From positions 310,001 to 374,000 of the forward strand of contig JASFXZ010000092.1 in NCBI GenBank assembly GCA_032209605.1: a DNA stretch of 64,000 nt. The letters run 5' to 3'. The notes below the pieces were generated by a model. It was not told where the DNA came from, ran no database searches, and worked only from the letters and a program-made list of their open reading frames with translations. Position numbers and translations under genes: made by a program. Origin of the DNA: Mactromeris polynyma. Its lineage: Eukaryota; Mollusca; Bivalvia; Venerida; Mactridae. Shown in pieces: positions 1 through 64,000 of this stretch; the first letter of the stretch is position 1; each line of letters begins with the position of its first letter.

Positions 1-138
1 ACATCCACAGAGTCAACCACTCTGCGTCAGTCCCCTAGACTTGCAGCTGTTGGGAAGCGACGAAGTTCGGGCATATGGGGAAAAATAATTGATGCATTGG
101 TAAATCCAACAACAGGTTTCATGTTTGGGAAAAAGTAA
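1..138 (+). CDS. C-terminal coding exon of an unrecognised gene (5' part off the window)
   Basis: Frame 1 is open from the first base to TAA at 136-138, giving 45 residues that end ...NPTTGFMFGKK. The stretch is basic and Ser/Thr-rich at first (SPRLAAVGKRRSSG) and then becomes amphipathic (IWGKIIDALVNP). The real exon may begin at base 11, because CCACAG at 5-10 could be a 3' splice site, or it may extend left of the window; the frame is the same either way. Coding status is supported by a long 3' UTR-like tract and a well-formed poly(A) signal downstream. I do not recognise the family. The gene is convergent with PSAT1. Confidence 0.55.
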   Translation, partial: TSTESTTLRQSPRLAAVGKRRSSGIWGKIIDALVNPTTGFMFGKK

Positions 139-1705
139 TTTCCTTTCTAAATGCACATTTCTAACTTTCATTGAAAACTCTCAATACATAAGCTCCAAAT
201 TACATTTTATGTTCGAATGGAAAGATAGTTAATAAACTGGCTTTATTTAACACTTAGTGTCTTTTGAGCATGTGTGTATATAAATTTTTGAAGTTACCAT
301 ATGTAAACAGGGTGTAATTCAAATAGACAAATTCCTTTACTTGTCCTTTATAAGATTTTAAGTTCTATTTTTTCAATTCAATCATTTCTCTTTTGCCATT
401 TGTTGTACATGTATTTTTCAAGAAATGCATACATGTATGAAATGATTAATAGTTCTGTGGTATTGCTAATATAGACCTTTGAATAATCTTGTTTTGCCAA
501 TATTGGTAATGCTACATTTGATTGGTCACTATTGTAAGGTTTCCGTAAACTGTTGCAGTTGCATAAATTACATGGTTAGTCACAGTCAGTTGAATGTTTG
601 TCTATCTTGTTCACTGAACATGTCATTTATGCCCCTTTTGACAGTCCAAACAATGCTTGCTCCATTTTGCTTGCTATTATTTGCCTGGTTGTACAGTTGT
701 TATGTCCACCATGACAGACGATAAACTCTATTTTTGTGTATTTTTCATCTATATACATGTATACTCAGTACATTTAAAAGGCATAGTATTATTTTATTGT
801 ATTTTGAAACGCTGTTGATTGTAATGGGATATATCATACATGTTACAAAATATGAAATATTATTGTATAATGACCATTTTTGTATTCCTATCTAAGTCCA
901 TGAAACTTGAGCAAATATATAGTGTGCGTTTCTAAATGTACAGAGTTTATATCGTAATTTTTACATGTGTTGTTGATAGGTTTTTAGTATAAAAAACTTT
1001 GTTTTAAACTTGTATTGGAAATGTTTGACTAGATATGAGTACTTCATTGGGATTGATGCATGCTCTTGTATTTATTTTCAACATTTTATGCAACATGTAT
1101 ACTTCAGTCTGTACATTAACTGCTTGGTGTAAAGTTCGGTATGTGTATACTTATCATAGATCAATGATTGAAGATTGATATCTTGTTTTAAGATGTTTTA
1201 GAGTGTGCCATGCAAACTAGTTCCCCTTTTGGGGATATTAACTATGAAAATTTGTTGCAGCAGTGTTTGAACTTTGTGGACCTCCCAATTGTGGATAGAG
1301 GCACTTAGATTAACCTTTGTCCTTTCGCCTGTCTGTCAGTCCCACAAAACTTGTGTTCTTCATATCTTCTGAATGATTGGACCTACAGTCTTCAAACTTC
1401 GTATGAACGTATATAATTATATCCGCATGTGAAGTTGTGCACCTGGGATTTTGCGTCTCACTTCACCAAGGGGAAATTGAGAAATGGGCCTTGAATTGGT
1501 GATTAAGAGGGGGCACCTGTGTCTTGTGGAAACACTTATACCTTTCTGGCTGAATAATCTTATATACACATGTAGTTATTATCCATGTTAATTGACTTAG
1601 TCACTGTAATTTTGCAGTTTTAGTTGTTAATGTCGTTTGTACTGAAAAATATATATATTCCTGTTATTATTGTTTATTTGAATAAAACAATTCATACAAT
1701 GTTGT
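139..1705 (+). other. Probable 3' UTR with poly(A) signal of the left-edge gene
   Basis: AT-rich, no credible reading frame. AATAAA lies at 1681-1686, followed within 20 bases by a GT-rich stretch (gttgtgtgtact), the expected arrangement for cleavage near 1700. The short open frame at 479-724 has no codon-like features and is treated as noise. A dispersed repeat occupies about 1224-1500. Confidence 0.5.
1224..1500. repeat. Dispersed repeat inside the putative 3' UTR
   Basis: Contains stretches such as gcctgtctgtcagtcccac, ttggacctacagtcttcaaa and gcacctgggattttgcgtc, which I associate with an abundant bivalve repeat. There is no second copy in this window, so the assignment rests on recollection of the family rather than on a match seen here. 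Confidence 0.3.
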
Positions 1706-2933
1706 GTGTACTTCATAGCTAATCAGATGCCCTTCATCATTTTCATAATCTGGAGGTCGAAGTTTTTGTCCAATACTGAGCAATACTGTCAATTGAGCAG
1801 TGTCATATTGCTAAACAGGTGTTGTTTTGATTTGGGTAAGAAAAAAAACGTGACCTCATTGATATTAAAAGTAGCGATATTTGCAACATTTAATGTAAAA
1901 ATTTCCATTGCAGTAGATAGTGTACCAAGGGACAAAAGGTCAGATAGTTAAAAACCTTTTTTGTACTTCATACCTTGTACACCTAGTGTATGCTTTAGCA
2001 GAATCAACATTGCAAAGTAGAATTGTGGACTGATGTGACCAGCGAAGTCCTGTCAAGTACACCTGAAACTAAAACAGGAAGGCTACAGTGTTAGTGATTT
2101 AATCGCTTGAACCTACTGTTTTATGTCGTTGTCGGTTTGGAGTTAATGTTGTTTTTCAACAGTATTTCAGTTATGTACGCAGGCAAGTTGACTAAACTTA
2201 TGTCCCTGAGTTACTAACCAGTTCTCATCTGTTTTTCCGCATGCAACCATAAAACTCCGCACAAGAATCTGGGGTGGCAAACGACTATATATATTCAGTA
2301 CAGAAAACATGCCTCGTCTGGTGTTCAAACCTATGACCTCCAGGTTGGCTGTCGAATGTTCTGACTGCAGGTGGACTGCTGTGTTGTGTAGGCTTTACTT
2401 GTAATACCAATAGAGATGTGTCAGCTATCTCATTATACCTGTTTGCCAAATTGCGGGGGTCATCTCAAAACACTATTGATTTTAAAATTAAACTGGTAAA
2501 TGAAACGGCAATCACAGTCTCTACAATATAATGTTTGGCTTTTTTACGCCTACTGCACAGATGTAAGCAGGTGAACATATACCATCCCGTGACAAGTATG
2601 TGTGACCGTAGGAGACTTCCTCAAGTCAATTTTGCTGCAGATGTCCTGTCCGCCTCTGAGCAACCTTGAATATCTCAAACAGTTACTTATTATTGTGTCC
2701 ACTTTAAAGTCCATCCAAAACGTCCCTGATAACAATTTTGCAAACAGGAATAGGTATAGCCGACACATCTCTAATAAGAACAAATCGAGGCGAATTATTT
2801 CTGTGAAAAATGTATTGGGTTAATGTTTGCCATTGGTGCATATGTATACACAAATCTGACCTAATGAGATATTTTGAATTAGCTCTAGTGTACTGCAGTA
2901 AGATTTGACTGTTGCCAGTGTTTAAAATGATGT

Positions 2934-2993
2934 ACATGTATTCAATTCTGACCACAGTAAGGTACATGTATTCAATTCTGACCACAGTAAGCT
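2934..2993. repeat. 30-bp tandem duplication
   Basis: Two adjacent, nearly identical 30-base copies containing cattcaattctgaccacagta-like sequence (acatgtattcaattctgacc then acagtaagg). Confidence 0.8.
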
Positions 2994-5063
2994 GACCCGA
3001 CATGTTCCAGGTCTTCATGGAGGAATTTGTGTCCTGTGAGCAGCTTCCAAACTTCCTCACTAGTCGATTTGAGGTCTAAATACATGTATGTTACCATATG
3101 CCCTGCATTCAGTAATGGCGTTTGCTGCCAATGTTTGCAATTGGTTCTCGAAATGCAGTGAATGTGATACGGTAGGCGAGGGATACAAAACGAAACGTTC
3201 GTAATTGTTAGCCGAAACTGAACGCAGGGCAGTTTTGCATTATGCAATCCAACTCAACTCTAGACATCTTAATTATGTCCAGATCATTTTACTTTGAGAT
3301 AACCATTTGTTTTTGTTTATCTTAACAGTTTTAACGATGATATATATTGTAACAAAAATATTCTAACTGTTGAGAAATCTACTGCAAGAACAAATGAACT
3401 CATTCTTTGTTTTCATTTTTATTATTATTAACAATGCCAACAATATAGGTTTCATCAAATAAAATTATATGATAATACAGCTTGGTTTTATTAACCGCAA
3501 ACGTAAGAATATATTACCTGGACCATTATATTTCAAAATAGTTGTATTGAAATATTTTAGTTTGTCCGTAAGCTTGACGGAGACTAAGCCTCGGTTCTGT
3601 TTTGGTAGAAAACAGCAGTTATAGTTTTATACCTAAATTTTCATGGATAGGTCCTGGAAGTTCATACACCTGTTCGCAGTCAATCTAACAGCACTATACA
3701 TGAATGAAACCAAGCCCACAAATACAATAAAAGTGTTGATGGTCTATGTCTAACTGTATTAAAGCTTTCAATCGAAAGAAATGCAGCAAATGCATATAAA
3801 TACTGTTAAGTTTCTTACCAAGGTATTGCATAACCTAAAACATGTTGAATTGTTATTGCACAAACAAATGCAACATAAGATAAACAGAAGTCTTGTTAAA
3901 TCTTTACAACACTACAATATTCAAAGACGTGTCTATATCAAACTGCAACCTCTAAATTAAGTACAACTGTCTGAACATATATTTTTCTGCTGTCGTAAAT
4001 TAACAAGACGCATATCTGAACACTGCTGTGTGATTTAACTGTAGAAAATTGTGTAATTTCCCATGATGGCGATCTGCTCAAATTGAACTTCAAATTAATG
4101 ATAATTCAGAAGAATTAACAGAAATATAAAGCAACAGAATTCATATTTAATGAATTTGTGCCAAGAGAATTCAATACATGTTGAAAGTTCTCACAGGTTT
4201 TGTGCTATGAATTGGTTCATTAGATGTTTTGTACATACTAAACAACAAAATAATCATCTGAAAACGCGACTTTCAGAAATGTCATTGAAGGAAATGGTTA
4301 CAATCCACACTTAGTATATAGATCGATTGATAAATAATACAATACAATGCCCTATTAACAAGTAAAATATCATGTGAAATGAAAATGAACAACAAAATGG
4401 ACGAGTCAACATAATATATCTATAATCTCTAATGAATGAAACATGCAGAATTTTAAGTTTGACCAATGATATAATCTATCACTTTAAAGTACTCGAGTGC
4501 ATCAGTAAGACAGTGCTTTTTATCAATTCATACTTTAAGTGCTAGGTATGAATGGAATAATATCGGAGACAAAAAGTATGTCCGAGCACCATAACAAGAT
4601 CAATGATTGTCAAAAAATAGGCATAGAGTCATATTATGTTTACACTAAATGATGACACATGGGTGTAATGAAAGTGATATCTTAGTGATAGGTCCTTCAT
4701 ACAAATACAGTTCCCAAATATCTTGAAACCGACGAGAACAGCAAAAATAAAAATCTAGAACCATCAACACAAAGATTTCATGTTAGTTATTGATACAGCA
4801 AGTTTTACAAGATACTCACAGACAAGAATTCTATGCTACAGAGTTTGCTGAACGGAACCAGCCTTAAAAAATATAAATTTCCTACTTTTATCCAACAGAA
4901 TTATACCCATGGAGTCGGACAGTCAACCCATTTGGTGAACTGCGTTTGTTATGGACCACATACAAGAATAAAGTAAGATCAATTCTACATACAATAATAA
5001 GAATAAAATGAAATATTGTATTTGACATATGATATAATGAATGTAAAGAATTTCAATCCACAT

Positions 5064-5172
5064 AATGATACAATATCTTACATAATTATCTTCACAACGT
5101 AATGATACAATATCTTACATAATTATCTTCACAACGTAATGATACAATATCTTACATAATTATCTTCACAAC
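5064..5172. repeat. 37-bp tandem array, three copies
   Basis: Unit begins aatgatacaatatcttacat; copies at 5064-5100, 5101-5137 and 5138-5172 are essentially identical, implying recent expansion. It lies about 0.7 kb beyond the PSAT1 stop and may be transcribed in its 3' UTR. Confidence 0.9.
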
Positions 5173-5509
5173 AATAAAATAATGCTGTTGATTTTCCAAC
5201 ATCACAATTGTAGCATAAAACACAAATAAAACAAACAGAAAAAACAAAGTGACATACATGTATATTTTTAAAAATCAAGTTTCATAAAAACATTTTGACT
5301 TCGTCGAATGCTTAGTTATTAAAAGCATATAGAACATTAAATGAGAGTCTCAGTAAATATATTTGATAAAGCACTATTTCACCATCGATATCAACAATGA
5401 TTTTTTAAATCGTAATTAGATAAAAAACCTATGTTGTGAAAAATTTGCTTTCAAAAGAGTTTTGGCAAGCTGTATTCAACAAATTAGGCCTCCAAAATAC
5501 ACATGGAGA

Positions 5510-5711
5510 ACAAGCAACCCAGTAAAATCACTCAGTCTGCAGTGAATTATAAGACTGACAAGCAACCCCGTAAAATCGCTCAGTCTGCAGTGAATTATAA
5601 GACTTGACAAGCAACCCCGTAAAATCGCTCAGTCTGCAGTGAATTATAAGACTGACAAGCAACCCCGTAAAATCGCTCAGTCTGCAGTGAATTATAAGAC
5701 TTGACAAGCAA
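5510..5711. repeat. 48/49-bp tandem array, four copies, alternating as a 97-bp dimer
   Basis: Each unit carries ctcagtctgcagtgaattat followed by aagactgacaagcaacccc or aagacttgacaagcaacccc. The one-base difference (gactgac against gacttgac) alternates through the four copies, so the repeating unit is really a 97-bp dimer. It sits 150 bp downstream of the PSAT1 stop codon, probably within its 3' UTR. Confidence 0.85.
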
Positions 5712-5857
5712 ATTAAAAATCTCATGATTTTTTTGGTCAACAGAAGAACGATTAATGAGTACAAAGCAAGGTTATAAGCTAAAAGTTTTCTGATACTTGA
5801 CATCACACAATCATCTGTTTGAAGAACATTTGACACGGAGCTGTACCCAATTCATGT

Positions 5858-8800
5858 TTAGTTTCTGTGGTTAGCTAAAAAATCTTTCATAAACTCAGCA
5901 AGATTTTTAGTCTCTTGTACAGTCACTGCATTGTATAACGAAACACGAATACCCCCAACTGATCTGTAAAGAAGAACAAACACATATTGAAGTCTATCTA
6001 GAATTCAGACATTTTCTAATGCAAGTAAAAGGGATACAAGCTATTTTCTAAATGCACCTATGATCTCAATTTTTCAACAAACATAACCGGTACGTAATAA
6101 TAAATAATTGCAGAAGATATGGTCAAAGAATGCAGTCCACTATAATTTCTATCTAAAGATTAAAGCTTAATGTGTACGAACATGGGAACATTTTTACAGC
6201 AACAAGTTGAACCAAGTAATCAAATTATACATAGAGTTATCAAAATGTCAGGGGTGTCGCTAATTCTTGAAGTAGCAGAGAAATCACTAAAAGAAGATGA
6301 GGGTCTGGTGGGGTAATCCCTTAATCAAGATCCTTCATACAAGAAAAGTAGCCAGGTGATGATGCTTAAGTAACTGGGTAATTTTACCGGCTCCAGGCTC
6401 TTAACGACACCACTATATGTCATACAATAGTAGAAATTATTCATGCATACATACCTATGTCCTTTTAACTGAATCATTCCTTTTTCTGCTGCCATATCAA
6501 TAAACTTGTTCTCTAACACATCACAACCGTCCTTTGAACCAATTCTGAATGGCACATTTGTTCTACTGCGGCATTTTTTATCGACCGGACAAACGAAGAA
6601 TCCACTTGAATTGTTGACAATATTGTAAATCATATCTGACTTCTCTTTGCTATTGCTCTCCATACCTGGAACACCACCATGTTCTTTCTTCCATTTGAAC
6701 ACTAATCCCATTATGTAAATACTGAAAGAAGCAACAGCAGAAGGTATAAGTTGTAGTGTGGCAGTTGTATGCCATTTTTCAACTATCGTCCAGTCACAGG
6801 CAGTCAATCTAACCAAGTGTTTCTGGTTACCAACCAGTATTTACTATTTCTTGTAGAAGAAAGACAACTTCTTATATGAATCAGTGGCACAGCTTAGCTG
6901 TTATTGATATGTAGGCCTAGTTTTCGAAAAAAATTGTAGCTAGATCGTCAGAGATGCGTTTTGGTGTATATTTCGTTGCAGTAAATATGTTTACAATAAC
7001 ATCAAAAATATACATAAAATATGTCCAGTTTAATTTTCGATTTTTCGAAAAAAAGTGTAGGCCATGGCCTACATGGCCAATAGGAACCTATGCCCTAGCC
7101 AAAGTTCCAACTTAATACCTCCAGATTGGCAGTTGAGTGCTTTACCGACTGAGCTAACCACAAGGCTAGTCAACGATTGAATCTATTAAATCAAACTGGA
7201 CATTAAATGCTGTGCCAATCATATTTAAACTAATCGGATATTGAATACTGAACTTACCTGTAAGTTGGTGGAGTATTATATAAAGAGTTGTTGCCAACTT
7301 GAGTCTTATAACAGAACACTGTAGGAGTATTTGCCATCTGCTGACCAATCAAATCTTCCCGTATAATCACCACTGTGCATCCAGCACAGCCAATGTTTTT
7401 CTGTGCTCCAGCAAATATGACACCAAACTGAAGTGATCATGATTTAACAATTATATGGGTCGCTACCAATATTGACCAATAGTCATTGTTTACACATATT
7501 TTAAATATGTAAACTAGAGTAAACATCTCAAAGAACTTCATATGACAACTTCATTTACTCAAGAATGGTTGTAAACAAAATATACGGACGACGATTTTTT
7601 AAAATATTGACCAATAGGCATTGTTTACACATATTTTAAATATGTAAACTAGAGTAAACATCTCAAAGAACTTCATATGACAACTTTACCACACAAAGGC
7701 AAACACAGGTATTATGAAATACAATGAAGATGTTTCAAGGTTTAAATCTTGTTAGCAAGTGTTAAGGGCGTAAAACAATACAGTGTCACACACATACATT
7801 TCAAGAAGGGTCCAAGAAATGAAAATCAAGTGATTTTGCTTTATATTTATTGTGAACATAGATAATGCAGTGCTGGTCTGAATAAATTTCACTAATTTCA
7901 GGTTTCAACCAAGTGGGTCATAACAACACATGCAGAACTTTTGATAATTTTTAACAAACAAAGGGTGGTAACTGCACTCGCTGCATATAGTTTATCTATG
8001 CATATAAGTAACGTGTAGAAGCAAATTGTACCTTTGAAACATCTACTTTTCTAGTGAGTATATTAGACGACATATCACAGACTAATGGTACACCATTTGT
8101 TTCTGGTATAAACTGAAACTCCACACCTATAAAAAAATAAAATGTTAAATAAACATACAATCACAAGGTTAAATACGAAGAAATAACTTGCACAAGGATG
8201 CAAGGCAATTTTCCTTAAAGAAGAGTTTTGAAATCATACAGTCAGCGGCACTCAAATATACTTCTGTGAACAAAGAATCATATACTTCCGTGAACAAAGA
8301 ATCATATTATGCTTGTTGATATCTTTGCATCATTCATGTTTGCATAAACATTACCACTTTGCAAACATCATATTTAACAATACTGTCTCAACCTTAAATA
8401 AAGTAATATGAATTCACAAAAATTGTTACATCAACAAGAGGAAGGTTCCTGATATTGAAACAACTGGTACTTACCATGTATAGTCTCATTATCACAGTAA
8501 TATACATATGAAGCTTCTGGATTGAGATTCCACTCCGACTGGTCGGGTATACCTAAAGAAATATGATAAAACGTGGAAGACCAGGCAAGCATTATTTCTC
8601 ATTCAAAATTCCCTAAATCTTAATAAAATGTGTATTAGTTTTAAACTTAGCAAAAATTATCTCCATGGAAATACATGCATGAAATTTGGTAAAGTTTTCA
8701 ATTTTGAAATAAAGTATCGACTAAGTGACTAAATACAATCGGACTTCATTTATTAGACAACCTTCTATCCGAACACTAGGTGTTATCCAAAATAAATATC

Positions 8801-11800
8801 AGGTCCCAATGTATTCTTATGCACGTCATATTGAAATGGGCTATTCACAACCATTATTCAAAATAAAATTTCAGACCAGATGAATTGGAATGAACGAGGT
8901 CTGACTGTAGTTCTATCAGAGCTAATAAATAACACCAAAGATACTTACTAGTGTATGTGTTTTGTTTTGGTAATACATAGTTGACTTTCCCATATTTTTC
9001 AGCTTCTTTTGCAGCTTTTGATGACCAGCTACCAGTAACAAAGTAATCAGCAGTTTGACCAGGTTTGAGATTCAATAAATTACACGGAACTGCCGAAAAC
9101 TGACCAGTGCCGCCTCCTTGTAGAAACAGGACTTTGTAGTTGTCAGGAATGTCTCTGAAAAACAGATTGAATCATTGATAAATAATAGATCAGCTTTTGA
9201 GTGACAAGATTATATATACAGTAAAACCTCACTAAAGACCACCTCAATAATAAGACCTCAGTTTTCAAGTCCATTCGACTGTTCTAGCTGCTCTTTATTC
9301 AACCTCAATATTAAGACCACCTCAATGTTAAGACCAGTTTCAAGGGTCCCAAAGGTGGTCGCATTATTGAGGTTTTACGGTACCTCCAATATAATTTTGG
9401 TAATAAAATGGAGGATTATTGATGAAAATTCATTCAAAATGTTGTGATTTCTCAATTATTTAGAGCTACGTAAAGAGAAACCACAATAATAAGACCATCG
9501 CTAGTACTGTAGAAAGTTGGTATTGGGTATGAGGTGGTCAGATTATCCAACTAAAATATCAAAGAAAATTTAAGACTGATTCATGAAAAAATGGTCTTAT
9601 TACAGAGGTGGTATTTGACAGTTTATCTAGGATCCCAGTTACAGGAATTGTGCAGTCATTACGCCTGCATTTCATTTTACAGTTTTTTGTCGAGAAGCAG
9701 ACAAATGGAAAGTGAAAATAAAATTTCAAACAGCGGCAGCTTATCACCAGTATATTCGAGGGGAACAAAGCATTATACATTTTGACCCTCAGGATTCTAG
9801 TAATTTTTTTTATCAAAATGACCCTTGAGATTTGGCCCCTACGGGAACCCCTGCTGTAACACTAAGTCTGTAAGATATACTTACAATAAATCTCTAAGAT
9901 TTTTCTGAGCAGCTGTAAGAATCTTGTTGAAGTCTTGAGATCTGTGACTTAGTTCTGAAACACAAGATAGTTTTTATTAAATTTCTGTATCAACATATAG
10001 AAAGTCATAGTATGTTTACCAATGCTCAATAGTATTCAGCTTGCCTTGTCCATGTACTCAAAAATCAGAACCAGTCACAGCCAGTACCCAGCCGAAGTTT
10101 ACGATCCACTGGTTAACTGTATAAAAGCCACCGTTTCAAAAGAACTACAAAAACTTGTTAAATACAGTTTATATATATATATATATAAACCAGTAAATTA
10201 ATTCTAACTTCATAAACATTTCCCATGAAAAGAAACATGACAATTAGGAATTTCAATTATAATGTAGGGCTTGTTAGTATTTTTGACTCTTTTTAGGAAT
10301 TATGGCAAAATTTAAGGGCCACTGTAAAGCTTGCAGTGACTTAATGTGATATATATAATTATATAACTATATTCTGTAGCATTCAACAGACTTAACGGTC
10401 TCATTTTTTCCCATTTGGTGCAAGAATTTCTGGTAAAAAATATCTTACCCATAACACTGACTCCTGTACCATTGTAGTTGGTCAGATCCTTCTGTGCTTG
10501 CAGCAAAACCTGAAATACATGCAGCAAAATGCCATCAGTTGGTAACTTAGTTTGATGTAAGTCTGTAATGATTGCTTCACCTATCAAAGCAGATTTGACA
10601 CTTCCAACGGAATTTACTCAATCACATTACTTTTGTTTAAGGAATTTGTGAAATGGTAGCTAGGGACAGCAAATCATGTTCGGAGGGTTTGACCAATCTC
10701 TGTTTAAGTGATCTACTGGTAGATAATGGTTTGACCTATCTCTGTTCGAGTGATCTACTGGAAGATAATATGAAATAAGGAATTTTGTCAGGACTTAAGA
10801 ACCTGTTCGAGATATCTACTGTGCTTGAGCCAAAATTGTTAGAGGTTTCAAAGTTCTACTGTAATTCCAATATATAGGGGTATTTTGGCTCTCAAAAAAT
10901 TATCTACAAAATTAAATTACTTCATAAAAACAGTACATTCTTTTTTCAAAGAGTTTTTAAAAGTATTCAGGGATTACATTTGACCCTGGAGTGGACCCTT
11001 TGACCCCTGGAATTTCAAAAAGCTGCATTTTGATCCCAAGGATTCTGCTTGAAGGGCATTTTTTCTCTAAATTATATGTTTTAGGCTATAAAATGGTAAA
11101 AACCCTTTAATTACTATTATCATATTGACCCTCGAGATTTAGCCCCTAGTAGAACCCCTGGAATTACAATTTTGGTACCATCAGAGGACTAAATAGGTTC
11201 AATATCAAGTACTGAGTGAGTACACTTTTAACTTCTCTCAAGTCAAGATGTTTTACGCACAATGATTCATATCTGTTAATCCTATATCCAACATCAGAAT
11301 TCATAAGGCACATGATTTACCTCCCTTGCAAAAGATATTAATAGCATGACCTCAAGTTTTAGTTTAAATCAGACTGCACTACTAACCCAGTCACGCTAAC
11401 TTACGTAGGTAATTGTGTGTACACAGCTCATATCAATAGGATAACTGTGCCATGTCAAATATGGGGACACAAGGTCATACTCAGTACAATGTACACTGCA
11501 CGGTTGACCAGACACATGATGCGAGTATTTGTTACTATTTTTAAACTTCATTTTCACATTTATATAAGTGACGTCCATTGAATTGAAAAGTGTTGGATGT
11601 GCAGTTTAAAGAATTTCAATTTGTTCCCTAGAGGTTTTATAACATATATTGGAAAGAAAGACATGTTTTCATAATAAAATTAGATATATTAAGACAATTT
11701 TGGCAAATTTTAGTGGCCAGAATGGAGTTTTAATTGCTAAGCTATTTAATTACCTCAACAAGGTTAAGAGAAGCACTAGTCTAGATTTAATACTGCTGAA

Positions 11801-13560
11801 ATGCTGTTTTTTACTATTAGGGGAATGGTGGCAGGAGTCGAGGACCCTTGGAGTGGAGAAAAAATAAACACTTCAGGGGTTCCATTTGACCAATTCGACC
11901 CTTTCACTCAGGACTGGGTTTCCAAAAGACCACATTTTGACCCTTAAGATTCTGGCTTTCTCTAAATCATAGGTGTTTTGGCTATAAAATCCCATAAAAA
12001 ATTATCAAAATGACCCTCGAGATTCAGCCCCAAGTGGGATTGGGACATCACAGCGGGACTCGCTTGAAGTTGCATGTGACTCCTACTTTTTCAGCAAAGA
12101 GAGTCCCAGGACTCCTATTTTAAAATCCTACTGAGAACCCTGAAGGTGTTTACCCAAATCACCAAACGATAAAGTAATCATCACAGTGGCCAACAATAAA
12201 TAAATTAGTTATCATCAGTTGTCATCAATTCAAGTATTATGCTGATAAAATGCTAGGTCAGCATATTAAGGCCATGAATGTTCTCACATAGATTAAATTC
12301 ATTCAGTTAGTAATGTTTTCATTTGTTATCTGTCAATGTTGCAACTTCACCCCACATTCAAGCCAGTTGTTGATTTATCATTTAGTACAATGAAGATAGG
12401 CCGATTGAGTGAGTGCAAGAATGAATGGTGTTTATGGTCTTTCAACATGTATTCATAAAAAGAAATGAAAGCAAATATGACGAGACAATTAAGGGCATAC
12501 CCAAAACAAAACTAGCAAGCATATGAATTGACTTCTTTGGATTATTGGGAAATATAATTTATATTAAGATACATTGTCAGTTTGTGCAACAACCAATAAA
12601 TTCACACTGAACCGAATACACCGAGAAACCCATGTACTCAAATGGCTGCATGACTAAGATTAACATTTGCCTCATCTGGGGTTCAAATCCTGAATGGTGG
12701 TAGAATATTCCACCAACTGAGCTAACCAGGTGGCCTCCCGAGCCATACTCTTTCTGCGGCTGCTGAACACAATTTCAAAGTTTTTGTTCTGATGTATTAT
12801 ACGGTAGTTGGGGAACAGTGACATGTCAGAAAATAAAACATCTCCTAAGCAAACTTGGGCTAGATGTGGGCTCATAATGAGCTCGATGTCAAGTTTAGGC
12901 AAGTTCCCACTGGTGTCATTCATGTCCCAAACATACAACCATTAAGATCGGCATCCCAGATACTGCGAACACTCAATGATGCATTTATATATGTTAAGCC
13001 ATTCACATGATCTTTATTTTTTAATCATGATTACATTATATGATCAACGCGGAGCGGAGCGAGGCGAAAAAAATTTTGGACCCTTTTTAGACAAAAAATG
13101 ATTTTTTTTTCAGCCCGCAATAGGAGGCAACTGCCTACATGCCTCCATGTAATTTACGGCCCTGCCTTCTAGCGTTTGAGTCTCAACAGCGCAAGTCTAC
13201 AATGCACGCCTCATCGCTTTCATACGCCCTTTCATACAACATATTTATTCTTTATATATATTTATCGATCTAAAAAAAGTATCACATGAAGAAAGAGTGC
13301 AAATGATCGTTGATAAATATGTATGCATGTAAAAGTTAACGTTGCAGTGCGAACAAGTAAGATTATATGCGGTCAAGTCACCATAACCAACCGGCGTAAA
13401 GCGAGGTCAGTAATCATAACATTCGACCGGAAAAGACCGGAAAAGAGCGCTGATTTTTAAAACAAGAAGTTATGAATGAAAATTATAAAATTACCTGGCA
13501 TGGTAGCTTGGCAGGCCCTGGTGAAAAGTTAATAACTTCGTGTCTTTCTTTACTATCCAT
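5858..13560 (-). CDS. PSAT1: Phosphoserine aminotransferase, complete nine-exon gene
   Basis: Class V PLP-dependent aminotransferase converting 3-phosphohydroxypyruvate plus glutamate to O-phosphoserine plus 2-oxoglutarate, cytosolic, second step of serine synthesis. Exons (read right to left): 13495-13560, 10449-10509, 9885-9954, 8949-9154, 8475-8552, 8032-8126, 7258-7427, 6455-6721, 5858-5963. All junctions are GT-AG and the phases join to 1119 nt, 372 aa, against about 370 in human. Visible family features: N-terminal [18 protein letters not shown] at 43-48; [12 protein letters not shown] at 78-89; PLP-stacking Trp109 in [20 protein letters not shown] with the Schiff-base Lys202; [14 protein letters not shown]-terminal [16 protein letters not shown]. 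The start is the ATG just before the conserved N-terminus. No key residue is missing. Intron 1 (about 3 kb) and the other introns contain MITEs and other repeats listed separately. Confidence 0.97.
6893..7092. repeat. Dispersed repeat, copy 1 (PSAT1 intron 7)
   Basis: Shares ordered blocks (cttagctg, gatgcgttttggtg, tatttcgtt, aaaaagtgtaggcc, ataggaacctatgccc) with 17889-18141. It is probably a non-autonomous element of about 200-250 bp. The copies are diverged and I could not define terminal repeats. Confidence 0.6.
7125..7168 (-). repeat. tRNA-like fragment (SINE head remnant)
   Basis: The minus strand reads gtggttagctcagtcggtaa followed by agcactcaactgcc, a good 5' tRNA half with box A. 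No intact 3' half or box B follows, so this is a truncated SINE head or tRNA pseudogene, not a functional tRNA. Confidence 0.5.
7469..7686. repeat. 83-bp direct repeat, two copies 134 bp apart
   Basis: Copies at about 7469-7551 and 7603-7686 are nearly identical (aatattgaccaatag.cattg to tcatatgacaactt). Each contains the near-palindrome gtttacacatattttaaata followed by tgtaaac. Located in PSAT1 intron 6. Confidence 0.85.
8736..8907. mobile_element. MITE, family B (pogo/Tigger-like), PSAT1 intron 4
   Basis: A 172-bp element flanked by TA, starting caatcggacttcatttatta and ending aatgaacgaggtctgactg. The ends are inverted relatives of each other. Related copies lie at 21687, 27415, 28978 and (end only) 63270. 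TA flanks plus CAGT...ACCTC termini fit non-autonomous pogo/Tigger-type elements, as an inference; no transposase is present. Confidence 0.75.
9219..9380. mobile_element. MITE, family A (CAGTAAAACCTC ends), PSAT1 intron 3
   Basis: A 162-bp element with left end cagtaaaacctc and right end gaggttttacgg, flanked on both sides by TA (likely target-site duplication). The interior repeats the phrase (t)aagaccacctcaata in both orientations. Further copies are at 14171, 29627, 31468, 31718 and 37926. Confidence 0.85.
10687..10770. repeat. 42-bp tandem duplication in PSAT1 intron 1
   Basis: Two adjacent copies of gtttgacc.atctctgttt-type sequence followed by agtgatctactgg.agataat, about 90 percent alike. 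Confidence 0.75.
10971..11165. mobile_element. Short TIR element (CAGGG..., hAT-like ends), copy 1
   Basis: Begins cagggattacatttgaccct and ends agtagaacccctg, with gaccctcgagatttagcccc near the right end. The same order is seen at 11873-12060, and a right-end remnant lies at about 9779-9860. CAGGGGTT/AACCCCTG ends resemble hAT non-autonomous elements, but I see no clear 8-bp target duplication. In PSAT1 intron 1. Confidence 0.55.
11873..12060. mobile_element. Short TIR element (CAGGG...), copy 2
   Basis: Starts caggggttccatttgaccaa and contains attttgacccttaagattct and tgaccctcgagattcagccc, in the same order as the copy at 10971-11165. The right terminus is eroded. Confidence 0.5.
12670..12735 (-). 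repeat. tRNA-like SINE head remnant in PSAT1 intron 1
   Basis: The minus strand reads ggttagctcagttggtggaa (box A-like) and later aggatttgaaccccag (box B-like), close together as in a tRNA-derived SINE with a shortened middle. It is not a complete tRNA cloverleaf. Confidence 0.5.
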
Positions 13561-13690
13561 TTTTGAGCGATTTGTTGACACTGTAGTCGTTTTCTTTCCG
13601 AAGCCAGTCAGAAAATGAATCAAATGTGCGTATCAAAGTATGATGCAAACATGACCACGTGACTAAGGTTCGGCTCATCTGATTGGCCGA
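13561..13690 (-). promoter_or_regulatory. PSAT1 proximal upstream region with ATF4-type element, E-box and CCAAT box
   Basis: Upstream of the PSAT1 ATG there is TGATGCAAA at 13641-13649, matching the C/EBP-ATF response element consensus TGATGxAAx; a palindromic CACGTG at 13656-13661 (USF/TFE/MYC type); and an inverted CCAAT at 13682-13686. ATF4 control of PSAT1 is well established in vertebrates. Its use here is inferred from the motif and its position about 80 bp from the start codon. The transcription start is not identified and no TATA box stands out. Confidence 0.5.
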
Positions 13691-14170
13691 TCGCTAAGGT
13701 CATTAGGTTTGCACGCACAGAACGAATGATAGAGGAATAATTAAATAGAATCTTCATGGAAAATTCCCTTTGCACGTTCTGTATTCGTGATTTTCACAAC
13801 CGAAGTTAGGTCAAGCCCGGTTATAGTGTATTCACATTTCAAGGCTAGAAATCAAGAATTCTCACGTTTCCTCCATTGTGCTGATATTTGTTTCTTCAAG
13901 TGAAGATATTTAACACATTTTGTCAAAATTGTTAATATTATTTCTACATGTAGACAAAGACCTAAATTTAGGTCTTTGATGTAGATCTATATAACATTTG
14001 ATACGCCGTGCAATAAGTTTTGATGGAAGGCCACATGAAAATAAGACGTGCTTTGTATTTGTAATTATTATGTTTTTATATGTAGGCTACCAATGTAAAG
14101 TTGACTGTCCTATGTGTTTTACCTTCTGAAAATAATTAAAGCTATACGTTAGATGAATACGTATAGGCTA

Positions 14171-14348
14171 CAGTAAAACCTCGCATTAAGACCATCTCAA
14201 TAATAAGACCACCTCTAAATTAAGACCACACTTTTCAAGTCCATTTTGACTGTTCCGCTCTCTTTTGAACCTCAGTATTAAGACCACTTCAACATTAAGA
14301 CCAATTTTCAAGGGTCTCAATGGATGTCTTGTTATTGAGGTTTTACTG
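14171..14348. mobile_element. MITE, family A, full-length copy
   Basis: 178 bp, cagtaaaacctcgcattaag at the left and ttgttattgaggttttactg at the right, flanked by TA on both sides. It is the cleanest copy of the family in the window, with 12-bp perfect terminal inverted repeats. Confidence 0.9.
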
Positions 14349-14607
14349 TAGGCCTATGTGCATGCTGGGACCAATATATACGAGATCGTGGTGTAAATGC
14401 TAGCAATAACATCAACACATACATTAAATATATTTTTGCAGTTTTGACCTTAGTAGGCCTACAGTCAATTCTTAATAGGTTTTATCTTGATATATCCAAG
14501 TCTAGACACGTGGCCACGTTCATACTGCCCAGTTGTAAAATAGATCTAGATACCTACATAGATCTATGCTAACATGCACCTGGGACCAATATATACATGT
14601 TTATTTA

Positions 14608-14850
14608 TTATAGTGTCACTCCTATTTAAAGGGCCAACCAATTCTGACTTCTGAGACACCTACATTATGAGCACATTTACTTCCCGATTCCTATCCTTTA
14701 ACGCCAGGCACCATGCAGGCATGTAGGCGCACGGTTACCATTATTTAACTAGCTGGCGGCTCACCAATTAACAGGACCCCTGCCGGGATTCGAACCTTCG
14801 ATCTCCCGCTCTCAAAGCGGATGCTTCAACCACTCAACCAAGGGAGACGG
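14608..14850 (-). mobile_element. tRNA-derived SINE, family S1, copy 1
   Basis: The head on the minus strand starts at about 14849 with gtctcccttggttgagtggt (box A) and carries box B ggttcgaatcc before a tail containing ggtgagccgccagctagtta and acgccaggcaccatg (+ sense). The head resembles a class II (Leu/Ser) tRNA. Other copies are at 18960-19190 and 23759-23995. Confidence 0.8.
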
Positions 14851-15095
14851 AATAATAATTATTATATCTGTTAACTAAAACGGTATTAGGCCTACTTGAA
14901 AGGTCTCAGACGAAACGTACGCGATTAGATTTAAGTTAAATAACGTACGTACGACTCCTTACATGACTGGTCGGCGAATGTTCGATAAAGTATACATGTA
15001 GACATTTCCGCTCGAATCAATGCCGCTGAACGTTTCATTATAATTCATGATTCTACTGAATCCATTTCGTTAATTGGTGACGAAAAGAGCATACA
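14851..15095. repeat. Segment shared with 24000-24232, adjoining the SINE
   Basis: The match to 24000-24232 includes taggcctact.gaaaggtctc, agacgaaacgtacgcgatta and atgactggtcggcgaatgtt. The homology runs on from the S1 SINE, so about 490 bp is duplicated as a block (14608-15095 and 23759-24232). The SINE is therefore embedded in a larger mobile or duplicated unit. Confidence 0.75.
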
Positions 15096-16052
15096 CACAT
15101 GTTTAGTTACATCAATTTTAATGTCTCCACTACAATCCAATTCATGATAAAAATTAATGTGCTTAGAAATTACTGCAGACTTATGTACGTGGGCCAGTAA
15201 AATATGCGTGGACCCTTTTGTAATTTTAATATTCTGAACGTCAGATCTTAACCAAATTTGGTTGAAATACTTTCCTAAGCTTGTTTATCAAACACGCCAA
15301 ATATTCTTTTTTAGAAATCGGTTCAATACTTCTATACTTATGCTCTTAATTTAGCTGATATTATTACAACAACACCATTTTTTCAAGTTTTTGGACTTGG
15401 GCTGCCTTTCAGTCAAAGGGTGAGGAAATTTTGTAAATTTTATCCGAAATTGCTTGACTGATTCCAGAAGCTGTCCAGGATTCCTGTTGAGAGTAAGAGT
15501 GGAAATTTTGCTTCATTAAAATGTTTACATGATACATTCGCTTAGTTATACACGTATTCAGGGGCGTAACCAGAGATGGCAGAATGTGCGCGCAAACAAT
15601 CTAGGGGGTCTAAGGGCATATAATACCCCGGGAAAAAACAAGCAATACAGTACATTTTGAAGCGTTATATACTATATATTGCACATTTTTATATTTTTGA
15701 TAATCATGTGTATGCACGAGTATTTTACGTACAGGTAGGTAGCTACGCGCGTTTCCAGCTTCGACCCCCACCCTATGTTAGCCTATGGGTAACATCTAGC
15801 TTATTCGGATTGGTTACATCATAAATAATCATAATTATTGCGCAATGTTGACATTGTTATGTATTAAATGTGTAAGCAGATATCTAACCGCTGTTTCGAC
15901 AATACATTGGCTAAATACATGTATTATAAGTCTGTAAATGTTAAGCCACCAGCCTGATGATCTTGGCAACTTAGCGAGCCCATCTTCTTTCCTCGATCTT
16001 ACAGGAACCTCTCATAAGAGCCCAGTGTATAATTATGTAAGCAAGAGGGTTA

Positions 16053-16307
16053 TTAGTGTATGCGCCTTCCTCCGTGCGAGGTTCGTATGTTTCCGTTGAA
16101 CTCCGACAAAGTTCGACTGTTTCCGTATATCAAAAGTTCATTGCTCTGTCGAAGTGACATTTCGTACATGCTTTCGAATTTTGAAAGTTTCTCCGTGAAA
16201 ACATCGATTGCGAAGTTCACAGAATTATCTTGCGGTATTTCAGTGGTTCTTTGTTCAAAACTGGGACACGCAATTAAACCAAGTCGTCTGATACGCTTTC
16301 GATACAC
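16053..16307 (-). other. CpG-richer pocket with an 84-codon minus-strand open frame
   Basis: The frame starts MYRKRIRRLGLIACPSFEQ and ends NIRTSHGGRRIH, and a + strand frame overlaps it (16060-16374). CpG and GC are visibly higher than in the neighbouring DNA from 15960 to 16650. No family is recognised and no flanking splice or poly(A) signals could be tied to it. It could be an exon of an undescribed gene, an old coding insert, or chance. Confidence 0.2.
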
Positions 16308-17437
16308 AACTGCTTATAAATCATTGAAAATCATACAATCGAATCTAGTAAATTTGAAAGAGAGAACGAATTAAACTTGTAGATTCACTAATTTGGCGAG
16401 ACGTGGCAACAAGTCATATATTTAATGCAGCGGTCACGTGTTACGTTCATAAATATATTTCCAGACAGCCAGCGATGAACTTACCTATATTTGTAATCGT
16501 TTTTCCGAGAGGTTATATTAAGATTGCTTGAGACGTTGCCAGATATATATAGACTAGTGTTAGGACGGGGATTTTCCACCGACAACTGTGTCAGGTCAGA
16601 GTTCGGTTAGCGAGTACACAATTCGATAAATGTGTCTAGATCCGCTAATATCATTTGTACTTCGCAGCGTACGATTCCTATGACTATCATGAACGAATTT
16701 GGAAGGGGACTTGGGGAAGGGGAAGTGGGGAAGGGTCTGGGATAGGATCCCGCCTCCTTGAAGTCAGACTTATTTATACTGGAATAGCATGCAAGGGTTC
16801 TGGAGCAGTCTGACTAACTACATGTGTACGTTAAAAACTATGTAAGGAAATATTTGAAGTGGAAACTACAAACTATATGGAAGCATATAGGACGATTTAC
16901 GCACACTTGATATAGATTAAATACACTAAGCATCGCCGAGTACCAAATAACTCGACCAACATGCATAGCGTAACATCTGTCAGCCTAGGTCTGCAGACTG
17001 ATGCACTTATATTGTCTGCACATGTATACAAGCTATTCTGTCCGTCCTTGATCAACATATTCGCGTACTTTTATGAACTATGATGGTAGAAATGCACAGC
17101 ATGTTTATATGCTTCGTTTATACCGGATGTCCGATGCACGTGCACATGTGCGCTTCCCCGGAGAGAGTCTAGATTGGAAAATGAAAATCCAACATTTTCC
17201 AAACGAGGGTCGGGTTGTTCTAAGCATAATTTCGTGTCACGAACTGATTTCAATATCAAATATTATTTAACGCTATTTCTATTGACTGTACATAGCTTAT
17301 AAGCACGTACTTTGATACCATATTTCATTCATTTTATCATAAAAATTCTTACATAACCAGTTGTTATTGATATTGTGTAAACTTTGACTTTTGATATTGC
17401 TGAAAAGAGCTGATCAATAGCTGACACATGTCAACTT

Positions 17438-17494
17438 TAGTATCCTACTTAGTCCCATGTGTTTAACACATGAAACTAATTAAGTAGGATACTA
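17438..17494. repeat. Imperfect hairpin with about 27-nt arms
   Basis: The left arm tagtatcctacttagtcccat..., ending gtgttta, pairs with the right arm aacacatgaaactaattaag followed by taggatacta. The loop is very short, and the mismatches/bulge resemble a small-RNA precursor or a collapsed palindromic element. Confidence 0.6.
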
Positions 17495-17888
17495 TGTTAT
17501 AACAGTCATGATTTTATCAAATTATATCAAGCCACATTTTTCGTGGCACGTGATAAACATACTTGGTCACGTTTTATCGCTCATTGTTAAGTAATCACTG
17601 ACTGAAACATTAACATAATTATTTCCGATTGTTTAATAATAAAGAGTTGACAGCCACTGACTGTGACTGACTGTGATAAGACTTAATTAACTCAATATGT
17701 CAATATATCTTGACTAGTCGCGGCCTACACTTTTTTTGGAAAAATCGAAAAATTAAATGGCCAAACTGCACATTGCGTGTGAATTTACTTCGTGTTAAAA
17801 TATTGAAATCAATACATTTGTACTTCGTGTACCTAATTAATCAACTTCATTAATAATATTCAGTATCTTTGTGAAGAACATTAAAAAT

Positions 17889-18141
17889 AAACAGGGACGT
17901 AGCTTAGCTGAAATTGATGTGTAGGCCTCGAGTTTTAGGGGGGGGGGGGGGGTTAACATTTTTGTAGCTAGATAACCAGAGATGCGTTTTGGTGCATATT
18001 TCGTTCCGGTAAGTATGCTTACACCAAAACATACATTATATATCTTATAACTCCTATTTTCATTGCAGTTTTGTCCATTTCATTTTTTCGATTGGAAAAA
18101 AGTGTAAGGCCGTGGTCTAAAAGGCCTATAGGAACCTATGC
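17889..18141. repeat. Dispersed repeat, copy 2
   Basis: Homologous to 6893-7092 (agcttagctg, gatgcgttttggtgcatatt, ttgtccatttc, aaaaagtgtaaggcc, ataggaacctatgcccc). It contains a G15 homopolymer at 17938-17952 absent from copy 1. Confidence 0.6.
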
Positions 18142-18337
18142 CCCTTCAAAAGACTTAGAACTTTGTGTTAATTTAACAATATTAACAGCAGTGGTAGCTA
18201 TACATAGACATCAGCATCATCCAGAGAGGGGCTTACATTTCCTAACACCACATGCGTCCATAAAAACATCATCATTTTGCTAGGTCATAATACAAGCAAT
18301 AATGATCCAAGTTGCAAAATCTGCACATTTCATGAAT

Positions 18338-18407
18338 GAGGTACAATGAAATCTCACTTTAAGACCACCTCGAAATTAAGACCACCTCATTAATAAGACA
18401 GTATATA
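18338..18407. mobile_element. Family A MITE fragment (left end)
   Basis: Contains aatgaaatctcactttaaga then ccacctcgaaattaagacca, the left half of family A. A right-half fragment lies at about 19480-19563 (gaggtggtctttaagtgagg to gctgta), just after a cagggctctagaaat end like that of the element at 33091. Confidence 0.6.
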
Positions 18408-18959
18408 CAACAAACATTTTACTTTAAATGTTATAATCAAACAATCTCACCGCTACAACCAATTGCCTCCCGACCCAAAGATTGTCATATTATTATCCAA
18501 CATTGCATATTTTCTCACAAGGGAATTTCCCTGGGTCAACATAATTGGGGGGGGGGCACCTACAATAATATCTTGGCCTTTGTGGATATTGATGCCAATG
18601 TCGTCATATGTTGTGCGATACAGGTTAAATTCAAGGTCGCTCAAACCATTGATCTTAATAAATAAGAATTAATAGCAATGCTCTCTATAAAAATAGATAT
18701 AATTGTCAGCTGATGCAATAAAGTGTTGACACATCATGCAACAGTCAATGTGTGTCAAGGCCATCTTAAGTCAATGCACTGAATAACAATTATTCTGTAT
18801 CAACAGCTCATTTGTCACGTAAGGTAATGATTCACATATAATAGACCGTAAATAAACACATTTTTTCTATTTTTAGGCATGTTGATTCAGGCAAGTCGAA
18901 CATAAACACAGTTTAATGAGTTTGCATTTCGACAATTTCAATGAGTATTTTTAATATAT

Positions 18960-19190
18960 TTAGGGATAAACCATTTCTGAGTTATGAGACATTACTTTCT
19001 TAGCACATTTACTCCCCGATTCCTATCCTTTAATGCCAGGCACCAGACAGGTAGGCACACAGTAACCATTATTTAACTAGCTGGTGGCCGCTCACCAATC
19101 TGCCATATCAGAACATACCCCTATCGGGAATCGAACCTTCGACATCCCACTCCCGAGGCGGATACCTTAACCACTTGGCCACGGGAGATA
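18960..19190 (-). mobile_element. tRNA-derived SINE, family S1, copy 2
   Basis: The minus strand from 19189 reads tatctcccgtggccaagtgg (box A) and later gaaggttcgattcccgatag (box B). It is the best-preserved tRNA-like head of the three copies, class II-like. The tail shares taactagctgg and ttaatgccaggcacc with copies 1 and 3. Confidence 0.8.
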
Positions 19191-19692
19191 TGTACATCTT
19201 TATTAACACTGAACAAATGATTTACAGTTAATTGATCTAATACCACGATGTCGGATTTGGCTGATGTATTACAGTACATTGTCTCTCTTTATGCAAACAT
19301 ATTTTTAATGACTGCTGCATAATTACATGTATACAAAACATCTTCACACACTGAATTCCAGTTTGAATATTAAAAGACATGATAGAAATAATGATAATGT
19401 AGTTGCTGTCTTCAGTACAAACATACTAGCACTCTCCATTTGTTATTGAACAGGGCTCTAGAAATCCAGAAGCCCGTTGTTGAATAAAGAGCAAAATAGC
19501 GAAAATGGACTTTAAATTTTTTGTCTTAATTTTGAGGTGGTCTTTAAGTGAGGTAGCGCTGTAATTCATTAACCATTTTATAGTCACATGTGAATCATTG
19601 TTGTAGATGTATAATACATGTACTATATAATTCTGACACTGATCATATGTTTTGTATCTCATGTAATATATTCTAAGAAGTCCTCCTCTGCT

Positions 19693-21125
19693 ATGCCCTA
19701 CATAAAACCCTATCCTACTCAACCTACCTCACAATCCCCCTTCAAACTCCTCCCGATACTGTTCCACTTCACCCAAACCTACCCCACAATCCCCCATAAC
19801 ACTCCTCCCCATACCATCCCACTTCACCCAAACCTACCCCACAATCCCCATCACACTCTTCCCATACCGTCCCACTTCATCAAAACCTACCTCGCAATCC
19901 CCCTTCACACTCCATCCCATACCGTCCCACTTCACCCAAACCTACCTCACAATCCCAATCACACTCTTCCCATACCATCCCACTTCACAAAAACCTACCT
20001 CACAATCCCAATCACACTCTTCCCATACCATCCCACTTCACACAAACCTACCTCACAATCCCAATCACACTCTTCCCATACCATCCCACTTCACACAAAC
20101 CTACCTCACAATCCCAATCACACTCTTCCCATACCATCCCACTTCACACAAACCTACCTCACAATCCCAATCACACTCCATCCCATACCATCTCACTTCA
20201 CACATACCTATCCCACAATCCCCTATCACACTCTTCCCATACCGTCCCACTTCACCCAAACCTACCCTACAATCCCCTATCACACTCTTCCCATACCGTC
20301 CCACTTCACCCAAACCTACCCCACAATCCCCTGTCACACTCTTCCCATACCGTCCCACTTCACTCAAACCTACCCCACAATCCCAATCACACTCTTCCCA
20401 TACCATCCCACTTCACCCAAACCTACCCCACAATCCCAATCGCACTCTTCCCATACCGTCCCACTTCACCCAAACCTATCCCACAATCTCAATCACACTC
20501 TTCCCATACCGTCCCACTTCACCCAAACCTACCCCACTTCACCCAATCACACTCTTCCCATACCGTCCCACTTCACCCAAACCTACCCCACAATCCCAAT
20601 CACACTCTTCCCATACCGTCCCACTTCACCCAAACCTACCCCACAATCCCCATCACACTCCTTCCCATACCATCCCACTTCACCCAAACCTACCCCACAA
20701 TCCCCTATCACACTCTTCCCATACCGTCCCACTTCACCCAAACCTACCCCACAATCCCAATCACACTCTTCCCATACCGTCCCACTTCACCCAAACCTAC
20801 CCCACAATCCCCATCAAACTCCATCCCATACCATCCCACTTCACCCAAACCTACCCCAAATTCCCCTATCACACTCTCCCCATACCGTCCCACTTCACCC
20901 AAACCTACCCCACAATCCCAATCACACTCTTCCCATACCGTCCCACTTCACCCAAACCTACCCCACAATCCCCATCACACTCTTCCCATACCGTCCCACT
21001 TCACCCAAACCTACCCCACAATCCCCATCACACTCTTCCCATACCATCCCACTGCACCCAAACCTATCTCACAATCCCCTATCACACTCCTTCCCATACC
21101 ATCTCTCTTCACCCCAAACCTTCCC
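19693..21125. repeat. 53-bp C-rich minisatellite, about 27 copies
   Basis: The consensus unit includes tcccataccgtcccacttca, cccaaacctaccccacaatc and ccaatcacactct. Because 53 is not a multiple of 3 and the + strand has almost no T-A-A/T-A-G/T-G-A, a 504-codon frame runs through it; the 'protein' cycles through three frames of the same DNA and is judged non-genic. One stretch (about 19990-20210) is homogeneous for ttcacacaaacctacctcac variants, indicating local recent duplication. Confidence 0.95.
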
Positions 21126-21404
21126 AAACTAAATCAAGGACACTTTACTCCCCTTTGAAACAGAGATTTGGAAGTTGGATACAAGGGTTACAAACCAAAG
21201 TTAATTTCAGGTGAACCTATTTTATTATATGAAAATAAAACATGTTTTCTCAAATAAACAAGGGACAATAATCATGACAATACTGAGCATATAAAGGAAT
21301 TCTATACAAAAAAGTACCTAACATTTCTGCAAGAGTAACTGTTGAAATATGAAGGCAATTCTTTAAAAATTATTACATAATTATATAACATTTCCACATC
21401 AGTA

Positions 21405-21480
21405 ACAAGAGGGCCATGATGGCCCTGAATCGCTTACCTGAAAAGCGCCTGAAATGTTTGATATTATGGTCCTGTGTCAC
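21405..21480. repeat. Dispersed repeat of bivalve type
   Basis: Contains gagggccatgatggccctga followed by atcgcttacctg, a phrase I associate with abundant repeats in bivalve genomes. Limits are not defined and there is only one copy here. Confidence 0.4.
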
Positions 21481-21686
21481 AGGGTGCATACATTCTCACA
21501 AAGACAGCAAAAATTCGATGAAAGTGATTATAAAAACAAAATCTTGTACATTAAGTAACCCAAGGGATTCAAACCAATGAGCATATAAAACTATGATGAA
21601 TGATGGATGGATGGAGGTTAGTTGCTAGTATCAACTCAGTCACTGTGGTTTTCATAAATGCTGTGTAAACAATGTTTTAATGTAAA

Positions 21687-21861
21687 GCCAGACTCGTTCA
21701 ATCGAATCCATCGGGTCCGAAATTTTATTTCCAATAATGCAAATTGTCGAACAGCCCACGTCAATTCAACATGCCTAAGAAGATACATCGGGACCAGATA
21801 TTTATTTCCGATGATACTAAGTATTTGGATAAAAGGTTGTCGAATAAACGAGGTCTGGCTG
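21687..21861. mobile_element. MITE, family B, degraded copy
   Basis: Shares ttcaatcgaatccatcgggt and gaataaacgaggtctggctg with the copy at 27415-27620. The left end is eroded (cagactcg in place of cagtgggacctcg). Confidence 0.7.
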
Positions 21862-22360
21862 TAATCATGTACAGTACAACTTGTATCTGGAACACACTGT
21901 ACGTAACATACACAGTCCCTGCTTGTATTGAGCGACCACCAAAGGGAATTGCTGAAAACTGTCTCTTAATACAAAAGTGGCCACCATTTTCATTCAACAT
22001 AAAAATGAGTTGAACCCCGATGTTTGCTTTGATAAAGTTGTGAACACCATGTTTTACTGACATGGTTCAATGGCAGAGGCTTAAGACACTGAATCTATTG
22101 TTTTGCACACAATCACACGTTAGACAAAAGGCGCTTAATAATATTATTGAGAAACTGTCTCGGGAACAATGGAATTCAGTCCCTTAAGGGCAAGATCACT
22201 CAATGGATGTGGTCGCTTGTACAAGTGAGACTATACTTATATTGACATGGGTGAAAGTTTTCCGTATTGTGACGGTATTCCGTATGTTTGACCTCTGTCA
22301 GGGTCATTTTTCAGATAATAAGAATACTTGTACTGCAATCTTCATTTACATTATTTGAGA

Positions 22361-22366
22361 TTTATT
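22361..22366 (-). terminator. Probable TMEM43 poly(A) signal
   Basis: AATAAA on the minus strand (TTTATT on +), about 150 nt beyond the TMEM43 stop codon; the first canonical hexamer downstream. Confidence 0.5.
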
Positions 22367-22517
22367 TCTGAATATAACATAAATATCACAAATCAGAAAA
22401 AAACGTTTGTCACTAAAATCATGGAACTATATAATACTATAGATTCTATACAAAAAAAATCTTCACATATAAATGTTCTAGTAGTGTGTAATGATACAAC
22501 ATAACAACACATAATGC

Positions 22518-25500
22518 TCAGTCATATCTGCTCCTCGAGGTACTAGTCCTCCTCCATCTAGACATAACAAATGGAGTCATCGCCATCGCAAGTATTCCGA
22601 TACCAAGCAAGGGGCGGTAATAAATCCATCCGAGAGCTATAACCGTCAATGACAGACTTATTGCCAGACTGACGTTCATAAAAAATACTCCGGTTGCAAC
22701 AAGATCTCTAACAAGTGGGACCCAGTCAACTGAAAAGAAAATTCAAAAAAATAATTTTGTCTGCTAAAATTACACCTTAAAAGGTAAAACAATGGTACTA
22801 TTTTGTATTTTATCATTAATTGAGTTTGTTGATAAATTGAAAAGCACTAACACAATACATGTATACAACTGACACTTCAATACAGATCTGACACACAAAC
22901 AATGTAATAATGGGATGGCAATAATTTAATATTTCTCTTACCAAAACTACTTGAACAATAATTGTCTGAACCACAATGTATAGACATGTATACTGGTATA
23001 TAACCTACAATATATTTACCTCCCTTGTTCTTAGTCATCCGCCACTTTGAAAGGAAAAACTGATAAGCCCTTATAGGAGTTATTTAAAAAAATGTGATAA
23101 CTGAGAAATACCAAGAGACTTTGCATGTGATAACCACTTTTTCTTTAAATTTCTGAGCCATCTGTCCACATGAGGATAATGAATAAATATTTTTTTTACA
23201 TCTGGTTAGTTATCATCGTTTACATTATATTCCCTGTATGGAAATTTGCCTATCAATATGGCCGACTATTCAGAACAAGGGAGGTAACTAATGTAAATAT
23301 CTGTAAGAATAAATGCAATATTTTAAACAGTTTCAATACATCTATGTTACGATTAATCTGTCACTGACTTCTTTCATAGATATAGAGTATATCCATATGT
23401 TTCGGTGTAAGATCAGTATTCACACAACGTTCTAGGGGCGCCCGGGGCATGTCTACGGACATTTTTGAAATTTCATATCGTCGTTACTGCATTCTGAGGC
23501 AGCTGTTCCATTTGCAATAGATTGACAGCTGGTAGCCTAATTGTTAGCATCGCAACACTAATTAATGTAACTAATTAATGTTATGGTACTAATTAAAACG
23601 TTCAAATGCAAATTTAGGAGGCGATGCAGTCCCCAACATCTGACAAGCTTAATTATGTTTGTCGATTGCAATAAAAGCATTTTCTTCCGCAAGCTACACT
23701 TTACCACGCATTTATTCCGTGACTTTACTAAATAAAAAAATGTAAAGTGTTTATTCATTATAGTGTCACCCCTGTTAAAGGGCCAACGAATTCTGACTTA
23801 TGAGACACCTACATTCTGAGCACATTTACTTCCCGATTTCTATCCTTTAACGCCAGGCACCAGGCAGGTAGGCGCACGGTTACCATTATTTAACTAGCTG
23901 GCGGCTCACCAATTAACCGGACCCCTGCCAGGATTCGAACCTTCGACCTCCCGCTCCCAAAGTGGGTGCTTCAACCACTCGAGCAAAGGAGACGGCATAA
24001 TTATGATTATATCTGTTAACTTAACCGTTATTAGGCCTACTAGAAAGGTCTCAGACGAAACGTACGCGATTAGATTTAAGTTAAATAAATTACGACTCCT
24101 TCAATGACTGGTCGGCGAATGTTCGACATTTCCGCTCGAACCAAAATCCTGGATCAATGCCGCTGAACGTTTCATTATAATTCATGATTCTATTGAATCC
24201 ATTTCGTTAATTGGTGACAAAAAGTCATACATCTATTTTACGATTAATCTGTCACTGACTTCTTTCATAGATATAGAGGATATCCATATGTTTCGGTGTA
24301 AGATCGAAAGTTATTTTACCAAGTTGGCAGTGGATGGTAGCCATAAATAACTTTTTTTAGTAAGATGCTCATGAGGCGAATCAATTTGATCTTACACAGA
24401 AACATAAAAATATTCTTTTTAATTCACTTTTGGTCTTTTCTATTCCTTTTTTATTACTATTTGATTAGTGAACCAGATAAAAAGTTATACAAGAGGTGAG
24501 AGGCCTCAATAGCCAAGTGGTTATGGTTGCCAAATTCAAATCACTTGCCCCTCACCACTACACGTTTGAATCCCACCTGGGATGAAGAATTTGTATGTAA
24601 GGAATCTATCCAGCCTGTATGTGGAAGAGCCAGTGGATCCATCCAAGTTGAAGCCTATGTCCAAAATAATGCTAAGAGACCCCTGGGGGTCTTTCAAAGC
24701 TTTAAAATTCACTCAAGGTTGGTGGTTCTTCCCAAGTGCCCACTTATGCCAAAAATAATGCTCCATAAAGGCACCCGGGATCTTCCTCCGCCCTAACAGC
24801 TGGAGACAACACTACATGACTGGCTGGTTATGTAACATAAAGGCACGCGGGGTCTTCCTCCGCCCTAACAGCTGGAGACAACACTACATGACTGGCTGGT
24901 TATGTAACATAAAGGCACCCAGGGTCTTCCTCCGCCCTAACAGCTGGAGACAACACTACATGACTCTGGCTGGTTATGTAACATAAAGGCACCCGGGGTC
25001 TTCCTCCGCCCTAACAGCTGGAGACAACACTACATGACTCTGGCTGGTTATGTAACATAAAGGCACCCGGGGTCTTCCTCCGCCCTAACAGCTGGAGACA
25101 ACACTACATGACTCTGGCTGGTTATGTAACATAAAGGCACCCGGGGTCTTCCTCCGCCCTAACAGCTGGAGACAACACTACATGACTGGCTGGTTATGTA
25201 ACATAAAGGCACCCGGGTCTTCCTCCGCCCTAACAGCTGGAGACAACACTACATGACTGGCTGGTTATGTAACATAAAGGCACCCGGGGTCTTCCTCCGC
25301 CCTAACAGCTGGAGACAACACTACATGACTCTGGCTGGTTATGTAACATAAAGGCACCAGGTCTTCCTCTGCCCTAACAGCTGGAGACAACACTACATGA
25401 CTCTGGCTGGTTATGTAACATAAAGGCACCCAGGGTCTTCCTCCGCCCTAACAGCTGGAGACAACACTACATGACTGGCTGGTTATGTAACATAAAGGCA

Positions 25501-28500
25501 CCAGGTCTTCCTCCGCCCTAACAGTTGGAGACAACACTACATGACTGGCTGGTTATGTAACATAAAGGCACCAGGTCTTCCTCCGCCCTAACAGCTGGAG
25601 ACAACACTACATGACTCTGGCTGGTTATGTAACATAAAGGCACCCGGGGTCTTCCTCCGCCCTAACAGCTGGAGACAACACTACATGACTGGCTGGTTAT
25701 GTAACATAAAGGCACCCGGGGTCTTCCTCCGCCCTAACAGCTGGAGACAACACTACATGACTGGCTGGTTATGTAACATAAAGGCACCCGGGTCTTCCTC
25801 CGCCCTAACAGCTGGAGACAACACTACATGACTCTGGCTGGTTATGTAACATAAAGGCACCCGGGGTCTTCCTCCGCCCTAACAGCTGGAGACAACACTA
25901 CATGACTGGCTGGTTATGTAACATAAAGGCACCCGGGGTCTTCCTCCGCCCTAACAGCTGGAGACAACACTACATGACTCTGGCTGGTTATGTAACATAA
26001 AGGCACCCGGGGTCTTCCTCCGCCCTAACAGCTGGAGACAACACTACATGACTCTGGCTGGTTATGTAACATAAAGGCACCCGGGGTCTTCCTCCGCCCT
26101 AACAGCTGGAGACAACACTACATGACTCTGGCTGGTTATGTAACATAAAGGCACCCGGGGTCTTCCTCCGCCCTAACAGCTGGAGACAACACTACATGAC
26201 TCTGGCTGGTTATGTAACATAAAGGCACCCGGGGTCTTCCTCCGCCCTAACAGCTGGAGACAACACTACATGACTCTGGCTGGTTATGTAACATAAAGGC
26301 ACCCGGGGTCTTCCTCCGCCCTAACAGCTGGAGACAACACTACATGACTGGCTGGTTATGTAACATAAAGGCACCCGGGTCTTCCTCCGCCCTAACAGCT
26401 GGAGACAACACTACATGACTGGCTGGTTATGTAACATAAAGGCACCCGGGGTCTTCCTCCGCCCTAACAGCTGGAGACAACACTACATGACTCTGGCTGG
26501 TTATGTAACATAAAGGCACCCGGGGTCTTCCTCCGCCCTAACAGCTGGAGACAACACTACATGACTCTGGCTGGTTATGTAACATAAAGGCACCCGGGGT
26601 CTTCCTCCGCCCTAACAGCTGGAGACAACACTACATGACTCTGGCTGGTTATGTAACATAAAGGCACCCGGGGTCTTCCTCCGCCCTAACAGCTGGAGAC
26701 AACACTACATGACTCTGGCTGGTTATGTAACATAAAGGCACCCGGGGTCTTCCTCCGCCCTAACAGCTGGAGACAACACTACATGACTCTGGCTGGTTAT
26801 GTAACATAAAGGCACCCGGGGTCTTCCTCCGCCCTAACAGCTGGAGACAACACTACATGACTGGCTGGTTATGTAACATAAAGGCACCCGGGTCTTCCTC
26901 CGCCCTAACAGCTGGAGACAACACTACATGACTGGCTGGTTATGTAACATAAAGGCACCCGGGTCTTCCTCCGCCCTAACAGCTGGAGACAACACTACAT
27001 GACTCTGGCTGGTTATGTAACATAAAGGCACCCGGGGTCTTCCTCCGCCCTAACAGCTGGAGACAACACTACATGACTCTGGCTGGTTATGTAACATAAA
27101 GGCACCCGGGGTCTTCCTCCGCCCTAACAGCTGGAGACAACACTACATGACTGGCTGGTTATGTAACATAAAGGCACCCGGGTCTTCCTCCGCCCTAACA
27201 GCTGGAGACAACACTACATGACTGGCTGGTTATGTAACATAAAGGCACCCGGGGTCTTCCTCCGCCCTAACAGCTGGAGACAACACTACATGACTCTGGC
27301 TGGTTATGTAACATAAAGGCACCCGGGGTCTTCCTCCGCCCTAACAGCTGGAGACAACACTACATGACTCTGGCTGGTTATGTAACATAACGCATCATAC
27401 AGAAAACAAAACTACAGTGGGACCTCGTTCATTCGAATTCATCGGGTCCGAAATTTAATTTCGAATAGTACATGGATTCAAATAGCTCATTTCAATTCCA
27501 CGTGTATTGAAGAAACATCTGGACCTGATAATTATTTGAATGAGACCGTGTATTCAGATAAAAGGTTGTCTGAGACCGTGTATTCAGATAGAAGGTTGTC
27601 AAATAAACGAGGTCTGACTGTATAACAATTGAAAAATAGTATTTACCAAGAGTTGAAATAATGTTTGTAAGACAGGAAAATCCAATAAACATAAGAAGCC
27701 ATCCTCCGAGGCGTAAACCCCATGTCAATAAAGCATTTTGTGCCTTCTCCTTGCCAAACACTTCCTGAAATAGGAAGGCATATCTTGAAGGTAGTACAGG
27801 TATTTTGGATACAATCAAGGGTCTATTTTCAGAGGTTGTAGGTTTTTATTCATTGTTAATTCATTCTAAAGTAAAACCAAGGCACATACATTTCAGATAA
27901 ATGTTGCCCTTATCAGTTATTTTCTACACAGAAATTGTTTATGAACAAGACTGAAATAATGGAGAATACTCCAGTTAAATATCAGCACAATGAAACCAAT
28001 TAGGAACAGTGAATGACAAAACCCCCTCCTATGATTATAATCGGCAGGACAAAATACCTCCCATAAATATAATTGGCAGGACAAACTCCTCCTATAATTA
28101 TAATCGGCAGGACAAACCCTCCCACAATTTTAATTGGCAGGACAGAATACCTCCCATAATTATAACTGGCGTAACAAAACCCCTCCCATAATTATAACTA
28201 GCAGGATAAAACCCCCATAATTATAATTGGCAGGACAAACTCCCTCCTATAATTATCATTGGCAGGACAAAACCCCTCCCATAAATTTAATTGGCAGGAC
28301 AAAACCCCTCCTATAATTATAATTGGCAGGACAAAACCCATCCCACTGGTATTGAAAAATATTAAAACAATATGAATAGAATTAGACATTTTATTTGTCA
28401 TTCTTGACATCTATACAGGCCTGACAAATGGCACCTAAATAGCATATCAAATCATTTAAAATAGCAATCCATAGCTTTCCGAGAGGTTTTGTCCACCATA

Positions 28501-31500
28501 GTAAAAAGTAACAGGAGGGGTTTTGTCCAGGGGGTGGGGTTCCAGGGGGGGGGGGTTGTCCAGGGAGGGTTTTCAAGAGGGGTTTTGTCTATGAGGGGTT
28601 TGTCGGGGGGGTTGTCCAGGGTTGATTGTGGCCAGGGGGAGTAGTCAATGGGGATGTCTGGGGGATGTGTTCCAGAGGGGTTTCATCCTGTAGGGGTTTG
28701 TCTAGAAGGGGTTTTGTCCAGAAAGAGTTTTGTCTAGCTCCCAGGTGTGAACTGAATTAAATCATTTTGTACAAGTCATCCTTACTATTCAGTGCTGACT
28801 TCTGACACAGATTTCATGTTAACAGAACTTAATAATCTCAGTTTGATTAAATACCTTTGGAGACAATTTTCCTTCATACAAAATTTCCAGTTGGTCTCCA
28901 GCTACTGTCTGGAAGGGTAATACTTTCCCATTGATTTGACGCGCCACTACTGTTACCTGTAATTTAAATAAGAAATACAGTGGGACCTCATTTATTCAAC
29001 ATCCTGCTATCTTAATACTTGGTATCATCCGAAATAAATATCCTGGTCCAAATCTCCCGAAGCATTTCAGTTGGAGCTAAATCTCAGCTCAAGTACTGTC
29101 TCAAATCACTGAGATTTTCCTCATCTGAGACAGCACTCAAAATCGGTATAACAAAACGAAAAAGATGAGATGATTTTTTTTCTCAAAAATAATTAAAGAG
29201 ATTCAAATTAGATTTGCCTCGACCTCAGTACCTATTTTGAGAAAAATCTTATAATGAGCTGAAATTTCTATTTGAGATGCTTTGAGAGATCGGGGCTCTT
29301 GTATCTTCCTATGCATATCCAATTAAAGGGGCTATTTGAAACATGTATTATTCGAAATAAAATTTCGGTCCCGATTAATGCGAATGAATGAGGTCCAACA
29401 GTATTTAAATCTTGATATAAATGTTAACATCATGTACAAACACAACTGATATCTAGCAGTTCTAAAATAGTATCTGAGTAAAATTTAATAAACAAGAAGA
29501 AACCAGCAACCTATAATACCGCTACCTGGCGGATTTAATGTGCATTTTGATTTACAATACATTTTTCATTAAAGGGGGGTAAGTCAGTTTCATTGCAAGC
29601 AATACAATGTAGGGTATCACAATATACAATAACACTTCAATAATAAGTCCACCCTTGGGACCCTTGAAAACTGGTCTCCTTATTGAGGTGGTCTTAATAT
29701 TAAAAGTTTTACTGTATATTCATTACTGAGACAAAGATGACAAAGATGAATGCATTTGAAAATGGTGATAAACACTGAACCAGCTCCATTGTGATAAAAT
29801 TGTATCAGCGTTATAGTTTAAGATGAAAACTTAAACGACAGGTTTTAGAGCTAACAAATCTTCGTGTCTTGGTTAAATACTTACAATCATCTGAGATCCT
29901 AATATAGACTGTCCACTTATACCAGCATATTCAAATCTCACACGTATATCACCAGTCTGAAAATAAGGAGAAAACGTAAATGTGTTACAAGTGACATTAT
30001 TGTTATAGTGGTTACAGGCTGTCAACTTGCCTCTTTTCAAAATGGTAAAAGTTCACTGCACTGTTCATTCTCCATGATTATACCTCCTCGCTTCATGCAG
30101 GTAAAAAACGTGTTTTGAGTTAACACCTTAGATTTGAAAAAGGTAGGGTTAGAAGGGCTCTTGCAAAAAAAAGTAAAGAAAAAGAAGGAAAAAGTAGGGC
30201 CCACTTGACAGCCTATGGCTAATTAATCAGATTTCAATTATATGCTTTGTTTGTACGTACGCACGTGAGTAAAGATGAAAGATGTAACCCAATAATAGAA
30301 GATTTTAAAGTCAAGAAATGCTACAACATGGTTGGTTGGGGTGGGTGGGTAAGGCCACATCCAGATACTATTATACACAAGGTAAATATAAAACTTCTAT
30401 TCCTTTTTGTAAACAATTAACAGTGAATCTAATGTTCAAAGAGATAGCATCACAACATATCAAAAGAGAGAGAATACGTTGCTACAGGGAACGCCACATA
30501 CATAAGACAGTGACTCTCCACTACCTCCAGAACAGATGTGAGTGGGGAGGGAAGGTATCATGAATGTGGAAGTGCTATCCCTGATGGATGTTAAGATAAC
30601 AACATTTAATGCAACAATGACCACATATTAAACTTCCCAAAGTCAATTATTTCAGAAAAGTTTGAAAGGTTCATAATAACAGTAAAAAGCCTACCTCAGG
30701 ATGAATGGGATCTTTGCTATGATAAACCATACCATCAAATGCTAGTACATCTGATCTTCCAGGGTTGTAGTTTTTGTCTAGTGGTACTGGTTTGAAATTG
30801 CTGATCTTTGATACCAAACCTGAAGTATATAAACAACTTTGTTCATTATTTCTCCAATGAATGTACTTCTCAAATGTTGAATAGATAGTTCCCACATTTA
30901 CAATACTTACCTTCATTGTTCTGAATTGTCGGCCATGTTGATAGGCAAATGCATATGATGCAAACGATGATAAGCTAATCAGATATAAAAAGAAAAAATG
31001 GTTGTCACATGCAAATTCTCTTGGTATTTTCTCAATTATCATATATATGGAAATTACTCCTATAAAGGCTTATCAGTTTAGTCCAGGTAATATATTCATA
31101 CATTCCCGATTAATAAAACACCACTATACCATTCCTATGCAAAGGCAATAGAAAATATATCATTGATATGATTAAGTCAATATTTTGATATAAAATTTCT
31201 TATCACCGACAGTCCTTTTACACAAGGCTTAAATTTCTACCAGTTCATGCCCTAATTGTCTAGAGTTTGTAATAATGAAGTTCCTGATGAAGAGGTTTTA
31301 CTACACTTACCATCCGACAATGCAAACTGTCCAACATGCACATTTGGTGCGACCAGAGTCTTTCCCTGTACACTCATTGATCTGTAAATGAATCATATCA
31401 TATAGCTTTGAAGTATGTGTAATGAATAGCAGTGCTTATTTGTGAACATTTACACAGATAGACAATACAGTAAAACCTGACTTAAAGACCACCTCAATTA

Positions 31501-34500
31501 TAAGACCATTTCATAACTAAGACCACAATTTTCTAGTCCTATTATTGAGGTTTTACTGCATCTAGATAATACTAGCAGTAGTTTTTTCTTTCTACTATGG
31601 AGTACCAAGCCCGTCCAATTAGGTTAATCAACAGAGCTCTACACTGCCAGCAGGAGATGTAGATTTGAACAGCAGCTCAGTCTTACGTTCTCCATGACAA
31701 ATTGACCGATGATAATACAGTAAACCTCAATAATAAGACCACCCTTGGGACTCTTGAAAAATGGTCTTATTATTGAGGTAGTCTTAATATTGAGGTTGAA
31801 TAAAGAGTAAAACAGTGAAAATGGACTTAAAAATTATGTTCTTAACTTCGAGGTGGTCTTAATATTGAGATTGTCTTATAGTGAGGGTTTACTGTACATT
31901 CAAAGTCATTTGTCCTCCGTCTCAGATTAATGTGGGGGAACTTGTAGAAAAATATCTTGCATGGAAACAGGCTATTTTTATGATGAAATCATAGTAATTA
32001 CATTCCATCGGCACATTAATTTTATTGTTTCGAAATGATAGTTATTAATCATTAAGCTATAAAGACTCAAACATTTCCTGAAACATTGACTAAGAATGCT
32101 TTTCTAATAAATTGTTCAGCTTTTGTTAGATGCAGGTGAAGTGACCCGCGCTGATTTACTTTCCGCATAGTAAATTTCACTTTAGGGAAATAGAGAGTCA
32201 AATGCATAGCATCTGATATGTAGCATAGATACTAAGGTCAGGGGCAAAAACAAAGTTTTTTTGTTTAAGCAAATATTTTGGTCGTATTGAGTATCATATA
32301 TTGAACAACAACAAACTACACTTTTACTCATGCGGTACTCACGTTGGATTTTGATGATTAAATGCATTATCATACCCACTGCTTTTAACAACATCCTTTC
32401 GCCATTCCTGAGCTGAAAGTAAATTAAACAAACCAAGATAAATAAACATTTATCACCATGTACCTGCGTAACCTGATATTGCTGGAATACTACATTCAAA
32501 TTCCAATGTACATGGATTTGATATAAGTGATTTGCAAATTTTTGAACCATTTTTTTCAGCGGTCACACTCAATAATGACCGACTGAGTTCATATGTGACT
32601 TTTAACGTCAGTGTGGAGTTATGTGATTGGCTGGATTTCAATTAATTGTATCAGATACCCGTATCAGATGCGTACATTTGTGGTTTTGATTAACATGTAA
32701 GAAAAGTGACAATACAGTTGTTGTAGAAGTAAATTACCATCAATTTTCTAATATTTATCACTTAAGATATTTTGTGAACAATAAGACTATGTACCTTTAA
32801 AGCTATTTTTTGAAAAAAAATTCAGTTAATTATGGTGGCCAGTTGACCTAACCAGTTTTCTATGACATAATTGTCAACAAGTGCTAACTTGCCCTTCTAC
32901 AAGCAGCTGAAGCACATGAATCATAAGTGGAGGCCAAATGTCACAGAATGACAAGACCTGCCCAGCCCTGGCATCAAACCCGGACCACCTGGGTAACAGC
33001 CAAGCCCCAACACTCTAACCACTGAGCTAACTCAGGTGAGCTCTCTGCAAATCTACATGACGTTAAAGTATGCACAAAATTTTGTGGTCACAGGGCTCTA
33101 GAAATTATCTTTAAATACATTGTCCTGGACTAGTGTACATGTTAGTTATGATTAGTCAGACATGGGAGGCTAGTTGTACAAGCATAGAATAGGGTATGGA
33201 TTCACAGCTAAGTAGATGCGTATAACAGACTTGTCCCTGACTAAGTCCAACTCAACTGTTGGTAGCCCAAACTGGCAATTAGACTTGTCCTGGACGTAGG
33301 GATAGTGGTTTTCTAGAGCCCTGGGCCAACGTTTTTAATAGCAGTGTAAGTCTTACTGTAAGAATATTCTTTCTCCACTCTTGTTTTTCCATTCCCTTCG
33401 TCATACTTTCTGAAAATAACACTGAATTTATGAATACATAACATTCTCAATGACAAGGAGATTGAAACTATACTGAAAATTATTGATAAAAACGAGTTGA
33501 TCCAAGTTTTATTTTTAAAATATCATTTTTGTTATAATGACAACTGTTTATTTTTCATCATGAAAAATATAAAAACATGCATATTGAAATGATATTTATA
33601 CAAAAATGTTTCATTGAAGTAGACATAAGTTGTTGCACAATATATGTGACTAATATTTATCTAATAGTACTAACAATTTTAAGCATATCATATAAATATA
33701 ACAATAAATTGCACCATGTCAGATGCATGTTAACGCAGAAACAGTCATCAAAATCCACTTATATATCTGTAACTGGTATACAAGTATAGGACAATATTTT
33801 CTGTCAAAGCATAATGTAATATCTTAACCAATATTTAATTGCTTGACTACATAATTTGAATCAGGCATGCAGAAAATATTTGTACCGAAGTAGATCACAA
33901 AGAGTGAGGAGAAAGTTTACCGTTCCCGTTCATGCTCAATCCATTGATACATTTCCACAACTCTGTTCAACTTGACTGCATGTACTGCAATATTATAGTC
34001 TGAATCCCGTAGAGGCTAAAATAAATACATTTATGTGTAAATAAAATCTTCCTACCCACTGGACTGTCAATATGGAGGTGGTAGGTTGAATCTTTAACTT
34101 GACTTAACCGTTTTCTGGGTCTTATGACACTTTCACTGCCAAGCTGTGAGATTCACATTTAAATGAATTGATGGTTAAGTAAGTAAGTAAGTAAGGCCTG
34201 AGCAAATATGTCTGTTTGTGGTGACCCTACCCACCCTACCATGTTTGTGGTGACCCTACCCACCCTACCATGTTTGTGGTGACCCTACCCACCCTACCAT
34301 GTTTGTGGTGACCCTACCCACTCTACCATGTTTGTGGTGACCCTACCCACCCTACCATGTTTGTGGTGACCCTAGCCACCCTACCATGTTTGTGGTGACC
34401 CTACTAACCCTACCATTTCACCCCTGATCCATATGTTTACAGCCAAAAATTCTCAAAGTCAGACATAGTGATCTCTGTTCAAATGCAAAATGTATGAAAA

Positions 34501-37428
34501 TAGAGTTAACTTCATAACTATTGACCTTTTTCAGTACGTTACAGGAAAATTCATATTTTTTCTAGCCCGAAGTGTTTTGAACTAGGCACTGTAAATAATG
34601 AATCCTCAGCATCATGCATTTAAATGAAGACAGGATTTATTTTGGATGTTTTGGAAAGATGACCCATACCCTTCAAATTGGGAATTTTTGCACATTAAAC
34701 TGAGAAATCGGGGAAAAGGTATAGAAATTACAGCAAAATATTAGGAATAAAAGTAAAATAGAATTGATTAATTCATCAACAATTGCTATTTATATAAACT
34801 GCATGTGAGAGAAAAGCCTCTAAATGTTGGCTAAATTCAAACCTAAATCTTTTCTCCAGATTAATTCACAGGTACTTGAAACAAACTATTTTAATGTTCT
34901 ATATGGCCTATTTACCGTAGTATAATAAGTTTGTTTCAAGTACCTGTGAATTAATCTGGAGAAAAGATTTAGGTTTGAATTTGTGGAATAATTGGGATTG
35001 TTTTTATTCAAATTGGGAAAAATATATACTTTCTGGCATTGGAAATATAGCCGAATAACGGCTATAAAAATAATTGAAAAACCCTGGAAGGTGAATACAT
35101 TTTTCACCACTTTTGCAGTCAGTTATACGTAAACATCTGTCATCCATATATATAGGATTACCTGTGTCGTTTCTACGTCACCCACCAAATGAACCAATTT
35201 GCCTTCATTCTCTAAAGATATAACTCTTGTACTTGGCAATGGTACAACCAAGCTCAAACCTTCATCAAGAGATTTTGCAGTCTGAACAGCACGTCCCTAA
35301 AATAAACAAGAACTGAATTATCATAAAAGATGATAAAATTCAAACTCAAGACATACATTTTCCACCCACCTCAGGACGGCCGAAATACAAGGTGACCAAG
35401 ACCATAACGACTCAGTGCATGATGACTTGGATTTGGGCTATCTTGGCTTGTCTCACAATGAAAGGTCAATGCATTGAACCACACATTCTCTATTGGATAT
35501 TTCTTAATTTATGGTGATTGTGAAAAAAGCACTCATAATTCTTATCAAGTTAAATCCTTCAAATTTATCATAGTTTCTCAATGATTTAATGACAAACACA
35601 TCATTCAGCTTATTCTAGTAACCAACTAAAGTTAAGCTTCATTTGCATGTAACTAGAATTTTCCTGTCTATGGGAATTAGTCACTGCAATCACTTTGAAA
35701 AACAATAACAAACTTTGACAATTTGATAAAAGATTAAGAAGAAAAATGAGGTGTTTTTTTCTAATTCATTTCGACGATAACATCTTTTTTCTAATGCCAT
35801 GTAAAGGGCAGCTTTCAGAGACAAAATTCAAGTACTATTCAAGGACTTTCCAACTATTTTTTCAAGGACCAATCACCAATTCACAAGAGTTAACAAAAAT
35901 GGCAACAGGTTAATGGTTTCTTTAAAATTGGAAATTGAAATGAAAAGAAACTGTACTATACATGTAGTAAATATGGCACTCATGTATATAATGATACATG
36001 TGTTACCGAGACATACAAATTCAGTAAAAGACCTTACATATATATCAATATGTATTATTTTTTTAAACATATTTTCAAGGCAAATATGAACCCTGTTGTA
36101 CATTCTAAAATAACAAGCAATGTTGAAGACTTGTATCAATCTACAATGAATATAGATAAATCATTCTGTGATCCTTTCACAACTTATTCCATAAACTTTC
36201 AGATAAGTTTGATGGTTGCACAAGAGCAATGTAGCTCATATTACTTGTTGATACATGTGACATTGACGCTTTATTCAATTTCGGCCAGTCTGTATGGCTG
36301 ATTTTATTATCTGATGTTGCCATACTTCTAGAACTGTGATCGTCCAAATAATTAGACGCTTAGAACAGTGTTTTTTATATTTTGACAAGAAGCTGCAACA
36401 TCATAGAATGAGCAATACTGATAAGATTCAAATGAGAAATGCTAGAGCAGTGACAAGTTGTGGTACCTCCACGGGTCTTCTGAGCTGTGCCGGCAGGGAC
36501 TTGTCCCTGGTAGCGCCATACAAGCTGGAGAGGTCAATCTTCTAGACTCAATGGGGTATCACAGCTATCTTGCTACTTTTTCTCTCTTTTATATCTATGG
36601 CATATCCTTGACCGAGTCTATGTTCTATCTATTCTATCCTTCTCTTTGTATTTATTCTCCTCGTGCACCGTAATATAATGGTCAAATTTGACAGTATTAC
36701 ATATACTACAGATACAGAAGTAAAAAAAATCAAATGCTTTCCTTATTAAATGTCCAAGTATTTGGTATAATGTGATTTTGAATCAAGTTTTTCTTCTTCC
36801 ATCACACAATACGCCTGGACAAGACCTATCTTAGGTAATTTCTAAAATTAAACTTGATCGATATGGCTGGTTATCGTCCTTGTCCAAGATATTATACCCA
36901 TACACATTCTGACCAAATTCTGTAAATGCTTCTAAAGTTATTGATCGGACAACTTACTGGACGCCACCGCAGCATATTACGTCCTGTTTCGGGCGTATAA
37001 ATATGCATGACAACTGTTTTATTATTGTAACAACTTGACTATAAACAAAGTTATCTAATGAGACAAACACAAGTGTGTTGTTGTACTTTTATTTAAACCA
37101 AGAAGTGAAGAACATGAAAGAAAGTAGTATCTATATACCAACAGAATGAACATGCTCAATGGTACAACAGAAATCTATAGTCTGTATCGAATAAGTATTA
37201 ACAAATAATACAACAATAATTCAAGTAATACATTTGTATATATGTTATATACACTATATAATTATTATAAAATATAACTTTACACACCTCGTTCCAAAAC
37301 AATACTCCGGAAGCCACTAACAGAATCACAAGTCCCACCAATATTCCACAGAGACTGCTGCCAACTCTTTCCAGGAAACCAGGATTCCTTTCATAACTTA
37401 CTCTCGTTCTTCCGTCCCCCATGGCCAT
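22518..37428 (-). CDS. TMEM43: TMEM43 (LUMA) transmembrane protein, complete eleven-exon gene
   Basis: Inner nuclear membrane/ER protein of the TMEM43 family, linked in vertebrates to nuclear-envelope organisation. Exons (right to left): 37288-37428, 35162-35296, 33921-34015, 33357-33409, 32343-32412, 31311-31381, 30695-30819, 29885-29956, 28855-28956, 27647-27764, 22518-22729. All are GT-AG and phase-consistent, 1194 nt, 397 aa, against 400 in human. Features: NPGFLERVGSSLCGILVGL and first membrane span at about 28-46; LDEGLSLVV; NEGKLVHLVG; VEMYQWIEH; long lumenal region with GMVYHSKDPIHPE; RFEYAGISG; then LLTWGLRLGGWLLMFIGF and three C-terminal spans (about 306-327, 338-361, 366-382) with VDWVPLVRDL and GWIYYRPL. 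The start is the first ATG in MAMGDG; a second ATG two codons later is possible. Intron 10 (4.9 kb) holds a large minisatellite. Confidence 0.96.
23060..23330. repeat. Dispersed repeat in TMEM43 intron 10, inverted copy at 30850-31078
   Basis: Contains aactgataagcccttatagg, accaagagactttgcatgtg and ttgcctatcaatatggccga. The reverse complement of 30850-31078 has the same blocks in the same order, so two inverted copies lie about 7.5 kb apart within one gene. Confidence 0.75.
23337..24305. repeat. 76-bp direct repeats flanking an 0.82-kb block
   Basis: The sequence beginning acatctatgttacgattaat at 23337-23412 recurs at 24229-24305 with very few differences (both contain ctgacttctttcatagatat and ccatatgtttcggtgtaaga). 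The block between them contains S1 SINE copy 3 and the segment shared with 14851-15095. The arrangement looks like a composite insertion bounded by a long direct duplication. Confidence 0.8.
23759..23995 (-). mobile_element. tRNA-derived SINE, family S1, copy 3
   Basis: The head on the minus strand begins gtctcctttgctcgagtggt and has box B aaggttcgaatcctgg; the tail on + includes tcctttaacgccaggcacca. Homology to copy 1 continues beyond the SINE. Confidence 0.8.
24504..24765 (+). mobile_element. tRNA-derived SINE, family S2, at the head of the 74-bp array
   Basis: The + strand reads aggcctcaatagccaagtgg (box A) and, about 50 bases on, cacgtttgaatcccacctgg (box B-like), again with a class II-like spacing. 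The body (gacccctgggggtctttcaa, ataatgctccataaaggcac) leads directly into the first unit of the minisatellite. Confidence 0.65.
24766..27389. repeat. 71-74 bp minisatellite, 36 units, TMEM43 intron 10
   Basis: The unit is cataaaggcacccggggtct, tcctccgccctaacagctgg, agacaacactacatgactct, ggctggttatgtaa (74 bp). Variants lack the 'ct' in gactctggctgg (72 bp) or have cccgggtc in place of cccggggtc (71 or 73 bp); early units have ccaggtc or cccagggtc. Units are otherwise almost identical. A seven-unit block (five 74-bp, one 72-bp, one 71-bp; 513 bp) occurs twice in succession from 25922 to about 26947. Each unit carries an E-box CAGCTG, and most carry a CCCGGG. Confidence 0.97.
27415..27620. mobile_element. 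MITE, family B, reference copy, TMEM43 intron 10
   Basis: 206 bp, cagtgggacctcgttcattc at the left and aaataaacgaggtctgactg at the right, TA on both sides. An internal 34-bp tandem duplication (tgagaccgtgtattcagata with aaaggttgtc / gaaggttgtc) makes this copy longer than its relatives. It abuts the end of the minisatellite and lies 26 bp from exon 10. Confidence 0.85.
28018..28345. repeat. 31-bp tandem array, about ten degenerate copies, TMEM43 intron 9
   Basis: Units of the form cctcccataattataattgg followed by caggacaaaac. Length varies from 29 to 35 bp. The array is the inverted counterpart of the G-rich array at 28495-28740. Confidence 0.85.
28495..28740. repeat. G-rich degenerate array in inverse orientation, TMEM43 intron 9
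   Basis: Recurring aggggttttgtccag, the reverse complement of the ggacaaaacccct core of the array at 28018-28345, here without the AT-rich spacer. It contains several runs of four or more G including G11 at 28545-28555, so quadruplex formation is plausible on the + strand. Confidence 0.7.
28978..29401. mobile_element. Family B MITE with a nested insertion, TMEM43 intron 8
   Basis: The outer element starts cagtgggacctcatttattc and ends cgaatgaatgaggtccaaca + g, with TA flanks. Between about 29050 and 29300 it is interrupted by a second, partly palindromic element (aatctcccgaagcatttcag on the left, gagatgctttgagagatcgg on the right), which explains its 424-bp length. Confidence 0.7.
29627..29714. 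mobile_element. MITE, family A, short form, TMEM43 intron 8
   Basis: 88 bp between TA dinucleotides, caataacacttcaataataa to ttaaaagttttactg. Contains cccttgggacccttgaaaac, shared with the copy at 31718. Confidence 0.75.
30850..31078. repeat. Inverted partner of the repeat at 23060-23330 (TMEM43 intron 6)
   Basis: The minus strand reads aactgataagcctttatagg, accaagagaatttgcatgtg and ttgcctatcaacatggccga, in register with 23060-23330. Confidence 0.75.
31468..31558. mobile_element. MITE, family A, short form, TMEM43 intron 5
   Basis: 91 bp, cagtaaaacctgacttaaag to tattattgaggttttactg. Internally deleted relative to the 162-178 bp forms. Confidence 0.85.
31718..31894. mobile_element. MITE, family A, long form, TMEM43 intron 5
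   Basis: 177 bp, cagtaaacctcaataataag to tatagtgagggtttactg, TA on both sides, in the opposite orientation to 9219 and 14171. It is only 160 bp from the short copy at 31468, so the two could pair in the nascent transcript. Confidence 0.85.
32960..33046 (-). mobile_element. tRNA-derived SINE head, TMEM43 intron 4
   Basis: The minus strand reads ctcacctgagttagctcagt, ggttagagtgttgg (box A region) and ggtccgggtttgatgccagg (box B region). The tRNA-like layout is clear, but the acceptor stem is not matched, so this is a SINE and not a tRNA gene. Confidence 0.6.
33091..33323. mobile_element. TIR element with cagggctctagaaa ends, TMEM43 intron 4
   Basis: 233 bp with left end cagggctctagaaattatct and right end tggttttctagagccctg. 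The interior repeats gtcctggac and acttgtccctgactaagtc in relation to the right half. The same end occurs alone at 19451-19465. It lies 33 bp beyond the exon 4 donor. The ends resemble hAT-type elements; no target duplication is obvious. Confidence 0.7.
34205..34425. repeat. 29-bp tandem array, about 7.5 copies, TMEM43 intron 2
   Basis: Unit catgtttgtggtgaccctac followed by ccaccctac; the last two copies carry substitutions (ctagccacc, ctactaacc), the rest are near-identical. Confidence 0.92.
34833..34982. repeat. Perfect 55-bp inverted repeat with 40-nt loop, TMEM43 intron 2
   Basis: The left arm 34833-34887 begins aaattcaaacctaaatcttt, and its exact reverse complement occupies 34928-34982, ending ttaggtttgaattt. 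I compared the arms base by base and found no mismatch. The spacer is 34888-34927. In the TMEM43 pre-mRNA this would form a long hairpin 180 nt after exon 2. Confidence 0.95.
36440..36560. other. GC-richer island in TMEM43 intron 1, unidentified
   Basis: Contains gtggtacctccacgggtctt and ctgtgccggcagggacttgt, with local inverted similarity (gggacttgtccc). It stands out from the AT-rich intron. It may be a repeat fragment; no exon with splice sites in frame was found. Confidence 0.25.
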
Positions 37429-37925
37429 GACGACTGGATTTTCACAGGCGCTAATCAATTAAGAAAGACAAAATTCCGTATCCGAATTCAGATCAACTTT
37501 GGACAACTCAGTGTTTATTTCAATTCACTATATTGTCATTGATAAAAATGATCAAGGATGAATTGAAAATTATTGCACGTAATAAACGACACAATACTGA
37601 TTGTCACAATTTAATGGGAAACCGCTAAATACGTAATGATAAAACTTCTACTTTCAATTTCGAAATCACCGGAACTGAACGTCATCACTTGTAGAAGGCC
37701 GAGTGTAAGACGCGGAACCCTCAATAACTCGATGAGAAAATTACGAAACCCACACAATCCTCAATAACTTTCTTATTTGTGCATATATTTTGATGAATAT
37801 AGTCTTATATTAAAGATAACGAGATACACTTTCCATTTTGATAAAATAAAGCATGTACACATGTTCAAATATCGACATGAACTGTTTTTCAGTCTTAAAT
37901 TATAACTTTCTTTTCTTCGCATGTA

Positions 37926-38011
37926 CAGTAAAATCTCACATAAAGACCATCTCAATAACAAAACCAGTTTTCAAGGGTCAAAAGAGTGGTCTTATTAGTG
38001 AGGTTTTACTG
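37926..38011. mobile_element. MITE, family A, short form, upstream of TMEM43
   Basis: 86 bp, cagtaaaatctcacataaag to cttattagtgaggttttact + g, preceded by TA. Located about 0.5 kb upstream of the TMEM43 start. Confidence 0.8.
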
Positions 38012-38788
38012 CATATCTGATTGAAATCAAAAATGTAGATGTACTGCCTGTTTAACACACGCCATGGTAAAATTATGTAAGGGAAGCAACTATTACAGAA
38101 GACTGGCAACATTTAAACAGCGGTTACCTCCCTTGAACATTGTTTTTAATGGGCGTTGACATAAGGCATACAAATGCGCGCAAATGCTGGACATTTTCGC
38201 TGACTGCGGACAATTCCGAGTTTTAAAGTTTCAAATTGTTATGATGTTAGATAATAAAAGTGAAAATTGTGAAAAATAAAAGCAACTTTTAATTAAAGGT
38301 AAACGGAAGTTGCACCGAAGCTTGTATTTATGTGACTAATTTAGATCCAGTCAATAATTAAGTAAGGGGACTAATTAGAGTCCAATTTGTTAAATGACTG
38401 CTGTATTTTACTTCCCTTTAAGAAAAAGGGTGTTATTAACTTATTAAGCATGTGGCAAAAAAAAGAGTTTGTAAATTGGCCCTGTAATGGGTTGTATATA
38501 ACCTCGTTAGTCTAAGTACTCAGTCTTGAACTGTGAAGCAAGTTGTTATCCAGTTTCTATCTAGTATTCGCACCAGATTCAGTAATTGTGAAGGATTCGA
38601 TCTCACGACCTCTGGATTAGAGGTCCGGTGCACAACCACAGACCACTATATACCTCTCTACACGGACGTTGACATATACATATATTGGATCGTGTAAAAA
38701 CTTTGCAAACCGGAAAATGGGATGCAGAGTGTTATTCGCTACAATCAAGCAACATTTACTATGATATAAAAGACAGAATAAATTGCTA

Positions 38789-38891
38789 CGTGATCAAAGA
38801 CAGAAAATAAGTTGTTTTTCTGGAGGTCTGCGTGGAGATGCATTGTTTCATGTATGTGGCGTAGCAACTTATTTCCTCTCTTTGATCACGT
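38789..38891. mobile_element. Small TIR element (acgtgatcaaagagaggaaa ends)
   Basis: The left end acgtgatcaaagacagaaaa and the reverse complement of the right end (acgtgatcaaagagaggaaa) match over about 27 bp with few differences. The interior resembles 51305-51430 and 30460-30545 (aataagttgctacaggg, catacataagg), so this is a dispersed non-autonomous family. Confidence 0.7.
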
Positions 38892-39145
38892 TTAGCAAAA
38901 TTAACAATAATATCCGTCGCAGCCCAACAGTGTCAAGTCATTAACTTCCAAATTATGTGTATGAAAATGCATTTTAATTGTCTGTATCCGGCAGATGAAC
39001 GTCAAGATGAATTGTTGACATATATTTATTTCTTAAATGATGGTATCCCATCACGAACCTACATATGTTAGAAGGTTTCCACTAAATATACAGCGTATAA
39101 TTATGCAAATGACACACATTCTTCAGACCAAGCGAGTTTCAATGT

Positions 39146-40667
39146 TTAACGACATAGCGGCTTCTCACATATATATTTGTATTTGCTACAGCAGGGAATG
39201 TCATTCCACAGCCGATTACGATTTTTATCATGCGCTTGAAACCGACGCTCAAGTTCATTGATTGGCTGATTTGAAGCGGATAACCGTTTGTCAACAGCAT
39301 GTTTATGCTCCATAAATGCTTTCAAGAGAATTGTATCCGTTGTCGTAGTTACATCTTTAAGCTCACAAAGACTCTGTTCCACATTCGCCATAACTTTTGC
39401 GAGTTCAGACAAGTCCTTTAGAAGTTTTGAAAACAGCTGGTACTGCTCATTTCATTAAATCCGTTGTCTGTTTCACTCAAATCCTGCGAGTAAACTCCTC
39501 CAAGGCAATCAAGAGCTAACCATGTCATTAACAAGTATCGAACATATTTCTTTTAACACATTTTCATTATTTAAATCAAAGATAGTAATGTTTACTGCAA
39601 CCAATCAATATGTGTACATTACAGAGGCATAAATAGCATCCCTGCGCTGGAAAACGTTCTCACAGGGGCATGTTTCGATTTCCGTAGTGTTGTGAGTTTT
39701 AAGTGCTAAACTTTATAAGCCAAAACGTTAAGCAATTAGGGAGGAATTTTGTCACAGGATATTTATAGTCTGTGATTTCTGACGTCAATTTGACTGTTTT
39801 TCAAGTGCGCAAACCGACGGCATGAATTCTCTGTAACTTCTTTCTCAATAAATTGTTTATTTTCTTCAATGAATTAGCTCGCAGTTCCAGGATCTTAATT
39901 TTATCATCGGCTCTCTGCAGATGTCTGCTCCTTTTCCATTTACCTCGCCTATCCAGAAATCTTATATTCACAACTAACTACCTTTTAGTTTTCAAGCCGA
40001 ACGCACAGGACGTGGGCGCACTTTGTAGAACTGGCATCGAGCTGCTTGTAGTTGAGTCACATGGTCCATTTGAGTTCTCATCATGTTCAAATGTAATCAT
40101 GCGTTCCTCTAACTATTGTGTACCTTCTTATCTGATAGTTTGCTTCTGCTTTTTTCTCTTCCTTTCCATACATTCTCGCCCCTTATCTCATTTAAGTAGC
40201 AGCATAGGGGACCAATCTATTTTTTTGGCTTGTAACTTAATTTTACACGTTCTGTCTCTTTTCTTATGTATTTAGAACCTTATTTAGCATTTTCCGTTCT
40301 CTGTAGGCCTTCAGAATTTCAGCATGGGGTTTTCCCATCGTTCTGACAATATAGGAAGCATGCCTGTGTGAATTCGTTACTTTTTTTTGTGAATTACGTT
40401 ACCATTTTCATCTAGCCATCCCACGGGTTTGGGTATAATTGAATTATAAATCATAATATACAATGTCTTTTTGCTTCGCATTTATTCAAGATACAAGAAA
40501 TAATAATTAAGTTTGAAAAAATCGTTTAAAATTTCAAAACAACACTTACCTAAAGTGAATTGGTGGGTAAATAATCTCAAACATAGATTTCCTTCCGGTA
40601 AAACTTCTACGAGGTAAGCACCAGGACTATTTATCAATGGTCCAATATAAAAAGCATGTAACGTAAA
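39146..40667 (-). pseudogene. Decayed or unrecognised coding segments, possibly a TE-derived gene
   Basis: Three minus-strand pieces look protein-like. 40550-40667: open, with GPLINSPGAYLVEVLPEG and GNLCLRLFTHQFTL, ending exactly at a good donor (gtaagtg). About 39800-39965: FLDRRGKWKRSRHLQRAD then DKIKILELRANSLKKINNLL, a basic coiled-coil-like stretch ending in a stop. 39146-39440: SELAKVMANVEQSLCELKDV to SASNQPINELERRFQAHDKN, also helical; an upstream in-frame segment (YSQDLSETDNGFNEMSS) connects only through a frameshift. I recognise no family. The pieces may belong to one broken gene or transposase relative, or to unrelated chance frames. Confidence 0.3.
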
Positions 40668-41001
40668 TCACAGTAGCGTAATTCACAAATCCCAATATTT
40701 AACTAGATTCATTTCTAATCTAGTGGTAATCTATTCCTTATACATGTATAATGGATTACCCGCATTTTGTAAAGGCAGTAACGTAATTCACAATTCATGC
40801 TACTTTAGAGAGGTTAGTTCTTTGAGTAGATATGGTTTTTTTACTAAGACTTAACTTCGGAAGGGTTCTTGTTTTGGACTTACAGTATAGTTTTTTTATA
40901 TTTATACGGTTGTTGCTTTATTAATTTCATCCTCATAGCGACAATAAAAAGTAAACTTAAAAAACGGTCCCGTAATTCACCGTATTTTGTGGGACACATT
41001 T

Positions 41002-41026
41002 GGGGGGGGGGGGGGGGGGGAGGGGG
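41002..41026. repeat. Poly(G) tract, G19-A-G5
   Basis: Uninterrupted 19 G, one A, then five G. Length may be unreliable for sequencing reasons. Confidence 0.85.
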
Positions 41027-41497
41027 TAAAAAAAGCAAAGGTATGTTACTAACATAAAAACGACTAAGAATGTTTCCTTACTCGTAAATGTATGGATTGT
41101 TTAATAAGCTTGTATTTTTTGCATGCACACAACCCATGGTGTCGGAGATTTTTGACATTTCCAGCAACTGTATTGAATCAGGATTCATTCACTTCACGTG
41201 AACAAAGTCGGCTTATTACTTTTTCTGATAGGTTTCATCTAAAACAAACGGAAAACACATATTAATGCCTGTTTAGATGTGTGCGTAGAGCTTCTGGCTC
41301 ATGTGACCAACATTTTATCAAATTAATTGATTTGGAAAGCATCACATTCAACACGTGCCATGTATTTTATCTAATTCCAAATGGAATATTATTGACAGGC
41401 AAATGTCCAGTTGAGCACAAAACCAAGGCTTAATGGTTCTGCGCACTGGTCAATTTAACGTGACTAATATTGCGCAGTCATGGGCACTGTGTGTGTG

Positions 41498-44400
41498 TTT
41501 TGGCTGGAACAGTGAAGTGTTGGCTGGAACAGCGAAGTGTTGGCTGTTAAAGTGAAGTGTTGACTGTTACAGTGAAGTGTTGGCTGGAACAGTGAAGTGT
41601 TGGCTGTTACAGTGAAGTGTTGGATAGTTGAGTAGAGTGTTGGCTGGTACAGTGAAGTGTTGGCTGGCATAATGAAGTGTTGGCTGGAACAGTGAAGTGT
41701 TGGCTGGAACAGCGAAGTGTTGGCTGTTAAAGTGAAGTGTTGGGTAGTACAGTAGAGTGTTGGCTGGTACAGTGAAGTGTTGGATGGAACAGCGAAGTGT
41801 TGGCTGGAACAGCGAAGTGTTGGCTGTTAAAGTGAAGTGTTGGATAGTACAGTGAAGTGTTGGCTGTTAAAGTGAAGTGTTGGATAGTACAGTGAAGTGT
41901 TGGCTAGAACAGTGAAGTGTTGGCTGGAACAGCGAAGTGTTGGCTGTTAAATTGAAGTGTTGGATAGTACAGTGAAGTCATGGCTGGAACAGTGAAGTGT
42001 TGGCTGTTAAAGTGAAGTGTTGGCTGATACAATGAAGTGTTGGCTGGTACAATGAAGTGTTGGCTGTTACAGTGAAGTGTTGGCTGGTACAATGAAGTGT
42101 TGGCTGTTACAGTGAAGTGTTGGCTGTTAAAGTGAAGTGTTGGCTAGAACTGTGAAGTGTTGGATGGATAGTTCAGTGCTGTGTTGGCTGGTACAGTGAA
42201 GTGTTGGCTGGTACAGTGAAGTGTTGAATGGTACAGTGAAGTGTTGGCTGGAACAGCGAAGTGTTGGCTGGTACAGTGAAGTGTTGACTGGTACAGTGAA
42301 GTGTTGGCTGTTAAAGTGAAGTGTTGGCTGTTAAAGTGAAGTGTTGACGGGTACAGTGAAGTGTTGGCTGTTAAAGTGAAGTGTGGGCTGTTAAAGTGAA
42401 GTGTTGGCTGTTACAGTGAAGTGTTGGCTGGTACAGTGAAGTTTTGGTAAGAACAGTGAAGTGTTGGCTAGTACAGTGAAGTGTTTGCTAGAACAGTGAA
42501 GTGTTGGCTGTTACAATGGAGTGTTGGCTAGAACAGTGAAGTGTTCGCTGGATCAGTGAAGTGTTGGCTGGCATAGTGTATTGTTGACTGGAACAGTGCA
42601 GTGTTGACTGGCATAGTGAAGTGTTGGCTAGAACAGTGAAGTGTTCGCTGGATGAGTGAAGTGTTGGCTGGAACAGTGAAGTGTTGGCTGGAACAGTGCA
42701 GTGTTGACTGGCATAGTGAAGTGTTGACTGGAACAGTGAAGTGTTGACTAGCATAGTGAACTGTTGGCTGGAACATTGCAGTGTTGACTGGCATAGTGAA
42801 GTGTTGGCTGGAACAGTGCAGTGTTGGCTGGCATAGTGAAGTGTTGGCTGGAACAGTGCAGTGTTGGCTGGCATAGTGAATTGTTGGCTGGAACAGTGCA
42901 GTGTTGGCTGGAACAGTGAAGTGTTGGCTGGCATAGTGAAGTGTTGACTGGAACAGTGAAGTGTTGGCTGGCATAGTGAAGTGTTGGCTGGAACAGTGCA
43001 GTGTTGGCTGGAACAGTGAAGTGTTGGCTGGCATAGTGTATTGTTGACTGGAACAGTGAAGTGTTGGCTGGCATAGTGTATTGTTGACTGGAACAGTGAA
43101 GTGTTGGCTGGCATAGTGTATTGTTGACTGGAACAGTGAAGTGTTGGCTGGAACAGTGCAGTGTTGGCTGGAACAGTGAAGTGTTGGCTGGAACAGTGAA
43201 GTGTTAGCTGGCATAGTGAAGTGTTGGCTGGCATAGTGTATTGTTGGCTGGAACAGTGAAGTGTTGGCTGGCATAGTGTATTGTTGGCTGGAACAGTGAA
43301 GTGTTGGCTGGCATAGTGAAGTGTTGGCTGGCATAGTGTATTGTTGACTGGAACAGTGAAGTGTTGGCTGGAACAGTGAAGTGTTGGCTGGCATAGTGAA
43401 GTGTTGGCTGGCATAGTGTATTGTTGACTGGAAGAGTAAAGTGTTGGCCGGAACAGTAAAGTGTTGGCTGGCATAGTGAAGTGTTGGCCGGAACAGTGAA
43501 GTGTTGGCTGGCATAGTGAAGTGTTGGCTGGCATAGTGAAGTGTTGGCTGGCATAGTGTATTGTTGACTGGAACAGTGAAGTGTTGGCTGGAACAGTGAA
43601 GTGTTGGCTGGAACATTGAAGTGTTGGCTGGCATAGTGTATTGTTGACTGGAACAGTGAAGTGTTGGCTGGAACAGTGAAGTGTTGGCTGGAACATTGAA
43701 GTGTTGGCTGGCATAGTGTATTGTTGACTGGAACAGTGAAGTATTGGCTGGAACAGTGAAGTGTTGGCTGGCATAGTGTATTGTTGACTGGAACAGTGAA
43801 GTGTTGGCTGGAACAGTGAAGTGTTGACTGGAACAGTGTATTGTTGAATGGAACAGTGAAGTGTTGGCTGGCATAATGAAGTGTTGGCTGGAACAGTGAA
43901 GTGTTGGCTGGAACAGTGAAGTGTTGGCTCGCATAATGAAGTGTTGGCTGGAACAGTGAAGTGTTGGCTGGAACAGTGAAGTGTTGGCTGGCATAGTGTA
44001 TTGTTGAATGGAACAGTGAAGTGTTGGCTGGAACAGGGAAGTGTTGACTGGAACAGTGAAGTGTTGGCTGGCATAGTGTATTGTTGATTGGAACAGTGAA
44101 GTGTTGGCTGGAACAGTGAAGTGTTGGCTGGCATAGTTAAGTGTTGACTGGAACAGTGAAGTGTTGGCTGGAACAGTGAAGTGTTGGCTGGCATAGTGTA
44201 TTGTTGACTGGAACAGTGAAGTGTTGGCTGGCATATTGAAGTGTTGGCTGGCATAGTGTATTGTTGGCTGGAACAGTGAAGTGTTGACTGGCATAGTGAA
44301 GTGTTGGCTGGCATAGTGTATTGTTGACTGGAACAGTGAAGTGTTGGCTGGCATAATGAAGTGTTAGCTAGAACAGTGAAGTGTTGGCTGGCATAGTGTA

Positions 44401-47400
44401 TTGTTGAATGGAACAGTGAAGTGTTGGCTGGCATAATGAAGTGTTGGCTGGAACAGTGAAGTGTTGGCTGGAACAGTGAAGTGTTGGCTGGCATAGTGAA
44501 GTGTTGGCTGGCATAGTGTATTGTTGACTGGAACAGTGAAGTGTTGGCTGGCATAGTGAAGTGTTGGCTGGAACAGTGAAGTGTTGGCTGGCATAGTGTA
44601 TTGTTGACTGGAACAGTGAAGTGTTGGCTGGCATAGTGAAGTGTTGGCTGGAACAGTGAAGTGTTGGCTGACATAGTGTATTGTTGACTGGAACAGTGAA
44701 GTGTTGGCTGGCATAGTGAAGTGTTGGCTGGAACAGTGAAGTGTTGGCTGGCATAGTGAAGTGTTGGCTGGAACAGTGAAGTGTTGGCTGGAACAGTGAA
44801 GTGTTGGCTGGCATAGTGTATTGTTGACTGGAACAGTGAAGTGTTGGCTGGCATAGTGAAGTGTTGGCTGGAACAGTGAAGTGTTGGATGGCATAGTGTA
44901 TTGTTGACTGGAACAGTGAAGTGTTGGCTGGCATAGTGAAGTGTTGGCTGGAACAGTGAATTGTTGGCTGGCATAGTGTATTGTTGACTGGAACAGTGAA
45001 GTGTTGGCTGGCATAGTGAAGTGTTGGCTGGAACAGTGAAGTGTTGGCTGGCATAGTGTATTGTTGACTGGAACAGTGAAGTGTTGGCTGGCATAGTGAA
45101 GTGTTGGCTGGAACAGTGAAGTGTTGGCTGGCATAGTGTATTGTTGACTTGAACAGTGAAGTGTTGGCTGGCATAGTGAAGTGTTGGCTGGAACAGTGAA
45201 GTGTTGGCTGGCATAGTGTATTGTTGACTGGAACAGTGAAGTGTTGGCTGGCATAGTGTATTGTTGACTGGAACAGTGAAGTGTTGGCTGGCATAATGAA
45301 GTGTTGGCTAGAACAGTGAAGTGTTGGCTGGAACAGTGAAGTGTTGGCTGGAACAGTGAAGTGTTGGCTGGCATATTGAAGTGTTGGCTGGCATAGTGTA
45401 TTGTTGACTGGAACAGTGAAGTGTTGGCTGGCATAGTGAAGTGTTGGCTGGAACAGTGAAGTGTTGGCTGGCATAGTGTATTGTTGACTGGAACAGTGAA
45501 GTGTTGGCTGGCATAATGAAGTGTTGGCTAGAACAGTGAAGTGTTGGTTGGCATAGTGTATTGTTGAATGGAACAGTGAAGTGTTGGCTGGCATAATGAA
45601 GTGTTGGCTGGAACAGTGAAGTGTTGGCTGGCATAGTGAAGTGTTGGCTGGCATAGTGTATTGTTGACTGGAACAGTGAAGTGTTGGCTGGCATAGTGTA
45701 TTGTTGAATGAAACAGTGAAGTGTTGGCTGGCATAATGAAGTGTTGGCTGGAACAGTGAATTGTTGGCTGGAACAGTGAAGTGTTGGCTGGAACAGTGAA
45801 GTGTTGGCTGGCATATTGAAGTGTTGGCTGACATAGTGTATTGTTGACTGGAACAGTGAAGTGTTGGCTGGCATATTGAAGTGTTGGCTGGCATAGTGTA
45901 TTGTTGACTGGAACAGTGAAGTGTTGGCTGGCATAGTGAAGTGTTGGCTGACATAGTGTATTGTTGACTGGAACAGTGAAGTGTTGGCTGGCATAGTGAA
46001 GTGTTGGCTGACATAGTGTATTGTTGACTGGAACAGTGAAGTGTTGGCTGGCATAGTGAAGTGTTGGCTGGCATAGTGAAGTGTTGGCTGGAACAGTGAA
46101 GTGTTGGCTGGCATAGTGTATTGTTGACTGGAACAGTGAAGTGTTGGCTGGCATAATGAAGTGTTGGCTAGAACAGTGAAGTGTTGGTTGGCATAGTGTA
46201 TTGTTGAATGGAACAGTGAAGTGTTGGCTGGCATAATGAAGTGTTGGCTGGAACAGTGAAGTGTTGGCTGGCATAGTGAAGTGTTGGCTGGCATAGTGTA
46301 TTGTTGACTTGAACAGTGAAGTGTTGGCTGGCATAGTGTATTGTTGAATGGAACATTGATGTGTTGGCTGGCATAATGAAGTGTTGGCTGGAACAGTGAA
46401 TTGTTGGCTGGAACAGTGAAGTGTTGGCTGGAACAGTGAAGTGTTGGCTGGCATATTGAAGTGTTGGCTGGCATAGTGTATTGTTGACTGGAACAGTGAA
46501 GTGTTGGCTGGCATATTGAAGTGTTGGCTGGCATAGTGTATTGTTGACTGGAACAGTGAAGTGTTGGCTGGCATAGTGAAGTGTTGGCTGGAACAGTGAA
46601 GTGTTGGCTGGCATAGTGTATTGTTGACTGGAACAGTGAAGTGTTGGCTGGCATAATGAAGTGTTGGCTAGAACAGTGAAGTGTTGGTTGGCATAGTATA
46701 TTGTTGAATGGAACAGTGAAGTGTTGGCTGGCATAATGAAGTGTTGGCTGGAACAGTGAATTGTTGGCTGGCATAGTGAAGTGTTGGCTGGCATAGTGTA
46801 TTGTTGACTGGAACAGTGAAGTGTTGGCTGGCATAGTGTATTGTTGAATGGAACAGTGAAGTGTTGGCTGGCATAATGAAGTGTTGGCTGGAACAGTGAA
46901 TTGTTGGCTGGAACAGTGAAGTGTTGGCTGGAACAGTGAAGTGTTGGCTGGCATATTGAAGTGTTGGCTGAAATAGTGTATTGTTGACTGGAACAGTGAA
47001 GTGTTGGCTGGCATATTGAAGTGTTGGCTGGCATAGTGTATTGTTGACTGGAACAGTGAAGTGTTGGCTGGCATAGTGAAGTGTTGGCTGACATAGTGTA
47101 TTGTTGACTGGAACAGTGAAGTGTTGGCTGGCATAGTGAAGTGTTGGCTGACATAGTGTATTGTTGACTGGAACAGTGAAGTGTTGGCTGGCATAGTGAA
47201 GTGTTGGCTGGCATAGTGAAGTGTTGGCTGGAACAGTGAAGTGTTGGCTGGCATAGTGTATTGTTGACTGGAAAAGTGAAGTGTTGGCTGGCTTGGTGAA
47301 GTGTAGTGAAGTGTTGTCTGGCATAGTGTATTGTTGACTGGAACAGTGAAGTGTTGGCTGGCATAGTGTATTGTTGATTGGAACAGTGAAATGTTGGCTG

Positions 47401-48640
47401 GCATAGTATATTGTTGACTGGAACAGTGAAGTGTTGGCTGGTATAGTGTATTGTTGATTGGAACAGTGAAATGTTGGCTGGCATAGTGTATTGTTGACTG
47501 GAACAGTGAAATGTTGGCTGGCATAGTGTATTGTTGATTGGAACAGTGAAGTGTTGGCTGGCATAGTGAAGTGTTGGCTGGAACAGTGAAGTGTTGGCTG
47601 GAACAGTGAAGTGTTGGCTGGAACAGTGCAGTGTTGGCTGGAACAGTGAAGTGTTGGTTGGAACAGTGAAGTGTTGGCTGGAACAGTGAAGTGTTGGCTG
47701 GAACAGTGCAGTGTTGGCTGGAACAGTGAAGTGTTGGCTGGCATAGTGTATTGTTGACTGGAACAGTGAAGTGTTGGCTGGCATAGTGTATTGTTGACTG
47801 GAACAGTGAAGTGTTGACTGGCATAGTGTATTGTTGACTGGAACAGTGAAGTGTTGGCTGGCATAGTGAAGTGTTGGCTGGCATAGTGTACTGTTGACTG
47901 GAACAGTGAAGTGTTGGCTGGCATAGTGTAGTGTTGGCTGGCAAAGTGAAGTGTTGACTGGCATAGTGAAGTGTTGGCTGGAACAGTGAAGTGTTGGCTA
48001 GTAGAGTGAATAGTTGGTTGGTATAGGGAAGTGCCGACAGGTACAGTGAAATATTGGCTTGTGCAGTGACGAGTTGGCTAGTACAGTGATGAAGTGTTGA
48101 CTGGTACAGTGAAGTGTTTACTTGTATAGTGAATTGTTGGCAGGTACATTGAAGCGTTGGCAGTTGGATAGTACAGTGAAGTGTTGACTGGTACAGTGAA
48201 ATGTTGGATTGTACAGTGAAGTGTTGTCTGGTACAGTGAAATGTTGACTGGTACAGTGAAGTGTTGACTGGTACAGTGAGGCATTGACTGGTACATTGAA
48301 GTGTTGGCTAGTACATTGAACTGTTGACTGGTACAGTGAATCATTGGCTAGTACAGTGAATCATTGGCTAGTACAGTGAATCATTGGCTAGTACAGTGAT
48401 GAAGTGTTGACTGGTACAGTGAAATGTTGGCTAGTACAGTGAAGTGTTGACTGGTACAGTGGAATGTTGGATAGTACAGTGAAGTGTTGACTGGTACAGT
48501 GAATCATTGGCTAGTACATTGAAGTGTTGGCTAGTACAGTGGTGCAGTGTTGGTTGGTACAGTAAAATGGTTACTGGTATAGTCAAGTGCTGACTGGTAC
48601 AGTGAAGTGTTGGCTGGTATAGTGATGTGTTGACTGGTAA
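41498..48640. repeat. 7.1-kb satellite array, 20-bp unit, roughly 355 copies
   Basis: Core unit gtgaagtgttggctggaaca, with main variants ending ggctggcata and the gtgtattgttgactggaaca type. The period is exactly 20 bp over most of the array. The centre (about 42500-47950) is homogeneous and built from a few variants in recurring order; the flanks (41500-42500, 48000-48640) are degenerate, with gtacag, ttaaag and similar endings. Higher-order copies are visible: the marker ggctagaacagtgaagtgtt followed by ggttggcatag occurs at about 45527, 46167 and 46667. The minus strand has no stop codons in any frame across kilobases, so several overlapping 'ORFs' of up to 908 codons appear, all reading the same MPANTSLFQPTLHYASQHF-type peptide. 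These are a by-product of the repeat. Confidence 0.97.
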
Positions 48641-49079
48641 ATAACTATAAATTTCATGGTTAAATTTTATTCACAGTTAGAAATAGTCATGCAAGCATAC
48701 TACACTGACAAAGAATGATGTTAAGTACCGAAATATTCAAAGGTAAACGTTAATATAATCATACTATCAGATATAGTTACTACTTAGTAAAAACAAATGT
48801 ATTGAATAATAAATGGCAATTCATATAAATCATCAAAATGTTCAAATGCATAATTTATACTTATTTTATTACAACATATTCATATAAGTACATATATTCA
48901 ATTCAAAATTTCGAAGACTTTCAATTATACCCTGGACTAATATTAGTTTGTTCCTTCTACGGTTGTTTTTAAAAAATAATTTTTAAAATGCAACATATGA
49001 ATACATACTTAATAGATTTTTTTTATCATGACAACCTTTAGTGAGCATCTTATGGTGAAGCTATCTGGACAATATAGGG

Positions 49080-49700
49080 CAATTTAAACGCCGCAGTGCA
49101 TTTATTGTAAACAAAACTGCGCATTTTATGATAAACCAAACAGGGCATTTCATTATAATCCTTACTGTTCATTTATGCTTAACTTAACTGTGCATTTTAT
49201 GGTAAATGTAACTAGGCGATTTATGATAAACCTAATTGTGCATTTCATGGTAAATGTAAGCGTGCATTTATGACCAACATACATGAGCATTATATTGTCA
49301 ATCTAACTGTGCATTTTGTAGTAAATCTAATTGTGCATTTTATAGTTTACCTAATTGTGTATTGTTACGGATTGCATAGTAAAATTAACTGCGTTTTTAT
49401 CATAAGCCAATCTGTGTATTTCTTGATAAACCCGACCGTGCAGTTGTGACCAATTTAACTGAGAATTTTGTTGTAAACCTAACCGTTAATTTATGAAAAA
49501 CTCAACTGCATTTTATCATAATCCGAGCTAGGCATTTATCATAATCCGAGCCAGGCATTTATCATAATCCCAGCCAGGCATTTATCATAATCCGTGCCAG
49601 GCATTTATCATCATCCTATGTGGAATGCATGATATGATAAACGTAACTGTGCATTTTGTAGTAAACATATTTTTGCACTTTATGACTAACCGTGGTCAAT
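49080..49700. repeat. Degenerate 27-30 bp array with an embedded fresh 23-25 bp array
   Basis: The phrase (c)taactgtgcattttatggta, followed by aa, recurs about twenty times with variable spacing and many substitutions. Within it, at about 49515-49610, atcataatccgagccaggca + ttt is repeated four times almost perfectly, showing renewed local expansion of an old array. Confidence 0.75.
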
Positions 49701-51304
49701 GCTATGATGACATGTATGAAACAATATAAAACACTGTACAAAAATAGATTTACTAATCTAATCTATGGATACATTTATACAAGAAATGCTTTACTAATAT
49801 AATCTACAAAAATATTTATGCTGTATATAACAAAAGCAGTTTAAGTACTGCCATATATTCAATGAAAGTTAGAAAAAATTAACATGTCTTGAAAAAATCA
49901 ACAAATATAAAAAATATAAAATAACCGAGACTTTTAAACATTCCCTGCAAACACTTTGTAAAGCACATATGCATGTTACAAGATATAACAGGCCCGCAAC
50001 TCATTATTATGATATTGCATATATTAACATCAACAGTAACAATATCAAACATCGAGATTTTTATCTATGACATCCACAAGGGTTAACAAAAATAGCGTAT
50101 TTCAGAATGTTATTGTTAAACAAGAAATATCTTGAAAAAAGATGGTCTGCGCAATTTGAAGGTTAAAATTTGTTGTGTAACATAAAAAAATGCCGAGATG
50201 ATTCAACTGATGATCACTCCAGATCCAAAATGGATTTTGGTAATTTCCCCGAACTTTAGTCGATTTCGGTAAGGTAAGTACCCCTTATCTAAAGGTTAAC
50301 CAATCCGCATCGAGGTTACAAATTTAAACATTGATAGGCTGAAGAGAAGTTGATTTAGTGGTTAACGTAAGATTTGATTGGTTTACACAACACCGATATG
50401 AAAATAGCAAAGTCATGTAAGTACGACTGCGCCGAAAAAGGAGAAATATAAGAGAAATACACTTGTCTCAACGATACAACAATAACAAAGAAGCCCATAT
50501 GTAATAATTTCTGCGTAATCTCTTGGTAAATAGAGGGGAGGGAGATAAAAATATCGAAACCCATTTCAAGAAATTAATAAATGCCGAGACTTTTGTGTAC
50601 CTAAATACCGAGCGAGACTTCGTTCAATGGTCCATATTAGTTGCGCATCTATGGTATTTAAGTATTTGGTGCACTGTATATATATATTATGTAGTAAACA
50701 TATTCAATAATACTGAATTTGGAAATAAACATATGTAAAAGCAATATTACCAGTATATTGTATGATAATAAACTATTACATAAGAAGACAAAACATACAG
50801 TGTCAATATGATTGCTGATTAATATAGGTATGAATGTTTGCAGAAAAATATCATATTCAACTAGTCGAATATGTTACAGAAATGTAAGTAATTTAAAACA
50901 GCAGGAGTATTGATTACTTCCCTAGTTGTTAAACCTATCATCACTGAACTATACATGCAATAAATCTAATCGACACAATTATTTGCAAGAAAAATTTAAG
51001 TCTGACCATCATACATTGTTTACCTTTTTATGATGGCCCCTAGTTGACCCCTGAAATTGTCTGTGATTCAAAATGGTAGACGACCGTTGACAAATGGTAA
51101 ATGTAAAATAGGTCAGAGTATTGTACTTTCGGTGCCTATGAATTTGAAATATGTTAAGGTCATGCCCATATCTTAGGAATTACAAATGTACATGTTTTAT
51201 GACCAAATTAAAAAAGTGAAAACTATAATGAGCCACTGCACATGTGTGGCGAAAATCAGCAGAGTAGTTTCGAACGCATTATGGACAGACACTGCATGAT
51301 CATA

Positions 51305-51430
51305 AGTATTTATATGACAAAAGGGAGAGAATAAGTTGCTACAGGGAACCCAACATACATAAGGCAATGCCTCACCACACAGACCTCCGGGAAAACAACA
51401 TTCCATAAAACATAAGGCACTTGAGGAGGT
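51305..51430. repeat. Copy of the small TIR family seen at 38789
   Basis: Contains gagagaataagttgctacag, ggaacccaacatacataagg and cacagacctccgggaaaac; the same blocks are at 30460-30545 and, inverted, at 38800-38891. Confidence 0.55.
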
Positions 51431-53038
51431 TAAAGGGTACATACATTAGGGAACAGATGCGCAAAGAATGGCCTGGCAGACCATAAGGAATAACTAGGAG
51501 AATCAACTCTAAGAAGATTCATAATTAGTAATTAATATCATATCCAGAACAGTTTCATACAAAGATTTTTTGATAATTCATAATTATCTATTACCAATAT
51601 AACCTCATTTTCATATTATCTATTTGAAATTACCAAAATTGATAAAAATGGTGAACATATGGTGAACACAAACAAAACTCAAAAATACCTGCACATTTTC
51701 ACATTCCAATTGGTGATTAACACCTCTGTTCTTATTTAATTTTGATTTCTACACTGCTGTATAGCAACTCTAAAATACAAAATGTTGACAAAACTAGCAG
51801 ACTCTGTTTGAAACCATTTTACTGTCAAAATATTTATTTTCAAGTTAAATTTTTACTGTCAAAAGTATTATTTACAAATTCAAAGTCCATTTCTAGATAT
51901 GAAAATGCCAATATTGCTTCATACTTTACAATAACAATACTAATATCAAAACATTTCAAAGATATACGAGCAGCAGGTAAACTATAACATTTACATGCAT
52001 TAAGCAGACAATTAAAAAATAAACGTATATAAAGTCATCAAAACACATCAATGTAACTCTATAATAAAGGATTATTTAACAAGCAGTTCGATGACATAAG
52101 ACTTAACAATAATCTACACAACAATACTAAGTAAACAAGACATAGGACAGAAACTGATATTTTTATAAAGATATTTTATACATATACTGTACATTCATAT
52201 ATAAAAAAACAATTACGGCACAAACAAAGTCAATTCCAAACCACCAATACCGTAAATGGACTTTGACAGAGTAGAGGCCATATATTACTGCTCAGGCTTT
52301 GTCAGAGGACATACAGACCCTCATAATTTCCTGTAATTTCTAGTAAACGCAAACACAGGGAATACAAACTCACATGCACCAATCATGCCAGTATACATAT
52401 TTTGGCGAAGTCCACCAGACTGCTTGAACTGACTGAATAAAAATGTCACGCACATTGCAACTTCATGGTGACTATGGTCCTAAAGTTTCACTGGAATCCG
52501 TTTTAAAGTGGGAAAGTTAAGTTTGCATCATGAACTTCTATGGTGCACCAATTATTAAATGTACAGATTTGTTCCAAATCCTAGAGTGCAAGACTTGGAC
52601 TGACCGTCAAAAGTTTGTCATTTTAATACGTTAGAAATTGTAGAAGTGGTTTGAACCACAAACTCCCATGTTCCATTATTTAAAGCAGTTGTGTAATTTG
52701 TTCTAAGTATGTGGGTCCCAACTCTGCATTGTTTGGGCAGACACTCAAACATCACAAAGTGTTAGTGTATTAAAACATCTTTAACAACTTTTTAAGTACA
52801 AAATGAAAAAGAAAAAAGCAATCATTATAATTGTGAACTAATTTCGCAATGAATTTGCTTCAGAATATAAATGATGTAAGCATTGATGAAAATTGATTAA
52901 ACAAAGCTGTATTCCATGACTCATATTTGCATTTCAACTGATTTATTTCACATGGATGATGGAAGATGTTTACTTGTCCTACATTCCAGTTACTATTTTC
53001 CCTTAATGTTGATTGATATAAACACAAAAACATTACTT

Positions 53039-56000
53039 CTAGTCAAGGCTACTTAACCCTGAGTCTGAATTACAACGTGTAGCAACCAAGGAATCATCGC
53101 TGGAGTCTGAAGCACCGGATGTAGTTCTAAATTGTGATCTATGACCGGGTTTAAAGTCAAGTGCTTGCCGTTCAAGTGACTCCATCTTTGAAATGTCAAT
53201 ATAATCGCTTGTTGACTGATTTGCCGACTCTTTATTTTTTTCTGCAGAGCAATTTTGTTGATTGTTTAGATGAAGAACAGCATCAACCGTAACATAATCT
53301 TGGTGAACAGTATTATTTTGGTCTGGTGATTGTTCATACCTTGTAGAGGCAGTTAAAGTATCATTGACGTCTGAATCTTCATCATCTTCCGATTCAACAA
53401 ATGCTGTATTGTCATATTTCAATGTATTGATTTGTGCATTGTTGAGTATTTCCATTTTGCTAATATCAACATATGGTGTTGTGGTTGTAAGAGGTGTACA
53501 GTTATTTTGAGTGATATCATTGTTGTTTTCATGAGAATTTGATGTCCCATGATGTGAGGTCTCTGTTTCACTTGTAGGAGGCATGGTGACCGACACTGGG
53601 GTAGAAATAGTTCCATTACATTGGTTTGGTACTTGTTCTAAATTAGGGCTGTCAGGTGTAATATCACCACCATACTGTACAGGTGATTTGATATAGGAAT
53701 CAGATACAAGGTTCAAGTGTGTAGTATCACCATCATACTGTATAGGTGACTTGATATAGGAATCAGATACAAGGTCCGAGGGTGTAATATCACCACCATA
53801 CTGTATAGGTGACTTGATATAGGAATCAGATACAAGGTCTGAGCGTGTATTATCACCATCATACTGTATAGGTGATTTGATATAGGAATCAGATACAAGG
53901 TCCGAGGGTGTAATATCACCACCATACTGTATAGGTGACTTGATATAGGAATCAGATACACGGTCAGAGGGTGTAATATCACCACCATACTGTATAGGTG
54001 ACTTGATATAGGAATCAGATACACGGTCAGGGGGTGTAATATCACCACCATACTGTATAGGTGACTTGATATAGGAATCAGATACACGGTCCGAGCGTGT
54101 AATATCACCACCATACTGTATAGGTGACTTGATATAGGAATCAGATACACGGTCAGAGGGTGTAATATCACCACCATACTGTATAGGTGACTTGATATAG
54201 GAATCAGATACACGGTCAGGGGGTGTAATATCACCACCATACTGTATAGGTGACTTGATATAGGAATCAGATACAAGGACCGAGGGTGTAATATCACCAC
54301 CATACTGTATGGGTGACTTGATATAGGAATCAGATACACGGTCAGAGGGTGTAATATTACCATCATACTGTATAGGTGACTTGATATAGGAATCAGATAC
54401 AAGGTCCGAGGGTGTAATATCACCATCATACTGTATAGGTGACTTGATATAGGAATCAGATACAAGGTCCGAGGGTGTAATATCACCATCATACTGTATA
54501 GGTGACTTGATATAGGAATCAGATACAAGGTCCGAGGGTGTAATATCACCTCCATACTGTATAGGTGACTTGATGTAGGAATCAGATACACGGTCAGAGG
54601 GTGTAATATCACCACCATACTGTACAGGTGACTTGATATAGGAATCAGATACACGGTCAGAGGGTGTAATATCACCACCATACTGTATAGGTGAAATGAC
54701 ATAATTTGAAATTTTGGGAGAATTTAGTTCATCACCACCGTATTCTACTGGTGATTTGACATAAGAATCTATTTGGCCCAAGTTTGAAATGTTAGCACTA
54801 GACTGTACTATTTGGTCGGAATGTGAACTGACACCCCCATATGGTACTGGTGATTTGACATAAGAATTCATTTCATCTGAACATGAACTGTCACCCTCAT
54901 ACCGTATTGGGGATTTGACATAAGATTGTATGTGTTTCGAATGAGGAAGATCCCCCTCACATTGGTCATGTGACTCGACATAAAAATCTCCCATTTGATT
55001 TTGGTGTCGACTGTCATTCACATCTGGAGCCTTGACATAAGAATCTGCCGTTTGGTCTGAATCTTGACTTCCACTCTGACACTCTGGTTCTGCATGAAGA
55101 CTGTTATCATCAATTGTTCCTGACAATCTGAGATATTCAGGAAAATCTGGGCTTGAATCATAAGCCTCTGGTTTTGGAATGGATGTGAGTTTTATAAACT
55201 TCTCTTCCTTTTTGGCTGGACAATTGCTGTCTAATTTTGTGCAACTGTGACCAGTAACTTTTGATTGATTACGCTCATCTTTGTTGCTACATGAATCATT
55301 CTGATTCACATTGCCTGTGATGATAGCTTTATTGTAGTCCTGTGGGATTGCTGTATCTTTGTTTGGTGTTTCACTGCTTCTGGTTTTATGATTCAGTTCA
55401 ACGTAACCAGGTGTTGGACAATCATGAACAAATCCTACGATCTGTTCATTATGTGTAGTCAAAGTATTGTCACGCTCTGCATTTGAGAGGTTCATCCTGT
55501 CATCATCAAACTTGTCCGATTTGTTTGTTGTATAACCAACGCAATACCCATCTGGAAGGCATATAAACTCAGGTTTCTCATTTGTCTCTGGTGTTATAGG
55601 TACACCACTGTCCTTGCTGTCTTGTCTATCAAACTGAAAACAAGTTAAGAATATCACTATAATTTTAATGTGTACATATTAGGAAAGTGACCCGCAACCC
55701 GCCATTCGGCTGCCTTGTTTTTTTTAGTTAATCACACAATTTGAGCATCTTGGTAGATGATTATTTAATGAACATTCAGGTGAAATTATATCGAAATTGG
55801 GCCAGTAGTTTATGACATGAAGATTTTTGATGTTTCAACTATAATACGTATATATATGTTTTTTGACAAATCCAAGTAACTTGAACAATCCTGGTAGAGG
55901 GTCACCAAAGGACCATCTGTGTGAAGTTATATCAACTTGGTCTGGAGATTTTAAAAAGACGATTTTTGAAGTTTCCTCTATATACATTTGTACATACATG

Positions 56001-59000
56001 AAAATGGGCTCTCTTCCCTGGCGAGCATGTTTGTAACGAATCCAAACCACTTGTAAGTTTAAGTGTCACCTTGGTAAACTTTCGCTTAAACTCTGTGAAA
56101 TTCCTCGAAGTGGTTTCAGAAGTGATATTTTGAAAAGCAAGACACGAAGTTGGCCATGTTGTTTTTTGTTGGATCAGGAAGCCTTTTTGTATTTTGTAGA
56201 GTGTCACCACATGAAGCTTCCAGTAAAAGTTAATGAATTTGGACTTTCAGAGGAGGCGGTTTTTAAATTGTTGAGGGACATATTTACGGACAGAGGAAGA
56301 CCAATCAATAAAGTTCAGTTATTTCAAACTTTCACATAAGACCACAAAATTCTGGACCGGACATGAAAAACCATATTCACTATAGTTTACATTGGAAATG
56401 AACAAAATTAAATCCTGCACCGTGACGTTGACCTTTAATATGTGGGCATTGCAAAGAAACTCTGGGCTGGACACTTCTTTCGACATGCACGATAAACCAT
56501 GACTTTGGACCCTTTAGATAGGGGCACCACTGTTACATGGGACATATCATCTTATTATGATGATCGTTTTTGGATTGTTATTTTAAAATCGCACAATAGA
56601 CAACACAATCCTTGGCTAGACACGCTATTGACATGGACGGATGATCACATGAACAGGCGTAACGTTATATTCCCTTCCAACAATTCACGGAGAGCGCATA
56701 AAAAGAGGCTTTTGACACACAAGATTTGTGACATCTAGACAAGACACTATGTGGGCGAGACACAATAATTAAAATAGTCATTATGATATTGAAAGTTAAA
56801 TGATAAAGGTAACAACGTAACTCTGCATAAATACAATTAAAGGGGACAATGTATCGGAACGTGTAATATTATGCACTGAAAAACAACTTACCGATTTTTG
56901 AGACAAGTCAATTTGATCATATGATTGATCCAGCTCGGTCTGAAAATAAAACAATAATTTAATAATTGAAGCACTGAATTAAAATTTGGTCTAGCAACAA
57001 AACAATCACAAATAATATCATAATTTTCACAGATCTAGATTATATGCAAAAGATACTCTAAGGCTTAGATTAAAAATGACTTTTTGGTTTGGAAAATTGG
57101 GAGGGTAGGAAAGTAGTATTTTTTTGGTTTTTAATGAAGAGGATTGATAGTCTTATATGCAATGAACATAAGCCAAAATTGGGGGCATTGACACATCAAC
57201 ACGCAAATCAACGAAGGCCATACATATAGGCACTTCGCCATCCTACATAACATTTCTGTGGACAAATGTCAAAAAAATATCTCTCAGATCATGGCAATGT
57301 TTCTGTATAGGTTTGTCTGGGTCAATCTTTCTTTTTTATTTTAGGCCAAGATAAAGTCATTATCAAAGCAGCATTTTGTAATAAACACGTCTAAGCTTCA
57401 ATTAGGCAATTAGATTAAGCAGTAATGGTCCTACATAATTGAATGGTATGAATTCGACATTTTGGCAAGATCAAATAACACCATAAAGCATTCATTATCA
57501 ATGATTTCTTAATAATTCCAAGATATGTATTTATGGTTTTATAGTAATGCATAAAGCCTCGATTAGCTATTATTTCAACTTACAAATATATATAATGCAC
57601 TCGCAAACAAAACACAAACTGTTCCCATCCAGAAACTAATGTTTTAAAACAGTCCCCATCAGGACCCAATTAGTGCTCTGAGAATTCCGGTTTCAAGAGA
57701 CTTTTCAATTAAATGACTTAGTAGGCAGTAACTAATCATTAAAAGCAATTGAACATTACATACATAACAGCAGACACACTGTGTATAATCCAGCACGAAG
57801 AAACAAGCAGCCTTATACTGACTTTGCTCTCAGTAACTAAATTATTTACACCAGAATGCGAAATAAAATTAAATCAATAACCTAATGCAAAATCAACGGA
57901 AAAATGTAGTTAATAATTAGACATAATCCTAAATACTGGTGATAGGGAAAGGGAATTTCAAATAAAGACGAATAGAAATAAAATTATAAATACATGTATT
58001 GAGAAAACTAAACAAAATTACAACTGTACCAAATGAGGATTAAGTTGTGTTATAAAACAGCACTATAGAGATAAAATTGTCCTTGTTAATGGCAAATGAC
58101 GTCATATTTATGTTCATCAAATGACGTCATATTTATGTTCATCAAATGACGTCATATTTATGTTCATCAAATGACGTCATATTTATGTTCATCAAATGAC
58201 GTAATAAAGAAAGAAGCTTACTGAAATGTAACTGATATATATGCCTCAATGAGAAGTACGTAATGCATAGAGAAAAGGATGGTAGATTAATGAAAACTCA
58301 AAATGGTCAACCCAAACTAATACATGTACTTCACCATACAATTGACAGTACAAAATGTAACAAGGACAAACATCAGCGTAAACCCAAAACATTTTAGACA
58401 CCACAGCACCAAACAATCCACAAAGGGGCTTGGTAATTACTCAAGTCAAAGAATTACATCTTATAATTAACAAACAAAATTTAAGCAAGACCAAATAAAC
58501 AAACTTAAGTTCATAAATTTTAGTATTACAACAAACAATGCACTTGAAAAACACACCGTCTTAAAATGGTAATAATTTAAAGGAAATAAGTAAAACAGGG
58601 TTGTACTATTGGATACAGTGCAATTACTTATCAATGGAAGAAAAGTGATCCAAGAGTATATTGCCAGACTCTTCATCGGATGGTCATGGATTTTATTCCA
58701 GACATGGGTGAAAATCAGAATCCTCACAATTCCACAATTCAGCTTGAATTAAAATAACAACACAAGGTACCATCATCCTGAGTGACAAATGTTGAGTACA
58801 ATACATGAAACTTGTTTTACAACTGATGGAAATGAACAGAAATTCCAACTAAACAAACAAGTATTTTGTTATTTGTAACACAATACAGCCAAACAACTTT
58901 ATGTACAGACATTGTTAAATCAAACAAAAGGCAGTTGAAACTACTAATCAATGCTAGAAGAAACACACCGACAGTGAGTTATTTAAATGACAAGAGATGT

Positions 59001-62000
59001 TTGTCATTAACATTACGCCTTCCAGTGACCATGATCTTTGACCAGTGTCCCCACTATCAATAGGGTTCCTTTGCTACCCAAGATGAATGTGTGGACCAAG
59101 TTTGAGGATGATAGGTCAAGGGGTTCTTGAGTTATTGATCGGAAATGAAAAAGTTACGGGCGGACGGACGGACCGAACGACGGATGGACATACCGACAGA
59201 CCAACATGTGCAAACCAATATGCCCTCTCTTCTTTGAAGGGGGGCATAAAAATAGCAAACTGATGTAGTTGTACGAATTTTAATTGAGACAGTTCATTGA
59301 ATCTGTAATGAAGAATGCTCGGAAGGACTGACCAATGAAGAATCGCTTTACGTCACATTGTTTAAGTTACCAAAACTTTCTGCCTTCAGTTGAAATGAAT
59401 TGATACATGCTTGCAATTTCATTGGTCAGGAACTGACTCATTTTAAACATTTCACTGTCAATTCTACAAAGAAACACAACGTTGAACTACATACTTATCA
59501 TGGCTGTCAACGCTGGACTCAAGAGTACACTTGATGAGGGTCTGGCAAAAAACTAATACAACAACGTAATTTTGTAAAACTGAGCAACAAATCATATGTG
59601 CCAAATGCTTGATGTGTTAATGGCAAACATGTTAACAGTAAAAAAAAATCAAAGAGGAAAACATTGAAATACACTTACTGAGAATAGAACTGTGGTATGT
59701 AACGATAATAGTATATTTATAATATAACATACAGAGTAGAGTATTAGTAATACCCATGTAATATTTTCAATTATTCACTAGTAACTCACATTTGTGATGT
59801 CAAAACAAAACAAAGATGCGCTCAAATTATTTTGGTATACACTGTAGTTAAATATTTTGTATGACATTTTAGTTCATTGACAATTATTATCTCGTTAATT
59901 TGAATATGCCTGTGACATAATCATTTGAACCTGTACCTTGTGGATGAAAGATAAATAATAAATTGTCTGAACTATTTTTGTTGCGTAAGCTTTTGTTTAC
60001 CGAAGACCGATTTACACATGCCATACTCTGCTTGCTTGCATATATGAGGTCAATCTAATGGTTTGACACAAATTAGCTGTTTCTGCATAAATTGCATGAA
60101 TAGAATCTTACATTGCTGTTCATTTTTATTGAATTAATTATACTCATAAAGCCTCATTTCATCATATTTAGAAAACCGGTTTAATAAATTCAATAAAATA
60201 ACGACCAATCCTGCAAGATATTCTAGAATCACTTAATGGCAACTTTTACATTGATAGTTTGTTGAAGGTCAATCATTATATCAGATCGTATTTTACATAT
60301 TGACTGGTTACCAAAAGCATGTGATTTTATTGTACACAACATATTAATTTCCGTATAAGAATAACAGCAAAGATATACATGGCATACCTAAATGGTAATT
60401 GAAATACTTTAGATTGTAACATAAGTTATGCTACAGTTAAGTCCACAATCTACACTTTGTTTGATTCCTACACTATATATACTGTAAAAGTCTTTATTTT
60501 CACGGGCACTTTATTTTGCGTATTTCCATTTTTTGTTTCACAAGTTTTTATTTTCACAAGTTCCATGCTAACATAGTGATGAATACATAATTATTTAAGC
60601 AAGAATTTGAATTTGAGTATTAATGCAAAAATAAAACATCACGAAAAAAGGACTTCCATAGTAATTTATAAGATAATGTAGGGCATTGAATTCTTATAAA
60701 CTTTTTTCGCACCTGTATTATGGAAGCTTACAAAATAATTTATCAAGGTAATCAAGAAATAATATACTGAAATATTTGAATGCACACCAAATCATACACA
60801 AGGGGTATTTCATATATAATGCAAATAGGCCAGGCTACGCCCCTGTAATGCACCTGTGCCTAAAATGAACTATGAAACGTCTTTTGAAAACTGGATTAAA
60901 AATTTGAAACTTTGCATACAGCACAAAGGGGAACAATATCACAAACATGTTAAGTGAAAGAAGCAAAACTTTCATAGAAATTTTAAGATTTACGACACCA
61001 ATTGCAGTATAAAGGAAACACCGCTGGTACAACCCAAAATATTCTATGTAACTGTCCTAATATTGTTAATGTTGCCTCAATATATCACTACTATAGATAT
61101 AATCAATATTTATACATAATATTACAACTTCACAACATGTTAAATAGGCAAGACAACAAATGTCTCCATAGGACACAGTTGCATCCACTTTACTAAATCA
61201 AGGGGCATAACTGTGCTCTTACTAAATAAATCCAACAGAAAAATCCACATGTACAATTTAATGCAATCATTAATATTGCTACACAGTTTCATTTCTCTAC
61301 ATCAAACACTTTCTGTGATATGGGCGACATAACATTAAGTCAAATGCATGATTAGTCTAAGTACCCTAACACTTGCAAGTGGGGATAAAGGTACAAACAA
61401 TGTGCCTACTTCTACTGGTACATGATGAATAAATGTCCCACTGATGAAATGGACATACCATTTTGCCCTCAGCAGAACACGAAGTATACTTACAGTAGGA
61501 TTAGGATCCACATGTGTGACTGGGAGTCTTACAGCTCCAGCTTGGTCTTTCCAAAGTTTAAATTTTGCTTTGCTTTTCCTACAATACAGTTCTTTTCGTT
61601 AAAACAAAACACTAGTTTCTTGTTATTAATGATTGTATAAATTGGATACAGAACAACCCCTTTGCCAGTCATTGGATACAGAACAACCCCTTTGCCAGTC
61701 ATTGGATACAGAACAACCCCTTTGCCAGTCATTGGATACAGAACAACTCCTTTGCCAGTCATTATTTTGTAGAAGGTGATGTAAAAAGCCACTACTTTCG
61801 TTTCAGCAACGCTTCAACCTTAATCTATCAGCAAGACTTTTGTGAAATGAAGTGCACTTTAAGTGGTCGGAATATAAGAATCTTTCACTGGTTTCTGGTA
61901 GGGAAAGACATATCCAGCTTGATGGCCACTGTTATGGCGGGAACGAGGCACTGTGAGAAGGAAACTGGTACACAGGCTTTGTAACAGAGAAACTGGTTCT

Positions 62001-63532
62001 CAACTATGGTGATTCGTCAAGCAATGTTGGTAATGAATCAGCAACAATATTTTAGGCAAAACCCTAGATACAATAGATATCAATTAATGATGAAGTTACT
62101 GACAAATAAATGCTAAGTAAATACAAACAAACTAAACAAACCTGAGACAGCAGAAGAGTCCAACACCAGCCATAAAAACTACAACCAAACATGCCATTAC
62201 AATACCAACCACTTCTCCTGACTTCAGAGCTGTAAATACACAACTTAGTGAAAGCTTGATACAAAACTGTTACAACTACCAAGTAACAATTGTTTTGCAC
62301 CAAGCCCTCGACATTACAGATAACTAACACTATATTGTAATCATATCGCAATGTTTTACCATAACACAATCCTTATTTCTATATCCAGGAATGAAAAGAA
62401 AGCATTGAACATGCAATGCTGTAACCTGGTATTTCATTGGAAAATGTGCCATATTATGAGTATGTGTGAATGCTGGAACACACTAAAAAGAGATGTTTGT
62501 AAAGCATTATGCCCCCTGTGACCTTGACCTTTGACCCCATGACCCCAAAATCAACAGGGTTCCTCTGCTACCCAAGATGAATGTGTGGACCACGTTTAAG
62601 GATGATAGGTCAAGGGGTTCTTGAGTTATTAATCGGATACGATGGACCGACGGACGGACATACCCACTGACCGACATGTGCAAAACAATATGCCCCCTCT
62701 TCGAAGGGGGGCATAAATATACGCTCCCTGGCAAACGTTAACAATGCGAAGTCACATAAAACAAAACTGAGGGTACACGAATAAGACTGAGAATTACATA
62801 CATGCATACCAATGGGTGAATGCATAGCAAACCTAATAGCATCTTTATTGTTATGCAGTTAGCGTAGTTTCACATTCACACATCTATTTACAGATTCTGA
62901 CATACTTTTATAAACAAGCACTATATAAAAATGTCCATGCAATGTTTTAAAAGAGGGCGGGTAATGTTGAACACTATGTCACTTACTGTATAAGTGGATG
63001 TTTTCACAGTCAAAACGTTGCAGTAAATATGAGACACTTTTTAGCATGTATACAGATATAAAATGATTCAAAAGCAGATGTAATCTACCAAGTTTACTTA
63101 AAATTAAACGTTCTAATTGATCACTTCAAGTGATCATATAGTATAGATAGTAATTTAGAAATGAAATCTGCTAAATCATGTTTACTAAAATTCCAACATA
63201 CCAGAATTGAGATTATTTAGAACTATAAAAATGTTCATTGGTGAATGCGGAAAATAAGGCTGGCTGATACAGTCAGACCTCATTTATTCAACAACCTTCT
63301 TTCCTTCTATCAATTTGCATACATTCCTACGTAGCAAACTTTACCACAAATCCAATATATTTATCTGCAGCACATATATAGGACGTACCTCTGTGTTCAG
63401 GCGTACCATGCACGATATCACTGTAAGGTCCGTAACAGCCGTCTTCATTGCCTGCCTTGACCTTTACAGAATACTTCTCCTCAAGGACATCAAGAACAGT
63501 TAAACCAGTTAAGTCTTCTGCGACTTCTTCAT
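53039..63532 (-). CDS. Type I transmembrane FnIII receptor with giant tyrosine-repeat tail (cytokine-receptor-like), 3' part
   Basis: Exons seen (right to left): 63389-63532, 62142-62229, 61494-61578, 56892-56939, 53039-55633; all GT-AG with matching phases. Exon 1 seen encodes the end of a fibronectin III domain (KYSVKVKAGNEDGCYGPYSD). The next encodes the transmembrane helix (VVGIVMACLVVVFMAGVGLF) then CCLRKSKAKFKLWKDQ, a basic stop-transfer. The third includes WKDQAGAVRLPVTHVDPNP, where the Pro-rich part loosely resembles a JAK-binding box 1. The last exon encodes 864 aa with over 50 tyrosines, a block of 21-residue repeats, then motifs PYVDISKM, DYVTVDAVL, DYIDISKM, ending DSGLSSLD. There is no kinase or phosphatase domain. 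Layout suggests a gp130/Domeless-type cytokine receptor; that class is inferred, not shown. Upstream exons lie off the window, and further small exons within the 4.6-kb intron are possible. AATAAA (minus) at 52942-52947 may end the transcript. Confidence 0.8.
53648..54709 (-). repeat. In-frame 63-bp coding minisatellite, about 17 tandem units
   Basis: Encodes SYIKSPIQYGGDITPSDRVS + D repeated, with variation mainly at a few positions: Gly/Asp after the second Tyr, Ser/Pro/Arg and Arg/Leu before VSD. Every unit keeps both tyrosines and the SP, and most keep TP. N-terminal to it are four or five degenerate relatives (SYVKAPDV, FYVESHDQ, SYVKSPIRYEGD, SYVKSPVPYGG, SYVKSPVEYGGD). The gradient from degenerate to homogeneous units indicates expansion of an older motif. 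All units are a multiple of three, with no frameshift or stop across more than 1 kb. Confidence 0.93.
55735..56190. repeat. Degenerate dispersed repeat units in the receptor intron
   Basis: Three loosely similar units begin near 55735, 55868 and 56037, each running aatc...acttg/attt...ggtagatg-like, gtgaaattat/gtgaagttat, then ...gaagatttttgatgttt or acgatttttgaagtttc. They resemble an abundant bivalve repeat, from memory. Short open frames within are treated as noise. Confidence 0.4.
58097..58204. promoter_or_regulatory. Tandem array of CRE palindromes, 25-bp spacing, receptor intron
   Basis: The unit aaatgacgtcatatttatgt + tcatc is repeated. Perfect TGACGTCA sites begin at 58097, 58122, 58147 and 58172, and a fifth, TGACGTAA, at 58197. 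TGACGTCA is the full CREB/ATF palindrome. Located in the large intron between the juxtamembrane exon and the 48-nt exon. A regulatory role is inference; the array may be only a microsatellite. Confidence 0.6.
59010..59248. mobile_element. Dispersed element ending ggggggcata, copy 1
   Basis: Shares ctacccaagatgaatgtgtg, ggatgataggtcaaggggtt, cttgagttattgatcgga and accaatatgccc with 62508-62715. The left end is less clear than in copy 2. Family features match an abundant bivalve repeat. Confidence 0.7.
61641..61760. repeat. 30-bp tandem array, four copies, receptor intron
   Basis: Unit attggatacagaacaacccc followed by tttgccagtc, four copies with one substitution in the last. It is 63 bp upstream (in gene sense) of the juxtamembrane exon's acceptor. 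The 10-residue repeat it could encode (MTGKGVVLYP) is not part of an exon. Confidence 0.92.
62508..62715. mobile_element. Dispersed element with tatgccccc/gggggcata ends, copy 2
   Basis: The left end tatgccccctgtgaccttga and right end cttcgaaggggggcata form a short inverted repeat. Inside the left end is tgaccttgacctttgacccc, a cluster of nuclear-receptor half-sites. In the intron between the FnIII exon and the TM exon. Confidence 0.75.
63270..63310. mobile_element. Family B MITE end fragment
   Basis: cagtcagacctcatttattc then aacaaccttc, preceded by TA. The rest of the element is not recognisable. Confidence 0.55.
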
Positions 63533-64000
63533 CTGTTAAAACATGAAATGGGGACATTTTAATAGATAACATTTTTTGAACTTTTATTCACAACAGACGA
63601 ATTTTCAAATAATTTTGCACATTTATTCCAAAAGAAAATTTTAATTTCTCATGATAATTAAGTTAAAGGTAATGTTAAAATAACTGCTATTAGAATATAT
63701 TGCCGTAGTACAAATGAAATATTTAGTACCATAATTCATAAGGTAATTGTCTATTAATATAAATAAATTGTGATTTCAAGGTTATTTTAAGTTCTTCCTA
63801 GTAATAAACATCTGACCAAATATGTACATTTTGCCCAAACCAATACCAACAGCAATATAATACACAGACAGTTGCACATAAAATGCACGCCTTTAAAGGC
63901 ATAATTCATCAACAATACTCAACCAAGTAAACACCATTAGTTACCAAAATGTATGACAGATTGTACCGAAAAGAACAGTAAGTATTTTTGTCTGATTTAG

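Follow-up and report, generated by a model that had tools for sequence, protein, structure and literature searches.

A predicted single-pass receptor gene

The window, i.e., the whole stretch of 64,000 nucleotides analysed here (G000:C292:310001-374000; assembly of 793 Mb in 299 contigs), carries on its minus strand part of a predicted receptor gene with one transmembrane segment, an FnIII stalk and a tail without a kinase domain. Five exons (63532-63389, 62229-62142, 61578-61494, 56939-56892 and 55633-53039), all with an AG acceptor and the first four with a GT donor, were predicted to join in phase at GT-AG sites into an open frame of 985 aa that ends in a stop codon. Their predicted order is an FnIII half, the transmembrane segment, a basic juxtamembrane stretch, a short acidic exon and the tail. 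The 985-aa chain matched no Pfam family at E <= 1, and the stalk is incomplete, at least one of its exons not having been found.

The first exon of the chain (63389..63532, minus strand; AG acceptor, GT donor, in phase) encodes the second half of the membrane-proximal FnIII domain. A six-frame scan of the window found its F-G strand pattern once, and 200 mononucleotide shuffles gave one match. The first half of the domain lies outside the window (G000:C292:374582-374427) and was joined to it. The exon at 62142..62229 (minus strand) encodes the single transmembrane segment, VVGIVMACLVVVFMAGVGL (mean hydropathy of 2.79 over 19 residues), followed by K/R; its counterparts are 90% identical on contig C90 and 97% identical on contig C223. 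It is followed by the juxtamembrane cytoplasmic stretch KSKAKFKLWKDQAGAVRLPVTHVDPNPT (61494..61578, minus strand), which includes a Box1-like PXP, and by the short acidic stretch TELDQSYDQIDLSQKS (56892..56939, minus strand; GT-AG, in phase), to which a 15-aa stretch on C90 is 60% identical (E 0.007). The terminal exon (53039..55633, minus strand) encodes a tail of 864 aa, the length given in the initial annotation, and the stop codon, and C90 carries a tail exon that is likewise open and similarly laid out. This tail, which would be cytoplasmic by the usual type I topology, has 53 tyrosines: 34 in a tandem array, eight in five older units and 11 elsewhere. The placing of the array in a receptor tail is borne out by this chain, in which it stands in frame in the tail of a predicted single-pass receptor.

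The openness of the frame alone proves nothing, because a second frame on the same strand (336 aa) is likewise open through the array. Judged from the sequence, evidence that the array exon is coding comes from the splice chain, the paralogues and those stretches of the tail that are not repetitive.

In the introns of the gene, two copies of a dispersed repeat, ATGCCCCCCTTC...GGGCATATTG, were recognised by eye (62535-62740 and 59040-59250), and a stretch resembling this repeat is present on C223.

The ectodomain upstream of the window

Four in-phase exons further upstream on the same contig (G000:C292:388637-388517, 386506-386307, 385958-385816 and 385046-384887) encode a two-domain module, D1-D2. 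The predicted D1 (first two exons) contains five cysteines, with no cysteine pairing implied, and CVAENFVDHLNCSW. Its signature, C-V-x8-N-C-S-W (C-x10-C-x-W), is present once in a six-frame translation of 30 kb, and 200 shuffles gave 11 matches in total; in class I receptors D1, the distal FnIII domain, has two cysteine bridges and a pattern of the form C-x(9,10)-C-x-W. The list of class I cytokine receptor features used for comparison was that of PMC7444064. D2 matched Pfam fn3 at E 4.1e-4 (20.9 bits, under the curated cut-off of 25), and the membrane-proximal domain, with both of its exons joined, at E 1.3e-6 (29 bits, over the cut-off of 25); these chains were joined by hand, and their junctions deviate by a few residues from the splice model, the membrane-proximal chain having one Gly at the junction that this model does not contain. 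The half domain in the window (63389..63532) had no fn3 match when searched alone, and a fibronectin half-domain used as a control scored 8.5e-10. We name the membrane-proximal domain FnIII because its other exon was found and the joined domain lies over the fn3 cut-off. Between the D1-D2 module and the window, further exons resemble FnIII pieces by eye; the two of these that were tested gave no fn3 match.

A sequence search of the PDB returned no match for residues 1-358 of the chain, the FnIII half, the juxtamembrane part or D1. For the D1-D2 chain joined by hand there were 15 matches at E <= 10, led by neogenin (1.1e-4); the other matches were, by name, receptor phosphatases and FnIII designs or fusions, with no cytokine receptor among them.

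At the place of the WSxWS motif this gene reads GGYWSDERS and the copies on C90 and C223 read WSDARS, i.e., only half of the motif. The Box1 region is DPNPT in this gene and NPNPT on C223, and PXP is missing on C90 (copy B). By its predicted features the receptor is class I cytokine-receptor-like, kinase-less and single-pass. The earlier comparison with cytokine receptors is supported by the D1 signature and the Pfam-positive FnIII domain; we do not file the receptor as a class I member, because WSxWS is degenerate and Box1 is not conserved. Coupling to a JAK is only tentatively inferred, for the same two reasons.

An 87-bp tandem repeat lies between the first two D1 exons found (G000:C292:387732-386806, minus strand; one frame open, 309 aa), and a similar array of the 87-bp type is present on C90 (C90:10357500-10356625; one frame open, 292 aa).

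A 21-residue unit array in the tail

Tandem Repeats Finder reported one array in the tail (53655-54694; period 63, 16.5 copies, 94% matches, no indels, score 1709), and reading unit by unit extended it to 17 units of 21 aa (63 bp) at 53633..54703 on the minus strand, with the consensus YIKSPIQYGGDITPSD(R/L)VSDS. The array opens with a unit reading YVISPIQY and closes with one in which the usual linker is missing. It is preceded, at 54704..55039 (minus strand), by five older and diverged units, each about 20 aa long (starts 55039, 54982, 54922, 54862 and 54763), which have counterparts in the three other tail copies described below. When the array and the older units of this gene (copy A) are taken together, the first tyrosine (Y1) is present in 22/22 units and the second (Y2) in 20/22. 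Y2 has been lost from the older units 55039 and 54982, one of which has His for Y1 in the other three copies. The counts of the initial annotation agree with ours: about 17 in-frame units (17), preceded by four or five degenerate relatives (five), with about 34 tyrosines (34) and about 30 proline-directed sites (14 TP and 18 SP, 17 of the latter at the unit position and one in the last linker).

An ITAM consists of two YxxL/I with tyrosines about 9-12 residues apart, whereas the unit tyrosines are spaced 7 and 14 apart and have no L/I at +3. A proline stands at +4 in YIKSP and YGGD is without one; to our knowledge, no well-known SH2 consensus corresponds to YIKS or YGGD.

Paralogous tail copies in the same genome

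A search of the same genome, in which 48 candidates were scored, gave at least 35 matches, spread over three contigs. C90 carries copy B, apparently intact, with an 887-aa tail frame and its own FnIII, transmembrane, juxtamembrane and short exons, and C223 holds two tail copies, C and D. The repeat-number variation that had been proposed for alleles was found here among copies within one genome, with 17 units in A, 17 in B, 13 in C and 8 in D, the last two copies being broken. C and D have a common frame break just after the array, and the array of C is also interrupted by about 350 bp with an inverted repeat recognised by eye (G000:C223:33527552-33527140, minus strand), perhaps a small transposon insertion. 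One transmembrane exon was found in the 50 kb examined on C223, so copy D may be a lone tail exon.

The five older units of A have counterparts in B, C and D, each of which carries two more diverged units, one of them at the position of the first array unit of A. Synonymous differences between A and B amount to 8.5% of sites before the array and 6.6% after it, about the same as the synonymous divergence among units within array A or B.

In a large protein collection, the 985-aa chain had no homologue at E <= 1e-3 (7996 candidates sharing most words scored), and its residues 1-320 had none at E <= 1 (2164 candidates scored); these negatives carry little weight for conservation in other animals.

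Conservation and selection on the units

Across the 55 array units of the four copies, Y2 is kept in 55, GD in 54, SP in 53, Y1 in 52 and TP in 21. YVISPIQY of A belongs to this set, but the units that correspond to it in the other copies, YVMPPVHY (B, C) and NVMPPVHY (D), were left out; counting them in by eye gives Y2 in 58/58, Y1 in 54/58 and SP in 53/58 units. Among the diverged units of B, C and D, Y2 is missing in 3/7. TP occurs in 14 units of A and in only two, three and two units of B, C and D, respectively, and the usual TP per unit of the initial annotation does not hold beyond copy A; TP was ruled out as a conserved kinase code. The claim that variation avoids the tyrosines is true of the array of copy A, where it is weak evidence (the probability that 12 to 24 random non-synonymous events leave both tyrosines untouched is 0.33 to 0.10), but not of copy B, in which 3/17 units have Phe for Y1; these are the only Y1 losses in the 55 units.

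Linker residues 14, 17 and 18 have been replaced between genes: position 18 is Val in 16/17 units of A and Thr in 16/17 units of B, and position 14 is Pro in 14/17 units of A and Arg or His in 14/17 units of B. The linker residues are array-specific while the core was kept, which suggests that homogenisation took place separately in each array. Most differences between arrays lie in the linker: among A, B and D, pN/pS is 1.23-1.94 there, against 0.36-0.51 for the core. The corresponding ranges within each of the four arrays are 0.52-1.17 for the linker and 0.25-0.61 for the core, the last unit of each array being dropped from all these figures. A per-codon rank test on pN, core (11 codons) vs linker (10), was not significant in any of five pairings (one-sided p 0.066 to 0.167; without the last unit of each array and unit 33527552 of copy C). 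In the window, the 16 full units of array A have a pN/pS of 0.86, and selection tests on the young array were judged too weak to stand by themselves. Between A and B, the rest of the tail is under weak constraint (pN/pS 0.69 before and 0.85 after the array).

The older units gave a clearer result. For units 54922, 54862 and 54763 with the array consensus, a choice that favours the motif since 55039 and 54982 (without Y2) were left out, pN/pS is 0.30 in the core and 0.89 in the linker. The core value was reached by 33/4000 neutral simulations, and by 3/4000 when each simulation picked its best 11-codon window; the whole-unit value of 0.61 was reached by 221/4000, and both tyrosines were kept in all four sequences in 43/4000. 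The comparison of dN/dS between units that had been proposed as a check gave a pN/pS of 0.86 in the array and, in the older units, of 0.61 over the whole unit and 0.30 in the core, and the constraint on this core, as estimated from these four sequences, is the best evidence for selection.

Tyrosine motifs outside the units

Outside all units, 5/11 tyrosines have the form Y[VIL]x[VIL] (YVEL, YLRL, YVDI, YVTV and YIDI), whereas shuffles gave a mean of 0.2, with five such sites in 0/20000 and four in 1/20000. All are on the minus strand and they flank the array on both sides: YVELN (55391..55405; HVEM in copy B), YLRLS (55121..55135; deleted in copy B), YVDIS(KME) (53459..53473), YVTVD (53282..53296) and YIDIS(KME) (53189..53203), the last three kept in copy B. 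Such a shape is compatible with docking of the STAT5/SHP2 type as well as with YxxPhi sorting, and for this reason it does not name a partner. The enrichment is, by motif statistics, a mark of a tyrosine-signalling or sorting tail. It partly supports the docking platform of the initial annotation, the shape being one of docking or sorting; single units can lose Y1, as copy B shows.

At the C-terminus, DSGLSS (53048..53065, minus strand) has the form DSGxxS of a beta-TrCP site and is also present in the three other copies; the match is weak, DSGxxS arising by chance in 653/5000 shuffled tails. A beta-TrCP site of this form triggers the endocytosis of IFNAR1 and PrlR (PMC3036580).

Discussion

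Our preferred reading of the array is a multivalent phosphotyrosine docking strip in the tail of a class I cytokine-receptor-like protein, to which our analysis gives roughly even odds (probability of about 0.5). The tail would offer a few docking sites of the type pY-hydrophobic-x-hydrophobic, with a long and flexible double-tyrosine strip of Y-I-K-S-P-I-Q-Y-G-G-D units between them. Once an associated or nearby tyrosine kinase was activated, many units might become phosphorylated together and bind SH2 (or PTB) proteins through avidity, and output would grow with the number of units. The SP serine, at +3 of Y1, could allow a proline-directed kinase (e.g., ERK feedback) to alter binding unit by unit. 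Unequal exchange would keep the units alike within a gene and shift their number between genes, and the length of the tail in units may change quickly in evolution. Clearly less probable is the further proposal of an animal cytokine-receptor-like family in which the gain of the receptor is set by a minisatellite, i.e., in which strength is tuned by unit number through unequal exchange among paralogues, and probably alleles, with a phosphoserine switch in each unit.

The main and serious rival is that the array is a minisatellite in coding sequence, with little selection on it: a repeat whose length of 63 bp is divisible by three, which changes by unequal exchange and is tolerated as a spacer in a disordered tail, its tyrosines being kept by youth and homogenisation. 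Tandem arrays, including this one, cover 14370 of the 64000 bases of the window in 27 intervals (rows merged by hand), so this genome makes arrays readily. The pN/pS of 0.86 within the array, the 0.10-0.33 chance of missing both tyrosines, the weak constraint on the rest of the tail between A and B and the breakage of two of the four tail copies are also what such a spacer would give. It explains less well why the diverged older units keep their core beyond neutral simulations, why Y2 (55/55) and SP (53/55) survived the replacement of linker residues 14, 17 and 18 between genes, and why docking-type tyrosines stand on both sides of the array; we regard it as possible, but less probable than the docking strip. 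A platform of proline-directed serines, in which SP is the working site (a MAPK/CDK substrate read by Pin1 or WW/14-3-3-like proteins) and the tyrosines play a structural role, would suit the retention of SP and the replacement of Y1 by Phe. It is unlikely, however, since SP is less well preserved than Y2, TP remains in only 21/55 units though the same kinases would use it, and the motifs enriched outside the units are tyrosine-based.

The five Y[VIL]x[VIL] sites could also be read as YxxPhi adaptor sites for trafficking, with the array merely setting distance or slowing endocytosis; the units themselves, however, lack the hydrophobic residue of YxxPhi at +3 (YIKS, YGGD), and we give this explanation little credence. 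Least credible is the array as a beta-solenoid rod. AlphaFold2, run without an alignment, drew short strands through the array with a block pLDDT of about 50-73 and placed 539/864 tail residues below a pLDDT of 50. A frame of the window's satellite taken as non-coding and used as a control (45527-44370, 386 aa), however, was also drawn as strands throughout, with a mean pLDDT of 76.9, and the solenoid is therefore best read as an artefact and was rejected. AlphaFold2 is reported to draw such strands for perfect repeats of random sequence (PMC11795689). A Foldseek search of the PDB found 45 matches at E <= 10, of which the best had an E of 0.18 and none reached 0.001. The tail is probably disordered.

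The receptor resembles class I members such as gp130, IL6R and Domeless in the C-x10-C-x-W and further cysteines of D1, the combination of D2 and FnIII, the single transmembrane segment and the long, kinase-less, docking-shaped tail, and differs from them in its WSxWS (WSDERS/WSDARS) and in a Box1 PXP that is not kept among copies. Its cytoplasmic part of about 900 aa compares with 575 aa in IL-4R alpha, the longest in the set of PMC7444064, a paper whose main text uses 'tandem' once and 'repeat' not at all. IL6R-like receptors are reported to date back to Mollusca (PMC13203501). Among the open-licence papers found for tandem repeats with tyrosines in receptor tails, no title describes such a receptor. 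A close parallel to the array is the substrate domain of p130Cas, with up to 15 repeated YxxP (PMC10435235), a disordered strip of many repeated tyrosines that recruits SH2 adaptors (PMC10435235, PMC3983058). p130Cas is, however, a cytosolic adaptor, its pseudo-repeats have a motif spacing conserved in 11 placental mammals (PMC3983058), and its YxxP (Crk/Nck) places the proline at +3, whereas it is at +4 in YIKSP. CagA of H. pylori also bears tandem tyrosine segments in a disordered tail, and their copy number, which varies by recombination, sets the affinity for SHP2: a single copy of EPIYA-C binds with a KD of 24.1 uM, and eight copies bind with one of 40.1 nM (PMC5408210). CagA is a bacterial effector with few copies, a precedent for the working principle only, and we claim no sequence relation.

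That the number of docking sites sets SH2 affinity is known from CagA, and that repeated tyrosines cooperate is known from p130Cas. If the array is phosphorylated, its copies would form a set of naturally differing lengths (17 and 17 units where the copy is open, 13 and 8 where it is broken, possibly more in alleles) for studying how output scales with valency, and an example of signalling strength evolving through a change in repeat number.

Other features of the window

A minisatellite of 7.1 kb with periods of 20/40/60 bp occupies 41499-48637 and contains several open frames (up to 999 aa between stops), and 24764-27390 is an array of 36 copies of a 74-bp unit that are 97% alike. On the minus strand, 30674-31069 gave a weak match to TMEM43 (16.5 bits vs a cut-off of 23.3), and 37201-37458 looks TMEM43-like by eye, yet no match was found for it. 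The stretch at 8857-9171 (minus strand) is a phosphoserine aminotransferase exon, with 20 PDB matches (best 2.1e-26) and a match to Pfam Aminotran_5 over the cut-off.
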